In this document: piece by piece, positions 1 through 64,000 of the stretch
Layout of the letters: every line of letters begins with the position of its first letter
Numbering within the stretch: position 1 is the first letter of the stretch
Origin: Gammaproteobacteria bacterium
GTDB taxonomy: Bacteria; Pseudomonadota; Gammaproteobacteria; Pseudomonadales; Alcanivoracaceae
DNA length: 64,000 nucleotides
Direction of reading: 5' to 3'
NCBI GenBank assembly: GCA_018067045.1
Contig: JAGPVL010000015.1
Coordinates: 186,001-250,000, forward strand
Program-made: the position numbers and the translations under genes
The notes under the pieces: generated by a model
The model's database searches: none
The model's input: only the letters and a program-made list of their open reading frames with translations
Told to the model about the DNA's origin: nothing

Positions 1-2577
1 CTCGGTTACACCATGTGGGATTACGAAGCGGACGCGCCACATATGTGGCCGGAGAAACAAAAGTACCCAACGGATAAAGAAATACGTGAAGTGAACGAAC
101 GCAACCCAGAAGGCGCTGCGCCGAAAGGGAATTGGTCAGACCTCGAATTTTTATCTGATGTTTGGGAGTTGAACCCTGTTTTAACGGATACTCAATTTGC
201 AGACTACCATGGGCATGGCTGGAATTTTCGCGCCATTTTCAAACGCGACCGTGAAGGCAACTTGCTCGATGCTGATGGTGAAATGGTGTCCGCAGAGGAC
301 CCTGAAAAATTTAGTAAAGCGGTACACATGGCTTCGATTCATTTGGATGCCGGCATGCATTGCGTGGACTGTCACTTTAGCCAAGACAATCACGGAAACG
401 GCCACATCTATGGGCAGGTCGCGGATGCGGTTGAGATTAATTGTCAGGATTGTCATGGCACCGCTGATGCCTACCCAACGTTAAAGCCTTCCGGTCCTGC
501 CGCGCCACCGAAAAGTCGTGACCTTACTTTATTGCGTAACCCCGATGGGCAGCGCCGTTTTGAGTGGGTCAAAGGAGAACTCATTCAGCGTTCGCTGGTC
601 ACGCCAGGGCTTGAGTGGAAGGTGAGTTTGGTAAAAGACTCGGTGGACCCGAGCAATGCTCATTACAATGCTAAGTCCGCACGAGCAAAGTTGATGAGTC
701 GCGATACCGATGAATTCCACTATGGCTTAGATGTGGAGAAAGAACAGCGCGCTCATCAGGACGATGAGATTGAGTGTTATACCTGCCATACATCGTGGAC
801 AACTGCATGCGGTGGCTGCCATCTGCCAATAGAAGCAAACTGGAAAACGGAGCGTCTTCATTACGAAGGCGGCAAGACTCGTAACTTTGCCACTTACAAC
901 CCACAGGTCGCGCGCAACGAAATGTTTATGTTGGGTAAGCGTGGACCTATCAATGACGGTAAAATCGCGCCAACACGATCTACCTCTGCGTTAGTGTTGA
1001 GCTCAACCAACAGTAATCGTGAGCGAATTTATATTCAGCAGCCGCCTATTTCGGCGAGTGGATTTAGTTCACAGGCGTTTAATCCGCATTTTCCTCATAC
1101 CACACGTAAGACCGAAACCAAGACCTGCAGTGATTGTCATCTATCTAAGCAAAATGACAATAACGCTATTATGGCGCAGTTGCTCATGCTCGGCACAAAC
1201 TACATTAATTTTGTTGGCCGCTTTGCCTGGGTTGGCGGCGATGGTGGTGTGGCGGCAGTTGGGGTGACAGAGTGGGATGAGCCTCAAGCCGTTTATGGTA
1301 GTTATTTACAACGCTATGCTTACCCCGACTTTTATCAGCAGCACTTAGACCGTGATCGAGAATTGGAAACGGTGCATTCACACTCTGGCGGTAATGTGCG
1401 CTGCTTGCAGATGCGCGGCGAATATCTCTATGCGGCAGAGGGTAAAGACGGCTTCCGTGTTTACGATATCGCCAATATTGATAACAAGGGCTTTTCCCAG
1501 CGGATTGTTTCTGCGCCCTTTAGTCTGCTTGGGCAGGATAATCATGTTGCCAGCAAAAACGCGTCCTGTGTTGTGCTGCCAACCAATCAACCGATTGATC
1601 CAGTGCGCAATGAAGGCGAGCTGATGCGTGAGGTTAATCTCGAACAGCCATTCCATCCGCTGTATAACTACGCGCTGATAACCGATGAAGAAGAGGGGCT
1701 CATTGTTGTTAATGTGAATACTTTTGCCGACGGCGAGTTTCGTAACAATGATATTGAGCGCGCGTTAACCTGGAATCCTGACGGGGTTTTAAATGGTGCT
1801 CGCCATCTTTCTTTAGCGGGTTATTACGCGTTCGTGGCAACTCCTTCCGCATTGGTGGTGGTTAGTTTAGATGATCCGCTGGCGCCAAATGTTATCGCAA
1901 AAATTGCCATGGACGATGTGCGTGCTAGTGCCGTGCAGTTCCGCTATCTCATGGTGACCAGTGCTAGGGGACTTCAGGCTGTTGATATTACCAATCCGCA
2001 AGCGCCGCAGTTAATAGAGAATAATGTCGTGCCGCTCGATGATGCTCGCACGGTTTATCTCGCGCGATCCTATGCTTATGTGGCGGCGGGCAAGCAGGGG
2101 CTAGCGATTGTGAATATGAAGAACCCTGAGCAGTTGTCGTTAGATCAAATGGTCAATGATGACGGTTTAAATGATGCGCGGGACGTGATTGTTGCGTCTA
2201 CTAATGCGTCGGCGTTTGCCTACGTGGCCGACGGAAAGAACGGCATTAAGGTGTTGCAATTAACGGCTCCTGATACTCAGCCGAACTTTTATGGTTTCAA
2301 TCCTGCTCCGAAACCACAGGTGATTGCGTGGGCCAAGACGCGCTATACAGCACAAGCCTTGTCTAAGGGATTAGACAGGGATCGTGCCGTCGACGAAACC
2401 GGAGGTCAGATGGCCGTGTTTGGCAGGCTTGGATCGCGACCATTGACGCTTAAGGAAATGCAAAAGCTATACCTTCGAGAAAATGGAAAACCTTACTTTG
2501 TTTCCGACAAGGTTTCCGACAAGGTTTCCGAGACGTCTGTTTCTGGGAAAGTGCCGATTAAGAGGACGAAACAATGA
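1..2577 (+). CDS. Multiheme c-type cytochrome with C-terminal LVIVD repeats (5' partial)
   Basis: The frame is open from base 1 (Leu-Gly-Tyr-Thr before the first Met at 13), so the true start and signal peptide probably lie upstream of the window. Counting from that Met, five CXXCH heme-binding motifs are visible: CVDCH 117-121, CQDCH 144-148, CYTCH 255-259, CGGCH 266-270 and CSDCH 372-376. More may lie upstream. From about residue 470 on, the protein has repeats of the LVIVD/beta-propeller kind (for example YAFVATPSALVVVSL and AYVAAGKQGLAIVNM). The tail holds a short duplicated SDKV motif. Periplasmic or surface electron transfer is the likely role. The stop overlaps the next start (ATGA), so the two cytochromes are probably translated together. 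The natural electron donor is not shown by the sequence. The GMC dehydrogenases just downstream are candidates. Confidence 0.85.
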   Translation, partial: LGYTMWDYEADAPHMWPEKQKYPTDKEIREVNERNPEGAAPKGNWSDLEFLSDVWELNPVLTDTQFADYHGHGWNFRAIFKRDREGNLLDADGEMVSAEDPEKFSKAVHMASIHLDAGMHCVDCHFSQDNHGNGHIYGQVADAVEINCQDCHGTADAYPTLKPSGPAAPPKSRDLTLLRNPDGQRRFEWVKGELIQRSLVTPGLEWKVSLVKDSVDPSNAHYNAKSARAKLMSRDTDEFHYGLDVEKEQRAHQDDEIECYTCHTSWTTACGGCHLPIEANWKTERLHYEGGKTRNFATYNPQVARNEMFMLGKRGPINDGKIAPTRSTSALVLSSTNSNRERIYIQQPPISASGFSSQAFNPHFPHTTRKTETKTCSDCHLSKQNDNNAIMAQLLMLGTNYINFVGRFAWVGGDGGVAAVGVTEWDEPQAVYGSYLQRYAYPDFYQQHLDRDRELETVHSHSGGNVRCLQMRGEYLYAAEGKDGFRVYDIANIDNKGFSQRIVSAPFSLLGQDNHVASKNASCVVLPTNQPIDPVRNEGELMREVNLEQPFHPLYNYALITDEEEGLIVVNVNTFADGEFRNNDIERALTWNPDGVLNGARHLSLAGYYAFVATPSALVVVSLDDPLAPNVIAKIAMDDVRASAVQFRYLMVTSARGLQAVDITNPQAPQLIENNVVPLDDARTVYLARSYAYVAAGKQGLAIVNMKNPEQLSLDQMVNDDGLNDARDVIVASTNASAFAYVADGKNGIKVLQLTAPDTQPNFYGFNPAPKPQVIAWAKTRYTAQALSKGLDRDRAVDETGGQMAVFGRLGSRPLTLKEMQKLYLRENGKPYFVSDKVSDKVSETSVSGKVPIKRTKQ

Positions 2578-3896
2578 TCCTATTGAAACGTATCGGCGCT
2601 TCCGCGTTACGGAGTGCGATACCGCTTTTTTTGTCATGCTTGTCGGCGACATTACTGGCTGCCGAGGAAGCGAAACACATGGGCGTTGCTACGTGTGCGT
2701 CAAGCGTTTGCCATGGTAATGCGTCGTCGAAACCTGATGCGAATATTTTACACAGCGAATATGTTATCTGGGGGCAAGATGATCCTCATGCGGGCGCATT
2801 TAGAACATTGCAATCGCCCCAATCTGCGGGTATCGCAGAGAAGCTAGGTATTGGTCGAGCTGAGGATGCGCCTGTTTGCCTTTCTTGTCATAGCGACTTC
2901 GTTGCAGAGAAACGACGCGGCCCGCGTTTCCAGCTTAGCGATGGTGTCGGTTGCGAGACATGCCATGGAGGTGCAGAGAAATGGTTGAAGCCACATACAG
3001 AGCGGGGCGCTGATCATCGTAACAACATAGGAAATGGATTGGTCGCCCTTGATAGGGCGCCTGTGAAAGCGAAGGTCTGTCAGGGTTGTCATATCGGTAC
3101 GGATGAAAAGTTTGCCAGTCACGACATTATGGGGGCGGGGCATCCGCGTTTGCAGTTCGAGTTAGCAAATTACTCCGCGGCGTTGCCGGAGCATCACCGC
3201 GTTGATGAGGATTATCGCGCTCGCAAGCACGTGAGTGATGCTGTGCAGCTTTGGAGTGAAGGGCAGGTCAGTGCAGCTCTCAATGTCGTTGACGGTTTAT
3301 TAGGTGCTCGGTTCGCAGGGCAAGGCATGTGGCCGGAGTTAGCATTTTTTGATTGTCATGCATGCCACCAATCGATGGAGCCCGTCAATTGGGAACCTCG
3401 GAGTGCGTCTGCCGGGTTGGCGCCAGGCAGCATACGTTTGAATGACAGTGCATTGCAGATGGTGTCGCTACTTTTGCAGGTTCGTGATGCGGCCGCTGCA
3501 CAGATGTGGAACGATGACCTTGTGGCGTTGCATCTCGCTAGCACTGAAGGCATTGATCAGGTGCGGAGGAAAGCTAAGGATTTGCAGCGGACATTGATTG
3601 CGTTGAAGGCGTCGCTCATCGACCAACCGCTGACGAAAAAGCAGGCGCAAAAATTGGCGTGGAATATGGTGGGGTATAGTCGAGCTGGCGCGTTCAATGA
3701 CTATATGACGGCGGAGCAAATCACGATGGCGCTGAATATCATGCTACGTGGTGATGTCGCCGGTTCTGATGAAGCGTACCGAGCGCCTCTTGACGCGCTA
3801 TATAATAGTTTGAGTAATCAGCATGACTTTAACGTGCGGGTATTTCGGCAAGCAATGGATCGATTAGCCGGGATGCGGGCGGCGGTGAAGAAGTAG
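2574..3896 (+). CDS. Multiheme cytochrome c, cytochrome c554-like
   Basis: This 440-aa protein starts with a Sec signal peptide (hydrophobic stretch about residues 10-29, cleavage near LLAAEE). It has one atypical CX4CH heme site (C41-C46-H47, CASSVCH) and four normal CXXCH sites: CLSCH 102-106, CETCH 127-131, CQGCH 169-173 and CHACH 261-265. The CASSxCHG form at the first heme is typical of the cytochrome c554 superfamily. The C-terminal 170 residues are helical and heme-free. ATG overlaps the preceding stop by 4 nt. It probably acts in the periplasm as the partner of the upstream LVIVD cytochrome. Nothing identifies it as a nitrogen-cycle enzyme, because no other nitrogen genes are nearby. 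Confidence 0.85.
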   Translation: MILLKRIGASALRSAIPLFLSCLSATLLAAEEAKHMGVATCASSVCHGNASSKPDANILHSEYVIWGQDDPHAGAFRTLQSPQSAGIAEKLGIGRAEDAPVCLSCHSDFVAEKRRGPRFQLSDGVGCETCHGGAEKWLKPHTERGADHRNNIGNGLVALDRAPVKAKVCQGCHIGTDEKFASHDIMGAGHPRLQFELANYSAALPEHHRVDEDYRARKHVSDAVQLWSEGQVSAALNVVDGLLGARFAGQGMWPELAFFDCHACHQSMEPVNWEPRSASAGLAPGSIRLNDSALQMVSLLLQVRDAAAAQMWNDDLVALHLASTEGIDQVRRKAKDLQRTLIALKASLIDQPLTKKQAQKLAWNMVGYSRAGAFNDYMTAEQITMALNIMLRGDVAGSDEAYRAPLDALYNSLSNQHDFNVRVFRQAMDRLAGMRAAVKK

Positions 3897-4005
3897 CGTT
3901 AGTTCGGTATTTCGGTGGCCAAAGCGTATGTAGAGAATGGTTCTGGCTTGCAGTCAGTGCGATGCCGGTGCAATGATGTATTAATATTTTTATTGGAGAG
4001 AGCTG

Positions 4006-4269
4006 ATGGCGGATCAAAAGGCATTTGAGCAAGCACAACTTGATGTTAAAACGTTAACAAAGCGTCCAAGTAACGACGATCTTTTATCTCTCTATGCCCA
4101 TTTTAAGCAGGGCAGCGACGGCGATGTCAGCGGTAAGCGTCCAGGCATGATGGACTTGGTGGGTAAGGCAAAATATGACGCTTGGGCGAAGCTTAAGGGT
4201 ATGGATAAGAGTGCTGCGGTGGACGCCTATGTTGCTAAGGTGAACGGTTTGTTAGCCACCCACAAATAG
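4006..4269 (+). CDS. Acyl-CoA-binding protein
   Basis: An 87-aa protein, the normal length for the ACBP family. It shows the family core of four helices, with the YAHFKQGSDGDVSG loop followed by RPGMMDLVGKAKYDAW. The Tyr, Lys and Trp residues that contact acyl-CoA in this family are present. It is cytosolic and binds long-chain acyl-CoA esters, buffering or delivering them. A GGAGAG ribosome site lies 7 nt before the ATG. It stands as a single gene with its own terminator, between the cytochromes and the GMC dehydrogenase genes. That position suggests fatty-acyl metabolism is linked to the locus, but this is inference from context. Confidence 0.93.
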   Translation: MADQKAFEQAQLDVKTLTKRPSNDDLLSLYAHFKQGSDGDVSGKRPGMMDLVGKAKYDAWAKLKGMDKSAAVDAYVAKVNGLLATHK

Positions 4270-4308
4270 GCCGATATACGGTTTTGAGTTTTTCTGTTCG
4301 TTGACAAG

Positions 4309-4331
4309 CGGCGCCTAAGGGCGCCGTTTTT
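4309..4331 (+). terminator. Intrinsic terminator after the ACBP gene
   Basis: A 7-bp GC-rich stem (CGGCGCC / GGCGCCG) with loop TAAG is followed by five T. It ends the acyl-CoA-binding protein transcript and isolates the GMC operon that follows. Confidence 0.85.
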
Positions 4332-4557
4332 ATTTTCGTCCTGACCCATTTGTTCGAATAGGTCGTCTGTATCTGTCAGGTAGACATATTGTATCCTTTG
4401 GCGTAGCTGGGTACTTTAGAACTGATACGAATCGAACGCGATTTGAAAAAGGCGGTGTGCATGCGTTGTGCTTTTGCGCAGACATCTGTGCAGTGATCCC
4501 CTTTCATTTTGGGCGCGCTCCGTCGTGAGAAATAAGGTGCATCTTGAGGGTAGTAGG

Positions 4558-5169
4558 ATGACAAGTAACGAGCCCACGGCATTATTGCAAGCAATGACGC
4601 GCCGACGCTTTTTGCGTTGGCTGCTCTATTCGGCGGCGGCGGCGAGTACTTGCGGCGTGGTGGCATTTGCGTGGATGAAACGTTCTCCTTTGGATCAGGT
4701 TGCCGTTCCTGTTGGTCAGCAGAGTTTGAGCGCGGCGGAATATCACCTTTTTCGTCGTGCGGCGGCCGTCTTGTTGCCAACAGAGGGTAGGGTATTCGCG
4801 CCGTTGGCGCAGATTCCGGTATTAGAGAATATTGATTCAATGTTGGCACTGCTCGCGCCTGCGGTACGGGATGAATTGTCCATTGGGCTGGCGCTTTTTG
4901 ATCACGGCGCGTTGGTCTCTGGTTGGCATGGCAAGCGCTTTGTTGATCTCAATAACGCTCAGGCGCTTGATTATTTCGACCGTTGGGCGACCGGGAACAC
5001 GATTCAGCGAACGCTAGCAACGGTGGTCAAAAAAATGGTTTATGTCGCCTATTGGCGTGACGCGAATACTTGGCCTGCGATTGAATTTGACGGCCCGGTA
5101 TCGGATCGCTGGGGACTGGCGTCGCTGGGTAATGCACCGTTACCGACGGATCAGGAGAAACGTTCGTGA
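4558..5169 (+). CDS. Tat-exported small subunit, gluconate 2-dehydrogenase subunit 3 type
   Basis: ATG at 4558 is chosen over the in-frame start at 4468 because GAGGG sits 8 nt before it and the Tat signal then lies near the N-terminus. The 203-aa product carries the twin-arginine motif TRRRFLRW (about residue 13) followed by a hydrophobic segment. The mature part has features of the gluconate 2-dehydrogenase subunit 3 family: an AAAVLLPTEG start and an ending of the VAYWRDANTWPAIEFDGP then WGLASLGN type. Such small subunits pair with GMC flavoproteins that lack their own signal and are carried across the membrane folded, as in fructose dehydrogenase. Its stop overlaps the GTG start of the flavoprotein by 4 nt, which fits a fixed-ratio heterodimer. 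Family assignment is from pattern recognition. Confidence 0.8.
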   Translation: MTSNEPTALLQAMTRRRFLRWLLYSAAAASTCGVVAFAWMKRSPLDQVAVPVGQQSLSAAEYHLFRRAAAVLLPTEGRVFAPLAQIPVLENIDSMLALLAPAVRDELSIGLALFDHGALVSGWHGKRFVDLNNAQALDYFDRWATGNTIQRTLATVVKKMVYVAYWRDANTWPAIEFDGPVSDRWGLASLGNAPLPTDQEKRS

Positions 5170-6785
5170 AGACCGAGAAGGTATTTTTTAGTGATTCGGT
5201 GGGGGCTGAGGCGCGTAAGGAAGGTCTTGATGTTACACAGGGCCGTACGTTGAGCGGCGACGTCAATCTGAGTGCGGACGTGGTAGTAGTAGGTTCTGGC
5301 GCGGGTGGCGCGGTAATGGCGTATGAACTTGCGCGGGCAGGATTACGTGTCATTGTCCTCGAGGCTGGGCCGTATGTTCCTTCCTCAGAGTTTAGTGAGG
5401 ATTTTACTGAGAGTCTTGAGCGCTTATATGCAGATCATGGTAGCCAAACCAATAAAGACGGTGACCTGCTCGTGTTGCAGGGCGCTTGCGTCGGCGGGTC
5501 TACGGTGGTTAACGGCTGCGTATCGTTTCGAACGCCTGACTTTATTTTGCGTGACTGGCAGGAACAGTTTGGCTTGTCGGCCCTGACGCCGGAGGAAATG
5601 GAGCCTTACTTTCGCAAGGTCGAACGTAATCTATCGATTGAAGAAAATGCTGGGCACGAAATCGCGCGACATAGTCAGCTCGCGTTGGCCGGTGCGAAAG
5701 CGCTAGGCTGGTCGGTAAAACCGTTTAAGCGAAACATTCGTGATTGTGCATTAACAGGCCATTGCTTGTCCGGCTGCAAGACCGATCGCAAACAGTCGAT
5801 GTTGGTGACGTATTTGCCCTGGGCTGTTGCGCATGGCGCAAAAATTTTTAGTGATGTGACCGTAACGCAGGTGATCTCTCGGGCCGGACAGGCGCGCGGC
5901 GTGATAGCAGAAGCCAAAGATAGCAGCGGCACAACTGTCGCGAACATTCGCGTGGATGCGCCAATTGTTGTTGCCGCGGCTGGGGCCGTGCAAACACCGC
6001 TGTTGTTGTTACGAAGCGATTTGGCCAATGGTTCAGATCAAGTTGGCCGAAACTTTGCCTGCCATCCGTCTATGTACGTTGGCGCGCGTTATCCGGAACC
6101 CGTTTATGCGTGGCGTGGTGCGCTGCTTGGGGTCTATATCGACGAGTTTCTGCCACCAGAGAAGGGTGGGTTTATTCTCGAGGCAGGCGGTCTGGGTGCC
6201 GTCGAGATGACATTGATTACTGAGCCCGGCAGCGGTGAGGCGTTTCTCGATTACATGGAGGACGCAAAGTATTACAGCGGGCTGGTGACGTTAATTCACG
6301 ATCATAATGTAGGCCGGATCGGTTGGGATGGTGATAACAAGCGAGTTGATTATCAGTTGGCCGACGTGGATTTTGATTCCATGCTGCGGGCAATCAAGGC
6401 GGCGGCACAGGTTCATTTTGCTGCGGGGGCTGAAGAGGTGTTTGTGCCGTCAACTAAACCGCTGCGGATCCGCTCAGTAGAAGAGATTGATCAGGTCTTG
6501 TCCGAGCTGAGTAACGCACCACAAGTGTTACGTATGGTGTCATATCACCCGCAGGGGACGTGCCGAATGGGGTCAGACCCTGACCGCTCTGTTGTGGCGG
6601 AGCATGGCGAGAGCCATGACATTAGTGGTCTGTATGTCGCCGATGCGAGCTTGTTGCCGACGTCAATCATCGTAAACCCGCAGGTTACCGTGTATGCACT
6701 GGCAAGCCGCATAGCCGATCAGCTGATCGCGCGGCGAGAACAGTACCTTGGGAATGCCTCTAAAGGCTCAGGCGAGAGCGGGTAA
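5166..6785 (+). CDS. GMC-family FAD-dependent dehydrogenase (catalytic subunit, copy 1)
   Basis: The gene starts with GTG, with GGAG about 9 nt upstream. The 539-aa product has the FAD-binding Rossmann motif ADVVVVGSGAGG (about residues 37-48) and the GMC signature region GACVGGSTVVNG. The C-terminal active site has His in SYHPQGTCRMG and Asn in VNPQVT. No signal peptide is seen, so export would depend on its Tat-bearing partner encoded immediately upstream. Cysteines C194, C200 and C204 have C-x5-C-x3-C spacing, as I recall for the 3Fe-4S site of FAD-dependent glucose dehydrogenases of the same family. The substrate is not shown. An alcohol, sugar, polyol or sterol hydroxyl is possible, with cytochrome c as the likely electron acceptor. 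Confidence 0.88.
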   Translation: MKTEKVFFSDSVGAEARKEGLDVTQGRTLSGDVNLSADVVVVGSGAGGAVMAYELARAGLRVIVLEAGPYVPSSEFSEDFTESLERLYADHGSQTNKDGDLLVLQGACVGGSTVVNGCVSFRTPDFILRDWQEQFGLSALTPEEMEPYFRKVERNLSIEENAGHEIARHSQLALAGAKALGWSVKPFKRNIRDCALTGHCLSGCKTDRKQSMLVTYLPWAVAHGAKIFSDVTVTQVISRAGQARGVIAEAKDSSGTTVANIRVDAPIVVAAAGAVQTPLLLLRSDLANGSDQVGRNFACHPSMYVGARYPEPVYAWRGALLGVYIDEFLPPEKGGFILEAGGLGAVEMTLITEPGSGEAFLDYMEDAKYYSGLVTLIHDHNVGRIGWDGDNKRVDYQLADVDFDSMLRAIKAAAQVHFAAGAEEVFVPSTKPLRIRSVEEIDQVLSELSNAPQVLRMVSYHPQGTCRMGSDPDRSVVAEHGESHDISGLYVADASLLPTSIIVNPQVTVYALASRIADQLIARREQYLGNASKGSGESG

Positions 6786-6887
6786 GATAGGCCTGTACAA
6801 GCGTTCTCCTTTGTATTGATTTCCGTTAGACTTCAGGGGCCTATAACAATAAATGAAAGGGCCCCAAGGGCTCTGACGGAGCAGGCG

Positions 6888-7478
6888 ATGGCGACAAAAA
6901 TAACAACACCGGCCTTAATGGCTGGGCTAGAGCCCCTGTCTCGGCGCTCCCTGTTACGTGGAGTGGCGTTAGGTGGCTTGGCGTTTAGTACCGGCTGTAG
7001 CCGACTGTTTGGCCGTAAAGACGCGCCAGAAGCCCTCAAGTATAAACACCTCAGCGAAGATGAAATCCGCACGATCACTCGATTGACCGAGGTCCTGTTG
7101 CCGACTGAGCAACATGGTTTGCCCTCGGCGTTACTTGTCGTTCCGACGATGAGCAACTTAGATGAGATGACTGGGCAGATGCAGCCGCAGAGTCGTGAGC
7201 TACTGTCTCTGGCGCTTTGGATTTTTGAAAACCGTCCAAAAATGAGCTTCAAATTTAGCCGCTTTTCAAAGCTGGATGATGCGAAAGCGCGTGAATACGT
7301 TTTGGCGATGCAAGACGGTGCTTTTTTTGAACGCGGTATAACATCAACATTGAAGACGTTTATCACCGTTAATTATTGGCGTGATTCGCGTACTTGGCCA
7401 GGTCTGGACTATACCGGACCGGTAACAGAAAAGTGGGGGGTTCGTCGTCTTGGCAATGCTCCGCTTCCTTTAGTTTAG
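6888..7478 (+). CDS. Tat-exported small subunit, gluconate 2-dehydrogenase subunit 3 type (copy 2)
   Basis: ATG at 6888 is preferred over 6816 because GGAG lies about 8 nt upstream and the Tat motif is then near residue 18. The 196-aa protein has twin arginines in LSRRSLLRG, a short hydrophobic run, and a Cys at the end of it (STGC). That Cys could be a lipid anchor, but the lipobox is weak. The mature part matches the first small subunit in its key places (TEVLLPTEQ; TVNYWRDSRTWPGLDYTGP; WGVRRLGNAPLP). It precedes the second GMC gene by 20 nt. The two small-subunit/flavoprotein pairs look like an old tandem duplication. Confidence 0.8.
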   Translation: MATKITTPALMAGLEPLSRRSLLRGVALGGLAFSTGCSRLFGRKDAPEALKYKHLSEDEIRTITRLTEVLLPTEQHGLPSALLVVPTMSNLDEMTGQMQPQSRELLSLALWIFENRPKMSFKFSRFSKLDDAKAREYVLAMQDGAFFERGITSTLKTFITVNYWRDSRTWPGLDYTGPVTEKWGVRRLGNAPLPLV

Positions 7479-7498
7479 CGGTCGGGGTATTTGGAATA

Positions 7499-9097
7499 AT
7501 GCGTATTGTGACAGTTCCTCGAGATGGTGTTCCGGTAACAGACGCCCGTGCGGTTGCATCGGATGCTGCACTGGGTAAACAGTTTAGCGTTCAGGCCGAT
7601 GTTGTCGTTGTCGGTTCTGGTGCAGGTGGCTCCGTTGTTGCCTACGAAATGGCGAAGGCGGGCCGCAAAGTCCTTATTTTAGAAGCGGGTCGTTATCAGC
7701 CGAGCGCCAATTTCACCGAGCACCTCGGTGATACCATGACGCAAATTTACACTGACCAGGCGGGACAGATTAATACTACCGGCGACGTTATTTTTGTCGA
7801 AGGCAAATGCGTCGGTGGCTCTACAGTGATTGGCGCCTGTGTCATGCAGAAGCCCGCGGACGCTGTACTGAATCGCTGGGCGAGTGAGTACGGTTTGCCG
7901 GATTTGGCGGCCGATAAGCTGGCGCCAACCTTTGATCTCGTTGGCGAGTGGCAGGGCGTTCACGTTAATGAGGCCCACGAAATTAATTCCACCGCGCACA
8001 AAGTGATTCAAGGTTGTGAGCGTATGGGTTACAGCTGGAAACCGGTGCAGCGCAATGTAAAACGCTGCGCTCTAACAGGACATTGCCTTGCTGGCTGTCC
8101 GTCCGATCGAAAAATGTCAGCACTAGTAACGCACTTGCCTTGGGCAACAGCGCATGGCGCGCGTATTTTTGCCGACACTCATGTAACACGCGTGTTGATG
8201 AAAAGCGGCCGTGCAACGGGTGTTGAAGCGGTTGTGCGTGACCCTGACACGGGCCACATTGTTTCGAATATGCGCGTTGATGCCAGCGTTGTTGTGGTGG
8301 CCGGTGGTTCAATTCAAACGCCGTTATTGTTGCAACGCAGTCAGGTGCCCGATAAAAGCGGGCAGCTCGGCCGTAACCTCGCCGTGCAGCCTTTTACGCA
8401 GGTGATAGGCAAATTTAAAGAGCCGCTTTACGGATTCCGTGGCGCATTGGTTGGCGTTCAGGTGGATGAGTTTGTTGAGTCTCATGGCTATCAGTTTATT
8501 TCCGGTTTAGCCGAACCTGAGCAGCTAATGGTGCAAAGTGAGCAGGGCGCTGGCGACGAACATATCGAGTATATGAAGAGCTATAAGCATATGGCTGGCC
8601 TTAACGTGTTTGCTCTGGATGAGGGGCGTGGCACGGTTGAGTGGAAAGGTGGGCTGCTTGATGGTGGTAAAGAGATTAAGTGGAGCCCAAGCCGTAGCGA
8701 ATTTAATAATATCGTGCACAGTACGTCACTCGCGGCACGTATCTTATTCTCTGCGGGCGCCGAGCGGGTTTGGTTGCCAACTTTCCAAAAGCTTCATGCC
8801 GACAACGTATTTGATTTGGATGAGCAGCTGAAGCAAGTCGATTACGGTATCAATGGTATTTATACCTTTAGGATGAACACCTTCAACTCCCACGGTTCTG
8901 CTCGTATGGGGGTGGATGAATATACCTCTGTGGTAAATCCTAACGGAGAGGTTCATGGCGTTAGCGGGCTATATGTTGCCGATGCATCGATCATTCCTGA
9001 ACCGATGGCTGTTGCGCCTCAATGGACCGTGCAGGTGCTGGCAAAGTACGTTTCAGATAAGATTCAAAGTCGTGCGAGCAGTCATTTCGTATCGTGA
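7499..9097 (+). CDS. GMC-family FAD-dependent dehydrogenase (catalytic subunit, copy 2)
   Basis: ATG at 7499 is chosen because the longer frame from 7394 would overlap the upstream small-subunit gene and because homology to copy 1 begins after this Met. The 532-aa product has ADVVVVGSGAGGSVVAYE near residue 37, GKCVGGSTVIGAC, and a cysteine pattern C190, C196, C200 (C-x5-C-x3-C) identical in spacing to copy 1. The usual HPxG active-site block is altered to NSHGSARMG, and the second block reads VAPQWTV instead of VNPQ. The Asn of the active-site pair is therefore absent, while a His is still present. The enzyme may have shifted specificity, or one of the two copies may be the main catalyst. 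No signal peptide is present. Confidence 0.87.
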   Translation: MRIVTVPRDGVPVTDARAVASDAALGKQFSVQADVVVVGSGAGGSVVAYEMAKAGRKVLILEAGRYQPSANFTEHLGDTMTQIYTDQAGQINTTGDVIFVEGKCVGGSTVIGACVMQKPADAVLNRWASEYGLPDLAADKLAPTFDLVGEWQGVHVNEAHEINSTAHKVIQGCERMGYSWKPVQRNVKRCALTGHCLAGCPSDRKMSALVTHLPWATAHGARIFADTHVTRVLMKSGRATGVEAVVRDPDTGHIVSNMRVDASVVVVAGGSIQTPLLLQRSQVPDKSGQLGRNLAVQPFTQVIGKFKEPLYGFRGALVGVQVDEFVESHGYQFISGLAEPEQLMVQSEQGAGDEHIEYMKSYKHMAGLNVFALDEGRGTVEWKGGLLDGGKEIKWSPSRSEFNNIVHSTSLAARILFSAGAERVWLPTFQKLHADNVFDLDEQLKQVDYGINGIYTFRMNTFNSHGSARMGVDEYTSVVNPNGEVHGVSGLYVADASIIPEPMAVAPQWTVQVLAKYVSDKIQSRASSHFVS

Positions 9098-9136
9098 TGA
9101 GTCGTTTCTTGTAAGTGACTCTGTTTCACTCAGTAT

Positions 9137-9166
9137 AAAAAAAGCCGCATAAATGCGGCTTTTTTT
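9137..9166. terminator. Bidirectional intrinsic terminator
   Basis: A perfect 14-bp stem (seven A, then GCCGCAT) with a 2-nt loop is flanked by A and T runs on both sides. It serves the convergent ends of the GMC operon and the minus-strand gene next to it. Confidence 0.9.
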
Positions 9167-10430
9167 ATAGCTGCCGATAACTTATTTTGTTGTCGCGTAA
9201 TGTGTTTTCAGCATAGGTTCCCGGCGCAAGTTTATCGCTGTCGGCGCTGAAGAAGAGCTTTGTGAGAAAGTTAAACTCTTTCCCAATAGGGATTTCATCA
9301 ATACTAAAGCCGACGTTTGGTAGTTGTCCGGGAAAGCGTTCAGGAGGGTTGGCGAGAACACTATCATCTTGATAGAAAAGCCGAGCTGGCGCTTCGAACC
9401 CTTGGCGGAAATCGAGTTGAGCGAGTAGGTCGAAGCCACGGCCTGTGCCAAACCAGAGCCAGTTCTTTCCGCTCATAGGCGTGCCGACCATGTCTTTTTC
9501 GTTCTGCGACATCTTGCCATCTGTTATTGCGACAAGGTCTTTAGTCCAGCTAGTAATGAGCTTGCCGCCATAGAGTTGATTGCCGTCTAGAGAGATGGAA
9601 ACGGAGGGGCGTTGTAGCACCGTTTTGGCGATGGTCGGCAGGGTAAAGCGGGCATAGATATCTGTTTGCTGGGGCATGACAAGAAAATAGTTTCTAATTT
9701 TGAGAACCGGAATTCTGGCGACGCTGAGAGTTGTTGTCGCATAAATTTGCCAAGCAAGAGGGCCTTCTATGATTTCTTCAATCTTAGGGTCGAGGTTGTC
9801 GTTGCTTAATGTAATGCGAGAGTTTTCTCTGAAGAGCCCCGCGCTAAGGCGGATTTTTAGCGTATCGAGGATCGATTCACGCTGACCAGAAGGACCAATA
9901 TAGCCGCGATAAAAGAAGTCGTTCCAGATAAGCATGTTCTTTGAGTCGAAATAGAGCGCGTAGTCGGTGCTCTTAATCACCATTTTGCTCTGGTCAAACT
10001 TTACATAGCGTTGAGTCGCCTGACGGTATGCATTTTTGACCACGTATGCGTACCGCGGGCCTTCAGGCAGTGCAATGGTGATTTCGCCGGTGACCTGTTC
10101 GGTGGGCACGGTGGTGAGCTTGTCTCCAGCGTCTTCCTTGCGCAGCAGAAGAAGGTCAGAAGCATCGATTCTGTTGCGATCGCCCGCAGCGGTGGTGCTG
10201 TCGTCCGATTTAAAGTACGGGAAACCTTCGTTTGAGTATTCCAGCCATTGATGAGGGATTGGGTCCAAGTGACCATCTTTTACCGCAAAAAGGGTGTAAA
10301 TGGCGCTTGGTTGCCCCAGTAGCCCTGGTAGGTCAGAGCCTTGGATCTGGAGGACCTGTGCGTGGCTGGCCTGGCTTAGGCCGGCAATCAGCGCAAACAA
10401 ATACGGCATAGCGGAGCGAAAAAGGTGCAT
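9165..10430 (-). CDS. Secreted protein of unknown function
   Basis: A 421-aa protein with a clear Sec signal peptide (MHLFRSAMPYLFALIAG, cleavage after SHA near residue 24). The mature part is rich in beta-strand-like alternation, has no cysteine, and shows no motif I recognise. Sequence pointing to small-molecule catalysis is absent. It could be a periplasmic or outer-membrane-associated binding or structural protein. It lies between the GMC operon and a divergently transcribed RND exporter, with 282 bp between the two starts. That is compatible with shared regulation. Function is unknown. Confidence 0.7.
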   Translation of the reverse strand: MHLFRSAMPYLFALIAGLSQASHAQVLQIQGSDLPGLLGQPSAIYTLFAVKDGHLDPIPHQWLEYSNEGFPYFKSDDSTTAAGDRNRIDASDLLLLRKEDAGDKLTTVPTEQVTGEITIALPEGPRYAYVVKNAYRQATQRYVKFDQSKMVIKSTDYALYFDSKNMLIWNDFFYRGYIGPSGQRESILDTLKIRLSAGLFRENSRITLSNDNLDPKIEEIIEGPLAWQIYATTTLSVARIPVLKIRNYFLVMPQQTDIYARFTLPTIAKTVLQRPSVSISLDGNQLYGGKLITSWTKDLVAITDGKMSQNEKDMVGTPMSGKNWLWFGTGRGFDLLAQLDFRQGFEAPARLFYQDDSVLANPPERFPGQLPNVGFSIDEIPIGKEFNFLTKLFFSADSDKLAPGTYAENTLRDNKISYRQL

Positions 10431-10712
10431 AAGATTTTCTTATAAGAATCGCGCATTAGTTCACGCTATCATCTCATGTCTTATTCTGGGGTCAATATCT
10501 GCTGACACTTGTTCACAAACTTTATGGCCATGGACTTTATTGTTTTGATTGATATATCAGCGATTTGGTCCCATGGGCTATTTAATGAATTGGTCCGTTT
10601 GCCGACAAATGATTCATAAGGTCCTTTATTGAGTGGGACTTAAGTACAGATCAAGGTTATGTTCGCCGCTTTAGTCCAACAATTATGATTAGCTACCTAT
10701 AGAGAGTGGGGA

Positions 10713-13019
10713 ATGACGGAGAACTGGAGTCGTTGGGTGACGAGCCACCCGCGGATAGTCGTTGTGATATCCATTTTGGCCGCGTTATTGGTGGGGAGCC
10801 AATTGCGCCATTTTCAGAATAATAATGATCCACGTATTTTTTTTACGGAGAGCAACCCTGATTTCAAACTCTTCCGCGAGATCGAAGATCGTTTTACCTC
10901 TATGGAGGTGGTGCTCTTCGTTATCCATCCTAAAGACGGCAATGTTTTTTCGCGGGAGGTGCTAGAGGCGACTGAGGCCCTTACCGCAGACGCGTGGGCG
11001 TTACCCAACTCAACACGCGTTGATTCGCTAACGAACTACCAGCATACACAGGTGGACAACGACGACCTTTACGTCGCGCCATTGGTAGAAAATGCAGCGC
11101 TGCTGTCAGACGAGGCATTGGCTGATATTCGAGAGATTGCGATCAATGAATCGTCATTGGTCGGCCGTCTTATTTCCGACAAGGGACATGTTACGGCCAT
11201 TGTTGCCACGGTGACGATGACGGAAGGAAGCCGGGAAGCGCCGCTTATCACTGCGGCAGCCAAAGAGCTCAATGCAAAGTATGCGAAACGCTATCCTGAT
11301 ATTGATTTTATGTTGACGGGTACGGTTGTGTTCTCCCAAGCAACACAGGAAGCAACCGATCAGACTATGACGACGACATTGCCGCTAGCTATCTTAGCCA
11401 TGGTGATCTGTTTGTTGGTGATTCTGCGTAGCGCTATGTTTATTGTTGTTGTCTTGCTTGCCATTGTTATGTCTATCGCGATGGCGGTTGGCATATCGGT
11501 GATGTTGGGCATTGAGTTTTCACCGGTGGTCGGCATGGCGCCGGCGATGATTTTGACACTCGCAGTCGCTGATTGTGTGCATTTGTTGAGTACCTATCGT
11601 CAACAACGTCTTGAGGGGCTAGAGAAAGAGGAGGCAATGCGCGAAAGCGTGAGAATTAATTTTCAGCCGGTTTGGCTGACCAGTCTCACCACCGCCATTG
11701 GCTTCGGTATTCTGAATTTCTCTGAGTCGCAGCCATTTCAAGCACTCGGGAATGTTGTGCTTATTGGTGTATTACTGGCGTTTTTATTCTCCGTTGTGTT
11801 TCTTCCCGCTGTGGTGATGTTGGTGCCACATAAAATCTCGGCCCAGCGCCAGCTCAATTACGATCCTTGGATGTTATCCCTATCAAACTTCGTATTACGC
11901 CACGCTCGGCGTTTAATCTTTGGCACAGGCGTTATTGTGGTAGCGCTTATTGCATGCTTGCCGGCGAACCAAATAAACGATGTTTTTAACGAATACTTCG
12001 ATGACTCGTTCGAAGTGCGCCGCGTGAATGACTTCGTTATGCGGGAGCTTACTGGCATGCACCGAATCGACTATTCGATTGATTCCGGTGGTGTGAACAT
12101 GACGATGGAGCCTCGTTACTTGGCGCAGCTGGATGCCTTTTCGGGTTGGCTTATGGACCAGCCGGAAGTTGTTTTTGTGAGTTCCTATGCTGATGTTATT
12201 AAGCGGCTAAATAGAGATCTCCATGGTGGAAACGAGAGCTGGTATCGAGTTCCTGATCAGCGCGAGCTTATTAGTCAGTATACATTGCTGTATGAGCTGT
12301 CCTTGCCGCAGGGCCTAGGGCTGGAAAATCAGTTAGATATGTCTCGTCAGCACGCGCGGGTGATTGTCATGTTAAAAAACATTGGCTCGCGCCCAGTGTT
12401 GGATTTTAACGAGCGAGCAGAGCGGTGGTTGGAGGAGAATACCCAGGCCTCAATGCATGCCCGTGGCACGGGGATGGATATTTTGTTTGGCCGAGTCACC
12501 ATGCGGAATATTAAAAGTATGTTAGCGGGAGCGCTTCTCGGGCTTGTGAGTGTCTCGGTACTGCTGGTTATTGCATTGCGTTCTTGGTGGTATGGCTTTT
12601 TATCGTTATTGCCAAACTTGCTGCCAGCTCTCATGGCGTTTGGACTGTGGGGGCTTGTTAATGGTGAGATTGGTTTGGCGGTATCGGTGGTGGCATGCAT
12701 GACGTTGGGTATTGTCGTTGACGATACTGTGCACTTGTTAAGTAAGTATGTGCGGGCGCGCCGTGAACTCGGCTTGAACGTTGAGGATGCTGTGCGCTAC
12801 GCGTTCCGTACGGTGGGAGTGGCACTCATCGCAACATCGGTGGTGTTGGTGGCTAATTTTATGGTGATCGGCACAAGTCACTTCTACCCAAATGCCAGCA
12901 TGGGATCACTTGCGGCGATTACCCTAGCGTTGGCGCTGCTTGCGGACTTTTTCTTCTTTGTTCCAGTACTGGCAAAATTGGACGCTTGGCGTGACGGACG
13001 CCTTGCTCGGCGAGGGTAG
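10713..13019 (+). CDS. RND-superfamily exporter, MMPL type
   Basis: The 768-aa protein has the two-fold RND layout: one membrane helix near residues 14-30, a large periplasmic domain, then five helices, repeated in the second half. The conserved Asp in the fourth helix of each half is visible (LAVADCVHLLSTYR and VVDDTVHLLSKYVR). The family moves hydrophobic molecules, such as hopanoids, lipids or sterols, out of the inner membrane using proton flow. Unlike tripartite pumps, it has no adaptor or TolC-like gene beside it. Its place next to the GMC dehydrogenase locus suggests it handles that substrate or product, but this is inference. Confidence 0.86.
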   Translation: MTENWSRWVTSHPRIVVVISILAALLVGSQLRHFQNNNDPRIFFTESNPDFKLFREIEDRFTSMEVVLFVIHPKDGNVFSREVLEATEALTADAWALPNSTRVDSLTNYQHTQVDNDDLYVAPLVENAALLSDEALADIREIAINESSLVGRLISDKGHVTAIVATVTMTEGSREAPLITAAAKELNAKYAKRYPDIDFMLTGTVVFSQATQEATDQTMTTTLPLAILAMVICLLVILRSAMFIVVVLLAIVMSIAMAVGISVMLGIEFSPVVGMAPAMILTLAVADCVHLLSTYRQQRLEGLEKEEAMRESVRINFQPVWLTSLTTAIGFGILNFSESQPFQALGNVVLIGVLLAFLFSVVFLPAVVMLVPHKISAQRQLNYDPWMLSLSNFVLRHARRLIFGTGVIVVALIACLPANQINDVFNEYFDDSFEVRRVNDFVMRELTGMHRIDYSIDSGGVNMTMEPRYLAQLDAFSGWLMDQPEVVFVSSYADVIKRLNRDLHGGNESWYRVPDQRELISQYTLLYELSLPQGLGLENQLDMSRQHARVIVMLKNIGSRPVLDFNERAERWLEENTQASMHARGTGMDILFGRVTMRNIKSMLAGALLGLVSVSVLLVIALRSWWYGFLSLLPNLLPALMAFGLWGLVNGEIGLAVSVVACMTLGIVVDDTVHLLSKYVRARRELGLNVEDAVRYAFRTVGVALIATSVVLVANFMVIGTSHFYPNASMGSLAAITLALALLADFFFFVPVLAKLDAWRDGRLARRG

Positions 13020-13084
13020 TGGCGGGTCGGGGGCAGTGGTAGAGTAGCGCCACTTCAGACCGGTAAGTACGGGTAAGTAAAGCT

Positions 13085-15322
13085 ATGAAGATTGCGGAAA
13101 AAGCAGCAATGAAAGATCGCCAGGTGCTGCGTAGAGTGGATCTCCGCGCGGCACGGACATCCGTGTCCGGCGTACTATCAGCGCTATTGGTCTATGTCGC
13201 GTTGGCGACATGGGGTGGCTTTTATCAACAGCATGAAACGCTGACGTTGTTCTTTGGCATGGCGGTCATTGGCGTTGCGGCGCTGCGCCTGTCATTAGTC
13301 GTTCGTTTCGACAGTCTGTATGGCGCAGGGCCTGGTCGATGGCGTCGCTTCTTTGGCTTCGGCTTATTGCTGCATGCGTTGGTTTGGGGCTCGTTACTAG
13401 CGGCGCAGATATATTATTACGGAATGAGCAGTAACTTTATGTTGGCGGCGATTTATGTGATTGGCGTCAGCACCGCTTTAGGATCGTCCTGGATGTCGGG
13501 ACTCGTTGTTCGCTATTTCTACGCCGGCGCAATGCTGTTGCCCGCGGCAGCGGCACTTCTATATTCGATGCAACGCGATCAGTTAATGATGGCATTAATA
13601 CTCGTGGTGTATTTCATTTACTTGTTACGTCTTTATAGAACGAACTATATCGGCTTCTGGCAAGTTATGGGGCGTGAACGTAGTCCTTCGTTTACCCCAC
13701 GTGCGCCACGTCGAAAGGTGTCGGGTATTCAATTAAGTTTAGTTTATCGTCTTGCGCACGAAATTCGCACACCGATGAATAGCATTATGGGGATGCTATC
13801 GTTGTTACGCGATACCAATCTTTCCGGCGAGCAGCATGAGTATCAGCAGCTTGCAGATCGATCGGGAAAACTACTGTTAACATTAATTGATGATGTATTG
13901 GATTACAGTCGTATCCTCAGTGGTCGGATCACTTTGAACAACGAGTATTTTGATTTGCGCCACGCTATGGAGGAGAGTCTGGAGGCGTATGGTGCCGTTG
14001 CCCAAGAAAAAGGCCTAGAGCTGTCGTGTGTGATTGATCGTCATTTGCCTAGGCGTTTGCGCGGCGACCGTGAGCGCGTGATGCAGGTGGTGAATAACCT
14101 TGTTAGTAATGCGATAAAATTCAGCGATGCAGGTGAGATTAAGCTCATGGCAACGTTCGATGCGATTAGCAGTGATGAGGGGATGCTACGTGTCACTGTT
14201 CTCGATCAGGGGCACGGTCTTGACGAAAATTCTCGGCGCGAGCTCTTTTACGACGCCATTCTGGATGACGCAGACCCCAGCGCAGTACCTGCCGATTTAT
14301 TTGCTCAGCGCACCGGTTTTGGATTATTGGTGTGTCGTGGTTTGGTCGAAGCAATGCGCGGTGAGATTAGTGTAGATAGTGTGCTCGGCAGCGGTAGTGC
14401 CTTTTCGTTTTCAGCGCGCTTGAGTATGCAAGCGGATATGCGTGGGAATGACACTTTGCACGAGAAGCTTGCTGGGAAAACCGTACTAATTGCCGGTGCT
14501 GGAGAGGGAACGGGGGAAGCGCTAGCAGAAGAATTTGATGCGCTAGATTCCCACACTCAGAGTACGTCTGATTATGAGCACGCATTGCAAGCGTTGCGGG
14601 AAGGGCGTCGCGAAGGCTGCAGTTTTCAGTTGTTAGTCGTTGACACGATGCAGCGCAAGCAGTCTGCCGTGAATTTGTGCCGTACGGTGATTTCAGACCC
14701 ATCTCTCTCTGATGTTCGAATTCTTATGCTGGTCACGGTGCACGAGCGCGCGGATGTTTCGATATTGGCGTTACTGGCGAAAACGGCTCAGATGCAGATA
14801 TTGGTTAAGCCTGTTCATCGGCGTGGGTTGCGCAGTATGTTGTTGCCGCTGTTAGGGTTGGCGTCTGAAGAACCGCTGCCTGATAGGCGATTGACGCACG
14901 AGGCAGAGCAGGAAATTCGGCGCCGCTATCGTTTGTTGTTAGTTGAAGATAATGAAATTAATCAGATTGTGACACGCGGTATGCTCGACAAGCTGGGTTA
15001 TCAAATAAAGGCGGTTGGCAATGGGCAAGCAGCCTTGGATTTGTTGGAACGTGAAAGTTTCGATTTGATATTGATGGATTGCATGATGCCGGGTGTAGAC
15101 GGCTTTGATACCTCTCGCGCATTGCGGGCTCGTGAGTTAGAGGCAAGTTGTCCGCGTGTACCCATTATTGCCATTACCGCCAATACAATTGAGGGGGCGC
15201 AAGCGCGGTGCTTGGCTGCAGGTATGGATGATTATTTAGCTAAACCCATTCATATGGATGACTTAGAAAGTGCACTGGCGCACTGGCTGCCTAGTTCACC
15301 GGGTTCCGAAGGGGAAAAATAA
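13085..15322 (+). CDS. Hybrid sensor histidine kinase / response regulator
   Basis: 745 aa. Residues about 20-180 hold five or six membrane helices forming the sensor. The HisKA domain has the phosphoacceptor His225 in AHEIRTPMNS. The ATPase domain has N box NNLVSNAIKFS and G boxes DQGHGL and GFGLLVCRGL. A first receiver-like domain follows (about 465-590) with only partial conservation. A canonical receiver comes last (about 620-740), with acidic VEDN, phosphoacceptor Asp665 in LMDCMMPG, and the late Lys in YLAKPIH. No DNA-binding domain is present, so output needs a partner not seen here. A second possible start at 13109 would remove eight residues. The stop overlaps the next ATG by one base (TAATG). 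Confidence 0.9.
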   Translation: MKIAEKAAMKDRQVLRRVDLRAARTSVSGVLSALLVYVALATWGGFYQQHETLTLFFGMAVIGVAALRLSLVVRFDSLYGAGPGRWRRFFGFGLLLHALVWGSLLAAQIYYYGMSSNFMLAAIYVIGVSTALGSSWMSGLVVRYFYAGAMLLPAAAALLYSMQRDQLMMALILVVYFIYLLRLYRTNYIGFWQVMGRERSPSFTPRAPRRKVSGIQLSLVYRLAHEIRTPMNSIMGMLSLLRDTNLSGEQHEYQQLADRSGKLLLTLIDDVLDYSRILSGRITLNNEYFDLRHAMEESLEAYGAVAQEKGLELSCVIDRHLPRRLRGDRERVMQVVNNLVSNAIKFSDAGEIKLMATFDAISSDEGMLRVTVLDQGHGLDENSRRELFYDAILDDADPSAVPADLFAQRTGFGLLVCRGLVEAMRGEISVDSVLGSGSAFSFSARLSMQADMRGNDTLHEKLAGKTVLIAGAGEGTGEALAEEFDALDSHTQSTSDYEHALQALREGRREGCSFQLLVVDTMQRKQSAVNLCRTVISDPSLSDVRILMLVTVHERADVSILALLAKTAQMQILVKPVHRRGLRSMLLPLLGLASEEPLPDRRLTHEAEQEIRRRYRLLLVEDNEINQIVTRGMLDKLGYQIKAVGNGQAALDLLERESFDLILMDCMMPGVDGFDTSRALRARELEASCPRVPIIAITANTIEGAQARCLAAGMDDYLAKPIHMDDLESALAHWLPSSPGSEGEK

Positions 15323-16008
15323 TGGTGGGTCGGCATGCTTTGTTGCTGGGTAGTACCGGTTTAATTGGAGGCCATGTTCTTGCTCGCTTACTAAAAAGCG
15401 ATGCGTATCGTTCGGTAACCTTGATTGGGCGCCGTCATCCTGATGTGGGCCATGACAAACTTACGACAGTGACGTGTGACTTAACGTCTCTGTCAGAGTA
15501 CCCAAAAGCCTTTTGCGTTGACGACGTTTTTTGTTGCCTAGGAACGACAATTCGAGCGGCCGGATCACGTTCCGCTTTTTACCAAGTCGATCATGATTAT
15601 TGTGTTTCCGCTGCGGATATGGCGCGGCAGGCGAAGGCAAAACGTTTTCTAATGGTATCTGCGTTGAACGCCAAGCCTTCATCGAAGGTTTCTTATTATG
15701 CCCGTGTAAAGGGTGAAGCGGAGCGTGACGTTGTTGCTGTTGGTTTGCCGTCAGTGACATTGATGCAGCCGTCGTTGCTTGAAGGAGAGCGTGACGAGCT
15801 GCGCTTTGGTGAAGAAATTGGCCAAGCGGCGATGACTTTGATGAAGCCTTTTACTGCTTGGAGTAAGGCGGATTGGTTGTCGATACCAGCCGATGTGGTG
15901 GCCGACGCGATGGTTGGCGCAGCGCTATTGCCTCCGTCTCAGGCTGTTGAGCGGATCCGCTACCGTGGAATGGTAGCGTTAAGCGATAAGATGAGGAGTG
16001 GACAGTGA
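15322..16008 (+). CDS. NAD(P)-binding short-chain oxidoreductase, HTATIP2/TIP30-like
   Basis: 228 aa. The N-terminal Rossmann motif LLLGSTGLIGGHVL binds NAD(P). The later block VDDVFCCLGTTIRAAGSRSAFYQVDHDY followed by FLMVSALNA and SYYARVKGEAE fits the atypical short-chain dehydrogenase family that includes HTATIP2. The YxxxK-like YYARVK would be the catalytic pair. The substrate is unknown. Start and stop overlap with both neighbours (TAATG upstream, GTGA downstream), so it is translated in a three-gene unit with the kinase and RraA. Confidence 0.8.
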   Translation: MVGRHALLLGSTGLIGGHVLARLLKSDAYRSVTLIGRRHPDVGHDKLTTVTCDLTSLSEYPKAFCVDDVFCCLGTTIRAAGSRSAFYQVDHDYCVSAADMARQAKAKRFLMVSALNAKPSSKVSYYARVKGEAERDVVAVGLPSVTLMQPSLLEGERDELRFGEEIGQAAMTLMKPFTAWSKADWLSIPADVVADAMVGAALLPPSQAVERIRYRGMVALSDKMRSGQ

Positions 16009-16493
16009 GTTTCGTAACCTGTGATTTGTGTGACGAGAATGAAGGTAATGTTGCGATTGTAACGGGTGTGCAGTGGCGCAGTTTTGGTGGCCGCGATGCA
16101 TTCCATGGCGAAATTGTCACGGTAAAATGTTTCGAAGATAACTCGCGCGTTAAAGAGTTATTGGCGACTGATGGTACCGGCAAGGTGCTTGTTGTTGACG
16201 GCGGGGGTAGTCTGCGCAATGCATTGATTGGCGATATGATTGCCGAGAATGCCGTGAAAAATGGTTGGGCTGGCGTCCTTATTTACGGCGCCTGCCGTGA
16301 TGTTGATGCGTTAGCTGCGCTCGACATTGGAATCACCGCGCTTGGCTGCGTGCCGATTAAATCGGTTCGTCGCAATGAAGGGCAGGCAAATTTGGCAGTG
16401 CACTTCGGTGGTGTGACGTTTGCACCTGGCGCCTACGTGTACGTGGATAACAACGGCGTTGTGGTTTCCTCGACAGCGTTGGTCTCTGGATGA
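16005..16493 (+). CDS. rraA: Ribonuclease E activity regulator RraA
   Basis: 162 aa, normal for the family, starting with GTG that overlaps the preceding stop by 4 nt. It keeps the RraA core: FGGRDAFHGEIVTVKCFEDNS, the VLVVDGGGSLRNALIGDMIAENA block, GVLIYGACRDVDAL, and a C-terminal HFGGVTFAPGAYVYVDNNGVV. In Escherichia coli RraA binds RNase E and lowers RNA degradation. Related proteins in the same fold are aldolases, but the RraA-specific CRDV region and length favour the regulator. It is the last gene of the kinase operon. Confidence 0.93.
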   Translation: MSFVTCDLCDENEGNVAIVTGVQWRSFGGRDAFHGEIVTVKCFEDNSRVKELLATDGTGKVLVVDGGGSLRNALIGDMIAENAVKNGWAGVLIYGACRDVDALAALDIGITALGCVPIKSVRRNEGQANLAVHFGGVTFAPGAYVYVDNNGVVVSSTALVSG

Positions 16494-16567
16494 GGTCGCT
16501 CTAGGATTGGGATATTGATAGTCGTGCATCCCAGAGCGGCCACTTTACGTTGCCATGGATTTACCGA

Positions 16568-17617
16568 TTAAAGTAAATCCTCGATATTGAACGATGTCGT
16601 CGGCTCTGCAACGTCGTCCCAAAAGCTCCCGAGCGCGCCAAACGGTGTTCTCTCGCCGGTTGCTTCGGTCCACATTCGATCTGAAATGCTGCGTACAGTA
16701 AATTGCGTGATGGCGTTTAGCATGGCGTAGTCGCTGTCCAGCGTTTGGTCATCGTTTGCGAACTCACGGATGGCGCGGCGCAGCTCTTCTTTGTTGTCGG
16801 CGCTATACGCCGACACAGCATATAATGCGCTGCTTAATCGAACGCCTGATGCGTAACCTTGCTGCGCTGCTTCATGCAGAAGTTTCCATGTGTCGGTATC
16901 GGCAGGCGCCAGCATTGGCAGTATGCTCCATACAGAAGCTCTGATGCCGCCTGGGGCTCCCCACCATTTAGCGTTGTCTAAACAGCGCGAAGCGATTGCC
17001 GATTTGGCTGCGATATTTCTCGGTAATCCTAGCGAGTTGTCGGCCGCACCATCGTATAGAAGCGCTTGCACGCCGTTCAGATGGCCGACCAAAAACACCA
17101 TCTCATCAAAATCGCTACGCAGGCGAGGGCAATGTTCTTCAGTCGCTTCTCCGTACGCTGCAATTGCCCGTTGGTAGGATTCATAGAGACGAGCGCCAGC
17201 TATCGAGGAATAGCGCTTTTGTAAGGTTCGGGCATCACGCGCTTCGGCGGTCTGACCACTTTGAATGGCGCGGATATAGCGCAGCTCTTGCTCAAGTGCA
17301 CGTTGCTGGGCACATACTGCAGCCATGCTGTTCGTGAGTACGGCCAGACGAGTTGGATTGGCGTTGACGGATTCGAATGACACGAGAAAGGGTGTCATGG
17401 CTTCGCCGGTCGCGCAGGCCATGTCGAGATCGTCATAAGTTAGCAAGTACGGTGTCATTTCTGCACGGCCGTAGTTGACAAGAATATCTCCCGTCGTTTT
17501 GTACACAGGTGTACAGCCTTGCAGGACAAGCATTAATGGAATCAGTAGAGTAATGGTCAGCCTAAATAAGCGGCTGACGCTTTCCAGCATATGTGTATTT
17601 ATTTCAAAAAAACGCAT
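16568..17617 (-). CDS. Lipoprotein of unknown function
   Basis: 349 aa. The lipobox LVLQGC near residue 35 predicts a lipid-anchored protein. The start is set by AGGAG 7 nt upstream. The mature part is helical, with conserved-looking cysteines (MACATG, VCAQQ, EHCPRL, SRCLDN) and no catalytic motif I know. It may be a solenoid-type helical protein, since several helices have regular Ala/Leu spacing. It is the last gene of the seven-gene minus-strand cluster that includes a lipase and a FadL-type channel. A role in handling that system's substrate at the envelope is plausible but not shown. Confidence 0.72.
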   Translation of the reverse strand: MRFFEINTHMLESVSRLFRLTITLLIPLMLVLQGCTPVYKTTGDILVNYGRAEMTPYLLTYDDLDMACATGEAMTPFLVSFESVNANPTRLAVLTNSMAAVCAQQRALEQELRYIRAIQSGQTAEARDARTLQKRYSSIAGARLYESYQRAIAAYGEATEEHCPRLRSDFDEMVFLVGHLNGVQALLYDGAADNSLGLPRNIAAKSAIASRCLDNAKWWGAPGGIRASVWSILPMLAPADTDTWKLLHEAAQQGYASGVRLSSALYAVSAYSADNKEELRRAIREFANDDQTLDSDYAMLNAITQFTVRSISDRMWTEATGERTPFGALGSFWDDVAEPTTSFNIEDLL

Positions 17618-17655
17618 TCTTTAGCTCCTTGGAGTGAACCTCAAACATACAAGCA

Positions 17656-17680
17656 GCCCATATCGTTGATTGATATGGGC
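17656..17680 (-). other. Intercistronic hairpin
   Basis: A perfect 9-bp stem (GCCCATATC / GATATGGGC) with a 7-nt loop lies between two lipoprotein genes. There is no T run, so it is more likely an mRNA-stabilising or processing structure than a terminator. Confidence 0.5.
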
Positions 17681-17696
17681 CACCCACAATGCGTTG

Positions 17697-20600
17697 CTAA
17701 GGTTTTATTGGGTCAGAAATATAGTTAAGCACGGTAGCGCCGGCGGGAACGGTTAGATAAATCTTCTCGTTAGGAAATAATCCGGCGATATTAAGCAGCA
17801 CTTCGATGTTAAGTGCGTTCGAGCTAATCTCTTCTATGCGTTGGCGGCCGTCGTCGAGAAAGCCTAGTTCACCACTGAGTTGAAGATCGAGCTCTTTACT
17901 GTACAAGTCATGTGTTACGGGTACCGGTCCGCCTTGATCATTCACGACGTCCGGCGCGAGAGAGGGCGCGTCCAAATAAAGTGATAAGTTGGCGTGAAAT
18001 TGTGAGCGACCATTTTCTTCAACGATCCAGCCTTTTGCACGTCCAAAATCCGGCGCGCTACACTCTTCAGCGGCCGGGTTGCATGAATATTTCACGCGCA
18101 TTAACTGTGGCCCCGTTGGGGTTGGCCGTGCAATAAAGCACAAGCCAACACCTCCGCCACAGCCGGTGCTGACCGCCTCGGTCAGTTTGGTGTGTACGAC
18201 CGTTCCCGACAGAACAATTCTTGTGGGATAGATATACACAAGCACGCCGCCGTTTATACGCACTGTCTCAGGAATGCTTAGATCGCTTGGGTACTGCTGG
18301 TTAACGTCATCAGCGGACAGGAAGCCAACAATATCCGCGTTCAGGTTTCCGCTTGGGTGAATAAAGGTTTCGTCAGGACAGATTAATGGCTCGTCGCTTT
18401 CATTAAAGCCACAGCCGACGTTGGCATCTTTAACTGTTATGCCTGATCCAGCCGTGCCGTCTGCATCAGGATTTGCGCTCGGATTTCTGACAAGCTGGGC
18501 GCTATTGAGCACCGCTTGTGGGTGCGTAGACGGTTTAGTTTCACCATCATCAATTTTGAAATTTGTATTGAAGTCCGCGTTAGGTAAATTATGCAGCGTC
18601 AGTAGAACATTGGTAGTAGGGGTAGTCCCTCGGAAAAAAACAGACATGGATGGTCCGCCTGCTGTGGCGGCAGGAAAATTCGACGGGGTCTGACTGAGTA
18701 ATTGTGTTTGTACTGGGTAGCCACGGGTATCACATATTGCGTCGGTGCCGCAGTTAGGGGAAGAGAGCACGGATTTCACCGTATAGCGATATAGATCTCC
18801 TGCCAGCCAGGCTGAATGGGGTGTGAAGATGACGCTGCGAGACTCGTGTGTAATGGTGCCTTCTATGGGGGCTCCGATTGGCACTCCGTTTGCGTCGACG
18901 TGTTCGACGATAAAGGTATTGTTGTTGATGGAGCCGGCATCCATTGGTTGCGAAAATGTAACGTTAATGGCGCGATTCGCAGGAAGAGAGGGTAATGGCA
19001 AGTGGTCGTCACTTGGCTTTCCGCCAGAGCAGCGCCCAGAGTCGTTAGCAGAGAGGTTTGTATCAACGAGCACACAAGGAAACCCTGGGTACGCGGTTAA
19101 GACAATAGGGCTGCGTGGGTCGCTGCTGCTGTACTCGGGGATGTCCAACACACGGGTGGTTGGGTTAACGGCGTTGCCAGATAAGTCACGCACGTCATTG
19201 ACCACGCCTAACCAATAAAACTGTCCGTAGTCGAGTGGCGAGTTCGGTTGCACGACTAATGCCGCGCCGTGTTGGTGAAACTGAAATGGAATGTTGGCGC
19301 CACCGCTATCCGTTAGGGTGAAGTTGTCGCCGACTCGAATGGTTTCAGTGTCGAGCGGCTCACTCATCTGAACAATAATTGCCTCGTCAGGACGATATAA
19401 CCCTAAGTAGTCATCCGCCACCCAGCTATGCAGGTAAGGTGATTCAGCGTCTTCGGTGGGGGGCGGTGGATTCACCTGATCAAGGTGGCCGCGCATATTA
19501 AAGCTAAGAAGACTATTTGATTCTTCGACGCCCATGACGCTTGGTTGCGCCATACTAATTGCATTCACAACGAGGCGACCCTCGTTGACTATTGCGGTGC
19601 CGACTAGCTCAAGGTGTAAAAGATTTTGCGTGACCGCGCCGCTAGCGCGGGAATCTCCTGTCGAAATTGCAACATCCATATAAAGAATGATTTGACGTGG
19701 CGCATCGATGAGATCCGAGTAGGGGTTTTTGACCATGTATCCGATTGCGTCGGATATAAAACGTATTGATACGGGGCCTGAGTCGAAGCCCGTAGGAATA
19801 TGGCCGCCGATCTTCACATCCATTATCGAACCGTTCAGTAAAGAACCGCGTTTAATACGCAGTGGAGCGCTGTCAGGAAAGGTTGGGATGTGGGCAAGTT
19901 CAACGTTAAGTGAGCCAGTTTGCTGCGATTGATTATCTGGGCCGAGCAGAACCGCGGAGAGCGGTACTGTATTGATCGCTTCGCCCGTCAATTCGGAAGT
20001 AATACTGCCGTTGAGAGAGTCTTCTACTTCTTGAGCCAGCGTTGACCTGCTTCCGGAGCTTTTCGGAAAGAAGGTGATATTTGTTCCAGAAAAGCTCTCA
20101 CCGTAAACACTCTCAACACCTTGCTCTACGACTAGGTGGTATTCCGCCCCAGGGGTGAGATCTTCGACAGGGTCTAGCGTGAGGTAGGGGCCGCTAACCA
20201 GTACTTGCGCGTTAACCAGTCCGTTAGGACCTTGCAGGGACAGCGTATCGCCATATCGTAACGAGCTTCGATTTATGGGTTGGCTAAATTGAAGGCGGAA
20301 GCTGGTGAAGTCGAGAATGGGAAATTGTACGCCATCTGGAATAACGTGCCGTAATGCAAAATCCCCCGTGGCGGCAACTTGATCGCGAGGGCCTTCACTG
20401 AGCCCACGAGTCGAAAATATTAATTGCCGAGCACGACTGATGCCATCGGCTAGATTTATTTCGCCCAGATCGAGTGTGTATTCTGTGAGCGGTGCTAGCG
20501 GTAATTCGGGCGTTAATACGAGGCCGTGACCATTACCCACCTTTTTGATCGCGTAATCAATCTCCTCACCTTGATCGTTGCGTAGTGTGATGAGGTTTTG

Positions 20601-20816
20601 CGGAAAAGTATCCACGATCGCACTGCTAAAACGTAGCACCATAGGGGAGGGAGTCGGCACTTCATTTTGACGATCTCTTGGGTAGCTATACACGATCCCT
20701 TGATTGTTCGCTATTTTGAGCGTGCTTGGTGTGATCTCGCCTTTTTCGTCACCACAAGATACTAGTGTGGTCGCACAGGCGACAATTGCTACGAACTTTA
20801 TTATTGAATGAATCAT
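17697..20816 (-). CDS. Large lipoprotein with repeated SbsA-type Ig-like domains
   Basis: The start is ATG at 20816, with AGGAG 6 nt upstream. The TTG one codon earlier is not needed. The 1039-aa product has a signal peptide ending in the lipobox LVSC (about residue 21), so it is lipid-anchored. At least four Ig-like SbsA (Big_5) type segments are visible from their FSxPI/xxxSI and YTL signatures: near residues 45-135, 165-255, 470-560 and 625-710. A mid-region between the second and third forms an unassigned beta-rich domain. The C-terminal 250 residues have paired cysteines. It is probably an extracellular or outer-membrane surface protein working with the FadL-type channel encoded 23 bp upstream. 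No enzymatic motif was recognised. Confidence 0.78.
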   Translation of the reverse strand: MIHSIIKFVAIVACATTLVSCGDEKGEITPSTLKIANNQGIVYSYPRDRQNEVPTPSPMVLRFSSAIVDTFPQNLITLRNDQGEEIDYAIKKVGNGHGLVLTPELPLAPLTEYTLDLGEINLADGISRARQLIFSTRGLSEGPRDQVAATGDFALRHVIPDGVQFPILDFTSFRLQFSQPINRSSLRYGDTLSLQGPNGLVNAQVLVSGPYLTLDPVEDLTPGAEYHLVVEQGVESVYGESFSGTNITFFPKSSGSRSTLAQEVEDSLNGSITSELTGEAINTVPLSAVLLGPDNQSQQTGSLNVELAHIPTFPDSAPLRIKRGSLLNGSIMDVKIGGHIPTGFDSGPVSIRFISDAIGYMVKNPYSDLIDAPRQIILYMDVAISTGDSRASGAVTQNLLHLELVGTAIVNEGRLVVNAISMAQPSVMGVEESNSLLSFNMRGHLDQVNPPPPTEDAESPYLHSWVADDYLGLYRPDEAIIVQMSEPLDTETIRVGDNFTLTDSGGANIPFQFHQHGAALVVQPNSPLDYGQFYWLGVVNDVRDLSGNAVNPTTRVLDIPEYSSSDPRSPIVLTAYPGFPCVLVDTNLSANDSGRCSGGKPSDDHLPLPSLPANRAINVTFSQPMDAGSINNNTFIVEHVDANGVPIGAPIEGTITHESRSVIFTPHSAWLAGDLYRYTVKSVLSSPNCGTDAICDTRGYPVQTQLLSQTPSNFPAATAGGPSMSVFFRGTTPTTNVLLTLHNLPNADFNTNFKIDDGETKPSTHPQAVLNSAQLVRNPSANPDADGTAGSGITVKDANVGCGFNESDEPLICPDETFIHPSGNLNADIVGFLSADDVNQQYPSDLSIPETVRINGGVLVYIYPTRIVLSGTVVHTKLTEAVSTGCGGGVGLCFIARPTPTGPQLMRVKYSCNPAAEECSAPDFGRAKGWIVEENGRSQFHANLSLYLDAPSLAPDVVNDQGGPVPVTHDLYSKELDLQLSGELGFLDDGRQRIEEISSNALNIEVLLNIAGLFPNEKIYLTVPAGATVLNYISDPIKP

Positions 20817-20839
20817 CAAATTCTCCTCATCACGCTCAG

Positions 20840-22210
20840 TTAGAACTTCATCGTGAAGCTGCCCACAAACACGTGTACGTCGCCACTGGCGCGTACCGTT
20901 TCGTAAGGGGCGGGGCTGGAGGAGTTACTTAGGTCAAAGTCTCGCTCAGAAAGACTGTGGAATTGATATCCAAAGTCAAACTGCACGGGAGACGCCATAT
21001 ACAAATGATCAGGAAGTCGATGAGCGACGACACTAAAGCCGAGCCCGACAATAAGTTTATCTGTGTCAAGATAATTTACATCTGGGCTAGTGGTGTTTGT
21101 CATTGGGGACTCTTCCCATGCCGCGCCAGTCTTTAACGTAACGTTTTCAGTGAGGCTGTACTCCAATCCCAGTCTTGGGATAAAGATATCTTTAAAGTCG
21201 AGATTGCCTTGGTCTTGAATAGTGTCTTCTTTCAGTTTGTCAGTGAGTCGAGACCATTGTTGGTATTCTCCTGTTAGGCCGACCCCAACGTCGCCAAATT
21301 GATAGCGCACACCAAATGCGGTGATTGCTGGTTGAAAGGCATCGAAAGCAGTAATCGCGAGAATCAAACCAGGGCTTGTTACGGTTCCAGGGATTTCTGC
21401 TTCAGCATTTACTTCAACACGTGCATTCGAGTAAGCACGGTGTGATAGCGCAACGTCGAGATTGTCGAGCCAACAGCTTTGTGTTGAACAGAAAGTGTCG
21501 CCCGCATTCATGTTGAGACCAACAATCGGACGGAATACCGGTTTTGCCGAAACGTTTAGACGTTCATTACTGGTGTTACCTTGCAAGTCAGTCATCGTGT
21601 AGAGGTTTGCATCACTATGTAGCGTAATGCGCATCGAAGCGCCGATGTTGATGCCACGCCATAGCTTGGTCCCAAATCCTATAGACAGTAGTAGCGGTTC
21701 GCGGTCGTACTGCAAGAACTGCCCCCCTTCGGATGTTTCTGAGCTGAACGCTAGCATCTCTTGCGCGTACTTTTCGCTGCCGAGCATAAAGCCGAGATAC
21801 ATAGGGTGCTTAAGGGTGCTCAAGTCACTTAAATCGGTTTTCAATCCCAATAAAAGTTGCTGTGATGGCGAGTTATCAATGATGTCACTGCTGCGGTTGG
21901 CTGGGGCTGATCCGCCAAGGCTTTTTGCACGTAGTTCATGATCCGCATGAAATAAACCCGTAGTGAGTTCGCTATGTGAATCGTTCGCTAACGCTGCTGG
22001 ATTGTAATATACCGCTGACGTTTGCGAGTTAAAGAGCGACATGGCCTGCGCGGTAGATACATCGTGTGGAAGTATTCCGTAGGTTGATGGTGAATTTCCC
22101 ATGTTTGCCGATACGGATGTTGACATAGTCAACAATATTCCCATGTGCAGTAGTGAATAGGCTGATCTTGATGTTCTTTTCTGAGGCTCAAATCTTTTAG
22201 AAATCTTCAT
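20840..22210 (-). CDS. FadL/OmpP1/TodX-family outer membrane channel
   Basis: 456 aa with a long signal peptide ending after VSANM (about residue 36). The mature start (GNSPSTYGILPHDVSTAQAMSLFNSQTSAVYYNPAALA) is the FadL hatch region: the AxNP-type motif appears as YYNPAAL. The rest is amphipathic beta-strand ending in FVGSFTMKF, with a C-terminal aromatic residue as in outer membrane barrels. The family lets long-chain fatty acids and other hydrophobic compounds pass the outer membrane. Its place between the anchored repeat protein and the Ig-like lipoprotein, and in line with a lipase, suggests it imports the hydrolysis products. Confidence 0.82.
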   Translation of the reverse strand: MKISKRFEPQKRTSRSAYSLLHMGILLTMSTSVSANMGNSPSTYGILPHDVSTAQAMSLFNSQTSAVYYNPAALANDSHSELTTGLFHADHELRAKSLGGSAPANRSSDIIDNSPSQQLLLGLKTDLSDLSTLKHPMYLGFMLGSEKYAQEMLAFSSETSEGGQFLQYDREPLLLSIGFGTKLWRGINIGASMRITLHSDANLYTMTDLQGNTSNERLNVSAKPVFRPIVGLNMNAGDTFCSTQSCWLDNLDVALSHRAYSNARVEVNAEAEIPGTVTSPGLILAITAFDAFQPAITAFGVRYQFGDVGVGLTGEYQQWSRLTDKLKEDTIQDQGNLDFKDIFIPRLGLEYSLTENVTLKTGAAWEESPMTNTTSPDVNYLDTDKLIVGLGFSVVAHRLPDHLYMASPVQFDFGYQFHSLSERDFDLSNSSSPAPYETVRASGDVHVFVGSFTMKF

Positions 22211-22257
22211 TTTTATCGAATCCTTAAATTTTTTAGTTCAATTTTTCTACGGCCAAT

Positions 22258-25200
22258 TTAGCGACGGCGATAACGTGGCCCTAGTGGGCTACGACGCGTT
22301 GACAGGCGCAGCGCGAGCAATGAAGCCAGCAGGAACATGAAGGTGTTAAAGCTGCCGACGCCACCTGGTTCTTCGCCAACGGTATGAGCTGTTACGGGGT
22401 CATCGGTGGCAGTCGGCGGAACTGGATCGGAGCCAGTACCGTTTCCGGTTAGGATTACTTGAATGGCTAATGCTGCAGAAGATATCTGTAGCTCAGCGGA
22501 TTTCATGCCTGCGCTAGATGGCGAGAAACTGACGTGGATCGTGCAGGTTTCGGTTGGCTGCAAGGATCGGCAAAGATCGCTCTTGAACGGGAAATAGCTG
22601 CCGCGGTCCGTGCCGCTTACTGACGTAACGAGGGACAACGTTGTGGATCCAGTATTCTCTGCGACGAGTACGAGCTGTTTTGCGTTGCCGGGATCAACGT
22701 CGCCGAAGCTGAGTGCTTCTGTTGAGATCGTTAATCCCGGTTGCGGTTGGGCGAGTCCTGCTGCTATCAGCGGAATAGTGAGTGATGCAGTCTCTGGATC
22801 ATTAGAAGAAATGATGATTGCAGCATCAACGTCACCAATTACGGTGGGTGCGTAGATGAGGGCTAGCGTGCAGATCTGACTAGGCGAAAGGGCACCATTG
22901 CAGCTTTCTTCGAGGGTGAAATCAGTGCTATCAGTACCTTCGATGGCGACGCTGTTGATGATGAGGTTCGTTGAACCAGTATTTTCAATCGTGATGTCTC
23001 GTCGGCGTGTCTCGTTAACAACAACACCGCCAAATTCCGCAATAGATGCGGTAATGATAGGCAACGGCATTGGAGTACCGGCTCCATCTAGTGTGATGCT
23101 TAAGCTCGGTGTATCGGTATCGTTTGATGTCAGCGTCAGTGTTGCGGTATCGGTCGTCACGGTGCTCGGCGAGAAGGTGATATTAATGGTGCAAGTAGCG
23201 CTCGCGACGATCGTTCCGCAGTTGTTGGTTTGCGAGAAACTGGTGGCTCCCGCAATGTTGATGTTAGTCAGATCGAGATTTGCCGAGCCGGTGTTGGAGA
23301 CGGTAATGGCCTGATCTGAGTTGGTGCCTACTTGATGTGCGCCGAATGTTATTGCAGTGCTGCTTACGGCAATGTTTGGCGTCGGTAACGCTAAGCCTGA
23401 GCCAGATATTGGGATCACGACCGTTGGCGTTTCTGGATCATCGCTAGTGAGTGTTAAAGCCGCTGCCTTAAGGCCAATGCTGGTTGGGGAAAACGATACG
23501 GTGATAGCACACTCTTCGGCAGGGGATAGCTGTGAACAGTTATGGCTGACGGTAAAGCTCGTTGTATCGATGCCAGACACGGAAATATTGCTCACATTGA
23601 GATTTGCCGTACCGCTGTTGCTCGCGGTTATCGTGAGTGTTTCAGATTGGCCGACAGTCGTCGCCGCGAAAAGTAACGTCATGCTGTCGAGACTCAGATC
23701 AGGCATTGGCGCTGCGGTTGCATTTCCCGATAACGATACGCTCACTAGTATGTTGTCTAGGTCGTTGGAATTGATCGTCAGAGTTGCGTTACGTAGCCCT
23801 TGTGCGAGAGGCGCGAAGGTCACGGTAATAGCGCAATCTTCACTGGCTAGGATGTCAACGCAATCATGATCTATGGAATAATCCGCGGCGTTTGTGCCGA
23901 TAATAGCGACACTACTAAGCGTTAAGTCTCCTGAGCCGGTGTTGGCAATAATTGTGTTTAAGCTGGTTGTGCTGCCGATTTCAGTGTCATCAAAATTCAA
24001 TGCCAGTGGCGAGACAGATATCTCTGGATTTAATTCAATTAGGCCGCTTCCACTGAGAGAGATCGCCAATTCAGGCGCGTTTGGCGCATTCGAGGATAGG
24101 TGCAAGGTTGCCGCATGCGGTCCTTCTATTGTTGGCGAGAAACTAACGGTAATTGTGCAGCTATCACTCGGAGCGATAGCAGAACAATTTCCATCGTCCA
24201 TATGAAAGAAGCTTGAGCTGTTGATGCCTGATAGCGAAATGGCGGCGGACAAGGGTTGGCTGCCAATGTTGCTGATGATCAGTGTTTCGCTTGCCGTGTC
24301 ATTGATAGGCACCTCGCCAAACCCCATTACCTCAAGGCTTGTCGAGATGATTGGCTGTGGCGTTAGCTCCGCGAGTCCGTTCAGGGGAATATTAAATGAG
24401 GGGCTGTCTGGGTCATTGGAACTAATTGCGAGGGATGCGGATAGGTCGCCGCTTTCGTTCGGATTGAAGTTTGCGGTTAGTGTACAAATGCTGAAAACGG
24501 CGACGGTTGAACAGTCATGACTTTGTGAAAATGCCGCGGCATTATCTCCGGAAATAGTGACGTCGCTTATCGTTAGCGGAGCGTCTCCTATATTCGCGAC
24601 GGTTACAATAATTTGCTTTGATTCGCCAACGAGGGTGGCAGCGAAAGTCAGTGTATTTGGCGCCACAGCAATGTTGGGTTGGGGCTGACTGGTTCCGCTC
24701 GCTGAGAGTGAGATTATGGTGGTTGGGTTACTGACGGAATTTGACGCTATGTGAATTGCTGCCGACTTGCTCCCTTCGGAGTTGGGTGAAAATGTAATGG
24801 ATAGGGAACAGCTTTCAGAAGACGCTACGAAGGAGCAATCATGTGTTTGAGCAAATTCACTCGCATCAGCCCCGACGAGTGAAATAGAGCTAATGTTGAG
24901 TTCTGCTGTGCCACTGTTTGTAATGGTTGCTATGCGATTGGCGTTGCTTCCTATCTGAACAGTGCTGAAGTCGATTGACGCCGTAGAGAGGGTGATTTCT
25001 GGCGCCGGTATTAATGTGGCTTGACCGGTTAACGCTACTTTCAGCGTCGGACTATCTGGATCATTTGATTGCACGGTTAGGCTTGCTGCACGCGAGCCGT
25101 TCCCAGACGGTATGAACGTTACCACTATCGTGCAGCTGGAGCTGGGCGCGACAGATGAGCAGTTATGGCTTTGTGAAAATTCAGCCGCATTTGTTCCATC

Positions 25201-26643
25201 GATAAAAATATTATTGATCGCTAAAGGCGCTGTACCGATGTTGGAAACGGTTGCGCTTAGATTAGTGGTATTTCCGGTCGGTAACTCGCCGAACGATAAA
25301 GCAGTAGGAGAGATCACTATTTCTGGTTGCGGGGCAAAGACGCCTTCGCCCATTAACAATACTTGTGAAGAGGGAGTGTCAGCGTCATTTGAGAGAATAG
25401 TTAGCGTCGCCGAACGTAGGCCTTCTCCGGAAGGCGTAAAGCTAATAGTGATGGTACATTGCGAATCTGCATCGACGATCGTGCAATCATTAGTCTGAAA
25501 AAACTCACTACTGTCGGCGCCAGTTATAGTAATCATTCCGTTGATAAGCAGTGTGGCTGTACCGGTATTATTGATCGTAACGATCATGTTTTCGGTGACG
25601 CCGGCTTGGACTTCGGCAAAGTTTACTTGGCTTGTGCTTAGGCTGATATGAGGCTCGGGAGCGAAGACACCTTGCCCAGACAGTCCTACGGTTACGGTGG
25701 GGGTGTCAGCATCGTTTGATAAGATGCTGAGTACAGCAGTTCGTGATCCCTCACCAGAAGGTGAGAATGAAACCGTTACGGTGCAAGTCTGCGCGGCGGC
25801 GACCGTTGAGCAGTCGTTTGATTGAAAGTATTCGCTCGCATCAGCGCCACTGATATTAATACTGTTGATAACGAGGCTTGCATTGCCTTGGTTGGATATT
25901 GTTACTGCAATATCGTCGGTCGTGCCGGCCTGTGTGTCGCCAAACGTTACCGCGTTTGGGTTAACTGAAATTTCTGGGGTAGGGTCTGGTTCCGCAGGTG
26001 TGATGGTAAAACGATGCAGAATGTTGTTCTGCCCAGCATCAAGTGTGCAAGGAGCCGGAAATATTCCTGTACTTGGGTCTGATTCCGCAAAAATAACTGG
26101 GCTGCCGTCTGCTTTGAGTGCCAGTAAGGCTAGATTGATGTTGCCCACGGAGATCGCCAGTTCGCCAATATTCAATGCACTAAAGGTTAATGGCGGTGTT
26201 TGTCCAGCGGCAATCAAGTCGAAGTCTCCGTTCACTGCGGGAACGTCCTGCCGAGCAATGGTTAATGGAACGTCTAAATCGAGTGAAAGATTATTCCCCG
26301 ATATATTGGACGATGAGTTTGCCGTTCCTCCTAGTGAAGTTGCGCTGACAATGTTGAGGCCCATCCATGTATTGCCTTTCGCTGTCGCAATTGCTTCGAG
26401 ATTGAACGCGCCGGTAGACTGACCAACCGGTAAACTATCTGGCATGTCGGAGTTGACGATAACAGACATCGGCTGCACGCCAATAAGCGGGTAAGTGCAG
26501 TGATAGTTGAGCTCGATGGAAACCGGATTGGCATGAGCTAGCGTGGATGCTAATAGGAATAATGTGATCGCTGAAAGGCTTAATGTGATGTCGTAAAATT
26601 GTGATGCTAGTGACGTGAGTCGTTTTCCAGTAGATGTCTTCAT
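22258..26643 (-). CDS. Giant DUF6801-like protein with eleven choice-of-anchor-D repeats and C-terminal anchor
   Basis: ATG at 26643 is chosen because GGAGAG lies 7 nt upstream. Starts at 26685 and 26664 have no such site. The 1461-aa product has a signal peptide (cleavage after AHA), then a DUF6801-like domain of about 175 aa (LNYHCTYPLIG to TLDAGQNNILH). Eleven tandem repeats of about 105 aa follow, of the ASPM/SPD-2/Hydin (choice-of-anchor D) type. Most have FGxxxxG, SNxG, a Cys pair and a conserved SNDPDSP-like turn. The last 35 residues have Gly-Gly, a hydrophobic stretch and an Arg-rich end, like a GlyGly-CTERM sorting tail. It is probably a long, rigid surface fibre. No catalytic site was seen. 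The tail may be cut by a rhombosortase, but that gene is not in the window. Confidence 0.8.
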   Translation of the reverse strand: MKTSTGKRLTSLASQFYDITLSLSAITLFLLASTLAHANPVSIELNYHCTYPLIGVQPMSVIVNSDMPDSLPVGQSTGAFNLEAIATAKGNTWMGLNIVSATSLGGTANSSSNISGNNLSLDLDVPLTIARQDVPAVNGDFDLIAAGQTPPLTFSALNIGELAISVGNINLALLALKADGSPVIFAESDPSTGIFPAPCTLDAGQNNILHRFTITPAEPDPTPEISVNPNAVTFGDTQAGTTDDIAVTISNQGNASLVINSINISGADASEYFQSNDCSTVAAAQTCTVTVSFSPSGEGSRTAVLSILSNDADTPTVTVGLSGQGVFAPEPHISLSTSQVNFAEVQAGVTENMIVTINNTGTATLLINGMITITGADSSEFFQTNDCTIVDADSQCTITISFTPSGEGLRSATLTILSNDADTPSSQVLLMGEGVFAPQPEIVISPTALSFGELPTGNTTNLSATVSNIGTAPLAINNIFIDGTNAAEFSQSHNCSSVAPSSSCTIVVTFIPSGNGSRAASLTVQSNDPDSPTLKVALTGQATLIPAPEITLSTASIDFSTVQIGSNANRIATITNSGTAELNISSISLVGADASEFAQTHDCSFVASSESCSLSITFSPNSEGSKSAAIHIASNSVSNPTTIISLSASGTSQPQPNIAVAPNTLTFAATLVGESKQIIVTVANIGDAPLTISDVTISGDNAAAFSQSHDCSTVAVFSICTLTANFNPNESGDLSASLAISSNDPDSPSFNIPLNGLAELTPQPIISTSLEVMGFGEVPINDTASETLIISNIGSQPLSAAISLSGINSSSFFHMDDGNCSAIAPSDSCTITVSFSPTIEGPHAATLHLSSNAPNAPELAISLSGSGLIELNPEISVSPLALNFDDTEIGSTTSLNTIIANTGSGDLTLSSVAIIGTNAADYSIDHDCVDILASEDCAITVTFAPLAQGLRNATLTINSNDLDNILVSVSLSGNATAAPMPDLSLDSMTLLFAATTVGQSETLTITASNSGTANLNVSNISVSGIDTTSFTVSHNCSQLSPAEECAITVSFSPTSIGLKAAALTLTSDDPETPTVVIPISGSGLALPTPNIAVSSTAITFGAHQVGTNSDQAITVSNTGSANLDLTNINIAGATSFSQTNNCGTIVASATCTINITFSPSTVTTDTATLTLTSNDTDTPSLSITLDGAGTPMPLPIITASIAEFGGVVVNETRRRDITIENTGSTNLIINSVAIEGTDSTDFTLEESCNGALSPSQICTLALIYAPTVIGDVDAAIIISSNDPETASLTIPLIAAGLAQPQPGLTISTEALSFGDVDPGNAKQLVLVAENTGSTTLSLVTSVSGTDRGSYFPFKSDLCRSLQPTETCTIHVSFSPSSAGMKSAELQISSAALAIQVILTGNGTGSDPVPPTATDDPVTAHTVGEEPGGVGSFNTFMFLLASLLALRLSTRRSPLGPRYRRR

Positions 26644-26727
26644 GACGATGCTCTCCGGGCGCATGAATCCATATTGACGGGACACGATGCGGCATTATTA
26701 TTTTTCTAGTTTGAGAACCTTTTAAAA

Positions 26728-26772
26728 CGCGGCCTGAAATACAGATATACGGCATTAACAATTCAGGCTGCG
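26728..26772 (-). other. Imperfect inverted repeat between lipase and giant repeat protein genes
   Basis: 11-bp arms (CGCGGCCTGAA / TTCAGGCTGCG, one mismatch) with a 23-nt loop, followed on the minus strand by TTTT. It may be a weak terminator or mRNA processing element. Confidence 0.4.
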
Positions 26773-26791
26773 TTCTATTACATGAACTTTT

Positions 26792-28033
26792 TCATTCCAC
26801 ACAGTTGGATGACGCCGGTATTCCGCTAAATCGATTTTCTAGGAAATCAATGACGTCAGCGTTTCCGTGGTAAACGAGATTAATGTGGCGAATAACGCCG
26901 TTCTCACCGTCAGTGTCATATTCCTTCCATGTATGCGTCGCTCCTTGCGAGCAGTAAGTGGTGCGCAGATCTTTTGCCTGCCCGAATGCAACTAATCCGT
27001 CTTGTATCTCGTGATACTGAAAAATGGGGGACGTGATTTCGGTCTTGCCGAGCTCGTTTTCAGCAATGCGATTAAATCGATCGAGGTTAAGAGGGTTGAT
27101 GTCGGTTAGATCAGAAAGTTTTTTCCCAGAGAAGCCTTGTATTAGCTCGATGACGCACATGTCATTCTCCATGCTGCTCACCGCAGCGCGGCCCGCGTCG
27201 CTGAGATAGGGAGAGAGTGATAATCCCGGGTAGGCATAGTCTTGCCCGAGTAGCGCGTAAAAGAGAACGCCAAAGCCGGGCTGGCCTTCTAGGGGGAGAG
27301 CTACCTGAGCTAAGTTAGCGGGTACGCCACCTGCAGCAGTGCCAACAACGGTCATTTCAGGCGCATAGGTTGGTTGCATCTGTGCCGCCCAAAGGGATGC
27401 TGCGCCACCTTGGGAGTAACCGCGAAATGCGACCTGGTATTCGCTGACGTTCGCATTGAAGTGGTGCGCGGTAGCGCGAGCAATATCAATTGCGGCGGCG
27501 CCCATCGAGCGGCCAACAATGTAGGTCGATTGCGGGTTCTGGTGATAACCCTCGTAATCGGGTATCGCAATAATATAGCCGCGCGACAGCATGTCGTTGA
27601 TTGCGGATTGCTCATAGTAGGCGCCGTTATCAATCATTCTTGATGGTGTGCAGCGAAATGCGGGGCCAGCAGTGCCTGGGGCCATAACGACAATGTTTCG
27701 TAGTGTTGAGGTTGAGCCTTTTGGGATAATAATGGAGCCCGTCGTTAGATTTGGATTTCCCAGTGCATTTGCGGAGTGATACATCACTCTGAATGCGTCT
27801 GCTGCTTTGTTCGCGGAGGGAGGGCCGGCGCGCATTGGCTCTTCACGAAAAATTTCGCCCGGAATTCCAGCGGGGAGTGATGTCGGTAAGGTATAGAAAG
27901 TGAGAACGTCTTCTGTTTCGGTAGCGGCGATCTGCAAAGAAAGAGGCAATAACGTTATTAGTGATAACGTGGCAAGGGCGCCTTTAAGCGTGTAGATACG
28001 CCGCTTCGCGACGAGTACGGTATTGATGTCCAT
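26792..28033 (-). CDS. Secretory lipase (LIP family, alpha/beta hydrolase)
   Basis: 413 aa with an N-terminal hydrophobic segment (about residues 17-36) as signal peptide. The family's secretory-lipase layout is clear: a GIPGEIFREEPM start, APGTAGPAFRC, IPDYEGYHQNPQSTY, and the nucleophile elbow GYSQGG with Ser207. The C-terminal Asp and His of the triad are probably in the HGNADVIDF region, but I cannot fix both. Four cysteines could form disulfides. Lipases of this family hydrolyse triacylglycerols and other esters. The start codon overlaps the stop of the upstream DUF6801-like gene (TAATG), so the two are co-translated. Polyester or sterol-ester hydrolysis is an equal possibility. Confidence 0.87.
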   Translation of the reverse strand: MDINTVLVAKRRIYTLKGALATLSLITLLPLSLQIAATETEDVLTFYTLPTSLPAGIPGEIFREEPMRAGPPSANKAADAFRVMYHSANALGNPNLTTGSIIIPKGSTSTLRNIVVMAPGTAGPAFRCTPSRMIDNGAYYEQSAINDMLSRGYIIAIPDYEGYHQNPQSTYIVGRSMGAAAIDIARATAHHFNANVSEYQVAFRGYSQGGAASLWAAQMQPTYAPEMTVVGTAAGGVPANLAQVALPLEGQPGFGVLFYALLGQDYAYPGLSLSPYLSDAGRAAVSSMENDMCVIELIQGFSGKKLSDLTDINPLNLDRFNRIAENELGKTEITSPIFQYHEIQDGLVAFGQAKDLRTTYCSQGATHTWKEYDTDGENGVIRHINLVYHGNADVIDFLENRFSGIPASSNCVE

Positions 28034-29172
28034 TACATTTCTCTCTTGGCGTCAGTGGCTGGTGTCAGCGATAACTCGATGGTGTTGTCTGAGCCGGACA
28101 TCATTAGATTGACGAAGCCATTGATACCACCGCACTGACCAAATGACGGTAGCGTGTATCTTCCTTCTACCGTGCCGCCTTGCATTGGATCAAATGCTTG
28201 GCCATTGATGGTTTCGAGTTTTAAATGGACAGGCGTTTGAGTTTGACAAGATGGCGTTTCACTTGAAGAGATAGTGAAACCGAATAGTTTAATGGTGATG
28301 TTTGGCAGCGAGACGTGCATGTCGGTATTCACGGTGAGCACGTTGTTTTCGATAGCCGCAGTGCTTGTTTCACTAAACGAAAACGATACGTCGGATGAGC
28401 CCGTAACTGTGCCGAATAGGCGGCTGCTCTTCAGTTTTGCGTGAGCGGGGTTTATTGATATTTCCGCGCTGTCTTGTTCTTGATCTATCTTCAGCATGCC
28501 GCTGACATCAAAGGTGCTTTTGGCAGTGGGGATCGACATAGATCCGGCCATCTGTAGCGTGAGGTCTTCTGGGGCTTCGTCAACGACATGAATGGTCGTG
28601 AGAGTGTTGTTTTGATTTGGCGACAATGTGCACAACGATTCGAAGGTGCCAACACCTGTTTTTCTATCGTTATGATCTTGTGGCGATATTCGCATCACGA
28701 TGCTGTTCACCGTAATAGGCGCGTCTCCTATTGAGGAGAACGCAATAGGCGGAGTTGCGCCTATTGCGTTGACAGAAAACTCGCTTCGCTCATTGGGGAA
28801 AGGAGTTCTCTCAATATTCATGGGTACATCTAAATCGAGGGTGTTGCCTTGCGGCAACGTCAGCGTGGCGTTGGCAGATGCGGTGCCGTATAAGCTTCTA
28901 GCACCGAGAAAGTAGAGCCCATTCCATGCCTCTTCTGTGACGGTTGCTTCAGCGCTGATAATGAATTCATCGGTAAGTGTATTGATGACAACGGATTCTG
29001 GAATGTCGGCATCAATGTGCACGGACATAGGTTGATCTTTAAGAAGTGGGAAGACACAGCTGTATTGAAGTGATAGCTGGGCCGGTGCCGCGGAAGCCGG
29101 TGCGGCGAGAACAATCATCGCGCCTAATACTGCGACGATTTTTCCGAAAGTTAAATTATTTTTATTGTTCAT
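28033..29172 (-). CDS. DUF6801-like secreted protein without choice-of-anchor-D repeats
   Basis: ATG at 29172 (GGGG about 4 nt upstream) gives a 379-aa product. The longer frame from 29229 would add 19 residues ahead of the signal peptide. The signal peptide ends after PASAA. The N-terminal half (LQYSCVFPLLKDQPMSV) matches the DUF6801-like domain of its two larger neighbours. The C-terminal half (about residues 220-375) matches the end of the 609-aa neighbour, with the shared blocks INPAHAKLK, LFGFTI, QAFDPMQGGTVEGRYTLP, QCGG and NTIELSLTP. It therefore consists of the two end domains fused directly, without repeats between. It is secreted, and its role is unknown. Confidence 0.72.
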   Translation of the reverse strand: MNNKNNLTFGKIVAVLGAMIVLAAPASAAPAQLSLQYSCVFPLLKDQPMSVHIDADIPESVVINTLTDEFIISAEATVTEEAWNGLYFLGARSLYGTASANATLTLPQGNTLDLDVPMNIERTPFPNERSEFSVNAIGATPPIAFSSIGDAPITVNSIVMRISPQDHNDRKTGVGTFESLCTLSPNQNNTLTTIHVVDEAPEDLTLQMAGSMSIPTAKSTFDVSGMLKIDQEQDSAEISINPAHAKLKSSRLFGTVTGSSDVSFSFSETSTAAIENNVLTVNTDMHVSLPNITIKLFGFTISSSETPSCQTQTPVHLKLETINGQAFDPMQGGTVEGRYTLPSFGQCGGINGFVNLMMSGSDNTIELSLTPATDAKREM

Positions 29173-29193
29173 GTACCCCAATCCCTGACAGGT

Positions 29194-29217
29194 GTGCCCC
29201 CTGATTTCAGGGGGCAC
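29194..29217 (-). other. Perfect hairpin upstream of the DUF6801-like gene
   Basis: An 11-bp stem (GTGCCCCCTGA / TCAGGGGGCAC) with a 2-nt loop lies 21 nt before the ATG. A second, imperfect hairpin lies at about 29246-29272. Neither has a T tract. They probably separate or stabilise cistrons. Confidence 0.55.
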
Positions 29218-29287
29218 TAAAATGACCATTTATAGCGTTGTGATATAGCAGGCGCCTCTGCTCGAAGCGGAGACGCCTTGTGCTGTA

Positions 29288-31117
29288 TCAGAGCTTTGGG
29301 GTCAGGTTCAGGGTTATGGTGTTGCCAGGGCCTGCCATCAAAGAGTTGATGATGCTGTCGAAACCGCCGCAATCAGCTACAGGTGGCAAGGTATAAGTGC
29401 CTTGCAGCGTGCCGCCAGTTTGCAGTGGATCGAATGGCTGATCATCAGGAGACGCTAGGTCCATCGTTGCAGGTTCAATCGTCTTACACTCTGCGCCGCC
29501 ACCGACGCGGAATTTAAGACCGAACAAGTTAACTGAAACTTTCGATAGCTTGACGTACATCTCTGAGTGAGAAGTCAGCTTGCCAGCGTTGTTTAGCGTG
29601 CCGGTGGTTTGGCCAACTTGTTGGAACTCAATATCAGCAATGGTAGTGATCGACTTTAACCAGCTCAGCAGTTTGAACTCACCGTGAGTAGGATTAAGGG
29701 CTAGATCAGCAGTGTAAGTTTGTGATGCGAGATCGAGATCCGCATCAATGGTGCCGCCGATGTTGATGGTGCCTTTCGCTGCTTTGATGTACGAACTGCC
29801 TTCTAGGTCATAGACAACCAATACGCCAGTGCCGGTATCTTCAAAGCCCTGACCAGAGACAGGAACTTGTACGGATGGGCTATCTGGATCATCGGATGTA
29901 ATGGTTAGGTTTGCACTGCGAGCACCTTGTCCGTTAGGCGTAAAGGACAGGGCAACCGAGCAATCGCCGCCAATACCAACGGTTGAACAAGTGTTGGTTT
30001 GCATGAACTCGCTAGCATTGGTGCCGCCGAGTGCAATGCCGGTGATGGTTAAGGCTGCTGTACCGTCGTTGCTGATAGTAACGGTACGATTCGCAGAAGT
30101 GCCGACAGTAACCTGGCCGAAGCTAACTGATGCTGGATCAGTCGTGATGTTCGGATTGGTTTCCATTTCACTTGTGCCGGTTAATGGCACAGAAACGGTT
30201 GGTTCGTCTTCATCTGTTGAGGCGATACTTAGCTCGGCGCTGTGGGTTGCGTCGCCGTTTGCGAAGTAGGTGACGTCAACTTGACAGCTTGCACCGTCGG
30301 CTACAGTGGAGCAGTTGTTTGTCTGCGAGAACTGCGCTGCGTCTGCGCCGTTTAAGACAATATCGTTAATGCCGAGCGGGGCTCCGCCGATATTGGACAC
30401 GGTAACGGTTTCTGTAGCGGTTAAGCCGGCTTGAACGTTGCCGAAGTCAACAGAGGATGGCGTTACGTTAATGTCGGCTGGTGCATTGGCGCTAACGACT
30501 TCAAACGTGTGCAAAACATTGTTTTGCCCTGCGACCATGGTACAGATTGATGGAAAGACACCTGTATTCGGGTCGGATTCAGCGAAAAAGACAGGGCTGT
30601 TATCCGCTTTGCGTGCTAACAGTGCCATGTCCAAATTGGAGACGGTAATAATAATGTCGCCGACGTTATTTTCGGTGAAGGTTAGTGGGGGAGTCTGGCC
30701 AGTTGCAATCAAATCAAAATCGCCGGCTTGCGGCGGAATGGGTTGGTTTGCAATATTAGTCGGAACCTGTAGGTCGAGCGAAAGATTGTTGCCACTAATA
30801 TTTGAAAATGCGGTGGCTGTACCTTCGATCGAGGTGGCGCTAACAATGTTAAGGCCGCCCCAGGTATTTCCCTTTGCGGTAGCAACAACATCAAGATCAA
30901 ACGCACCGGTGGACTGCCCGACAGGAATGGTTTCAGGCATATCCGAGTTGATAACGATTGAAAGAGGCTGCGTGCCGATAAGCGGGTAGGTACAGGTATA
31001 GTCTAGATTGAGTGATACCGGAACGGCTGATGCGAGACCGCTCGCGGTGAGTAGAGTGCCCCCGGCAATGGCTAACCGAAGTCGGTTAAGCCCGTTGTTT
31101 GAATTGATAGACAACAT
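29288..31117 (-). CDS. DUF6801-like secreted protein with two choice-of-anchor-D repeats
   Basis: 609 aa, the first gene of the cluster, with a signal peptide ending after LASAV. Domain order: DUF6801-like (about 32-210, very close to the same region of the giant protein, sharing the stretches INSDMP, VGQSTGAF, NISGNNLSLDL and ESDPNTG); two choice-of-anchor-D repeats (about 215-320 and 325-430), each with a Cys pair; and a C-terminal domain (about 445-608) shared with the 379-aa neighbour. The shared end region has QPFDPLQTGGTLQGTYTLP. The start follows GGAGAAAGG. No anchor tail is present, so it is presumably secreted or held by a partner. Confidence 0.78.
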   Translation of the reverse strand: MLSINSNNGLNRLRLAIAGGTLLTASGLASAVPVSLNLDYTCTYPLIGTQPLSIVINSDMPETIPVGQSTGAFDLDVVATAKGNTWGGLNIVSATSIEGTATAFSNISGNNLSLDLQVPTNIANQPIPPQAGDFDLIATGQTPPLTFTENNVGDIIITVSNLDMALLARKADNSPVFFAESDPNTGVFPSICTMVAGQNNVLHTFEVVSANAPADINVTPSSVDFGNVQAGLTATETVTVSNIGGAPLGINDIVLNGADAAQFSQTNNCSTVADGASCQVDVTYFANGDATHSAELSIASTDEDEPTVSVPLTGTSEMETNPNITTDPASVSFGQVTVGTSANRTVTISNDGTAALTITGIALGGTNASEFMQTNTCSTVGIGGDCSVALSFTPNGQGARSANLTITSDDPDSPSVQVPVSGQGFEDTGTGVLVVYDLEGSSYIKAAKGTINIGGTIDADLDLASQTYTADLALNPTHGEFKLLSWLKSITTIADIEFQQVGQTTGTLNNAGKLTSHSEMYVKLSKVSVNLFGLKFRVGGGAECKTIEPATMDLASPDDQPFDPLQTGGTLQGTYTLPPVADCGGFDSIINSLMAGPGNTITLNLTPKL

Positions 31118-31698
31118 ATCCTTTCTCCACGTGTCCTTTAAGGGACACTCCTTGATTAAGTTGTGTAGGCGTTCGCCGGCAAAATGTTTGTCGGCATTTT
31201 GGTTCTATACATCTTATTGATTATCGTGATGTTTCATTGTTGATTTTATTAACATGAAACGTTTTCGCACGATTGCCTCGGTTAGCAATGCTAATTTGGC
31301 TGCGGTAGTTTTACTGGTAATGGGTAGGGTGCGTCTTTGCTTTAAGCGGAAACGTCTTTGTCAAAAAGGGAAAAGAAGGAACTAAATTTTATAATGTTGT
31401 CGTGTGTCTCATTAACGAGATTCCGATTGATATCGAAATGCTTTATTTTTGTTAATGATAATGCATTAGTTGCCTAATATGAGGTCAGCTATTCTTTGGT
31501 GTTAATGCCATTTATCTAATAATTGTTCTTATCGGAATTATCTTTGTTAAAACCGGAAAATATTATCTGTGATAGATGTTTTCGTAGTCATGATGCGGAT
31601 TGCAGGTATATTGATTTTCTTGAGTAGCCATAATTGTATTTTTAGGTGTTCGGTTGGTGTGCATTGAGCGGCAGCGTTGGCATTCGTCTAGGTGATCA
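31118..31698. other. 581-bp AT-rich divergent intergenic region
   Basis: No gene was found. It must hold the promoters for the seven-gene minus-strand cluster and for the GspN-like gene. A 6-bp hairpin (GTGTCC/GGACAC, 31131-31148) sits just upstream of the ribosome site of the 609-aa gene. An inverted pair GTTTCAT / ATGAAAC lies at 31231-31260 and could be a regulator site. The AraC regulator encoded nearby is a candidate. Confidence 0.5.
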
Positions 31699-32430
31699 AT
31701 GAATAGATCGGTTGTGTTGTATTCTGTTGTATTTCTTTGTGCATTATCGGCATTTTCCGTTGTGCTAATGCCTGCGGGTGCGTTGAGAAATCTGGTCGTG
31801 CCACGGGATGCTTCTGAGCCGGCTCTCCAGCGAATGCGTGTTTCTGGGCTTTGGTGGAAGGGGCGAGCAGATACGGTATGGCAAGATCAGCAGTTGTCAT
31901 TGGGCTGGGAAATGGATTGGCGGGGCTTTAGGCCGGGCTTGCTGCTCTCGTCTGCGGCCGGATTGGTAGAGGTGAATGGCTGGATTGGAGTGAAGGCCGG
32001 TAATGTGAATATGGAAGGCGTCAGTGCCGTACTGCCAGTCGGCGCCATTTCGAAGTTTCTGCCTTTGGGTCACGCAGATGGTGTGATTAGTGTAAGTGAC
32101 TTCGCCATCACTTTGGCCGATAAAGCTATTTTGAATATAAGCGGGGCGGTTAGCTATAGCGGTGGTAGCGCTGATTTTGGCTTTGGTGATTCAGTCGTTG
32201 TGCCTCCCATAGTGGGTTTGTTTAGCATGTCAGAAGACGCTCCGCAGCTTGATATTCAGAGTTCTGAAGAGGTTAAGCTTGCACGTATTTTTATGGAAAA
32301 AGATATGGTTGTGCTGCAGGTGCTTCGAGCATTTCCGCAGCTTCTAGGGATGAGCGATATCGACGGTGGGGCTGGTGATGAGGTTTATCGTGTTAGTCAG
32401 CCGTTAGATCTTTCTGCCTTGGCAGACTAG
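31699..32430 (+). CDS. GspN-like protein (type II secretion system protein N family)
   Basis: 243 aa with one N-terminal membrane helix (about residues 6-28). The body shows GspN-like features: PAGALRNLV after the helix and the GLWWKGRADTVWQDQQLSLGWEMD segment, which resembles the family's GTLWxGxA...LxW pattern. The start is set by AGGTG 5 nt upstream. GspN is an accessory inner-membrane protein of some type II secretion systems. No other gsp gene is in the window, so it is an orphan copy. It lies divergent from the secreted lipase cluster, which suggests a link to export of those proteins. Assignment is moderate because GspN is weakly conserved. Confidence 0.6.
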   Translation: MNRSVVLYSVVFLCALSAFSVVLMPAGALRNLVVPRDASEPALQRMRVSGLWWKGRADTVWQDQQLSLGWEMDWRGFRPGLLLSSAAGLVEVNGWIGVKAGNVNMEGVSAVLPVGAISKFLPLGHADGVISVSDFAITLADKAILNISGAVSYSGGSADFGFGDSVVVPPIVGLFSMSEDAPQLDIQSSEEVKLARIFMEKDMVVLQVLRAFPQLLGMSDIDGGAGDEVYRVSQPLDLSALAD

Positions 32431-32552
32431 ATTCCTAGTTGATAGGGCTTTGTTTTTGGTGACGTAAGACGTTATTTGAAAATGTACCTTTTCCTATTTA
32501 GGCGTTTTCTGAATAGGAATAAGGTAGATTGAAAATCATCTAGTCTATTTCT

Positions 32553-33581
32553 TTATACGTTAGTGATGCTGGAGCGTCGAACGATTCCCGGCGTTTTTCC
32601 TGTCCACCCGCGATACGCTTTCGTGAAGCTGGCTTGATCGCTGTAACCGAGGCGCTCAGCAATTTTTTCCAACGGTAAACTGGTATCTATTAGGTAGCGT
32701 GTCGCGAAAGTTTCTCTGACTTCGTTTCGTATGTCTTGAAAGGAAAATCCTGCCATTTTTAGATGCCGCCGGACGGATCTTGCGCACATGCCAAGCTGTT
32801 GGGCTACTCTCTCGAGAGTGCCGTCTCGTCCTGGGTTATTGGTGATTTGTTGCCTGACTTTAACGAGAACATTGATAGTGCTTTCAAGCTCTAAGGTCTG
32901 CTTTGATGTAGCGATAGCGAGATGGTCGGCAATGTTATCGTCATCCTGTGCCTTCGATTGGTTTGGGTCTGAAATTCTCATGGAGACCAGGTTTTTCTCG
33001 GCGCCGAATTGAACGGGTGCGTTACGTAATATTTTTTTCCACTCCTCATTAGAGAGAGTTGTGGGGAAGTCGAATGTAAATGAGAAATTTCTGCATATAA
33101 GAGAGGTTAGTGCGTAAATACTGCCAAGATACATTTTTACGATAAACGTTCTAAGATCTCCTAGATCCCATGAGTCTTCCAGTTGTATCGAAAATTGACT
33201 GCCGTTCTGATGGAACTGTATTCCCATCAGGGGTAAGCAGACGCGCAGGTAGGCGATGTTGGTGTGGAGTAGTTGCTTGATGTCATGCTGACATAATAAG
33301 GAGTGACCGAGTAAGCCATGTTTTATGATGTCTAAGCTCTGGCCAAATTTAAAGGGCGCTAATTCATCATCTAATAGCTTCTGTGCCTTATTAAGAACGC
33401 TGAGTATTTCAGCCATTGAGAGGAAGCCGTCAGAGTCTAAGAGACGATCTTTAGTGATGAGGGATCCTTCCAGAAAAGCAGCAGGATTAATTCCTTGGCT
33501 TTCCATGAAGCGTGAGAAGTGCCTTGCATATCGCATGGGAAGAATTGGAACTTTATAGGCGATCTTTCCTGGTTGATACAT
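32553..33581 (-). CDS. AraC-family transcriptional regulator
   Basis: 342 aa. The N-terminal 200 residues resemble the AraC regulator N-terminal domain of the OruR/ArgR subgroup (an effector-binding region, PF12625-like; LLGHSLLCQHDIKQLL). The C-terminal AraC HTH domain spans about 235-335, with two helix-turn-helix units: LERVAQQLGMCARSVRRHLKMAG and the IAERLGYSDQASFTKAYRGWTGKTP block. It binds DNA and usually activates catabolic genes for lipids, amines or alcohols. It lies next to the lipase/FadL cluster and is a candidate regulator of it, but no binding site was proven. Confidence 0.86.
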   Translation of the reverse strand: MYQPGKIAYKVPILPMRYARHFSRFMESQGINPAAFLEGSLITKDRLLDSDGFLSMAEILSVLNKAQKLLDDELAPFKFGQSLDIIKHGLLGHSLLCQHDIKQLLHTNIAYLRVCLPLMGIQFHQNGSQFSIQLEDSWDLGDLRTFIVKMYLGSIYALTSLICRNFSFTFDFPTTLSNEEWKKILRNAPVQFGAEKNLVSMRISDPNQSKAQDDDNIADHLAIATSKQTLELESTINVLVKVRQQITNNPGRDGTLERVAQQLGMCARSVRRHLKMAGFSFQDIRNEVRETFATRYLIDTSLPLEKIAERLGYSDQASFTKAYRGWTGKTPGIVRRSSITNV

Positions 33582-34252
33582 TACCTCATTCCTTTATGGC
33601 TCTTTTAGTATGATGCTCTTATTATTTTATTTAAGACTTTTTTCTCTTCATGTTTCCGATCTACTTTTCATGATTGTTTTCGGAGGGAAACAATAGTCTT
33701 CGCGGGCGTGTTTTCATATAGGTTTGTAAAGAATTGATTTGTATTGTGCGCGTGTTCAATTATTTTTGTGTATCAGTAATTGTTTGTATATGTAATCAGA
33801 AAACTATGGCATCGATGTAGATGCATTTTTTACTTTAATATTTTTTTATTCATTGAATTTTTGTCGCACGTTTGTGCTTGATTTGGCGCTTTAAATTCCA
33901 CTTTCCTGTTTTGTTTTGGCACATTGGCCGATGATGACAAGGGTCTTTTATTGAGGGGGTGGATGTCTGATGGGGTGTCACCTAGTGACTGCTGATCGGC
34001 GAGATATGACAGGCCGCTCTCCTCGAAAGGAAAACGTTTTATGGGTGGTTTTTTTCGTAAAGAACGCAGAGGTTGTGCGATGAGTCGATGAGTCCCGCTC
34101 TATGATCGATCACCCATCACCCATCACCCATCACCCATCACCCATCACCCATCACCCATCACCCATCACCCATCACCCATCACCCATCACCCATCACTTG
34201 GCTCGCAGGCGGGGTGCTTAAGGAAATAAAGCCTAGAATGGGAGAGTAAGGA
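33582..34252. other. 671-bp AT-rich intergenic region
   Basis: No gene of convincing length is present. It carries the AraC promoter on the minus strand, a poly-T/A rich stretch (about 33600-33900), and at its end the 7-bp tandem repeat array. Both neighbours read leftward, so the right side is the 3' region of mtnC. Confidence 0.55.
34109..34197. repeat. Heptanucleotide tandem repeat (ATCACCC)n
   Basis: Twelve perfect head-to-tail copies of ATCACCC (34109-34192) and a partial thirteenth (ATCAC) make 89 bp. The unit is not a multiple of three and lies outside coding sequence, 55 bp past the mtnC stop. Such arrays change length by slippage. On the other strand it reads as GGGTGAT repeats, rich in G triplets. 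Confidence 0.97.
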
Positions 34253-34960
34253 TTAAACGCTATGGAGCTTTATGTCGGAAAAAGAGTTAACGCTGGGGTG
34301 TGGGGCGTGGGGAGATGGCCGGGCAGTTGATGACGAGGGAGAGTGCTGGCGATCAAGTAGTGTGGTTTGCATGCCGGCGCTTTTTGCTGCGTCCAGCTCT
34401 TCCTTAATGTCAGAAAGAAATAGAATTTCGTCTTCAGGAAAGCCAATGTTATGGGCAATTCGACGGTAGGACTCTTCTTCACGTTTGCCACCGAAGGTGG
34501 TGTCGAAATAATCAGAGAATAGCGGCGTTAGATCGCCAGCTTCGCTGTAGCGGAAGAATAGCTTTTGAGCGGCGATTGAACCAGATGAGTAAACATAAAG
34601 GATTAAACCTTGTTCGCGCCATGTTGCTAATTGATGGGCGACGTCTGGGTACATGTGGGCGCGATAGCTGCCGTCTTCATATCCTGCTTTCCAGATCATG
34701 CCTTGCAGCGCTTTGAGTGCGGTTGCTTTTTTGTCGGCTGTGATCCAGCGTTGCAGAATGTCGTTTGCCTGTTCTGGTGTGCCTACGTTGGTCCCGGATT
34801 CCGCTGAAATGGCGGTAATCTGTTTGGCGACGTTATCGTTTGCCCAGTTCTTTTGCAGAAATGACAGCATTTCTTTCGCCGCATAAGGGAATAACACCTC
34901 TTTAACAAAGGAGATGCTGCTGGTGGTCCCTTCGATGTCTGTCAGTACCGCACGAATCAT
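34253..34960 (-). CDS. mtnC: Enolase-phosphatase E1, methionine salvage
   Basis: 235 aa HAD-family enzyme. The N-terminal DIEGTTSSISFVKEVLFPYA holds the catalytic Asp, and the later YSSGS and FLSDIKEELDAA blocks are typical. It converts 2,3-diketo-5-methylthiopentyl-1-phosphate to the acireductone by enolisation and dephosphorylation. The usual C-terminal end (HPSVNSFSDI) is preserved, but a short Pro/Ser-rich insert of about 14 residues precedes it. The start overlaps the stop of mtnD by one base (TAATG). It is the last gene of the mtnA-B-D-C series. Confidence 0.95.
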   Translation of the reverse strand: MIRAVLTDIEGTTSSISFVKEVLFPYAAKEMLSFLQKNWANDNVAKQITAISAESGTNVGTPEQANDILQRWITADKKATALKALQGMIWKAGYEDGSYRAHMYPDVAHQLATWREQGLILYVYSSGSIAAQKLFFRYSEAGDLTPLFSDYFDTTFGGKREEESYRRIAHNIGFPEDEILFLSDIKEELDAAKSAGMQTTLLDRQHSPSSSTARPSPHAPHPSVNSFSDIKLHSV

Positions 34961-35505
34961 TAGTTTTCTAACCTCGAGAATCGTGAGGCGATGTCATCGC
35001 CGGTAAAGTTGGCGACCCAGCCGTCAGGGTTGTTGAATAGACGAATGGCGACGAAGTAGGGGTTAGGGCCCATATCAAACCAATGTGGTGTGTTGGCTGG
35101 TACCGAAATCAGGTCACCTTGCTCGCATAGGACTTCGTAAACTTTGTTGCCGAGGTGCAAGGTGAATAAACCTGATCCTGCAACAAAGAAGCGTACTTCA
35201 TCTTCACTGTGACGATGCTCGTCGAGAAATTTTTTGCGCAGCGTCGCTTTATCTGGGTGGTCGGAAGATAGGCTGACAACATCAACGGTTTGATAGCCTT
35301 GTTCGCTGATTAAGCGGTCAATGTCTTGACGATATGCTCGCATAACATCTTCTGCGGCAGCGCCAGGTTGAATTTCTTCTTGGGTGTTCCATTGTTCAAA
35401 GCGAATGCCGACGTCATGGAGCTGCTGCTCAATGACGTCGCGCTGCTGAGTGTCGAGTAATGGCGTGCTCGGGGCGCTGTCAGAAAAGATTTTTAAGGCG
35501 CTCAT
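34960..35505 (-). CDS. mtnD: Acireductone dioxygenase
   Basis: 181 aa, normal length. It is a cupin with the metal-binding segment EHRHSEDEVRFFVAGSGLF (two His and one Glu) and a later NTPHWFDMG giving the fourth ligand. With Fe it gives the methionine precursor; with Ni it gives an off-pathway product. The bound metal cannot be told from the sequence. Its start overlaps the end of mtnB by 4 nt. Confidence 0.95.
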   Translation of the reverse strand: MSALKIFSDSAPSTPLLDTQQRDVIEQQLHDVGIRFEQWNTQEEIQPGAAAEDVMRAYRQDIDRLISEQGYQTVDVVSLSSDHPDKATLRKKFLDEHRHSEDEVRFFVAGSGLFTLHLGNKVYEVLCEQGDLISVPANTPHWFDMGPNPYFVAIRLFNNPDGWVANFTGDDIASRFSRLEN

Positions 35506-36143
35506 GGCGCTCCTCCAAGTTTTCGGCGTTCTAGTTCGGCCATAAATAAAAATTCAAGTGCTTCTAGTTGGCGGTAACAGGCGCTCATGTCTTCTGCCCA
35601 AGTGTAAACGCCGTGGCCGCGAATTAAGTAGGCATGGCTAATACGACCATTGCTCATGGCAGCGTCGACGTCTAGCGCCAGTTGGTCAATATCTTGAGTG
35701 TTGGCGAAGATAGGGATGACCATATCGTAGTCATGGCTTTCGATGCCGGCAAAGGCTTTTAGCAATTCGTATCCGGAGAGAATTAGCTCGCTACTGTTGG
35801 GCCAGTGCATGGTCAGCACGGTGGAAGCGAGGCTGTGGGTATGCAACACCGCACCGCAATTTTTATGGTGACGATACAACTGGGTGTGTAGGGCTGTTTC
35901 GGCGGAAGGTTTACCTGTGCTGACAGGCTCGCCGTTCAGGTTTACGACCATAATGTCGGCTTCGCTGAGTAGCCCTTTGTCTTTTCCGGAGACGGTGACT
36001 GCGCAATGTGATTCGTCAAGGCGCTGCGAATAGTTTGAGCTTGTCGCGGGGGACCAGCCGTGCTGATAAAGGCGATGGCTGACCGCAGTGATGCTGCGCG
36101 CCGCTTGCCTAAATTCTGCGGCAGACCAATTCGGTTTTTTCAT
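35502..36143 (-). CDS. mtnB: Methylthioribulose-1-phosphate dehydratase
   Basis: ATG at 36143 gives 213 aa, close to the family length of about 205. An upstream TTG at 36215 would add 24 residues unlike the family. The class II aldolase fold is shown by SSNYSQRL, KPSAETALHTQLY, the zinc ligands in LHTHSLAS, and IRGHGVYTW. It removes water from methylthioribulose-1-phosphate. The stop overlaps mtnD by 4 nt. Confidence 0.95.
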   Translation of the reverse strand: MKKPNWSAAEFRQAARSITAVSHRLYQHGWSPATSSNYSQRLDESHCAVTVSGKDKGLLSEADIMVVNLNGEPVSTGKPSAETALHTQLYRHHKNCGAVLHTHSLASTVLTMHWPNSSELILSGYELLKAFAGIESHDYDMVIPIFANTQDIDQLALDVDAAMSNGRISHAYLIRGHGVYTWAEDMSACYRQLEALEFLFMAELERRKLGGAP

Positions 36144-36223
36144 GGCTTTCTCTGTTGTCACGTTACGCCCTGTTGGATATTCGCTGCGCATTGGTCTTAG
36201 GTTGTTAAATGCCAACGCTATAT

Positions 36224-37270
36224 TTATGCGCGTAGATGCGCAGTCATTTTAACCGCGTTGGGCTCAGCGATAACACCACGTTCTGTGACGATCGCACTGA
36301 TTAATGCGGCGGGTGTCATGTCAAACGCAGGGTTGTAGGCGTTGACGTTGTTCGGGGCAATGGATTGGCTGCCAAGGCGGCTGATTTCGTTGCCATTACG
36401 TTGCTCGATTTCAATGAGGCCGCCGCTGGCTAGGGTAGAGTCGATAGTTGAAATTGGTGCGGCGACAATAAAAGGAATGCCGTGATGCTGGGCCAGTACG
36501 GCAAGATTATAGGTGCCGATTTTATTCACCGTGTCGCCGTTAGCGCTGATGCGGTCGGCGCCAACAATGACGGCGGAAATTTTGCCTTGCTGCATAAGGT
36601 GTCCGGCGGCGCTATCGACCACGAGTGTGACGGGAATGTTGTCCTGCATGAGTTCCCAGCTTGTTAATCTGGCACCTTGCAGCCAAGGGCGCGTTTCACC
36701 GGCGTAGACGCCGTCAATTTGACCGTTGCTCCATGCAGTACGAATGATGCCCAGTGCGGTGCCGTGACCACCGGTTGCGAGCGCGCCGGTATTGCAATGG
36801 GTGTACACACTACCGTTCTGCGTTAATAACGTAGCGCCGAACGCGGCCATTTTTTCATTCATGCGCCGGTCTTCACGATGAATCTCTCGTGCTTCACGGG
36901 TTAGCGCGGTGACGAGCTGTTCGCCTTGCTGTTCTCCGATAATCTTTTCCATGCGCGCCAACGCCCAAAATAGATTTACGGCGGTTGGTCGGCTCGTAGC
37001 GAGCACATCAAGGGCACTACGCAGTGACGCAGCGTTTGCGCTATGACCAAGCTTGATCGCTTCGAGGGCGAGTCCGTATGCGGCGGTGATGCCAATGGCG
37101 GGTGCGCCACGCACGACCATGTCACGGATGGCTTGGCTAACGCTGGCTGCGTCGTCATAAACGATCCAGTCGCTTGCATGCGGCAGGGCGCGTTGATCGA
37201 GCAGGCTGAGTCGGTTGCTGTGCCAGCGAATGGCGAGGCTGTCTACGGTTTCGTCTATTGATTGTGTCAT
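36224..37270 (-). CDS. mtnA: Methylthioribose-1-phosphate isomerase
   Basis: 348 aa, typical of MtnA. The motifs RGAPAIGITAAYGLAL, the catalytic Cys in THCNTGALATGGHGTALG, and the catalytic Asp in VGADRISANGD are present. It converts methylthioribose-1-phosphate to the ribulose form, the first step shared by this cluster. It is the first gene of mtnABDC. The phosphorylase that makes its substrate (MtnP or MtnN/MtnK) is not in the window. Confidence 0.95.
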   Translation of the reverse strand: MTQSIDETVDSLAIRWHSNRLSLLDQRALPHASDWIVYDDAASVSQAIRDMVVRGAPAIGITAAYGLALEAIKLGHSANAASLRSALDVLATSRPTAVNLFWALARMEKIIGEQQGEQLVTALTREAREIHREDRRMNEKMAAFGATLLTQNGSVYTHCNTGALATGGHGTALGIIRTAWSNGQIDGVYAGETRPWLQGARLTSWELMQDNIPVTLVVDSAAGHLMQQGKISAVIVGADRISANGDTVNKIGTYNLAVLAQHHGIPFIVAAPISTIDSTLASGGLIEIEQRNGNEISRLGSQSIAPNNVNAYNPAFDMTPAALISAIVTERGVIAEPNAVKMTAHLRA

Positions 37271-37333
37271 TCAGTTGGGCTCAGTTTGGTCGTTGGTCGT
37301 GCTTGTGTTCGTTACTGCTGATAGCGTGAAACG

Positions 37334-37765
37334 TTAACTATGCGGTGCGATTAACGGCTCGTGGCCGTATTTTCGGCGAATCCAATTGAGGGCGGCCAGT
37401 ACCTTGGGACGCGAGGCAAAGCGCCGCTGCAATGCGTACTTTCCTGGAAAGGTGCTACAGGCGATGCCGATCATGATCGTTAGCGCGCCTTGCCCAGGAA
37501 GAACCAGCATCATAATGCCTGCGATAATGAGCAGTATAGCCAGCGTGTTTCGTAGGCTCCATGTCAGCCATGCCAGTAGGCCCCGCTGATGTCGGCGGTC
37601 AGCTCGTGTGGCGACAAAGTAGTCAGCAGGCATACGGACGACCAATAAGGGAATCGCCACCATTGACGCTACGGCCATGACGACACCGACCGCCGTTATC
37701 CATGGCAGTGCCGGTTGTATGCTTTGGTAAAGGCTGTCTAGTTGCGGCACAGCATCGCTCTCCAT
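37334..37765 (-). CDS. Small membrane protein, PGPGW-like
   Basis: 143 aa with two N-terminal or central membrane helices (about residues 20-42 and 72-95). The second carries MLVLPGQGALTIMIGIACSTFPG, which resembles the PGPGW family turn. The C-terminal tail is basic and cytoplasmic. Function of the family is unknown. It precedes mtnA but is separated from it by 63 bp, and reads divergently from the next gene. Confidence 0.65.
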   Translation of the reverse strand: MESDAVPQLDSLYQSIQPALPWITAVGVVMAVASMVAIPLLVVRMPADYFVATRADRRHQRGLLAWLTWSLRNTLAILLIIAGIMMLVLPGQGALTIMIGIACSTFPGKYALQRRFASRPKVLAALNWIRRKYGHEPLIAPHS

Positions 37766-37884
37766 GGGTTTTCTCGCTTAGGGCCAAGTTTAGACTTGTC
37801 ACAGCGACGAGGTGTCTGCGAAAGCGCGCTATATTCAGGTATCATGCGCACCGTTTTCAATCTTTGTGTGAGTCGAGATTCAGT

Positions 37885-38553
37885 ATGACAGCGAATACGG
37901 TATATGTGGCATTTCCAGCAAGCCCTGAGTTGGATAGCAAAACCCGCGCCTTCGCAGAGGCAGCATTGGCGAATCCCAAGCAAAGCCAGCAGGGCCTGCT
38001 TGATCAAATCCCCAACATTTTTATTGATGAGGTGTTAAAGGCGTTCTTTCAGGGCCCAGTCGACGCGGCCGGTATGACCGGCGGCGCGGCGAGCGTGATC
38101 CATGGTTTGATGTCGATGGTAGGCAAGGCGTCGCGGGCGCTGGCCGGTAAAGTGCTGAGCAAAGTGTCCCTCGACGAACAGGCGATGTTGGCTAGGCATT
38201 TCCAAGGGTTAACACTGGAGAAAGATGGGGTGCCGTACTGCGGTTTTCCGATTGATGCTGAGCTAGCCAACGAAGCGATGCTCATGTTCCAGAGCTTTCG
38301 CGATGGAACAGGCGACCAGAAGCAGATGATTCGTATTATGACCGCACTAGGGGATGGCGCGATCAGTAACTTCTTTGATACGCCGTTGGCGAATATTAAA
38401 GTTGGCTTTGTGACGCGTGGCTTGGTCAGTGCAGGGCGGGCAACCATCGATAAGGCATCGCATTCAATGAATGCTAAGTTGCTGCCAGATTTAGAAGCCG
38501 ATGTGCAGTTGCGAGTGCTCGAGCATATGGAAGGCATGGTTCAGGAGTTTTAG
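37885..38553 (+). CDS. Conserved hypothetical protein
   Basis: ATG at 37885 gives 222 aa. The longer frame from 37702 would run through the divergent neighbour. No signal peptide is seen. A moderately hydrophobic Gly/Ala-rich region lies at about 55-85 (PVDAAGMTGGAASVIHGLMSMVG) and the protein is otherwise helical. I do not recognise the family. It is followed by a PilZ-like gene after 3 nt, so they are probably one operon. A cytosolic role in c-di-GMP signalling is only a context guess. Confidence 0.65.
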   Translation: MTANTVYVAFPASPELDSKTRAFAEAALANPKQSQQGLLDQIPNIFIDEVLKAFFQGPVDAAGMTGGAASVIHGLMSMVGKASRALAGKVLSKVSLDEQAMLARHFQGLTLEKDGVPYCGFPIDAELANEAMLMFQSFRDGTGDQKQMIRIMTALGDGAISNFFDTPLANIKVGFVTRGLVSAGRATIDKASHSMNAKLLPDLEADVQLRVLEHMEGMVQEF

Positions 38554-38556
38554 AGA

Positions 38557-38949
38557 ATGAGTTACCGAGAAGGGACTGGCGCAAATCGGCGTAAATTGGA
38601 TCGTGTGCGTACACGGCTACAAGTGTCGATCAAGGTGCGATCTGGCTTGCTTATCCGAGGCCGCGCGCAGTCTGGCGTGGCGGTTGATTACAATCGTTAT
38701 GGCATGGCGTTGATCTGCCCGTTAAACCTGAGGCCCAAGACGCGCTTATTACTTGATATCGGTTCTGATCACATGCTGCTTCGGCGGGTAAGAGCGCAGG
38801 TTGTTTCATCGGTGAAGGCGGGTCGGGAGTACCGCTTGGGTATCCGTTTTTACCGCAAGTTGACGGATTTTGCTGAGCCAGGGCCGGGGCACCCGCTGCA
38901 TTTTCTGATGGGTTTAGAGCAAAGCATCGCCGAGCCCGTTCAGAGCTGA
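38557..38949 (+). CDS. PilZ-like protein
   Basis: 130 aa. The N-terminal RKLDR could be the RxxxR c-di-GMP motif, followed about 40 residues later by DYNRYGM, where the usual (D/N)xSxxG has Asn in place of Ser. The beta-barrel strands after it (ALICPLNL, LLLDIG, YRLGIRFYR) fit PilZ. The Ser-to-Asn change could weaken c-di-GMP binding. It is co-transcribed with the preceding unknown gene. The only c-di-GMP-metabolising protein seen in the window is the GGDEF-EAL protein about 3.7 kb downstream. Confidence 0.6.
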   Translation: MSYREGTGANRRKLDRVRTRLQVSIKVRSGLLIRGRAQSGVAVDYNRYGMALICPLNLRPKTRLLLDIGSDHMLLRRVRAQVVSSVKAGREYRLGIRFYRKLTDFAEPGPGHPLHFLMGLEQSIAEPVQS

Positions 38950-38971
38950 GTATGGTGAGGGCAGTCGGTAA

Positions 38972-39008
38972 ACATTAAAAAGGGCGCCACTGGCGCCCTT
39001 TTTAATGT
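38972..39008. terminator. Bidirectional terminator between the PilZ-like and AlgP-like genes
   Basis: A long stem of about 17 bp (ACATTAAAAAGGGCGCC with its complement) and a 3-nt loop. A and T runs flank the GC core, so it can stop both convergent transcripts. Confidence 0.9.
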
Positions 39009-39023
39009 GTTGCTTCTGATGTC

Positions 39024-39608
39024 TTACTTGGCCACCGCCTTTTTGGCGGCCGCTTTTTTCTTAGCAGGCGCTTTCTTTGCTTTAGTTTTTGGTGCGGCTT
39101 TCTTAGCAGGGGCTTTTTTGGCTGCTGTTTTTTTCTTAGCAGGAGCCTTCTTCTTAGCGGCTACTTTCTTCTTGGCAGGAGTGACCTTTGCTTCAATTTC
39201 TTTCGCACGCTGCTGCAACTCTTTTTCATACTGCGAGATGACGCGAGCAAGGCTGTGAGCCTGTTTCGCAGTCGCCTTGAGTACTTTAACTTCGGCTTCT
39301 AGCAGCATTTTACGGGCTTCAGACGCGCTGCTTTGCTTGCGAGCATCGTTGACGGCTTTGCGAGCGCGTTGAATCTGCTTTTTCAATGCGGCGCTTGCCT
39401 TGACGCGGTACTCTTCCTGCAGGTCTTCCAGTTTGGTCAGGTTTTCTTTCTGACGCTCAACCTCTGCGTGAAAGCGCTCGCGGGTTGTGTCGAGTTGCTT
39501 TTCAAGCGCGGCGATCTGCTTTGTCCGCTCGCTATCAAAGCGCTCAGCTAATTTACGGATTTGTGACTGAATTTCACTTACCCGGTTTTTCACCTTCTTT
39601 GCGGCCAT
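39024..39608 (-). CDS. Coiled-coil, Lys/Ala-rich histone-H1-like protein, AlgP-like
   Basis: 194 aa. Residues 1-140 are a charged coiled coil (heptads of Leu/Ala/Val among Glu/Lys/Arg). Residues 140-194 are a KKAAAKK/APAKK tail that resembles the C-terminal domains of histone H1 and of AlgP (AlgR3) of pseudomonads. The tail probably binds DNA or RNA non-specifically, with a chromosome-structuring or regulatory role. Repeat-rich DNA encoding the tail may vary in length between strains. It lies alone, bounded by a terminator on its downstream side. Confidence 0.8.
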   Translation of the reverse strand: MAAKKVKNRVSEIQSQIRKLAERFDSERTKQIAALEKQLDTTRERFHAEVERQKENLTKLEDLQEEYRVKASAALKKQIQRARKAVNDARKQSSASEARKMLLEAEVKVLKATAKQAHSLARVISQYEKELQQRAKEIEAKVTPAKKKVAAKKKAPAKKKTAAKKAPAKKAAPKTKAKKAPAKKKAAAKKAVAK

Positions 39609-39730
39609 GGATTTTTCCCTTTGCCTAGGTTGCTGGAGATTTCGCGTTTACTATAGTACAGGTTTTAAGCGTCGAGAATAGCGCACTCTTTGAGCAGGTC
39701 AATTTAAACCGTTCTATTTTAGTGAGAGAA

Positions 39731-40642
39731 ATGATGCCGGTCTCATTTGATGGCAAGTTAGTAGTGGCGATTAGTTCTCGTGCACTGTTTGATTTGGGCG
39801 AAAGCCATGCAATTTATCAGCAGCAGGGACTGGAGGCGTATCAAGCCTATCAGGTGGCGCACGAAGATGAGCCGCTGCAGCCGGGTGATGCATATCCGCT
39901 GGTTAAGAAGCTGCTCGGGCTAAACGATAAATTACCGGGCGAGCCGCGCGTTGAGGTAATTCTGTTATCGCGCAACAGCTCTGATACGGGACTGCGGGTA
40001 TTTAACTCCATCGAGCATTACAAACTACCGATTACACGAGCGGCGTTTGCCGGTGGCGCCAGTCCGCATCGGTATGTTTCGGCTTTTGGTGCGCATCTGT
40101 TCTTGTCGACAGATCAAGAAGATGTGCGCGGTGTACTTGAGGCAGGCTTTGCGGCGGCCACGATTTTGCCAAATGCGAAGGCCGGCTCGCGTGACGAGTT
40201 ACGTATCGCGTTTGATGGTGACGCGGTGTTGTTTTCGGATGATTCGGAAAGAATATTTCAGGAGAAAGGGCTGCAGGCATTTACCGACAACGAGCGTCGT
40301 GCGGCGAAAGAGCCCTTATCTGGCGGGCCGTTTATGGGCTTTTTGGGTGCATTGCATAAACTGCAAAGTGAATTTAGCGAAGAGGCGTGTCCCATCCGCA
40401 CCGCATTGGTGACTGCAAGGGCGGCGCCAGCTCATGAACGCGTAGTCAGAACCTTACGAGCGTGGAACATTCGTATTGATGAGAGTTTATTTCTCGGTGG
40501 GCTGGATAAAGGCGACTTTTTGGCGGCATTTGGTGCGGACGTTTTCTTTGACGACCAAGCAGGGCATTGCGAGTCGGCCAGCCGCCACGTTGCAGCAGGG
40601 CACGTACCTCATGGCGTATCGAACCCAATCAAGAAGGCTTGA
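39731..40642 (+). CDS. 5'-nucleotidase, cytosolic IA (cN-I) family
   Basis: 303 aa from ATG 39731 (ATG 39734 and GTG 39722 are also possible). The family shows as VAISSRALFDL, the middle SSDTGLRVFNSIEHY and TRAAFAGG blocks, and the AFDGDAVLFSDDSE active site with two Asp, then TARAAPAHERVVRTLRAW and FLGGLDKGDFL. Members of the cN-I family hydrolyse AMP and other nucleoside monophosphates with Mg2+. It is cytosolic, with no signal peptide. It stands alone between two oppositely read genes. Confidence 0.88.
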   Translation: MMPVSFDGKLVVAISSRALFDLGESHAIYQQQGLEAYQAYQVAHEDEPLQPGDAYPLVKKLLGLNDKLPGEPRVEVILLSRNSSDTGLRVFNSIEHYKLPITRAAFAGGASPHRYVSAFGAHLFLSTDQEDVRGVLEAGFAAATILPNAKAGSRDELRIAFDGDAVLFSDDSERIFQEKGLQAFTDNERRAAKEPLSGGPFMGFLGALHKLQSEFSEEACPIRTALVTARAAPAHERVVRTLRAWNIRIDESLFLGGLDKGDFLAAFGADVFFDDQAGHCESASRHVAAGHVPHGVSNPIKKA

Positions 40643-40666
40643 GGGGGGCAGAGAGTCTCGTCCGCA

Positions 40667-41449
40667 TTAGAAGATTGCGTACTTGAGCCCAAGAGCCATA
40701 AGAACGGTGACCAGAATCGGTTGCAAGATCTTATCGGGCATCTTGGCGCCAGCATGAGTGCCGACATAAATGGCCGGTACCGATCCCACCAACAGCGCAG
40801 CCAGTAATTCCCAGTTCACATGGCCAAGAAATAAGTGGCCAATGCCCGCAACGAGCGTAAGTGGCACGGCATGAGCGAGGTCTGTTCCGACAATATGAAC
40901 GGATGGCAGTCGTGGGTACAAGATGAGTAGCACAGCGGTACCGATGGCGCCTGCGCCTACGGATGAGAGGGTGACGAGTACACCAAGAATAACGCCCATC
41001 ACGATGGTCCAGACAGCTTTGTGTTGTTGAAGGCTGATGAGTACGGGACTGCTGTTCTCATGTGATTTCTGTTGAATACGGCCGCGGAACATTAACACCA
41101 CAGAGGTGATTACCAGCATGATGCCGAGGCTGGTGGTCAGAATGCTCGCATATTCCTCTGCATGCCTAAATACACTGGCCAGTAGCCATGTGGTGGCCAG
41201 TGCAGCCGGTAGGCTGCCTGCGGCCATTAGGGCGACGATACGCCAGCGGATCGTGGTGCGCTTGGCATGCATGTAGATGCCGGTTGATTTCGTGATCGAT
41301 GCATAGAGCAGGTCTGTACCGACCGCCACTTGGGGTGGAAAGCCGAATAGCAGCAGCAAGGGGGTCATCAGTGAGCCGCCGCCAACCCCGGTCAGGCCGA
41401 CGGCGAAGCCGACGACTGCGCCAGCTAGCACATAGAGTCCGAAATCCAT
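40667..41449 (-). CDS. TSUP-family sulfite exporter (TauE/SafE)
   Basis: ATG at 41449 gives 260 aa. The longer TTG start at 41464 has no good ribosome site. About eight membrane helices are predicted. The first carries VGFAVGLTGVGGGSLMTPLL, which is the TauE/SafE signature, and VTLSSVGAGAIGTAVLLILYPRL is its second copy. These permeases export sulfite, taurine-derived sulfonate or similar anions. The gene reads divergently from cysB across a 116-bp spacer, so CysB may control it. Confidence 0.9.
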   Translation of the reverse strand: MDFGLYVLAGAVVGFAVGLTGVGGGSLMTPLLLLFGFPPQVAVGTDLLYASITKSTGIYMHAKRTTIRWRIVALMAAGSLPAALATTWLLASVFRHAEEYASILTTSLGIMLVITSVVLMFRGRIQQKSHENSSPVLISLQQHKAVWTIVMGVILGVLVTLSSVGAGAIGTAVLLILYPRLPSVHIVGTDLAHAVPLTLVAGIGHLFLGHVNWELLAALLVGSVPAIYVGTHAGAKMPDKILQPILVTVLMALGLKYAIF

Positions 41450-41472
41450 AATAAACGTAACCAAAGATATAA

Positions 41473-42540
<1,068 letters not shown>

Positions 42541-42554
42541 TTTTTTAACAGGGC

Positions 42555-42606
42555 AAAGTATCCAATAAGAAGGCTCCAATATCGGAGCCTTCTTATTGGA
42601 TACTTT
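42555..42606. terminator. Perfect long palindromic terminator
   Basis: A 23-bp perfect stem (arms 42555-42577 and 42584-42606) with a 6-nt loop AATATC and A/T-rich ends, between the convergent cysB and GGDEF-EAL genes. The stem is long for a bacterial terminator. Confidence 0.9.
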
Positions 42607-42624
42607 ATTCAGAGAGCAACATCT

Positions 42625-44913
42625 TTAATGTTGTGGCTCTAATGCTTCTAACGAACATGCGAGGGGTGGTGTATTCGTAATATGTGCTCGCGACCACGCC
42701 AAAAAATCTTCCGCGGGCATTGGACGGGCGAAGATATACCCCTGCATGGCGCTGACGTTTCGGCTGCTTAATAGGTCTACTTGCCATTGCTCTTCTACGC
42801 CTTCGGCGACTGTGGTGAAGCCAAGATATTGGGTTAGGGCAATGATGGTGTCGACAATCGCAAGGCCGTCTGTTTGATCTAGACGTTTGATAAAGCTGCT
42901 ATCAATTTTCAGCTCATCAACGGCAAAGGTGTGAAGATAGGCCAACGATGAGTAGCCAGTACCAAAATCATCAATGGAAAATCGAAAGCCTAGTTTTCGT
43001 AGTTTTCTAATTCGTAGACTCGCTTCGCTGGAATGCTCCATTAGCATACTTTCGGTTAGCTCGAGTTTGAAAAGCTGGGGCGATAAATCGAATTCACTCA
43101 GAATACGCTGCAACTTTCCTTCTAATGAATCGGTGAACTGTTTGGCGCTGATATTAATTGATATGGTAAAACCATCGCCGCTTTTCATTGAAGAACTTAA
43201 GCTCTGCAACAGCTTGCAAGAGTCCTTAAGCATGACATCTAAGAGGTTATCAACTAGGCCGCATTGTTCTGTTACAGGAATAAAGTCTGCGGGAGGCACC
43301 AAGCCTCGTTCTGGGTGTTGCCAACGCGCTAAAGCCTCTGCACCGACCAGCTTGCCTTGTTTATCGAGTTGCGGCTGAAAAAAGGCCTGAAATTGTCCTT
43401 CAAGAAGTCCTGCGCCGATTTCCCGTTCGATTAGTAGACGGGTGTCGGCGGCTTTTTTCATAGCGCTATCGTAATGGAAAAACTGATTACCACCTTGGCT
43501 CTTGGCTTGGTACATGGCCGCGTCGGCTTGCTTTAAAGCTTCGGCTGCTGCGTTTTCGTCACGGCCGACGACGCTAATGCCGATACTGACGGTGATGCGG
43601 TACTCACCGTTGTAAAGCTCAAAAGGGGTGGAGAAATCGGTTTGTAATGATTGGGCTACCTGCGCGGCGGCGAGCGCAACGTCGTTAAGCGTTCTACCCT
43701 CAGGGGAGAGCGCGACAACGAATTCATCGCCGCCGATACGAGCCACGGTATCGCTTTTTCTTATTGCATATTGGATGCGTTTGGAAACCATTGTCAGCAG
43801 TTCGTCGCCGACGGCATGTCCTAAGGCATCATTGATTCGCTTAAAATCATCGAGGTCGATGTACAGGAGTACGCCGTGGCAGGGCTCGCGACGGGTTTGA
43901 CGGGCCATCGCTTGTATTCGGTCGAGTAACAGGCGCCGATTAGGTAAACCAGTGAGCGCGTCAAAGAAGGCGAGTTCTTGAATACGCTGTTGAGCCTCTT
44001 TTGCTGCGGTGACATCTCGTGCCACTAAAAGAACGTGGCGTAACTCAGGGGTATCTTGTCGATACGTTTCGATCGGAGAGACTCGGCCTTCAAAAATACG
44101 AGGCCCCTTGGGTAGGTTTAGCTCGTACTCTATGGTTTGAACTTCACCACTGCTTAGGGAGCGGTTGAGTGCGCTAATAATGATCTCAGAGACGTTGCGG
44201 GGCAGCACGTCAACGGCATGGCGGCCAAGCACGTTAGAGGCTTGGTGAAGAAGGAGTTCTGAACTACCACCATAGATATCGACGTAATGACCTTGTTCAT
44301 CAATAACAATGCAGAGATCCGGTATTTCTTTGATAAAAGCTTGTAGCTGAGAATTGCTGCTTTGTAGACGCTGGGCCAGGCTTTTTTCGCGTTCAACGGA
44401 ACGAGCTTTTTCGATTGCTAAGCTGGATAGGTGGGTGAACCGGCCGATCAATTCTAGGTCGGTGGTGGACGGTGGTTTTGGGAAGGCGTAGTAGATGGCA
44501 AACGTGCCCAAGACCTCGTCGGAAGATGAAAAGATCGGTGTAGACCAGCAGGCGGCAAGCCCGTGTTGGTGAGCTAAGGCGCGGTAATCTTTCCATAATG
44601 GGTCGCCGGCGATGTCACTGACAATAACTTGTTTCCGGGTAAAAGCAGCGGTGCCGCAAGAGCCGACACCGTACTGTGCGGGCACGCCATCAATCGCATC
44701 ATTGTAGGCGGCGGGAAGTCTTGGTGCTGCGCCTTTGCGCAGCACTCCGTGATCGAATAGTAAGATGGAAGACATGGAGTTAACGGAGTCGATGAGTCCT
44801 TCGATTCCATTACAGATTAATGCCAAGGTCTTGGGTAGCGGCGCAGAGAGCGCAATCTGCTCGATGATTGACTGCTGGGCTTCTAGCAGGGCGTGCAGTT
44901 GCTGCTGGTTCAC
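42625..44913 (-). CDS. GAF-PAS-GGDEF-EAL cyclic di-GMP enzyme
   Basis: 762 aa. An N-terminal GAF domain (about 20-175), a PAS domain (about 190-310), a GGDEF domain (about 320-485) with intact RIGGDEFVV and the inhibitory-site RKSD five residues ahead, and an EAL domain (about 500-750) with intact EALARW and DDFGTGYSSL. Both domains look active, so it could make or break c-di-GMP depending on the sensory domains. It has no membrane helix. It lies between cysB and cysH but reads toward cysB, and a terminator separates it from cysH. Confidence 0.93.
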   Translation of the reverse strand: MNQQQLHALLEAQQSIIEQIALSAPLPKTLALICNGIEGLIDSVNSMSSILLFDHGVLRKGAAPRLPAAYNDAIDGVPAQYGVGSCGTAAFTRKQVIVSDIAGDPLWKDYRALAHQHGLAACWSTPIFSSSDEVLGTFAIYYAFPKPPSTTDLELIGRFTHLSSLAIEKARSVEREKSLAQRLQSSNSQLQAFIKEIPDLCIVIDEQGHYVDIYGGSSELLLHQASNVLGRHAVDVLPRNVSEIIISALNRSLSSGEVQTIEYELNLPKGPRIFEGRVSPIETYRQDTPELRHVLLVARDVTAAKEAQQRIQELAFFDALTGLPNRRLLLDRIQAMARQTRREPCHGVLLYIDLDDFKRINDALGHAVGDELLTMVSKRIQYAIRKSDTVARIGGDEFVVALSPEGRTLNDVALAAAQVAQSLQTDFSTPFELYNGEYRITVSIGISVVGRDENAAAEALKQADAAMYQAKSQGGNQFFHYDSAMKKAADTRLLIEREIGAGLLEGQFQAFFQPQLDKQGKLVGAEALARWQHPERGLVPPADFIPVTEQCGLVDNLLDVMLKDSCKLLQSLSSSMKSGDGFTISINISAKQFTDSLEGKLQRILSEFDLSPQLFKLELTESMLMEHSSEASLRIRKLRKLGFRFSIDDFGTGYSSLAYLHTFAVDELKIDSSFIKRLDQTDGLAIVDTIIALTQYLGFTTVAEGVEEQWQVDLLSSRNVSAMQGYIFARPMPAEDFLAWSRAHITNTPPLACSLEALEPQH

Positions 44914-45058
44914 GTAACGGCTCCTTGTCGCTGGACCAGGTGTTCTGAAATTGTATCAGCGCAATATTAGAGAACCTATCTACGTTGCAGTCGGCGGGGG
45001 CCAGAAAAGGTAAATAACAGTTAAATAGTTGAGATAATTGATATTATTATGATATTTC

Positions 45059-45098
45059 CCCATAAAAAAGGCCTCATTTTTGAGGCCTTTTTTATGGG
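45059..45098 (-). terminator. Terminator downstream of cysH
   Basis: An 18-bp stem (CCCATAAAAAAGGCCTCA and its complement) with a TTTT loop, and A and T runs as on both strands. It separates cysH from the GGDEF-EAL gene. Confidence 0.88.
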
Positions 45099-45122
45099 CG
45101 TGTGGAGCGTCGGCGGGGAATT

Positions 45123-45851
45123 TTATTCCTGAATATTCACCGCGTGCAGGCCACATTCTTTTTTGGTTGCATCTTCCCACCACCAGCGGCCTTCGCGTTC
45201 GTGTTGGCCTGGTAGTATTGCTTTCGTGCACGGCTCACAGCCAATGGAAGTGAAGCCTTTTTCGTGCAGCTCGTTGTAGGGCACTTCGTTAGTGCGGATG
45301 TAATTCCAAACGCGTTCCGAGGACCAGTTTGCCAGTGGGTTAAATTTCACCAGCATTTGGCCTGGCGCCGCGAGGCCAGCATCAACCTGAACAACTGGAA
45401 TATCGGCGCGAGTACCGGGTGATTGATCTTTGCGCTGACCTGTAATCCATGCGTCCAATGTGGCGACTTTGCGCTTCAACGGCTCGATCTTACGAATGCC
45501 GCAGCACTCTTTATGATCGTCTTTGTAGAAACTGAAAAGGCCTTTCTCCGAAACCAATTTTTGCACTGTCTCGGGCTGCGGGAACATCACTTCGATCGGT
45601 AGATTGTAGTGATCGCGAACCTTTTCAAGGAACTGATAGGTTTCGATGTGCAGGCGGCCGGTGTCGAGCGTAAAGACAGGAACGTCTTTACGGATGCGCT
45701 GAGCCATATCAACCAGCACAACATCTTCTGCGCCGCTGAATGAAATGGAAATATTGCTGAATTTCTCCAGCGCAAACTCAATGATCTGACGGGGAGAAGC
45801 GTCTTTTAGCTCCTCGTTCCATTGCTGTACTTGCTGTTCGCTGATGCTCAT
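45123..45851 (-). CDS. cysH: Adenylylsulfate/phosphoadenylylsulfate reductase, 4Fe-4S type
   Basis: ATG at 45851 gives 242 aa. An upstream TTG at 45860 is less likely. The phosphosulfate pocket ([16 protein letters not shown]) and the two Cys pairs for a 4Fe-4S cluster (KECCGIRK and GCEPCTKA) are present, with the catalytic Cys in KKECGLH near the end. The extra Cys pairs mark the assimilatory APS-reductase type found in Pseudomonas and plants, which can act on APS directly. Enteric CysH lacks them. Thioredoxin is the donor. It is encoded as a single gene with its own terminator. Confidence 0.94.
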
Positions 45852-46079
45852 AGGACTCAATATACGTTGCTCAGGGAATGAGCGCGCAGTTTAGCAGAGC
45901 TGTGGCGGCGGCTGAATAGCCAGATCGTGATAAGGGTATAACTGATTGATAAGAGGCCGTTGCAAAGGCTTGCCGTGGTCGCTACATTGGCCGCTGAAAA
46001 TTGGCCGGCTGGGCACGTTGTGCGTTGGGCTGGTCGTTGCCTAAGGCCGAATACACCTGTAAACGTCGAGGATACCGCT

Positions 46080-46700
46080 GTGGAAATCGTTTGTTTGGAC
46101 CTAGAAGGGGTTCTCATACCTGAAATCTGGATTAACTTTGCCGAGCGCACGGGCATTGATGCACTCCGGGCAACTACGCGTGATATCCCCGATTACGACG
46201 TGTTGATGAAGCAGCGGTTGAAGATCCTTGATGAGCACGGTTATGGTTTGCCGGATATTCAAGCGGTTATCGATGATATGGGCCCGCTTGAAGGCGCGTT
46301 AGATTTCGTTAATTGGCTACGTGAACACTTTCAGGTGATTATTCTTTCTGACACTTTTTATGAATTCGCTAAGCCGATGATGCGGCAACTGGGTTGGCCA
46401 ACCTTGTTGTGCCATAAGCTGGAAGTGAACGCTGAAGGTAAAATCACCGATTATAAGCTGCGTCAAAAAGACCCTAAGCGCATGTCCGTAAAGGCCTTAC
46501 ATGGCCTGAATTATCGGGTTATCGCAGCAGGAGACTCGTATAACGACACGACCATGTTGGCTGAAGCGGATGCGGGCATTTTGTTTCATGCGCCCGACAA
46601 TGTTATTGCTGAGTTTCCGCAGTTTCCGTCGGTGCAGACCTTTGATGCGCTGCGCGAGGAAATTGTGAAGGCGAGTAACCGCGATATCCCGCTTAGTTAA
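46080..46700 (+). CDS. thrH: Phosphoserine phosphatase / homoserine phosphotransferase ThrH
   Basis: GTG at 46080 (GAGGA about 7 nt before) gives 206 aa, matching ThrH of Pseudomonas (about 205). The HAD motif is DLEG rather than DxDxT, as known for ThrH (LDLEGVLIPEIW). ILSDTFYEFAKPMM and the IAAGDSYNDTTML block complete the fold. It removes phosphate from phosphoserine and can transfer it to homoserine. The in-frame start at 45960 is rejected, because that N-terminal part has no family similarity. Confidence 0.94.
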   Translation: MEIVCLDLEGVLIPEIWINFAERTGIDALRATTRDIPDYDVLMKQRLKILDEHGYGLPDIQAVIDDMGPLEGALDFVNWLREHFQVIILSDTFYEFAKPMMRQLGWPTLLCHKLEVNAEGKITDYKLRQKDPKRMSVKALHGLNYRVIAAGDSYNDTTMLAEADAGILFHAPDNVIAEFPQFPSVQTFDALREEIVKASNRDIPLS

Positions 46701-46730
46701 ATTTGTACAGAACAAAATTGGGGCTGACCT

Positions 46731-46803
46731 TGTGGGATCCTGCTTGAAGGCGAGCGATGTTGGTTTTTGATTGGCCGCCGATCGCTTCAAGCAAGCTCCC
46801 ACA
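46731..46803. repeat. REP-like extragenic palindrome
   Basis: Imperfect inverted repeat of 73 bp with ends TGTGGGA / TCCCACA and inner arms TGCTTGAAG / GCTTCAAGCA, interrupted by a bulge. The TGTGGGAGC-GCTTG core resembles REP elements of pseudomonads. It lies just after thrH and just before a terminator. I saw only this one copy in the window. Confidence 0.6.
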
Positions 46804-46810
46804 AAAAAGC

Positions 46811-46848
46811 AAAAAAACCACTCTGTATCGCTACAGGGTGGTTTTTTT
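46811..46848. terminator. Terminator between thrH and the OmpA-barrel gene
   Basis: A 17-bp stem (seven A, CCACTCTGTA with its complement, one G-U pair) with loop TCGC and flanking T run. It serves the convergent ends. Confidence 0.88.
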
Positions 46849-46876
46849 ATGCTCGTAAGGTTCTGGTCAGTGCGAG

Positions 46877-49800
46877 TTAATCGCTGCTGGCACGGAAGCT
46901 GTCTTGGTCGAACTTGATGCGGAAGTCTAAGACTACGCCTTTGACGCGGCTTTCAGCGTTGCTGAAGTCGGCGTCGTAGAAGCCTTTAAAGTTATAGCCA
47001 AGGCTTAACCAAACATCTTTGATCGGAGTAAAGCCAACCATCACACCGCTGCTGTAGTTCATTACGTCGGAGTGATAGCTGTGCAATACGCTGCCGCGCG
47101 CGCCGATATCCCAGCGTGTGGTCAGGTTGTAGCGGTATTCGCCGCCAATCAAGTCTGTGTAGCCGCTGTAACGCTCGCTATCAATCGTTTCCATCACGTA
47201 GCGGGCGCCATAATTAAGGGCCAACTGTTGGCGTTCTGATGGCTTGTAGTTGGCGGCTGTGTTGTTGACTAAACGACGTCCCTTGAGATCACCATTAGCA
47301 TCGTTGCGGCCGTCGAAGATCAATTGCGTGCGGTTGAGGACGAACCAGTCGCCGCCGATAGGGCGATGGACAACGCTGAAGTCCAACTGGCTTTCCCATT
47401 CTTCTTCGCCGGTGGCGAGTTCGCGATCGTAGTAATAGAAACGACCGGCAATGGTGTTGACGTTGTCCAGACGGTGCTGGAAGCCGGACAGCAGAGTGAG
47501 CTTGTCGTCGGTGTCGGCATGACGGAACTCTATGCGATTTGTCAGGCTCCATTCGCCATCGCGATAGCCTAGGCCTGCAGCGGCGGCTGTGTAGTCCATT
47601 GACTCTGTGCCGCTGGCCAGTGGGCGACGGTCGTCGAAGGTGGGTGGGCTGGTGCCGTCGCTTAATGTTTGCGCGCGGTCGAAGCCGAGGTCTGCTGACC
47701 ACTGGCTATTTAATTGCAATGTTTGATATAGGCCGGCGTGGCTAAACACGCGCGGACCGTATTCGTCATCGGCGCGGCCGACTTCAGTGGTGACAGTGCC
47801 GCCAGACCATGGTGTTGCGCGCACGCCAGTCCGGGTTTCTTGGCTTTTGCGGTTGTAGCCCCATGCCATTTCTTGGCTGGTAAATACGGTGGCGACACTG
47901 TTGACGCGGTAGTCGGCACCAAGGGTTAGACGTTTAGGATAATCAGCATTTTCTTGCTCGCCTGAGACGCTGGTTTCGCCTTTTGCGGAGAGGCGTAAGC
48001 GGTCGTCGAGTAAGTCGCGTTCAGCGCCAGCGATCACCTGATCTGAGCGGTAGTTAGTGTCATCGACTTGATCGGTGGCGCTGCGCACACCGCCATAAAC
48101 ACGCCAGTCTTCTTGATCGAGTTTTACGGTTGTTTCAGCAGTATCGCGGGTGTTGTTGGTGGTCAACACTTCTTGGCGGCGCACTTCGCCGTTTACCGAG
48201 ACTGTCTCGCTGATGCGGTAGCGACCTTGTGCTGAAGACTGGCGAATATCGGTGTCGTTAACCGCTTGCTGGCCTAAGCCAAAGCCGCCATCTTGCTGCT
48301 CAACCCGTAGACGTGAATCAAATTTATCGGAAAGGTATTCATGCTCAAGCAACCACGCACCGTCTTCTGAGTCGAGAGTAGGGGAGAGTTGCTGCTCGGT
48401 ATACGCGCCTTCTGCTTTAACTGTGTGGCGCTCGTTTGGCTTCCAAGTAAGGTCAACGCCGCTCAAGTCGCCGTTGGCGCCTTCTGTGCCTTCGTGTACG
48501 CCAGTGACACCCAGCTCTAAGGTTCGGTCGCTGGAATGAACCGAGACGCGACCACCACCGGTGATGTTTTCTTCGCCAGCATCGACTTCGTATTCAGCGA
48601 CAATGAATACTGGATTAAATTGTCCGTCTTGAACGGGAACGGTCTGACGGAAAAATACCGTGCCGCTTTGATAGTCGATGCTGTAGTCGACGAAGCGGGT
48701 GCGTGATTCGCTAGACAAAATTTCGTTAGTAAAGCGGTCACGCACTTCAATACGAATTTGTTCGGTGCCGGGTTTTACTTTACGACGAGAAAAAGCGTAC
48801 AGACCAGAGGTGCCATCGCCGCGAATGTCATCACGAATAAAGCCGTTGCCGGTTTCGGCGGCAAATACATTGGCGCTGACGTGTTTGCTGCTGTACTCAC
48901 TTTTTAGACCGGTGAGTGCGCGCTGGTAGCGGCTTAGCTCGGTGTATGTCAGGTCGGTTTGGTAGTCGCCGAAGAGGACGTAGAAATCTTTACGCTCTAA
49001 ACGCAGGTAGAGTTTTTCCTGGCTTGGCGCGTCGTTCAGGCGAAGGGTGTCGTCGCCGTACAAGGTGTACCACGCTTCGGGATCGAAAATTTGACCGTGT
49101 GGGTCGTCACCTGCTTTACGGCGGCTGTCGTAGGCTACGGTCATTAACCAATCGCCCTTGACGCGGCCACGTGCATAGAAAGACGTTTCGCCGTCGGTAT
49201 AGGTGTCTTTTTCGGCGTCGTCTAAACCTTCTTCGTTACCACTTAATGTGTTGTAGCCAACGGTGCCCTTCGCAAAGCCGACCATGATCCAGTCGCGCAG
49301 GTACGGATCCACTGACACTTCTAATTCGTCAGATTCAACTTTGTCGCCGGCGAGACGGATACGGAATGTACCGGCGTTACTGACCGGTTCAAACCACGCA
49401 TAACCTTCGCTGTCGACCTGAATAATATTGCGATCTAAGCGGATAACGTTATCGCTATTGTTCTGGCCCAATGGACGCAAGGTGCCGCTAGTTAGTCGTA
49501 AATCTGTGCGAGATTCAACGACGCGACCAGATTCATCGGTGAGCTCAAGCTTAACGCGAACGGGGGTCTTGCCGTCGGCGATATTGCCGCTGCTATCGAG
49601 AACGCGAATAGATTTAATCGCGGATGTGCGGGTGATGGTGGCAACGTCTTTAAAGCGTGCGTTGCCGAACGGGCCGATGCCGTGCACTTCAAACTTATAG
49701 TCGCCTGTTTCCTTCAGATCTACGCCAACCCAAGTGTATTGAGAAAGACCGGTGTCGGGGTCTGTAACGGTCATGCCAATACGTTCTTGGCTGATCTTTT

Positions 49801-52210
49801 CGCCGTTAACAAAAAGCAGAGGCTTTAGCTTGCTGTCTAGTGTGGCGCTAATGCTTAGAACGGGCAGGCTAACTTTCATGCCGTCGTCAATATTATTGAA
49901 TCCGCTCTTAACTTCTTCGGCTTTCTTTTTCTGATTTTCAGCAGAAGTGTTAATGCCGCTATCACCTTCTACAACATCAACCGTGGCACCGGTGAATTTT
50001 TCGAAACTGACGATTTCAACGTCAACGCGACGGTTCTGTGCGCGACCGTCAGCGGTACGGTTGCTGGCGATCGGGTTCGCCGCGCCGGCGCCGGTGACAG
50101 TGATGGCGTTGGCTGGAAGGTTGAGAGTTTCACGTAATTGTTCAGCAACGGAATTGGCGCGAGCGAGGGAGAGCTCTTCATTTGATTGATAGCCACCTGT
50201 GGTGCTAGGACGCATGGGTATTGAGTCTGAGTGCCCAACAATAGAAAGGGTGACTCCAGCGTAATTTCGTAATTGTTCTGCCGTGCTATCAAGAAGCAGT
50301 ACATCGGGGCGAGTTAATGTCGCGGAGCCGGCAGCAAAACTTGGGCGAACAGTAAGGGTTTTGCTGTTAATTTCCGCACCCTTAATTTGTAGCTGATTCA
50401 TCGAAATCAATGTTTGTTTTTCGCCACGGGCGGTTATACCGGTGGTTTTCGCCAGCACTGATTGGAAGCCATTGAATGTAGAGTCGTCGTCAATTTTCAT
50501 GTCGACTTCGAGATCTTGCTTCCAGTAATCACCTTGGCCTGAAAGTTGATACAGCCAATGATTTTCTTTCGCAATGCCGTCTGGAATTGAAATGCCATTG
50601 ATGCGCGCGCTGCCAGGTACTGGCGACATGCTGTCCGGCAAAAACAGTTGCACGCTAGTGTTGCGGAATTCGGTCTCGCCATTTGCGGCTTTCAGTGTCA
50701 TGTGAACAACACTGTCGCGTACTTCGGTGAGCAACTGTTGTTGCATGGCAGATTCAACTTCTGGTTTTGCGTCTAACCAGTAATCTTCACGCCACAGGGT
50801 GCCGCCTTGAACTTCGATAAAGCGTGATTTTTCGTTGCCCGCTTTACGGCTATTGTCTTCACACAATTTCAGTTCGTAGCGGCGACTAAAGGAATCTTTG
50901 TCGACTTGTAATACATGAGTGCCGGGGTGTACGCCTTCTAGGTGCCAGCGGCCTTGTGCATCAGTGATGACGTTGCTGCCGTCTTCTAGGTAAAGACGCA
51001 CACCTGCAAGACCTTCTGCAGTGCGGTCGCCGCACTCGCCCACCATGACTCGGCCCATTAGGAAGGCACGGTCGTTAAAGAAGGCGTTTTCAACAGTGAC
51101 TTCTGCATGCGCTTGATTAGAGCTAGTGGTGCTGTTAGCGGCAACGGCGGTATTCACCGCAACGCCTGTTTCGGCGATGCCGGTGACGTCGGCGACATAG
51201 TTAATCGATATGGATTCGTCATTGTTGATCGTGCCGAGGCGGATGCTCACGGTGCGGCCGTCTGAGGCCACTGATGTTGGTATCGCGACGCCTGCGCTTT
51301 TCACGGACTCAGGGCGAATGCGGAAACCGCGCGGCAGCGTATCGGTAATTACGACGTTGCTGATGGGCGCAACACCGGAGTTTGTTAAGGTCAGGCGGTA
51401 GGGCGCGATATCACCGACGGCAACGGTTGCGCGCAGCGCTTCTTTATTGAGGTATAAATCACCGTTACCTGACGGCGGTGTTGGAGCGAGGCTTACTGAA
51501 GCGCTTTTGGCAGAATTGAACGCGGCCAATGTGGTGGCGTTAACAAAAGACGGCGCGTTGTTGGTGTTGCTGTCGTTGATTTCACCGTAGTTGTCGTACT
51601 CGACATTGAGTGTCGCACCGTTTGGAATCGGGTAGGCCGCAGTTGGCTGGAAGTAACCCGCATAAACGCCAGAGCCGGTGCTGGTTTCCACGAGTGTAAT
51701 AATGTGCGAGGTGACAGTTATACCATCGTCAACCTGCAATGTAATCGCCATATAACGGCGTCCGTCCGGGCGCGTGGAAAAGGCGGCAGGGGACAGAATG
51801 GGCTGATCGACGGTAATAAACAGTGGTTCGTTTTGGGTGAGCAAATTGTTGCCACCAAAAACGCCGTTGTCTGCTTCGACCAAACCAATAGGTTGGTCAA
51901 GCGCGATAGGGTTGCCGAATGCATCCGTGGTGGGCGGCAATGGGCCGAGCAGCGCCGGCGTAACACCTGACAAGCTGTCGGTGCTGGCGAAATTGCCGCT
52001 AAAGACATTCAGCGTAGTGTCTGGGTTGGTATCGGTGTAGCGATAAAAATTAATTCTTTCGTAGCGCGTTACAACCACATTTGCTTTGGCGGTTGTTGCA
52101 GCACCATTCCAATTAAACTCTGCCGCAGGGCTTTGAATTAAATTGGCCGCTTGGGCGTTCGAGGCCCAGCCGAGCATGATGAAAATTGCGAGTGTAAAGA
52201 TGCGCAGCAT
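46877..52210 (-). CDS. Giant outer membrane protein: DUF11, SdrD-like, OmpA and beta-barrel domains
   Basis: ATG at 52210 (M29 of the longest frame) gives 1777 aa and a normal signal peptide (LRIFTLAIFIMLGWASNAQA). The upstream start at 52294 would add 28 residues and contains the hairpin. Neither has a clear ribosome site. Domain order: N-terminal beta domain; DUF11 domain (about 245-375); SdrD B-like or Cna-like domain (GLAGVRLYLEDGSN to LEGVHPGTH); OmpA-C peptidoglycan-binding domain (about 620-735, GHSDSIPM, RANSVAEQL, NRRVDVEI); Ig-like domain (SIRVLDSSGNIADGKTPV); then about 700 residues of amphipathic strands like an outer membrane barrel. The combination of OmpA domain and a large barrel suggests a surface protein that is also tied to peptidoglycan. 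Partner: the three DUF11-type proteins encoded upstream. Confidence 0.82.
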   Translation of the reverse strand: MLRIFTLAIFIMLGWASNAQAANLIQSPAAEFNWNGAATTAKANVVVTRYERINFYRYTDTNPDTTLNVFSGNFASTDSLSGVTPALLGPLPPTTDAFGNPIALDQPIGLVEADNGVFGGNNLLTQNEPLFITVDQPILSPAAFSTRPDGRRYMAITLQVDDGITVTSHIITLVETSTGSGVYAGYFQPTAAYPIPNGATLNVEYDNYGEINDSNTNNAPSFVNATTLAAFNSAKSASVSLAPTPPSGNGDLYLNKEALRATVAVGDIAPYRLTLTNSGVAPISNVVITDTLPRGFRIRPESVKSAGVAIPTSVASDGRTVSIRLGTINNDESISINYVADVTGIAETGVAVNTAVAANSTTSSNQAHAEVTVENAFFNDRAFLMGRVMVGECGDRTAEGLAGVRLYLEDGSNVITDAQGRWHLEGVHPGTHVLQVDKDSFSRRYELKLCEDNSRKAGNEKSRFIEVQGGTLWREDYWLDAKPEVESAMQQQLLTEVRDSVVHMTLKAANGETEFRNTSVQLFLPDSMSPVPGSARINGISIPDGIAKENHWLYQLSGQGDYWKQDLEVDMKIDDDSTFNGFQSVLAKTTGITARGEKQTLISMNQLQIKGAEINSKTLTVRPSFAAGSATLTRPDVLLLDSTAEQLRNYAGVTLSIVGHSDSIPMRPSTTGGYQSNEELSLARANSVAEQLRETLNLPANAITVTGAGAANPIASNRTADGRAQNRRVDVEIVSFEKFTGATVDVVEGDSGINTSAENQKKKAEEVKSGFNNIDDGMKVSLPVLSISATLDSKLKPLLFVNGEKISQERIGMTVTDPDTGLSQYTWVGVDLKETGDYKFEVHGIGPFGNARFKDVATITRTSAIKSIRVLDSSGNIADGKTPVRVKLELTDESGRVVESRTDLRLTSGTLRPLGQNNSDNVIRLDRNIIQVDSEGYAWFEPVSNAGTFRIRLAGDKVESDELEVSVDPYLRDWIMVGFAKGTVGYNTLSGNEEGLDDAEKDTYTDGETSFYARGRVKGDWLMTVAYDSRRKAGDDPHGQIFDPEAWYTLYGDDTLRLNDAPSQEKLYLRLERKDFYVLFGDYQTDLTYTELSRYQRALTGLKSEYSSKHVSANVFAAETGNGFIRDDIRGDGTSGLYAFSRRKVKPGTEQIRIEVRDRFTNEILSSESRTRFVDYSIDYQSGTVFFRQTVPVQDGQFNPVFIVAEYEVDAGEENITGGGRVSVHSSDRTLELGVTGVHEGTEGANGDLSGVDLTWKPNERHTVKAEGAYTEQQLSPTLDSEDGAWLLEHEYLSDKFDSRLRVEQQDGGFGLGQQAVNDTDIRQSSAQGRYRISETVSVNGEVRRQEVLTTNNTRDTAETTVKLDQEDWRVYGGVRSATDQVDDTNYRSDQVIAGAERDLLDDRLRLSAKGETSVSGEQENADYPKRLTLGADYRVNSVATVFTSQEMAWGYNRKSQETRTGVRATPWSGGTVTTEVGRADDEYGPRVFSHAGLYQTLQLNSQWSADLGFDRAQTLSDGTSPPTFDDRRPLASGTESMDYTAAAAGLGYRDGEWSLTNRIEFRHADTDDKLTLLSGFQHRLDNVNTIAGRFYYYDRELATGEEEWESQLDFSVVHRPIGGDWFVLNRTQLIFDGRNDANGDLKGRRLVNNTAANYKPSERQQLALNYGARYVMETIDSERYSGYTDLIGGEYRYNLTTRWDIGARGSVLHSYHSDVMNYSSGVMVGFTPIKDVWLSLGYNFKGFYDADFSNAESRVKGVVLDFRIKFDQDSFRASSD

Positions 52211-52230
52211 AACGCAGACGCGCACAACGA

Positions 52231-52257
52231 ACCTATCCGGCGTAAAGCCGGATAGGT
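52231..52257 (-). other. Hairpin in the leader of the giant OmpA-barrel gene
   Basis: A perfect 11-bp stem (ACCTATCCGGC / GCCGGATAGGT) with a 5-nt loop and no T run. It lies 20 nt upstream of the chosen ATG and could limit ribosome access or cap mRNA ends. Confidence 0.5.
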
Positions 52258-52299
52258 GCTGCGCGTCTCTAATGCGTCTTGCTGCGTTTTGCATCGTGG

Positions 52300-53445
52300 T
52301 TAATCAACCAAGACCGTAAAGGTCACTATGGCTGTTTCGCCACTGACAACAACGCCAGGTGCTCCAGTTGCACTGTTAACCTGTAGGCCACCTTCATCAA
52401 GGACGAATGGGGTGGTACCGACAGCATCATCAGCAACCGCTGCACCGTTAAGCGTGGTGCTGCTAGCAACGTAGCTAGTGTAGTCAGGAACGAGATCAGC
52501 AATGACCGCTGCGGTTAGGTCGCTGCCTGAGCTGCTGGCAGCCGTGAGGCGGTATTCGAGCTGATCACCAGATTGTGCCGTTACGCCGCTAGTTGCGAAG
52601 CTGCCACCGGTAGTGACATTACGAACTTCTTTGGTGAGCGTTCCGTCACCCGACAAAACAGTGTTGGTTGCATTTAAGCCATCGTCGAACAGCAAAACGC
52701 TGCCGCCGTTTAAGGCCGTTGTTGCACCATTCACAGTTAATGTATGAGTGCCATCTGTGCCGCTGGTGGTTGGCGTGCCAGATTCTACCTGTACGGTAAT
52801 AACCTGCTGTTCACCAATTTGCGTGCCTGCTGGAACAACGCCAGCACCGATAACAGGTGCGCCGCCAGTAACTGGCGTAAGGGCCAGGCTGGTAGGAACT
52901 TCTGCTGTGGTGGTGTTGCCTACAGTGGTGCTTGGTGTGCCTGGAGACACGCTGCTGATTTCGTAAACGTAGTCGTTGCCGCCAATGGTGATGACAACAA
53001 AATCACCGGCATCAAGATTAGTTTGCGAGTTAGCAGGAATATAAACATTGCCTGCAGCATCGGAATCTAGCGAGGTTACGGATGCACCGAGATTTACTGT
53101 AGCAGGCGACGTGGTCAACGCTGTTGGCGCGGAAACGCCGTTGTTAACTACGTCAGTTGTTAAGCTATAGGTATCGGTACCATTCGCGGTGCTGCTGATG
53201 GTGTATTGGAACGTCGCCGTATCGCCGGTGTAGCTATCGACATTGAGTGCGTCGACGTCAAACACAGGTGTAGAGGCGAGGGTGGTGACCGTGACTTGCA
53301 CAGCCGCCGTGATTTGTCCGCCAGCGTATGACAGTGTTGCAGCGTTATGAATTACTGCACCACCGCCTACGGCAGACCAAGCCGAAACAGGTAACAGCGC
53401 AAGTGCTGCTCCAGTAGCGACTAATATTTTTGAGAAAATTTTCAT
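52300..53445 (-). CDS. Secreted DUF11-type repeat protein (copy 2)
   Basis: 381 aa with a signal peptide (MKIFSKILVATGAALALLPVSAWS). The body is Thr/Ser/Gly/Ala-rich and beta-strand only, with no cysteine. It resembles the 402-aa neighbour (GGAVIHNAATLSYAGG start, TANGTDTYSLTT, LTKEVRNVTTGGSF, VIADLVPDYTSYVASSTTLNGAA, and an ATVTFTV-like ending). The last 110 residues are a DUF11-like domain. It lies 5 nt ahead of the longest start of the giant protein gene and is likely in the same transcript. Probably secreted or surface-attached, structural rather than enzymatic. Confidence 0.75.
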   Translation of the reverse strand: MKIFSKILVATGAALALLPVSAWSAVGGGAVIHNAATLSYAGGQITAAVQVTVTTLASTPVFDVDALNVDSYTGDTATFQYTISSTANGTDTYSLTTDVVNNGVSAPTALTTSPATVNLGASVTSLDSDAAGNVYIPANSQTNLDAGDFVVITIGGNDYVYEISSVSPGTPSTTVGNTTTAEVPTSLALTPVTGGAPVIGAGVVPAGTQIGEQQVITVQVESGTPTTSGTDGTHTLTVNGATTALNGGSVLLFDDGLNATNTVLSGDGTLTKEVRNVTTGGSFATSGVTAQSGDQLEYRLTAASSSGSDLTAAVIADLVPDYTSYVASSTTLNGAAVADDAVGTTPFVLDEGGLQVNSATGAPGVVVSGETAIVTFTVLVD

Positions 53446-53460
53446 GTCATCAATCTCCTT

Positions 53461-53490
53461 AAAAAAGGGGCCGGGAGGACTCCGGCCCCT
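53461..53490 (-). terminator. Intercistronic terminator-like hairpin (possible attenuator)
   Basis: On the minus strand AGGGGCCGG pairs with CCGGCCCCT, with a 7-nt loop, followed immediately by six T and then the AAGGAG ribosome site of the next gene. It has the full form of an intrinsic terminator but sits within the DUF11 gene series, so it may reduce expression of the downstream genes. Confidence 0.75.
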
Positions 53491-53505
53491 AATAAGTAAT
53501 GCTTA

Positions 53506-54714
53506 CTAGTCGATTGTGACTTGGAAAATCACTGCACTGGTTTCACCACCGGCAAGGGTGCCACCGGTACCGTTACCAAAGCCTGCTGCGCCATCTGAAC
53601 CGGTTGCGCCGGCATAGACGTAAACGATGTTAGCGCCGCCGTCGAACTCAGCTGCGTCGCCGCTGTCGCTATCGTCTTGCGCCACTAAGCCGCCACCGTT
53701 TGCGTCCAGCTGAATGGTGGCTGCTGTATAGGTGGTGAATTGTGGGATCGGATCAGAAACAACAATGTTTTGCGCATCGGCATAGGTTGGTGGGTTTTCG
53801 ATGACAATGAGGTATTCCATGGTTTCGCCTGGATTACCATTTACGCCGCTGTCGTAGTAAGTCTCGCCACCGAATGCGATGGAAGTACCTGTTCCGTTAG
53901 CGGTAGTGGCGTTGCGCACATACTTGGTTACCGTCAACGCAGAGCGAACCACTGTGTAAACAGTGTCGTCGGTTGCCGTTACACCAGCGTCTGCTGCTGA
54001 AGTATAAGTAACGGTGACAGTGTGTGTGCCTGATGGCGGTGTTGTTACGGTGTTGGTCGTAACAGTTGTGGTAGTTGATGCAGTTTCACCGATCGTAATA
54101 CCAGCGGTCGCGGCATTAACTGTTGCCGCCGTCAGCGTGATAGTGACGACATTGGTTGCCGCGCCTGTGCTTTCATCAATCGAATCGATGACGGCAGGTT
54201 CGCCTGTACCGGTAGGATCGATGACGATTAGATCGCCAGCAGCCAGGCCGTTGACAACGCCATCATCGGTGCCGTCGAACGGAACGGTAATGGTCGTGAC
54301 GCCTGCGGCAAAGTCCGCAGCAAGGGTAGTTGCGCCGAGTACGATAGTGGCGTCGCCACCAAACGTTGCGGAGCCGTCCATGTTGCTATCAACGGACGCG
54401 CCACTAATGTTGTACGTGTCTGGACCGTTTGCTGTGGATGTAAGGCTGTGAACTAGGTTGTACAAGGTGCTTTCTGTTGCCGGATTGACATCTGCCGGAG
54501 CGGATACAATTGGCGCAGAAGCAACGAGGTTCACAGAGAACGATACGGATGCAACGACTGCGGTTTGCGCGTTGCCGCTGGCATCGTCGAAGTTCACCGT
54601 AACGGTGTTGGATATCGTTGTGTTGGCCGCAGTACTAGCATACAAAGCAGTCGGTACGAATACAGACCCTGCCAGTAGGGCTGCGCCAAGATAGCGTGCA
54701 GCTTGAGTTTTCAT
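53506..54714 (-). CDS. Secreted DUF11-type repeat protein (copy 1)
   Basis: 402 aa, with a signal peptide ending after ALYAS. No cysteine; dominated by Thr, Ala, Val, Asp and Gly. It has the block NGPDTYNISGASVDSN, a repeat rich in TTVTTNTVTT, and a C-terminal DUF11-like domain (LTVTKYVRNATTANG to SAVIFQVTID). It is paralogous to the 381-aa protein. The Asp-rich segment (DDSDSGDAAEFDGG) could bind calcium. Gene start set by GAGG. Likely a structural surface protein, expressed before the terminator-like hairpin. Confidence 0.75.
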   Translation of the reverse strand: MKTQAARYLGAALLAGSVFVPTALYASTAANTTISNTVTVNFDDASGNAQTAVVASVSFSVNLVASAPIVSAPADVNPATESTLYNLVHSLTSTANGPDTYNISGASVDSNMDGSATFGGDATIVLGATTLAADFAAGVTTITVPFDGTDDGVVNGLAAGDLIVIDPTGTGEPAVIDSIDESTGAATNVVTITLTAATVNAATAGITIGETASTTTTVTTNTVTTPPSGTHTVTVTYTSAADAGVTATDDTVYTVVRSALTVTKYVRNATTANGTGTSIAFGGETYYDSGVNGNPGETMEYLIVIENPPTYADAQNIVVSDPIPQFTTYTAATIQLDANGGGLVAQDDSDSGDAAEFDGGANIVYVYAGATGSDGAAGFGNGTGGTLAGGETSAVIFQVTID

Positions 54715-54853
54715 TAGAGACGTCCTCTTACTTTTTAAGTGTGTGCCGTTTTGAAAGCCGTGGATGGCGCGGCACGATCACCACCCACGTAATGCCCTTT
54801 GTTTTACTGCTTATTCTTTTCGTTGTTGGCGTGACTAAATCGTTAGTGAGCTG

Positions 54854-55345
54854 TTATTGAACGACTGCACTAAAGCCAACGCTGCCGTTGGTGCCGGCAG
54901 GAATACTTTTAATCACCCAGCGCACTGCGTTGTAATTTTCAGGAGCGGCTGTGCGGGTGGTGCCGTCGATTTGGTAGGTGAGGGCGGATGCCTTTTTAAA
55001 AGATTTGCCCGCATCAATGGAAAAATATAAGTCGCTGCCATCACCCCACGCGCTATTGGGAAGGTATTGATTTCCTTCTGGAATAGGGTTGTCTATTTTG
55101 ATGTTGGTGGCAGTTTCGTCGCCACTATTAGTGTAGGTGAGGGTGTAAAGCACGGTGTCGCCCGGCGCTGCCGTGTCGGCCGTTACTTTTTCGGTGCGCG
55201 TATTGCCGTTGTCATCCGTGAGCGTTACTTCGCGCTCAGCTTTAATTTCCATGCTCAGCTCTGGCGCCGCGGAGGCCATGCCGCTGAGTAATAATAGGGA
55301 GCTGAGGAGGGCGGCTACAGGAAGGGCCGTAATAGTACTTTTCAT
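54854..55345 (-). CDS. Secreted DUF11-domain protein
   Basis: ATG at 55345 (GGAGA 5 nt upstream) gives 163 aa. The longer frame from 55618 has no signal and covers the promoter region. The signal peptide (KSTITALPVAALLSSLLLLSGMASAA) is followed by one DUF11-like domain with the DTVLYTLTYTNSGDETATNIKIDNPIPEG block. It is the first gene of the minus-strand DUF11/OmpA-barrel series. Probably a small secreted protein of the same surface assembly. Confidence 0.8.
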   Translation of the reverse strand: MKSTITALPVAALLSSLLLLSGMASAAPELSMEIKAEREVTLTDDNGNTRTEKVTADTAAPGDTVLYTLTYTNSGDETATNIKIDNPIPEGNQYLPNSAWGDGSDLYFSIDAGKSFKKASALTYQIDGTTRTAAPENYNAVRWVIKSIPAGTNGSVGFSAVVQ

Positions 55346-55560
55346 CGTGTTCTCCGTTGCGTATGTAGTGCTGGAGTGGGAATTGTCTACAGGTTCGCGT
55401 TGCAGGGATATAAGGAAGAACCGTGCCATTGTTCTGATATTAAACACTAACTGTGATGAAGGTGGCGTTAATGCGCGTAACTTGTTGAAATTTAACGATA
55501 AGAAGATATTTTCAAAATGTGTTTGTACAGATTTCTGCGACCGTATGACCGGTTTTTCTA

Positions 55561-55576
55561 TGTGATCTGTGTCACA
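55561..55576. promoter_or_regulatory. CRP/Vfr-type site 1
   Basis: TGTGATCTGTGTCACA has both half sites TGTGA and TCACA exact, with 6 bp between, matching the E. coli CRP consensus. It lies 216 bp upstream of the 163-aa gene's ATG. Confidence 0.75.
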
Positions 55577-55676
55577 AAATGCATAAAAGTGACAAGTTCC
55601 AGTAGCAAAAATAGTCATATAAGTCCCTGTTTTCCCACGGCACTAGCACCTACTTCATGTAGATGTTTTCTCGGTA

Positions 55677-55692
55677 TGTGAGTTATGTCACA
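55677..55692. promoter_or_regulatory. CRP/Vfr-type site 2
   Basis: TGTGAGTTATGTCACA again has both half sites exact and a 6-bp spacer. Its centre is 116 bp from site 1. The two sites on the same upstream region suggest cAMP-controlled expression of the DUF11 series. Confidence 0.75.
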
Positions 55693-55851
55693 TTTTTGTC
55701 TGATATCATAGTGAACTTATGTTAAAGATCTGCAAAATAATGCTAAACATCAGCGGCTTACAGCGGGATGCTCAGGTGGTGTTTGATAAGTGGGTTGCAT
55801 TTGTCGACAAGCGGATTCGTTGGGCGGTGGCGACGGTTGACGGAAAAAAGA

Positions 55852-55889
55852 GCATAAAAAAACCCGGCTTACGCCGGGTTTTTTTATGC
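55852..55889 (-). terminator. Terminator of mdh
   Basis: A perfect 17-bp stem (GCATAAAAAAACCCGGC and its complement) with loop TTAC and a T run, 9 bp past the mdh stop. Confidence 0.92.
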
Positions 55890-55897
55890 GGGGGCGT

Positions 55898-56878
55898 TTA
55901 CGGAAGCAGATGGCTTACCGCGTCGCGCTCTTCAGCAAGCTCTTTCTCAGTCGCAGACATGCGCTCGCGAGAGAAATCGTTCACTTCTAGGCCTTGTACA
56001 ATTTCCCAGTCGCCGTTTTTACAAACGCATGGGAAGGAGTAGATCAGGCCTTCTTGGATGCCGTAGGAGCCATCGCTGTAGATGCCCATAGACGCCCAAT
56101 CGCCTTCGGCTGTGCCGAGAGCCCATGTGCGCATGTGATCAACCGCTGCGTTTGCCGCAGATGCTGCGGATGACGCACCGCGAGCCTTGATGATGGCTGC
56201 ACCACGCTGCTGGACGGTTGGGATGTAGTCATTCGCGTACCAGTCTTGCTCGATCTGGTCGATCGCGGCTTTACCGTCGACAACGCAATGGTGCAGGTCT
56301 GGGTACTGAGTTGAAGAATGATTACCCCAGATGAGCATTTTCTTCACGTCATTGATGGTTTTGCCAAGCTTGTTAGCCAGCTGAGCCATGCCACGGTTGT
56401 GATCAAGGCGGGTCATCGCAGTGAACTGACGCGGGTTGATAGACGGCGCGTTGCGCTGTGCAATCAAGGCGTTGGTGTTAGCTGGGTTGCCAACAACCAG
56501 TACTTTGATGTCTTTGCTAGCGTTGGCATCGATTGCCTTGCCTTGCGCAGAGAAGATCGCCGCGTTGGCTTCAAGCAAGTCTTTACGTTCCATGCCTGGG
56601 CCGCGAGGGCGTGCGCCAACGAGAAGGGCGTAGTCGGCGCCTTTAAAGGCAACGCTGGCGTCGTCAGTTGCAACGAGACCGGCCACTAAAGGAAATGCGC
56701 AGTCTTCAAGCTCCATTACTACACCCTTAAGGGCTTCCAGTGCTGGCGTGATTTCTAGCAGCTGAAGGATAACGGGCTGGTCTTTGCCGAGCATATCGCC
56801 GGAAGCGATGCGGAAAAGTAGAGAGTAGCTGATTTGGCCGGCGGCGCCGGTAACGGCAACGCGTACGGGATCTTTCAT
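55898..56878 (-). CDS. mdh: Malate dehydrogenase
   Basis: 326 aa, typical of the short-form malate dehydrogenase (lactate/malate dehydrogenase superfamily). The NAD-binding [19 protein letters not shown], the substrate-binding Arg residues in [17 protein letters not shown], the [13 protein letters not shown] block, and the catalytic His in [12 protein letters not shown] are present. It interconverts malate and oxaloacetate in the TCA cycle. Start preceded by AGGAGATC. Single gene with its own terminator. Confidence 0.97.
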
Positions 56879-57079
56879 GGACGATCTCCTGGATTCGCTT
56901 TTGGCGGAGGTAGTAGGGCCACACAGGGTGTCGAGTGACCAGAGCGGCGCGCATTATAAAGGAGCTAATGACGAAGCGCACGACTCAAGGCGGTTTAAAT
57001 TTTGGCGAATTGCTGATTGGGTGGAGCAGAAAGAGAGTGGCTTGGAGCCAGAAGGGGAGGCAAGGAGAATAAATAGGGG

Positions 57080-57109
57080 CCGCGAGGGCAGCGAAAACTG
57101 CCCTCGCGG
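57080..57109 (-). terminator. Hairpin after the phasin-like gene
   Basis: A perfect 12-bp GC-rich stem (CCGCGAGGGCAG and its complement) with a 6-nt loop, 12 bp past the stop. The T run is weak, so its terminator role is likely but not certain. Confidence 0.6.
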
Positions 57110-57120
57110 GTTGATCTGAT

Positions 57121-57486
57121 TTAAGCGGCTGCTTTTTCTAGCTTCTTCAGCTTGCGTGACAAAGAATCAATCTTCTTGTTCAGGGCTGTTAGGTCGTCGT
57201 TGCTAGCAAGGCCAAGAACAGTCACAGCGCGGGTAGCGAGTTCTTTAACGGAAGCCGTTGCAGACTCGGTTGCTGTTTTTGCTGTTGCTGCAAAGCCTTC
57301 AGCGCGGGCCTTCTCGCTTACTTTGTTGAACTCTTCGCGCAGGCTCTGACGGTTAGCTTCTACTTTTTCAGCGAATGTTTTCGCTGATGCTTGTAGCTTT
57401 TCTACCGCTGATTTTAGCTCTGCACGAGCAGATTCAACGCGAGCGTTTACAGTGCTGATAACTTCATCTTTCTTCGATACTGACAT
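57121..57486 (-). CDS. Phasin-like granule-associated protein
   Basis: 121 aa, almost wholly helical with Ala/Lys/Glu heptads. The end VLGLASNDDLTALNKKIDSLSRKLKKLEK resembles the phasin PhaI/PhaF oligomerisation region. Phasins coat polyhydroxyalkanoate granules. No pha synthesis gene is in the window, so the assignment rests on composition and the C-terminal motif. AGGAG is 8 nt ahead of the start. Confidence 0.65.
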   Translation of the reverse strand: MSVSKKDEVISTVNARVESARAELKSAVEKLQASAKTFAEKVEANRQSLREEFNKVSEKARAEGFAATAKTATESATASVKELATRAVTVLGLASNDDLTALNKKIDSLSRKLKKLEKAAA

Positions 57487-57803
57487 GGGTTCGTCTCCTT
57501 AGGGATGGCGCCGCTGCGCACAAAATGGTTGCCCGTCCATGGCTTTCGCGGTGCTTCTAAACATCTGGCCAAGACGTGCCGCGAATTGTATAGAGGGCGG
57601 CAGGTGATGATTTCAGTGCTGTCTGACAAAGATACATTTTACAATGCATTTCAGCCGTTTTGCGTACTGGTTTTATATGACATACCGGCGTTGGCCGGTA
57701 TGTCGCTGGATTTAAGTGGTATAGGCGCTAGAATCGCGCCCTAATGAATGGAGTGTAATGTCCGCATGGCGTTGTAAAGATGCTCGGCGGGCGGGAGTGG
57801 TAT
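57487..57803. other. 317-bp divergent intergenic region with palindrome
   Basis: Lies between the phasin-like gene (minus) and bolA (plus). It holds a perfect 11-bp inverted repeat (GACATACCGGC / GCCGGTATGTC, loop GTTG, 57679-57704). The repeat could be a regulator site or transcript hairpin. No gene was seen. Confidence 0.55.
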
Positions 57804-58124
57804 ATGGCAACGGTAATGGCGCAGGCGATTGAGTCCAAAGTCCGGGCAGGGCTGTCAGTCGCGCATTTTGAGTTAGATAATGAGAGCCATATGCACAATG
57901 TGCCGGCAGGATCTGAGTCGCATTTCCGTCTTGTCGTGGTGTCCGACGATTTTGACGGCTTGCTGTTGGTGCGTCGCCATCAGCGTATTTACGCGTTACT
58001 AAGCGATGAGCTTGCTGGTGAAGTGCATGCCTTGGCGATGCATACGTTTACGCCGGAGGAGTGGGCTAAAAGGGGCAAAGATGCTGAAGCGTCGCCGGCC
58101 TGTCGTGGCGGAAGTGGTCAGTAG
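57804..58124 (+). CDS. BolA family protein
   Basis: ATG at 57804 gives 106 aa, close to BolA length. A start at 57816 would also be possible. It has the BolA fold markers: HFELDNESHMHNVPAGSESHFRLVVVSDDFDGLLLVRRHQRIYALL and then LAMHTFTPEEW. The conserved His of the H-x3-E region is present. BolA works with monothiol glutaredoxins in iron-sulfur metabolism and stress morphology. The next gene starts 87 bp later on the same strand. Confidence 0.9.
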   Translation: MATVMAQAIESKVRAGLSVAHFELDNESHMHNVPAGSESHFRLVVVSDDFDGLLLVRRHQRIYALLSDELAGEVHALAMHTFTPEEWAKRGKDAEASPACRGGSGQ

Positions 58125-58211
58125 TTTGTCGACGCATAGAGTGTGTGGCATGTGGATTAGTAAAAGTGCTGTTAGAGCCCAATAGCAAACGAGTTAGCAG
58201 GTAAAGGAAAG

Positions 58212-59147
58212 ATGGATAAGATTGTTGTTGCGGCCTTGTACAGATTCGTTCGCCTTAATGGTCATGAGGCGTTGCGTGAGCCGTTGTTGGAGAAAATGTT
58301 GGCGCTGGATGTGCGCGGGACCTTGTTGCTCGCTAACGAAGGTATTAATGGCACTGTGTCGGGTACCCGTGAAAATGTTGATGCGCTGCTTGGCTGGTTG
58401 GCTGAAGATGCGCGTTTTGATGGCCTTGAGCATAAAGAGTCGTTAGCGCCTAAGCATCCGTTTTTGCGGACAAAAGTTAAGCTGAAAAAAGAAATCGTGA
58501 CAATGGGGGTTGAGGGTATTGATCCGGCTAATTCGGCAGGAACGTATCTGACGCCTGAGCAATGGAATGACATGATTGCGGATCCTGAAACGTTGTTGAT
58601 CGATACGCGTAATGATTATGAGTATGAGGTAGGCACGTTTGACGGTGCGGTTAATCCAAATACAACATCATTTCGAGAATTCCCCGATTACGTCCGCGAA
58701 AATTTAGACCCTGAAAAGCATAAGCGTGTGGCGATGTTTTGCACTGGTGGTATTCGCTGCGAAAAATCCACGGCATTATTAAAGCAAGAAGGGTTTGATG
58801 AGGTTTATCACCTTAAAGGCGGCATTTTAAAGTATTTAGAAGAAATGCCGAAGGAAGACTCCCGTTGGCAGGGCGAGTGCTTTGTCTTCGATGAGCGAGT
58901 TACCGTGGATCATGACCTGCAGCCTGGTAGTTATGAGCAGTGCCACGCGTGTCGTCGGCCGATCACGCAGGACGATAAACTGTCTGAGAAATTTATGGCA
59001 GGGGTGTCCTGTCCGCGTTGCTTTGATGAGTCGAGTGAGACGCAAAAGAAGCGTTTTGCGGAGCGGCAAAAACAGATTGATTTGGCCAAATCGCGTGGTG
59101 AGCAGCACCGCGGCATGAGTGCTCGCGTACCCAAGCCGGCTAAGTAA
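58212..59147 (+). CDS. trhO: tRNA uridine(34) hydroxylase TrhO
   Basis: 311 aa, in the family range. The N-terminal acylphosphatase-like domain ([13 protein letters not shown]) is followed by a rhodanese domain with the active-site Cys in [16 protein letters not shown], and a C-terminal zinc-like Cys region ([19 protein letters not shown]). It makes 5-hydroxyuridine at position 34 of tRNA using oxygen. Starts with ATG after a GGAAAG site. Its end overlaps the convergent neighbour by 8 bp. Confidence 0.96.
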
Positions 59148-60360
59148 CGACTGTCGGTTTTCGTGGAGTTCTCGGCGCAGTAGTGATCGAGTGATTTGTA
59201 AGTTTTTGGGCGCCGGTAGCGATGCGTAGATCTTGCTCGGTTTGCTGTTGCCAGTTTGGCGCCATGGAAAACTGAATGCGCGCGCGCGTGATGGTACTCG
59301 TTCCCGAGTACAAAAACATGATCAGCCCAATCGCTTGAAGTGACAGAATCACTTCGGGTTGCCAAAGTGCACTAACCCCTTGATGTGCGATAGCAGTAAT
59401 GTTTTGTTCTGGGGGTATTAGCCAGCGCAGTGCGCCGACAATATAAATTGATGCCAAAATCGTCATGATTTGGTATATCGAAATGCGTTTTCCGTTAGTC
59501 CCGCCAATTTCTTTTTTAAGCTCTTCACTAATATTCTCGATAAGATTTCCGCCACGATAGTCAGCACGTAATGTTTCTGAGCTGAGTCGCCATGCTTGAC
59601 TGCCAATTAAGCTCAATAGTAGTGCTTCGCTAAAATGATTATGAAAAAACAATCCGATTGAGATGAGCGCCAACAGGGTGAAGACGACGCATGTGGCGGA
59701 TTGAACCGGAATGACATCGACGTTTTCCATTTTTCCCGCGAAACAAATTTTTTTCGTTTTGCCGCTATATCGGTGCGGCGTGTGCGCGCACGCGTGCTGA
59801 ATCCAGCGCGGAGCTAGTGAGAGGGGTTTTCCGTAACAACATCCAAAGCTTAGGCAGCCCAGTCGGCCGATGCCTTCTCCTGCAACATAGGCAATTGAAA
59901 TGGCGGCAAGAATGGCCACTGTGGGTAGGGCGAGGCCATAGATTTCTTTGCTGATGTAGTCAGCCGCAAGCAATAGAAATGGCGCGAGGATAATGCCTGT
60001 GAAGCTGGCGCCGCCTACGGTAAAACCGTGCGGATTATTCTCAACAAAGCGTGCGATGAGTTTTGCCGCTGGTAGGCAGGCGGCGAGCACGGCCAGAATC
60101 AGTAATAGCGCAATGCCCGTAGCGACATTGACGGCGCCGGTTAGCGCGATAAATATCGCGCAGCTTATAACGCCCGCTAGCGCGGTGAAAAAACCATAGA
60201 GGGTTAGGTTGATCCCGCGCCAATCATTTTTGGAGATCTTGCTGGTCGGAATAGTGGCTAGAAACTGCCAGCGTTCGCGCGGCAGTATGCGAAATAGCCA
60301 CTGATATAGACCCATAAGGGTGACAGCGGTCACCATAAGGCTGAGGTCGAATGCTGTCAT
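59140..60360 (-). CDS. Lgt-like membrane protein
   Basis: 406 aa, with about eight to nine membrane helices. The [26 protein letters not shown] block resembles the prolipoprotein diacylglyceryl transferase (Lgt) core, with its Gly-rich turn and Cys residues, but the length and Cys pattern differ from E. coli Lgt. A loop with [15 protein letters not shown] lies in the middle. It may be a paralogue with another lipid donor or role. The conserved Lgt His and Arg could not be checked by eye. GGGAGAG precedes the start. Confidence 0.65.
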
Positions 60361-60447
60361 GGTGACTCTCCCGGTAGCGTAGTGTCGGCAACGCTATCGG
60401 GAGAACTTGTCTGAACGATGACAGCTATTTTTCGCTTTTATGTCAGG

Positions 60448-61443
60448 TCAGATTGTTGTGTTTGGTTTTACGCTGGCTATCGGTGGCAGTGCTTGCCGTA
60501 ATGCAGCGAGAGCACTGGTCGGGAGGTTGTTTTTCTGGCCGTAGTCGATCCAACCATCAAGCATTTGCCGTGTTTGTTCGCCAACTTTGGCGAAGTGGTA
60601 GTGCAGGTAGGTTTGCAGTGGAAAGGGCGAAAGTACGGGGGCGGCGAATATGGCGAGTTTGAATAGCCAGCGCTTGCCTGGTAGTGAATGTGTTTTGTGC
60701 GCAGCAGGCGACGAGGGGTCGAGAAAGTGGCTGCCAATGCGGGCAGCTTCATTGGCAGCCTCGCATGCGGTGGCGAGCAAGGCGCTTTTTCGCAGCGTCG
60801 CGAGTGACCAGTCGCAGCATTCTAGTGCGGCGATTAAAGGTTGCAGCTGAGCGGTCATGAGTGCTTCGTGGGCGCTCAGTTTATCCATGTTGATCGCTGG
60901 CAGCCCGCCTTGGCGTAACCATTGGGCCGCCTGCTTCCCGGCGTCGCTATTTTCCAGCACGGCTGAGCGGGGTGGGGTGAGGTAGGCAATTCCAGCGCTG
61001 GGTGATAGCTCGCCAGGTAGAGGTGTTTGAAAGCTGGCTAGGCCAATCAGGGCGCGGCTAACGGGACCCTTGTGCATCGCTGCTAGGCGTTGTTGATCAC
61101 GAAAGTCTGGTGACCAGAGGATAATAGGAGTCTTGGGGTCGACTTTGGCGAGCTGGCTGCTTAGCCAGTCGGTGTGGATGGCGTCCGAAGGAAGGCAGAT
61201 CCACACTTGGTCCCAGCCTGTGTGGGCTTGATCTATAACGCGCAGGTTTTGTTGGTCGGTACGGATGCGCTTGCTTAGTGCTCCCAGCATTGAATAGTGG
61301 TGCAAGGTACGAGGCATGCGGCTATTAATGCTGGCTCGATCGCGAACTAAGAAGGCGGTGTGGCATCCGGCCTGAGCAAGGTAAGCGCCGTAGATTGCGC
61401 CAACGGCGCCGCTGCCAATGATGAGAATCCGTGGTGTGCTCAT
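60448..61443 (-). CDS. Ketopantoate-reductase-like NADPH-dependent protein
   Basis: 331 aa. The N-terminal nucleotide-binding motif LIIGSGAVGAIYGAYLAQAG is typical of the ApbA/PanE family. The usual conserved Lys and Asn of PanE are not clearly seen, and the C-terminal domain is unlike it in several places, so activity on ketopantoate is uncertain. It may be a related reductase. The start overlaps the RHH gene's stop by 4 nt (ATGA). Confidence 0.7.
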   Translation of the reverse strand: MSTPRILIIGSGAVGAIYGAYLAQAGCHTAFLVRDRASINSRMPRTLHHYSMLGALSKRIRTDQQNLRVIDQAHTGWDQVWICLPSDAIHTDWLSSQLAKVDPKTPIILWSPDFRDQQRLAAMHKGPVSRALIGLASFQTPLPGELSPSAGIAYLTPPRSAVLENSDAGKQAAQWLRQGGLPAINMDKLSAHEALMTAQLQPLIAALECCDWSLATLRKSALLATACEAANEAARIGSHFLDPSSPAAHKTHSLPGKRWLFKLAIFAAPVLSPFPLQTYLHYHFAKVGEQTRQMLDGWIDYGQKNNLPTSALAALRQALPPIASVKPNTTI

Positions 61444-61688
61444 TTTTGGCTCAGGTAGCTGCGGGTGGCATCAAGCAGGATATCGGTCACGGTTCTATCT
61501 TCCATGAGAGCCTGCATTTTCAGTCTTTTGTGCAAGTCGGTGGGGATGTCGGCGGTGAGGCGACGGTGCCCTTCGCGTGGGCCGTTGCTCGCGCGCTTGG
61601 CGACGGCGGCAGGTGCCACTCCTTCAGAGCGTCGGCGAGTTGTGGGTTTCGCGCGACTGCCGGTTGCGACGAAGTCCATTTGTTCCAT
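61440..61688 (-). CDS. Small ribbon-helix-helix protein, ParG-like
   Basis: 82 aa. The N-terminal half is basic and disordered (Arg/Lys/Ala/Gly). The last 45 residues (RRLTADIPTDLHKRLKMQALMEDRTVTDILLDA) fit a ribbon-helix-helix dimer of the ParG/Arc kind. Such proteins bind DNA and often repress their own operon. GAGGG lies 8 nt upstream. It is translationally coupled to the next gene. No ParF-like ATPase is nearby, so a segregation role is not supported. Confidence 0.72.
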   Translation of the reverse strand: MEQMDFVATGSRAKPTTRRRSEGVAPAAVAKRASNGPREGHRRLTADIPTDLHKRLKMQALMEDRTVTDILLDATRSYLSQK

Positions 61689-61972
61689 GGTGTAACCCTC
61701 AGCTAATCGTCTTCTATATCGGCCAGTATAAGCAGGCGGGCAGATATGTATATATCCACTTAATGATCTATTTATATAAATGTATGTCGATATTATTAAG
61801 TATGGTTATAAGTATTTCATTAGATGTATGTTTGTATATGTTTTGCTGCTTTATTCATACGGCTGCTAATTTGTTCCCTCAGGTGTCGATTTTTGGCTTT
61901 ACAGCTAGACAAGAAAAAGCCTGAACTATAGATTTTAACCTGCTGAAAAATAATCAATTTATGGGGTCAGGG
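61689..61972. other. 284-bp AT-rich divergent region
   Basis: Strikingly AT-rich in 61740-61860 compared with its surroundings. It holds promoters for the RHH gene (minus) and the third GMC gene (plus). No gene was recognised. A short plus-strand frame here has no ribosome site and low-complexity translation. Confidence 0.5.
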
Positions 61973-63541
61973 ATGAGTCAGTTTGATACGGTTGTGATAG
62001 GAAGTGGTTTCGGTGGTGCCGTGACAGCCTGCCGCCTTCAAGAGAAGGGTTCGCGCGTGCTGGTATTGGAGCGCGGCCGCCGTTGGGATGTCGCGGACTA
62101 TCCGAGTGTTAGCCAGAAAAACTGGCTTTGGGATGATGATGAGCCAGAGAAACAGAACGGCTGGGCTGATCTGCGTCTGTTTGGTGATATGAGCATTATT
62201 CAGGGCGCGGGCGTCGGGGGCGGATCGCTGATTTATGCCAACGTCAGCATTGAGGCTAAACCGGATGTGTTTGAGCAGGGCTGGCCTGATGCGATTCGCT
62301 ACGAAACCTTGGCGCCGCATTATGCTACGGCTGGCGAGATGCTTGGAGTGCAAACGATACCGGATAATCAGTGGACGGATAGAACGCACTTGATGAAGGA
62401 TGCGGCGGATAAGATCGGCGCCGGGGATCGCTTTATGGTGGTGCCTCAGGCCATCACCTTTGACCCTGACTTTTCCTACGATAGAGCGTTGCCGATGGAT
62501 CGGCGACATAGCAAGACCTTCACCAATGCTCATGGCAAGACGCAGGGCACCTGCATTCATTGTGGCAATTGCGATATCGGTTGCCCTGTTCAGGCTAAAA
62601 ATACCCTTGATTTGAATTACCTTGCCCGTGCTGAGCAGTTGGGTGCTGAGATTCGACCGTTACATCAGGTGCGCTGGATTAAGCCGGTAGAGGGTGGCTA
62701 TCAGTTGTGCGTTGCCAACCTTGCCGCCGGTGGTCGAGAAGAAGTGATGACCGTGGCGCGGGTGGTGGTTTCCGCGGGAAGCGTCGGTTCCACTGAGCTG
62801 TTGTTGCGCTGCCGCGACCAATACAAGACCTTGCCGAAGCTTTCTCGCGCTCTGGGGAAGGGGTGGACTTCCAATGGCGATTTCCTGACGCCGGCGATTT
62901 ACCGCGACAGAGAGATATCGCCTACCCAGGGGCCGACGATTTCCGCAGCGATAGACTTTCTAGATGGCAGTGAGGGTGGTGCCAAGTTCTTTGTTGAGGA
63001 CGGCGGCTATCCCGATGTAATCGGTAACATGCTGGATAAGCTTGGCCGCTATCCGAAGTTGCTCAATAACCGTCTTGGCCAAGCGTTGGTGAAGTACGCC
63101 AGCGATACTGATCCGACCAGCAGTTTAATGCCCTGGTTTGGTCAGGCTAAGGATGATGCGGGTGGGCGCTTCTATTTAGGCCGCCGTTGGCTGATGCCAT
63201 GGAAAAAAGATCGTCTAAAGCTGGATTGGGATTACCGTAAAGCGGAAAAAGCAGTGCAAGGCTTGGCGGATATGCATTTGCGCCTAACCAAGGCGACCGG
63301 AGGAGAAGCGTCAACGCCGCCGACGTGGAGCTGGTTTCGTAACTTGGTGACGCCGCATCCTTTGGGTGGCTGCAATATGGCGGATACGCCGGAGCAAGGC
63401 GTTGTTGATCAGCGTGGCGAGGTGTTTGGTTATCCTAATTTGTTCGTTATTGATGGTGCGATGGTGCCCACGGCGCTCGGTTTGAATCCCTCACGTACCA
63501 TCGCGGCGTTAGCGGAGCATGCGTGTGCGCAGATTGATTAA
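61973..63541 (+). CDS. GMC oxidoreductase, cholesterol-oxidase-like, with four-Cys motif
   Basis: ATG at 61973 (GGGG about 6 nt upstream) gives 522 aa. The FAD-binding motif QFDTVVIGSGFGGAVTACRLQ opens the protein; the GMC block GAGVGGGSLIYANVS and the C-terminal HPLGGCNMAD and LGLNPSRTIAALAE (His and Asn of the active pair) complete it. C194, C197, C200 and C204 form CIHCGNCDIGCP, the spacing C-x2-C-x2-C-x3-C-P of a bacterial ferredoxin site. No signal peptide is seen, so it is probably cytosolic. Family members oxidise 3-hydroxysterols or similar alcohols. It differs from the two partnered GMC proteins in the window by having no Tat subunit. Confidence 0.88.
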   Translation: MSQFDTVVIGSGFGGAVTACRLQEKGSRVLVLERGRRWDVADYPSVSQKNWLWDDDEPEKQNGWADLRLFGDMSIIQGAGVGGGSLIYANVSIEAKPDVFEQGWPDAIRYETLAPHYATAGEMLGVQTIPDNQWTDRTHLMKDAADKIGAGDRFMVVPQAITFDPDFSYDRALPMDRRHSKTFTNAHGKTQGTCIHCGNCDIGCPVQAKNTLDLNYLARAEQLGAEIRPLHQVRWIKPVEGGYQLCVANLAAGGREEVMTVARVVVSAGSVGSTELLLRCRDQYKTLPKLSRALGKGWTSNGDFLTPAIYRDREISPTQGPTISAAIDFLDGSEGGAKFFVEDGGYPDVIGNMLDKLGRYPKLLNNRLGQALVKYASDTDPTSSLMPWFGQAKDDAGGRFYLGRRWLMPWKKDRLKLDWDYRKAEKAVQGLADMHLRLTKATGGEASTPPTWSWFRNLVTPHPLGGCNMADTPEQGVVDQRGEVFGYPNLFVIDGAMVPTALGLNPSRTIAALAEHACAQID

Positions 63542-63679
63542 TCTGACTCAGGTTGGTTCTTTGTCCGCCGCACAGGCCTCGCTGCAGAATAGGCACAATG
63601 TCCCTATGGGTGTAAATTGGGTTGACGATACTGGGATAAGAGCCGAAATAATAAACGGGATAAGAGTAGGTGCGCATTT

Positions 63680-64000
63680 ATGAGTGATACACGCTACAAC
63701 TTGGTTTTTTCTGGGCAGGTGGTTGGCGGTGCGGACCCTGCTACTGTTAAGCAGAATCTAGCTAAGCTGTTTAAGATTGATGCGGCGCGTGTTGAGGCCT
63801 TGTTTAGCGGTAAGCCAGCGGTACTTAAAAAAGACGCCGATCAAGCTGCAGCGATGAAGTTTCGTGCAGCACTGCGTCAGGCAGGCGCCCAGTGTCAGAT
63901 GGTGGCGATTGGTGATGACGGAGCGGCTGCGTCAGCGCCAGCGTCTACTAAGGCTTCATTTGCGCAGCCCGCTGAAGAGCAATCCTCAGCGCCGGCTGCG
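63680..64000 (+). CDS. Hypothetical protein, start only (3' partial)
   Basis: ATG at 63680 opens a frame that runs past the window end (107 codons seen). The first 75 residues (YNLVFSGQVVGGADPATVKQNLAKLFKIDAARVEALFSGKPAVLKK and on) look like the small N-terminal domain found in front of some membrane proteins. Then comes an Ala/Ser/Pro linker. No membrane helix is seen in the portion present. The rest must be read from the neighbouring sequence. Confidence 0.7.
   Translation, partial: MSDTRYNLVFSGQVVGGADPATVKQNLAKLFKIDAARVEALFSGKPAVLKKDADQAAAMKFRAALRQAGAQCQMVAIGDDGAAASAPASTKASFAQPAEEQSSAPAA

What the first reader, a model, noticed from the sequence alone, without database searches (positions are those of the whole stretch)
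16568..31117. Seven-gene surface lipase/FadL system with DUF6801-like proteins
All seven genes read the same way and all products are exported: three DUF6801-like proteins, a secretory lipase coupled by TAATG to one of them, a FadL-type channel, and two lipoproteins. A GspN-like and an AraC gene flank them. Together they could capture, hydrolyse and import a lipid, sterol ester or polyester at the cell surface. I know of no described system with this gene set.
Basis: partly seen in the sequence, partly recalled or inferred. Interest (0 to 1): 0.75.

Follow-up and report, generated by a model that had tools for sequence, protein, structure and literature searches.

The report
Cell-surface lipase and uptake gene cluster
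An oil-degrading marine bacterium carries a gene cluster that probably cuts fats or other esters at the cell surface and takes up the products; its core, an enzyme plus an uncharacterised partner protein, recurs side by side in two very distant groups of bacteria, which suggests what that unknown partner family may do.

Summary
In detail: seven same-strand genes, each with an export signal readable by eye; the lipase start overlaps the preceding stop (TAATG). The seven are a mosaic.

(1) The FadL protein and 1040-aa lipoprotein are a divergent AupA-AupB pair, a described alkane-uptake system.

(2) The core, DUF6801-DUF6801-lipase, is conserved: a PF03583 lipase lies beside DUF6801 in 11 of 11 DUF6801-bearing genomes of its family and at least 10 of 16 in an actinomycete order. 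These lipases form one clade across both phyla (100/100). The C-terminal domain of DUF6801 proteins is also fused to a second lipase lineage (13 of 13 extracted; hhalign E 5e-14). DUF6801 proteins therefore probably work with lipases; two library searches found no paper naming the family.

(3) AraC and GspN-like neighbours belong to the module: GspN-like lies inside it in 10 of 10 module genomes examined; 7 genomes without the module have at most one GspN-type match.

Best reading: a regulated, probably type II-exported surface lipase/esterase with partner proteins, joined in 4 of 11 genomes to an Aup pair. Substrate, export route and cooperation are inferred. Marinobacter keeps AraC-DUF6801 without lipase (35 loci), so DUF6801 has wider uses.

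The parts
29288..31117 (-). DUF6801a: signal peptide, DUF6801 domain (39-202), two choice-of-anchor-D Ig domains, C-terminal beta domain (about 431-609)
   Evidence: Pfam PF20611 67 bits, NF012200; AlphaFold2 model pLDDT 87.9, pTM 0.42
28033..29229 (-). DUF6801b: DUF6801 domain plus the same C-terminal domain without Ig repeats; likely start 29172
   Evidence: Pfam PF20611 72 bits; aligned by profile
26792..28033 (-). secreted lipase, PF03583, CAL-A fold; putative triad S207-D345-H383
   Evidence: PF03583 145 bits; PDB matches 9jcb 1.7e-19, 2veo 1.9e-18 with S, D, H aligned; residue numbers and conservation in 7 of 7 module lipases
22258..26685 (-). long DUF6801 protein with 11 choice-of-anchor-D repeats and a C-terminal Gly / hydrophobic / Arg tail; likely start 26643
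   Evidence: tail read directly; GlyGly-CTERM model does not match this protein but matches the A. hongdengensis counterpart in one of two searches
20840..22210 (-). AupA-type FadL outer-membrane channel
   Evidence: NF041571 506 bits, below the 840-bit cut-off; tree of 30 AupA rows
17697..20819 (-). AupB-type lipoprotein, TTG then ATG start at 20816, lipobox LVSC
   Evidence: 37% identity over residues 38-1039 to the AupB of Marinobacter nauticus DSM 50418, which lies 11 nt after its aupA
16568..17617 (-). 349-aa lipoprotein, lipobox LQGC, no known family
   Evidence: tblastn finds it only in the window genome and G001 among loci held
31699..32430 (+). GspN-like (T2SSN) protein, module-specific copy
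   Evidence: PF01203 29.9 bits against cut-off 29.6; inside the module in 10 of 10 module genomes examined
32553..33581 (-). AraC-family regulator with PF12625 sensor domain
   Evidence: AraC within 3 kb of DUF6801a in 48 of 53 gammaproteobacterial loci

Best explanation
An AraC-regulated surface lipolysis module. The CAL-A-type lipase is exported together with DUF6801 proteins; the C-terminal beta-barrel-like domain of the DUF6801 proteins acts as a detached accessory domain that helps the lipase meet a hydrophobic ester at the cell surface, and the repeat-rich DUF6801 protein holds the assembly at the surface. Export is most likely by the type II system with a module-specific GspN. In the window's genus and in A. 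limicola and its relative G022, an adjacent AupAB-type pair then takes up hydrophobic products (fatty acid, alcohol or hydrocarbon-like). Shown here: gene order, families, conservation, co-inheritance, domain fusion. Inferred: physical cooperation of DUF6801 with the lipase, export route, surface location, uptake of the products, substrate.
For: Lipase beside DUF6801 in 11 of 11 DUF6801-bearing genomes of 75 relatives and in at least 10 of 16 in the order of Actinomadura sp. OS1-43, 9 of the 10 on the same strand with DUF6801 upstream. One clade of 22 lipases (100/100) holds the 21 labelled DUF6801-adjacent rows plus one that proved to lie 0.7 kb from DUF6801 too. Fusion of the DUF6801-protein C-terminal domain to a second lipase lineage, 13 of 13 long lipases extracted, hhalign score 91.3 against at most 22.5 in 20 column shuffles and 12-22 against other domains. 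Catalytic Ser/Asp/His aligned to solved CAL-A-type lipases. GspN-like copy inside the module in 10 of 10 module genomes examined; the 8 of 53 gammaproteobacterial loci with the lipase are the same 8 with GspN. GspN serves type II export of surface lipoproteins (PMC12802150). The own genome has gspN-gspC-gspD elsewhere and a rhombosortase match of 148 bits against cut-off 84. In-cluster AupA from two genera lie in one 5-row clade (100/99) with one further copy.
Against: aupAB is beside the module in only 4 of 11 genomes. In Marinobacter the aup mutants were unaffected on hexadecanol, palmitic acid, a wax ester and tripalmitin, so the studied paralogue does not import such products. GspN in the paper serves lipoproteins, not soluble lipases (LipA and CpaA were independent), whereas the lipase and DUF6801 proteins are not lipoproteins. 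Marinobacter has AraC-DUF6801 with no lipase in the locus in 35 of 35 loci, so DUF6801 is not only a lipase partner. GlyGly-CTERM is not matched in the window's own long protein. Three Actinokineospora lipases outside the clade also lie 4-5 kb from DUF6801.
Confidence: 0.5

Rival explanations
1. Two independent units lie side by side: a lipase/DUF6801 cassette and a hitchhiking aupAB alkane-uptake pair. Aup imports alkanes as in Marinobacter and has nothing to do with the lipase.
For: Most module genomes lack aupAB beside the cassette (7 of 11), Alcanivoracaceae carry several aupAB elsewhere (5 AupA matches in G000), and Marinobacter aup mutants are affected on alkanes only.
Against: Order and strand are the same in two genera and the in-cluster AupA proteins group in one clade (100/99) with one other copy; gaps of 47 and 20 nt suggest co-transcription.
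Confidence: 0.35
2. DUF6801 proteins are adhesins or biofilm matrix proteins that bind cells to oil-water interfaces; the lipase is a separate secreted enzyme under the same regulator.
For: Ig-like repeats like those of surface proteins including VesB; AraC-DUF6801 without lipase in 35 of 35 Marinobacter loci, there followed in 34 by a DUF6160/FilA-like protein that NCBIfam calls a putative pilus system protein.
Against: Cross-phylum DUF6801-lipase adjacency including Gram-positive actinomycetes and the lipase fusion tie at least one domain to the enzyme.
Confidence: 0.3
3. DUF6801 proteins are periplasmic folding helpers of the lipase, comparable in role to the Lif foldases of Pseudomonas lipases.
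For: Upstream, translationally coupled position (TAATG) and conserved order in two phyla.
Against: Found without lipase in Marinobacter; in tandem arrays of up to 10 matches per genome in actinomycetes; secreted-protein architecture with up to 11 Ig repeats.
Confidence: 0.12

Closest known systems
AupA-AupB alkane uptake pair (Marinobacter hydrocarbonoclasticus SP17, PMC5989066)
   Same: FadL-type protein followed at 20 nt by a large AupB relative; same order as in M. nauticus, where the gap is 11 nt
   Different: AupA scores 506 bits, below the curated 840; belongs to a divergent clade; linked to a lipase module; all 27 AupB rows carry a lipobox cysteine, a word not found in that paper
CAL-A-type lipases (PF03583; PDB 2VEO, 3GUU, 9JCB)
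   Same: fold family by sequence, catalytic Ser, Asp, His aligned
   Different: own clade tied to DUF6801; four cysteines shared at like spacing in seven module lipases
GspN of type II secretion (PMC12802150)
   Same: PF01203 match
   Different: extra copy outside the gsp genes, in a lipase module; its substrate would have to be found
VesB-type GlyGly-CTERM surface proteins of Vibrio (PMC6219818, listing only)
   Same: choice-of-anchor-D Ig domain aligns with VesB 4LK4, Z 12.1 over 99 residues; rhombosortase present
   Different: not a protease; the window's tail is not matched by the GlyGly-CTERM model
AraC-DUF6801-DUF6160 loci of Marinobacter
   Same: orthologous AraC and DUF6801a
   Different: no lipase, no GspN, third gene is DUF6160/FilA-like

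Membership tests
AupA (NF041571) | score over the curated cut-off of 840 bits | tested here: not met
   506 bits; no genome of 75 relatives reaches it
AupA-AupB operon | aupA directly followed by aupB on the same strand | tested here: met
   20-nt gap; AupB homology 37% to M. nauticus
AupA-AupB operon | needed for uptake of alkanes | not testable with these tools
   needs mutants
PF03583 secretory lipase / CAL-A type | family profile over cut-off and catalytic triad | tested here: met
   145 bits, cut-off 23; triad aligned. That these residues are the CAL-A triad is recalled
DUF6801 (PF20611) | profile over cut-off of 26 bits | tested here: met
   72.2, 71.9, 67.0 bits
GspN (PF01203) | profile over cut-off of 29.6 bits | tested here: met
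   29.9 bits, only just; orthologues 37 to 54 bits
GspN (PF01203) | encoded with the type II genes | tested here: not met
   the copy beside gspC and gspD is another gene at G000:C6
GlyGly-CTERM protein | TIGR03501 match at the C terminus of 22258-26685 | tested here: not met
   no match (nor for the isolated tail); A. hongdengensis counterpart 11.5 bits, 16.4, cut-off 15.5
type II secretion substrate | secretion lost in a gspD mutant | not testable with these tools
   needs mutants
T2SS/GspN surface lipoprotein (for AupB) | Gly/Ser/Asp/Asn-rich stretch after the lipobox cysteine | tested here: inconclusive
   by script 19 of 27 AupB rows have 4 or more of 7; the window's own has 3 of 7; one row mis-picked by the script; no background set tested
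streptavidin-like or other lipid-binding barrel (C-terminal domain) | fold match | tested here: inconclusive
   1JMX chain A 178-282, Z 10.7, 104 residues, 2.6 A; that this is a streptavidin-like barrel is recalled

The most novel reading that the evidence does not exclude
DUF6801 proteins are a previously unrecognised class of lipase partner: a lipid- or interface-binding protein whose C-terminal barrel is either a separate polypeptide encoded just upstream of a CAL-A-type lipase (Actinomycetota and Alcanivoracaceae) or fused to the lipase. In Alcanivoracaceae the cassette has been wired to its own GspN and, in some lineages, to an Aup uptake pair, giving a lipid-utilisation locus comparable in logic to polysaccharide-utilisation loci: bind, cut and import encoded together.
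Probability: 0.35. Interest if true: 0.75.

Novelty: new variant of a known kind. Interest (0 to 1): 0.6.

Why it matters
It gives a testable role to an uncharacterised protein family (DUF6801) by two independent lines, cross-phylum gene order and domain fusion. If right, hydrocarbon-degrading marine bacteria hold a dedicated bind-cut-import locus for hydrophobic esters, relevant to what they eat when there is no oil, and the lipase clade with its partner may be useful for lipid or polyester work. It also ties a stray GspN copy to a defined set of candidate cargo proteins, soon after GspN received its first role.

Tried and rejected
Seven-gene unit conserved as such: rejected; only the core is.

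DUF6801 as strictly a lipase partner: rejected by Marinobacter, 0 of 35 loci with the lipase.

N- and C-terminal domains of DUF6801a as an internal duplication: no sequence similarity (hhalign probability 0.3).

AraC operator by shared words upstream of DUF6801a in eight Alcanivoracaceae: some AT-rich shared 12-mers, nothing convincing, no background model.

Promoters and terminators: promoter-like sites 13 against 21.8 expected, terminator-like 21 against 19.2, no information.

GC content of the cluster 0.503 against 0.511 and 0.52 on the sides: no sign of recent import.

Fold of DUF6801 and of AupB: models are confident (pLDDT 87.9 and 87.0), but PDB matches are mostly to Ig-like parts; no sequence relative in the PDB for the DUF6801 domain or AupB, and only a chance-level match (E 0.23) for the C-terminal domain. 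A missing fold match shows nothing.

Held-out check on five plasmid-record lipases of 78 records: none has DUF6801 within 6 kb and none belongs to the high-scoring class (182-281 bits). This agrees with the clade rule but is small. Of the 28 non-clade lipases in the tree, 13 were known to have no DUF6801 neighbour (8 Alcanivoracaceae; 5 of G434), 3 (Actinokineospora) lie 4-5 kb from one, and the rest were not examined. The actinomycete lipases in the tree are a choice of mine. Not all DUF6801 places of the 16 genomes were fetched, so 10 of 16 is a lower bound. G006 was not in the GspN search; in G031 and G035 the module GspN is the only one found, so it is an extra copy in 8 of the 10. G022 was represented by G025 in the lipase tree.

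Literature: searches for DUF6801 and PF20611 gave 0 papers; choice-of-anchor with Alcanivorax 0; others. Only open-licence PMC papers are held, so absence there is not absence from print.
Full report
Observation. Seven ORFs on the minus strand between 16568 and 31117 are confirmed with gaps of -1 to 106 nt and TAATG between DUF6801b and the lipase. Families: three DUF6801 proteins, a PF03583 lipase, a FadL-type protein, two lipoproteins. Export signals were read by eye.

Organism. The window is thus from an Alcanivoracaceae genus with one other genome in the set.

The uptake half is known. The FadL protein matches AupA (506 bits, cut-off 840). The 1040-aa lipoprotein matches the AupB of Marinobacter nauticus DSM 50418 at 37% over residues 38-1039; there aupA and aupB lie 11 nt apart, the spacing given for SP17 (PMC5989066, passages). 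A tree of 30 AupA rows puts the four in-cluster copies in a clade of five, 100/99, the fifth being another G022 copy. AupA matches occur in 47 of 75 relatives, none over the cut-off.

The lipase half is a conserved cassette. DUF6801 is held by 11 of 75 relatives, and in each of the 11 a PF03583 lipase is the neighbour. In the order of Actinomadura sp. OS1-43, 16 of 150 genomes hold DUF6801; in the stretches fetched, 10 of the 16 have a lipase of the same kind (499-540 bits) next to it, 9 on the same strand downstream of DUF6801. Kibdelosporangium banguiense has one lipase match in 12.8 Mb, and it is the convergent neighbour of DUF6801. A tree of 50 lipases puts all 21 labelled DUF6801-adjacent ones, from both phyla, in one clade with one more (100/100), and that one proved to be 0.7 kb from DUF6801. 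Against a perfect rule: three Actinokineospora lipases outside the clade lie 4-5 kb from DUF6801.

A fusion links the partners. The second lipase of the window's genome (G000:C33) and 12 other long lipases carry about 190 further residues that are homologous to the C-terminal domain of DUF6801 proteins: hhalign probability 98.2, E 5.4e-14, score 91.3; 20 column-shuffled controls score 9.8-22.5, other domains 12-22. Pfam has no model there. An AraC gene precedes this lipase too.

The flanks belong. AraC lies within 3 kb of DUF6801a in 48 of 53 gammaproteobacterial loci. The same 8 of these 53 loci that hold the lipase hold GspN. In a search of 17 genomes, the 10 with the module have a PF01203 match inside it; the 7 others (5 Alcanivoracaceae, 2 Marinobacter) have at most one match each; 8 of the 10 have a second match elsewhere, which in the window's genome lies beside gspC and gspD. 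GspN was shown in A. baumannii to serve type II export of surface lipoproteins, not of soluble substrates such as LipA (PMC12802150; abstract, passages, section 10 part 1, section 11). In most module loci the proteins encoded are not lipoproteins, so the cargo of this GspN is open.

Surface anchoring. The long DUF6801 protein ends in a Gly-containing, hydrophobic and Arg-rich tail. The GlyGly-CTERM model misses it; the A. hongdengensis counterpart scores 11.5 bits in one search and 16.4 in another, cut-off 15.5. A rhombosortase match over the cut-off is in the genome (148 bits), as in 33 of 43 genomes searched.

Structure. DUF6801a is modelled at pLDDT 87.9 (pTM 0.42); its Ig domains resemble those of CEP192 and VesB, and its C-terminal domain aligns with residues 178-282 of 1JMX chain A, Z 10.7. 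AupB is modelled at pLDDT 87.0, pTM 0.84, with CopC-like and other Ig-like parts, and long-stranded sheets not assigned. All 27 AupB rows have a lipobox cysteine followed by Gly, Ser or Ala (26 by script, one corrected by eye); the following residues are often Gly, Ser, Asp or Asn, which resembles, but does not prove, the sorting motif of GspN-dependent lipoproteins. AupB was reported mainly in the inner membrane, so this is a conflict worth testing.

The lipase. It aligns with CAL-A-type lipases with Ser, Asp and His in place; S207, D345, H383 and four cysteines are shared by seven module lipases. Its substrate cannot be told.

Mechanism. Most likely: an AraC-type sensor turns on secreted lipase and DUF6801 proteins; these meet an ester at the surface; products go in through AupA where present or through other channels. 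The link of Aup to ester products is the weakest step, since Marinobacter aup mutants grew normally on fatty acid, fatty alcohol, wax ester and triglyceride.

Novelty. Lipase, Aup and GspN are known families; the DUF6801-lipase cassette, its cross-phylum spread and the fusion were not found in the library. I rate it a new variant of a known kind.

Noticed in passing
L204:3056-4861 (G000:C33): A second PF03583 lipase of the same genome is fused to the DUF6801-protein C-terminal domain and lies next to another AraC gene.
   Followed up: yes
L090, L093-L097, L099-L122, L126, L127, L131, L132, L134: Marinobacter loci: AraC-DUF6801a in 35 of 35, followed in 34 by a DUF6160/FilA-like protein, without lipase.
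   Followed up: partly
A3 alignment (27 AupB proteins): All AupB proteins examined carry a lipobox cysteine with Gly/Ser/Asp-rich residues after it, although AupB was reported as mainly inner-membrane.
   Followed up: partly
L245, L249, L252: Actinomycete genomes carry clustered DUF6801 genes, up to 10 matches in one genome.
   Followed up: no
window 34253-37270: Four genes with HAD, ARD, class II aldolase and IF-2B domains, which look like a methionine salvage set (role recalled).
   Followed up: no
window 5166-9097 and 10713-13019: Two GMC oxidoreductases and an MMPL protein with sterol-sensing-domain similarity upstream of the cluster.
   Followed up: no
window 13-3896: Two proteins with multihaem cytochrome c-type matches.
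   Followed up: no
window 46877-52294: 1805-aa protein with OmpA and DUF11 domains.
   Followed up: no
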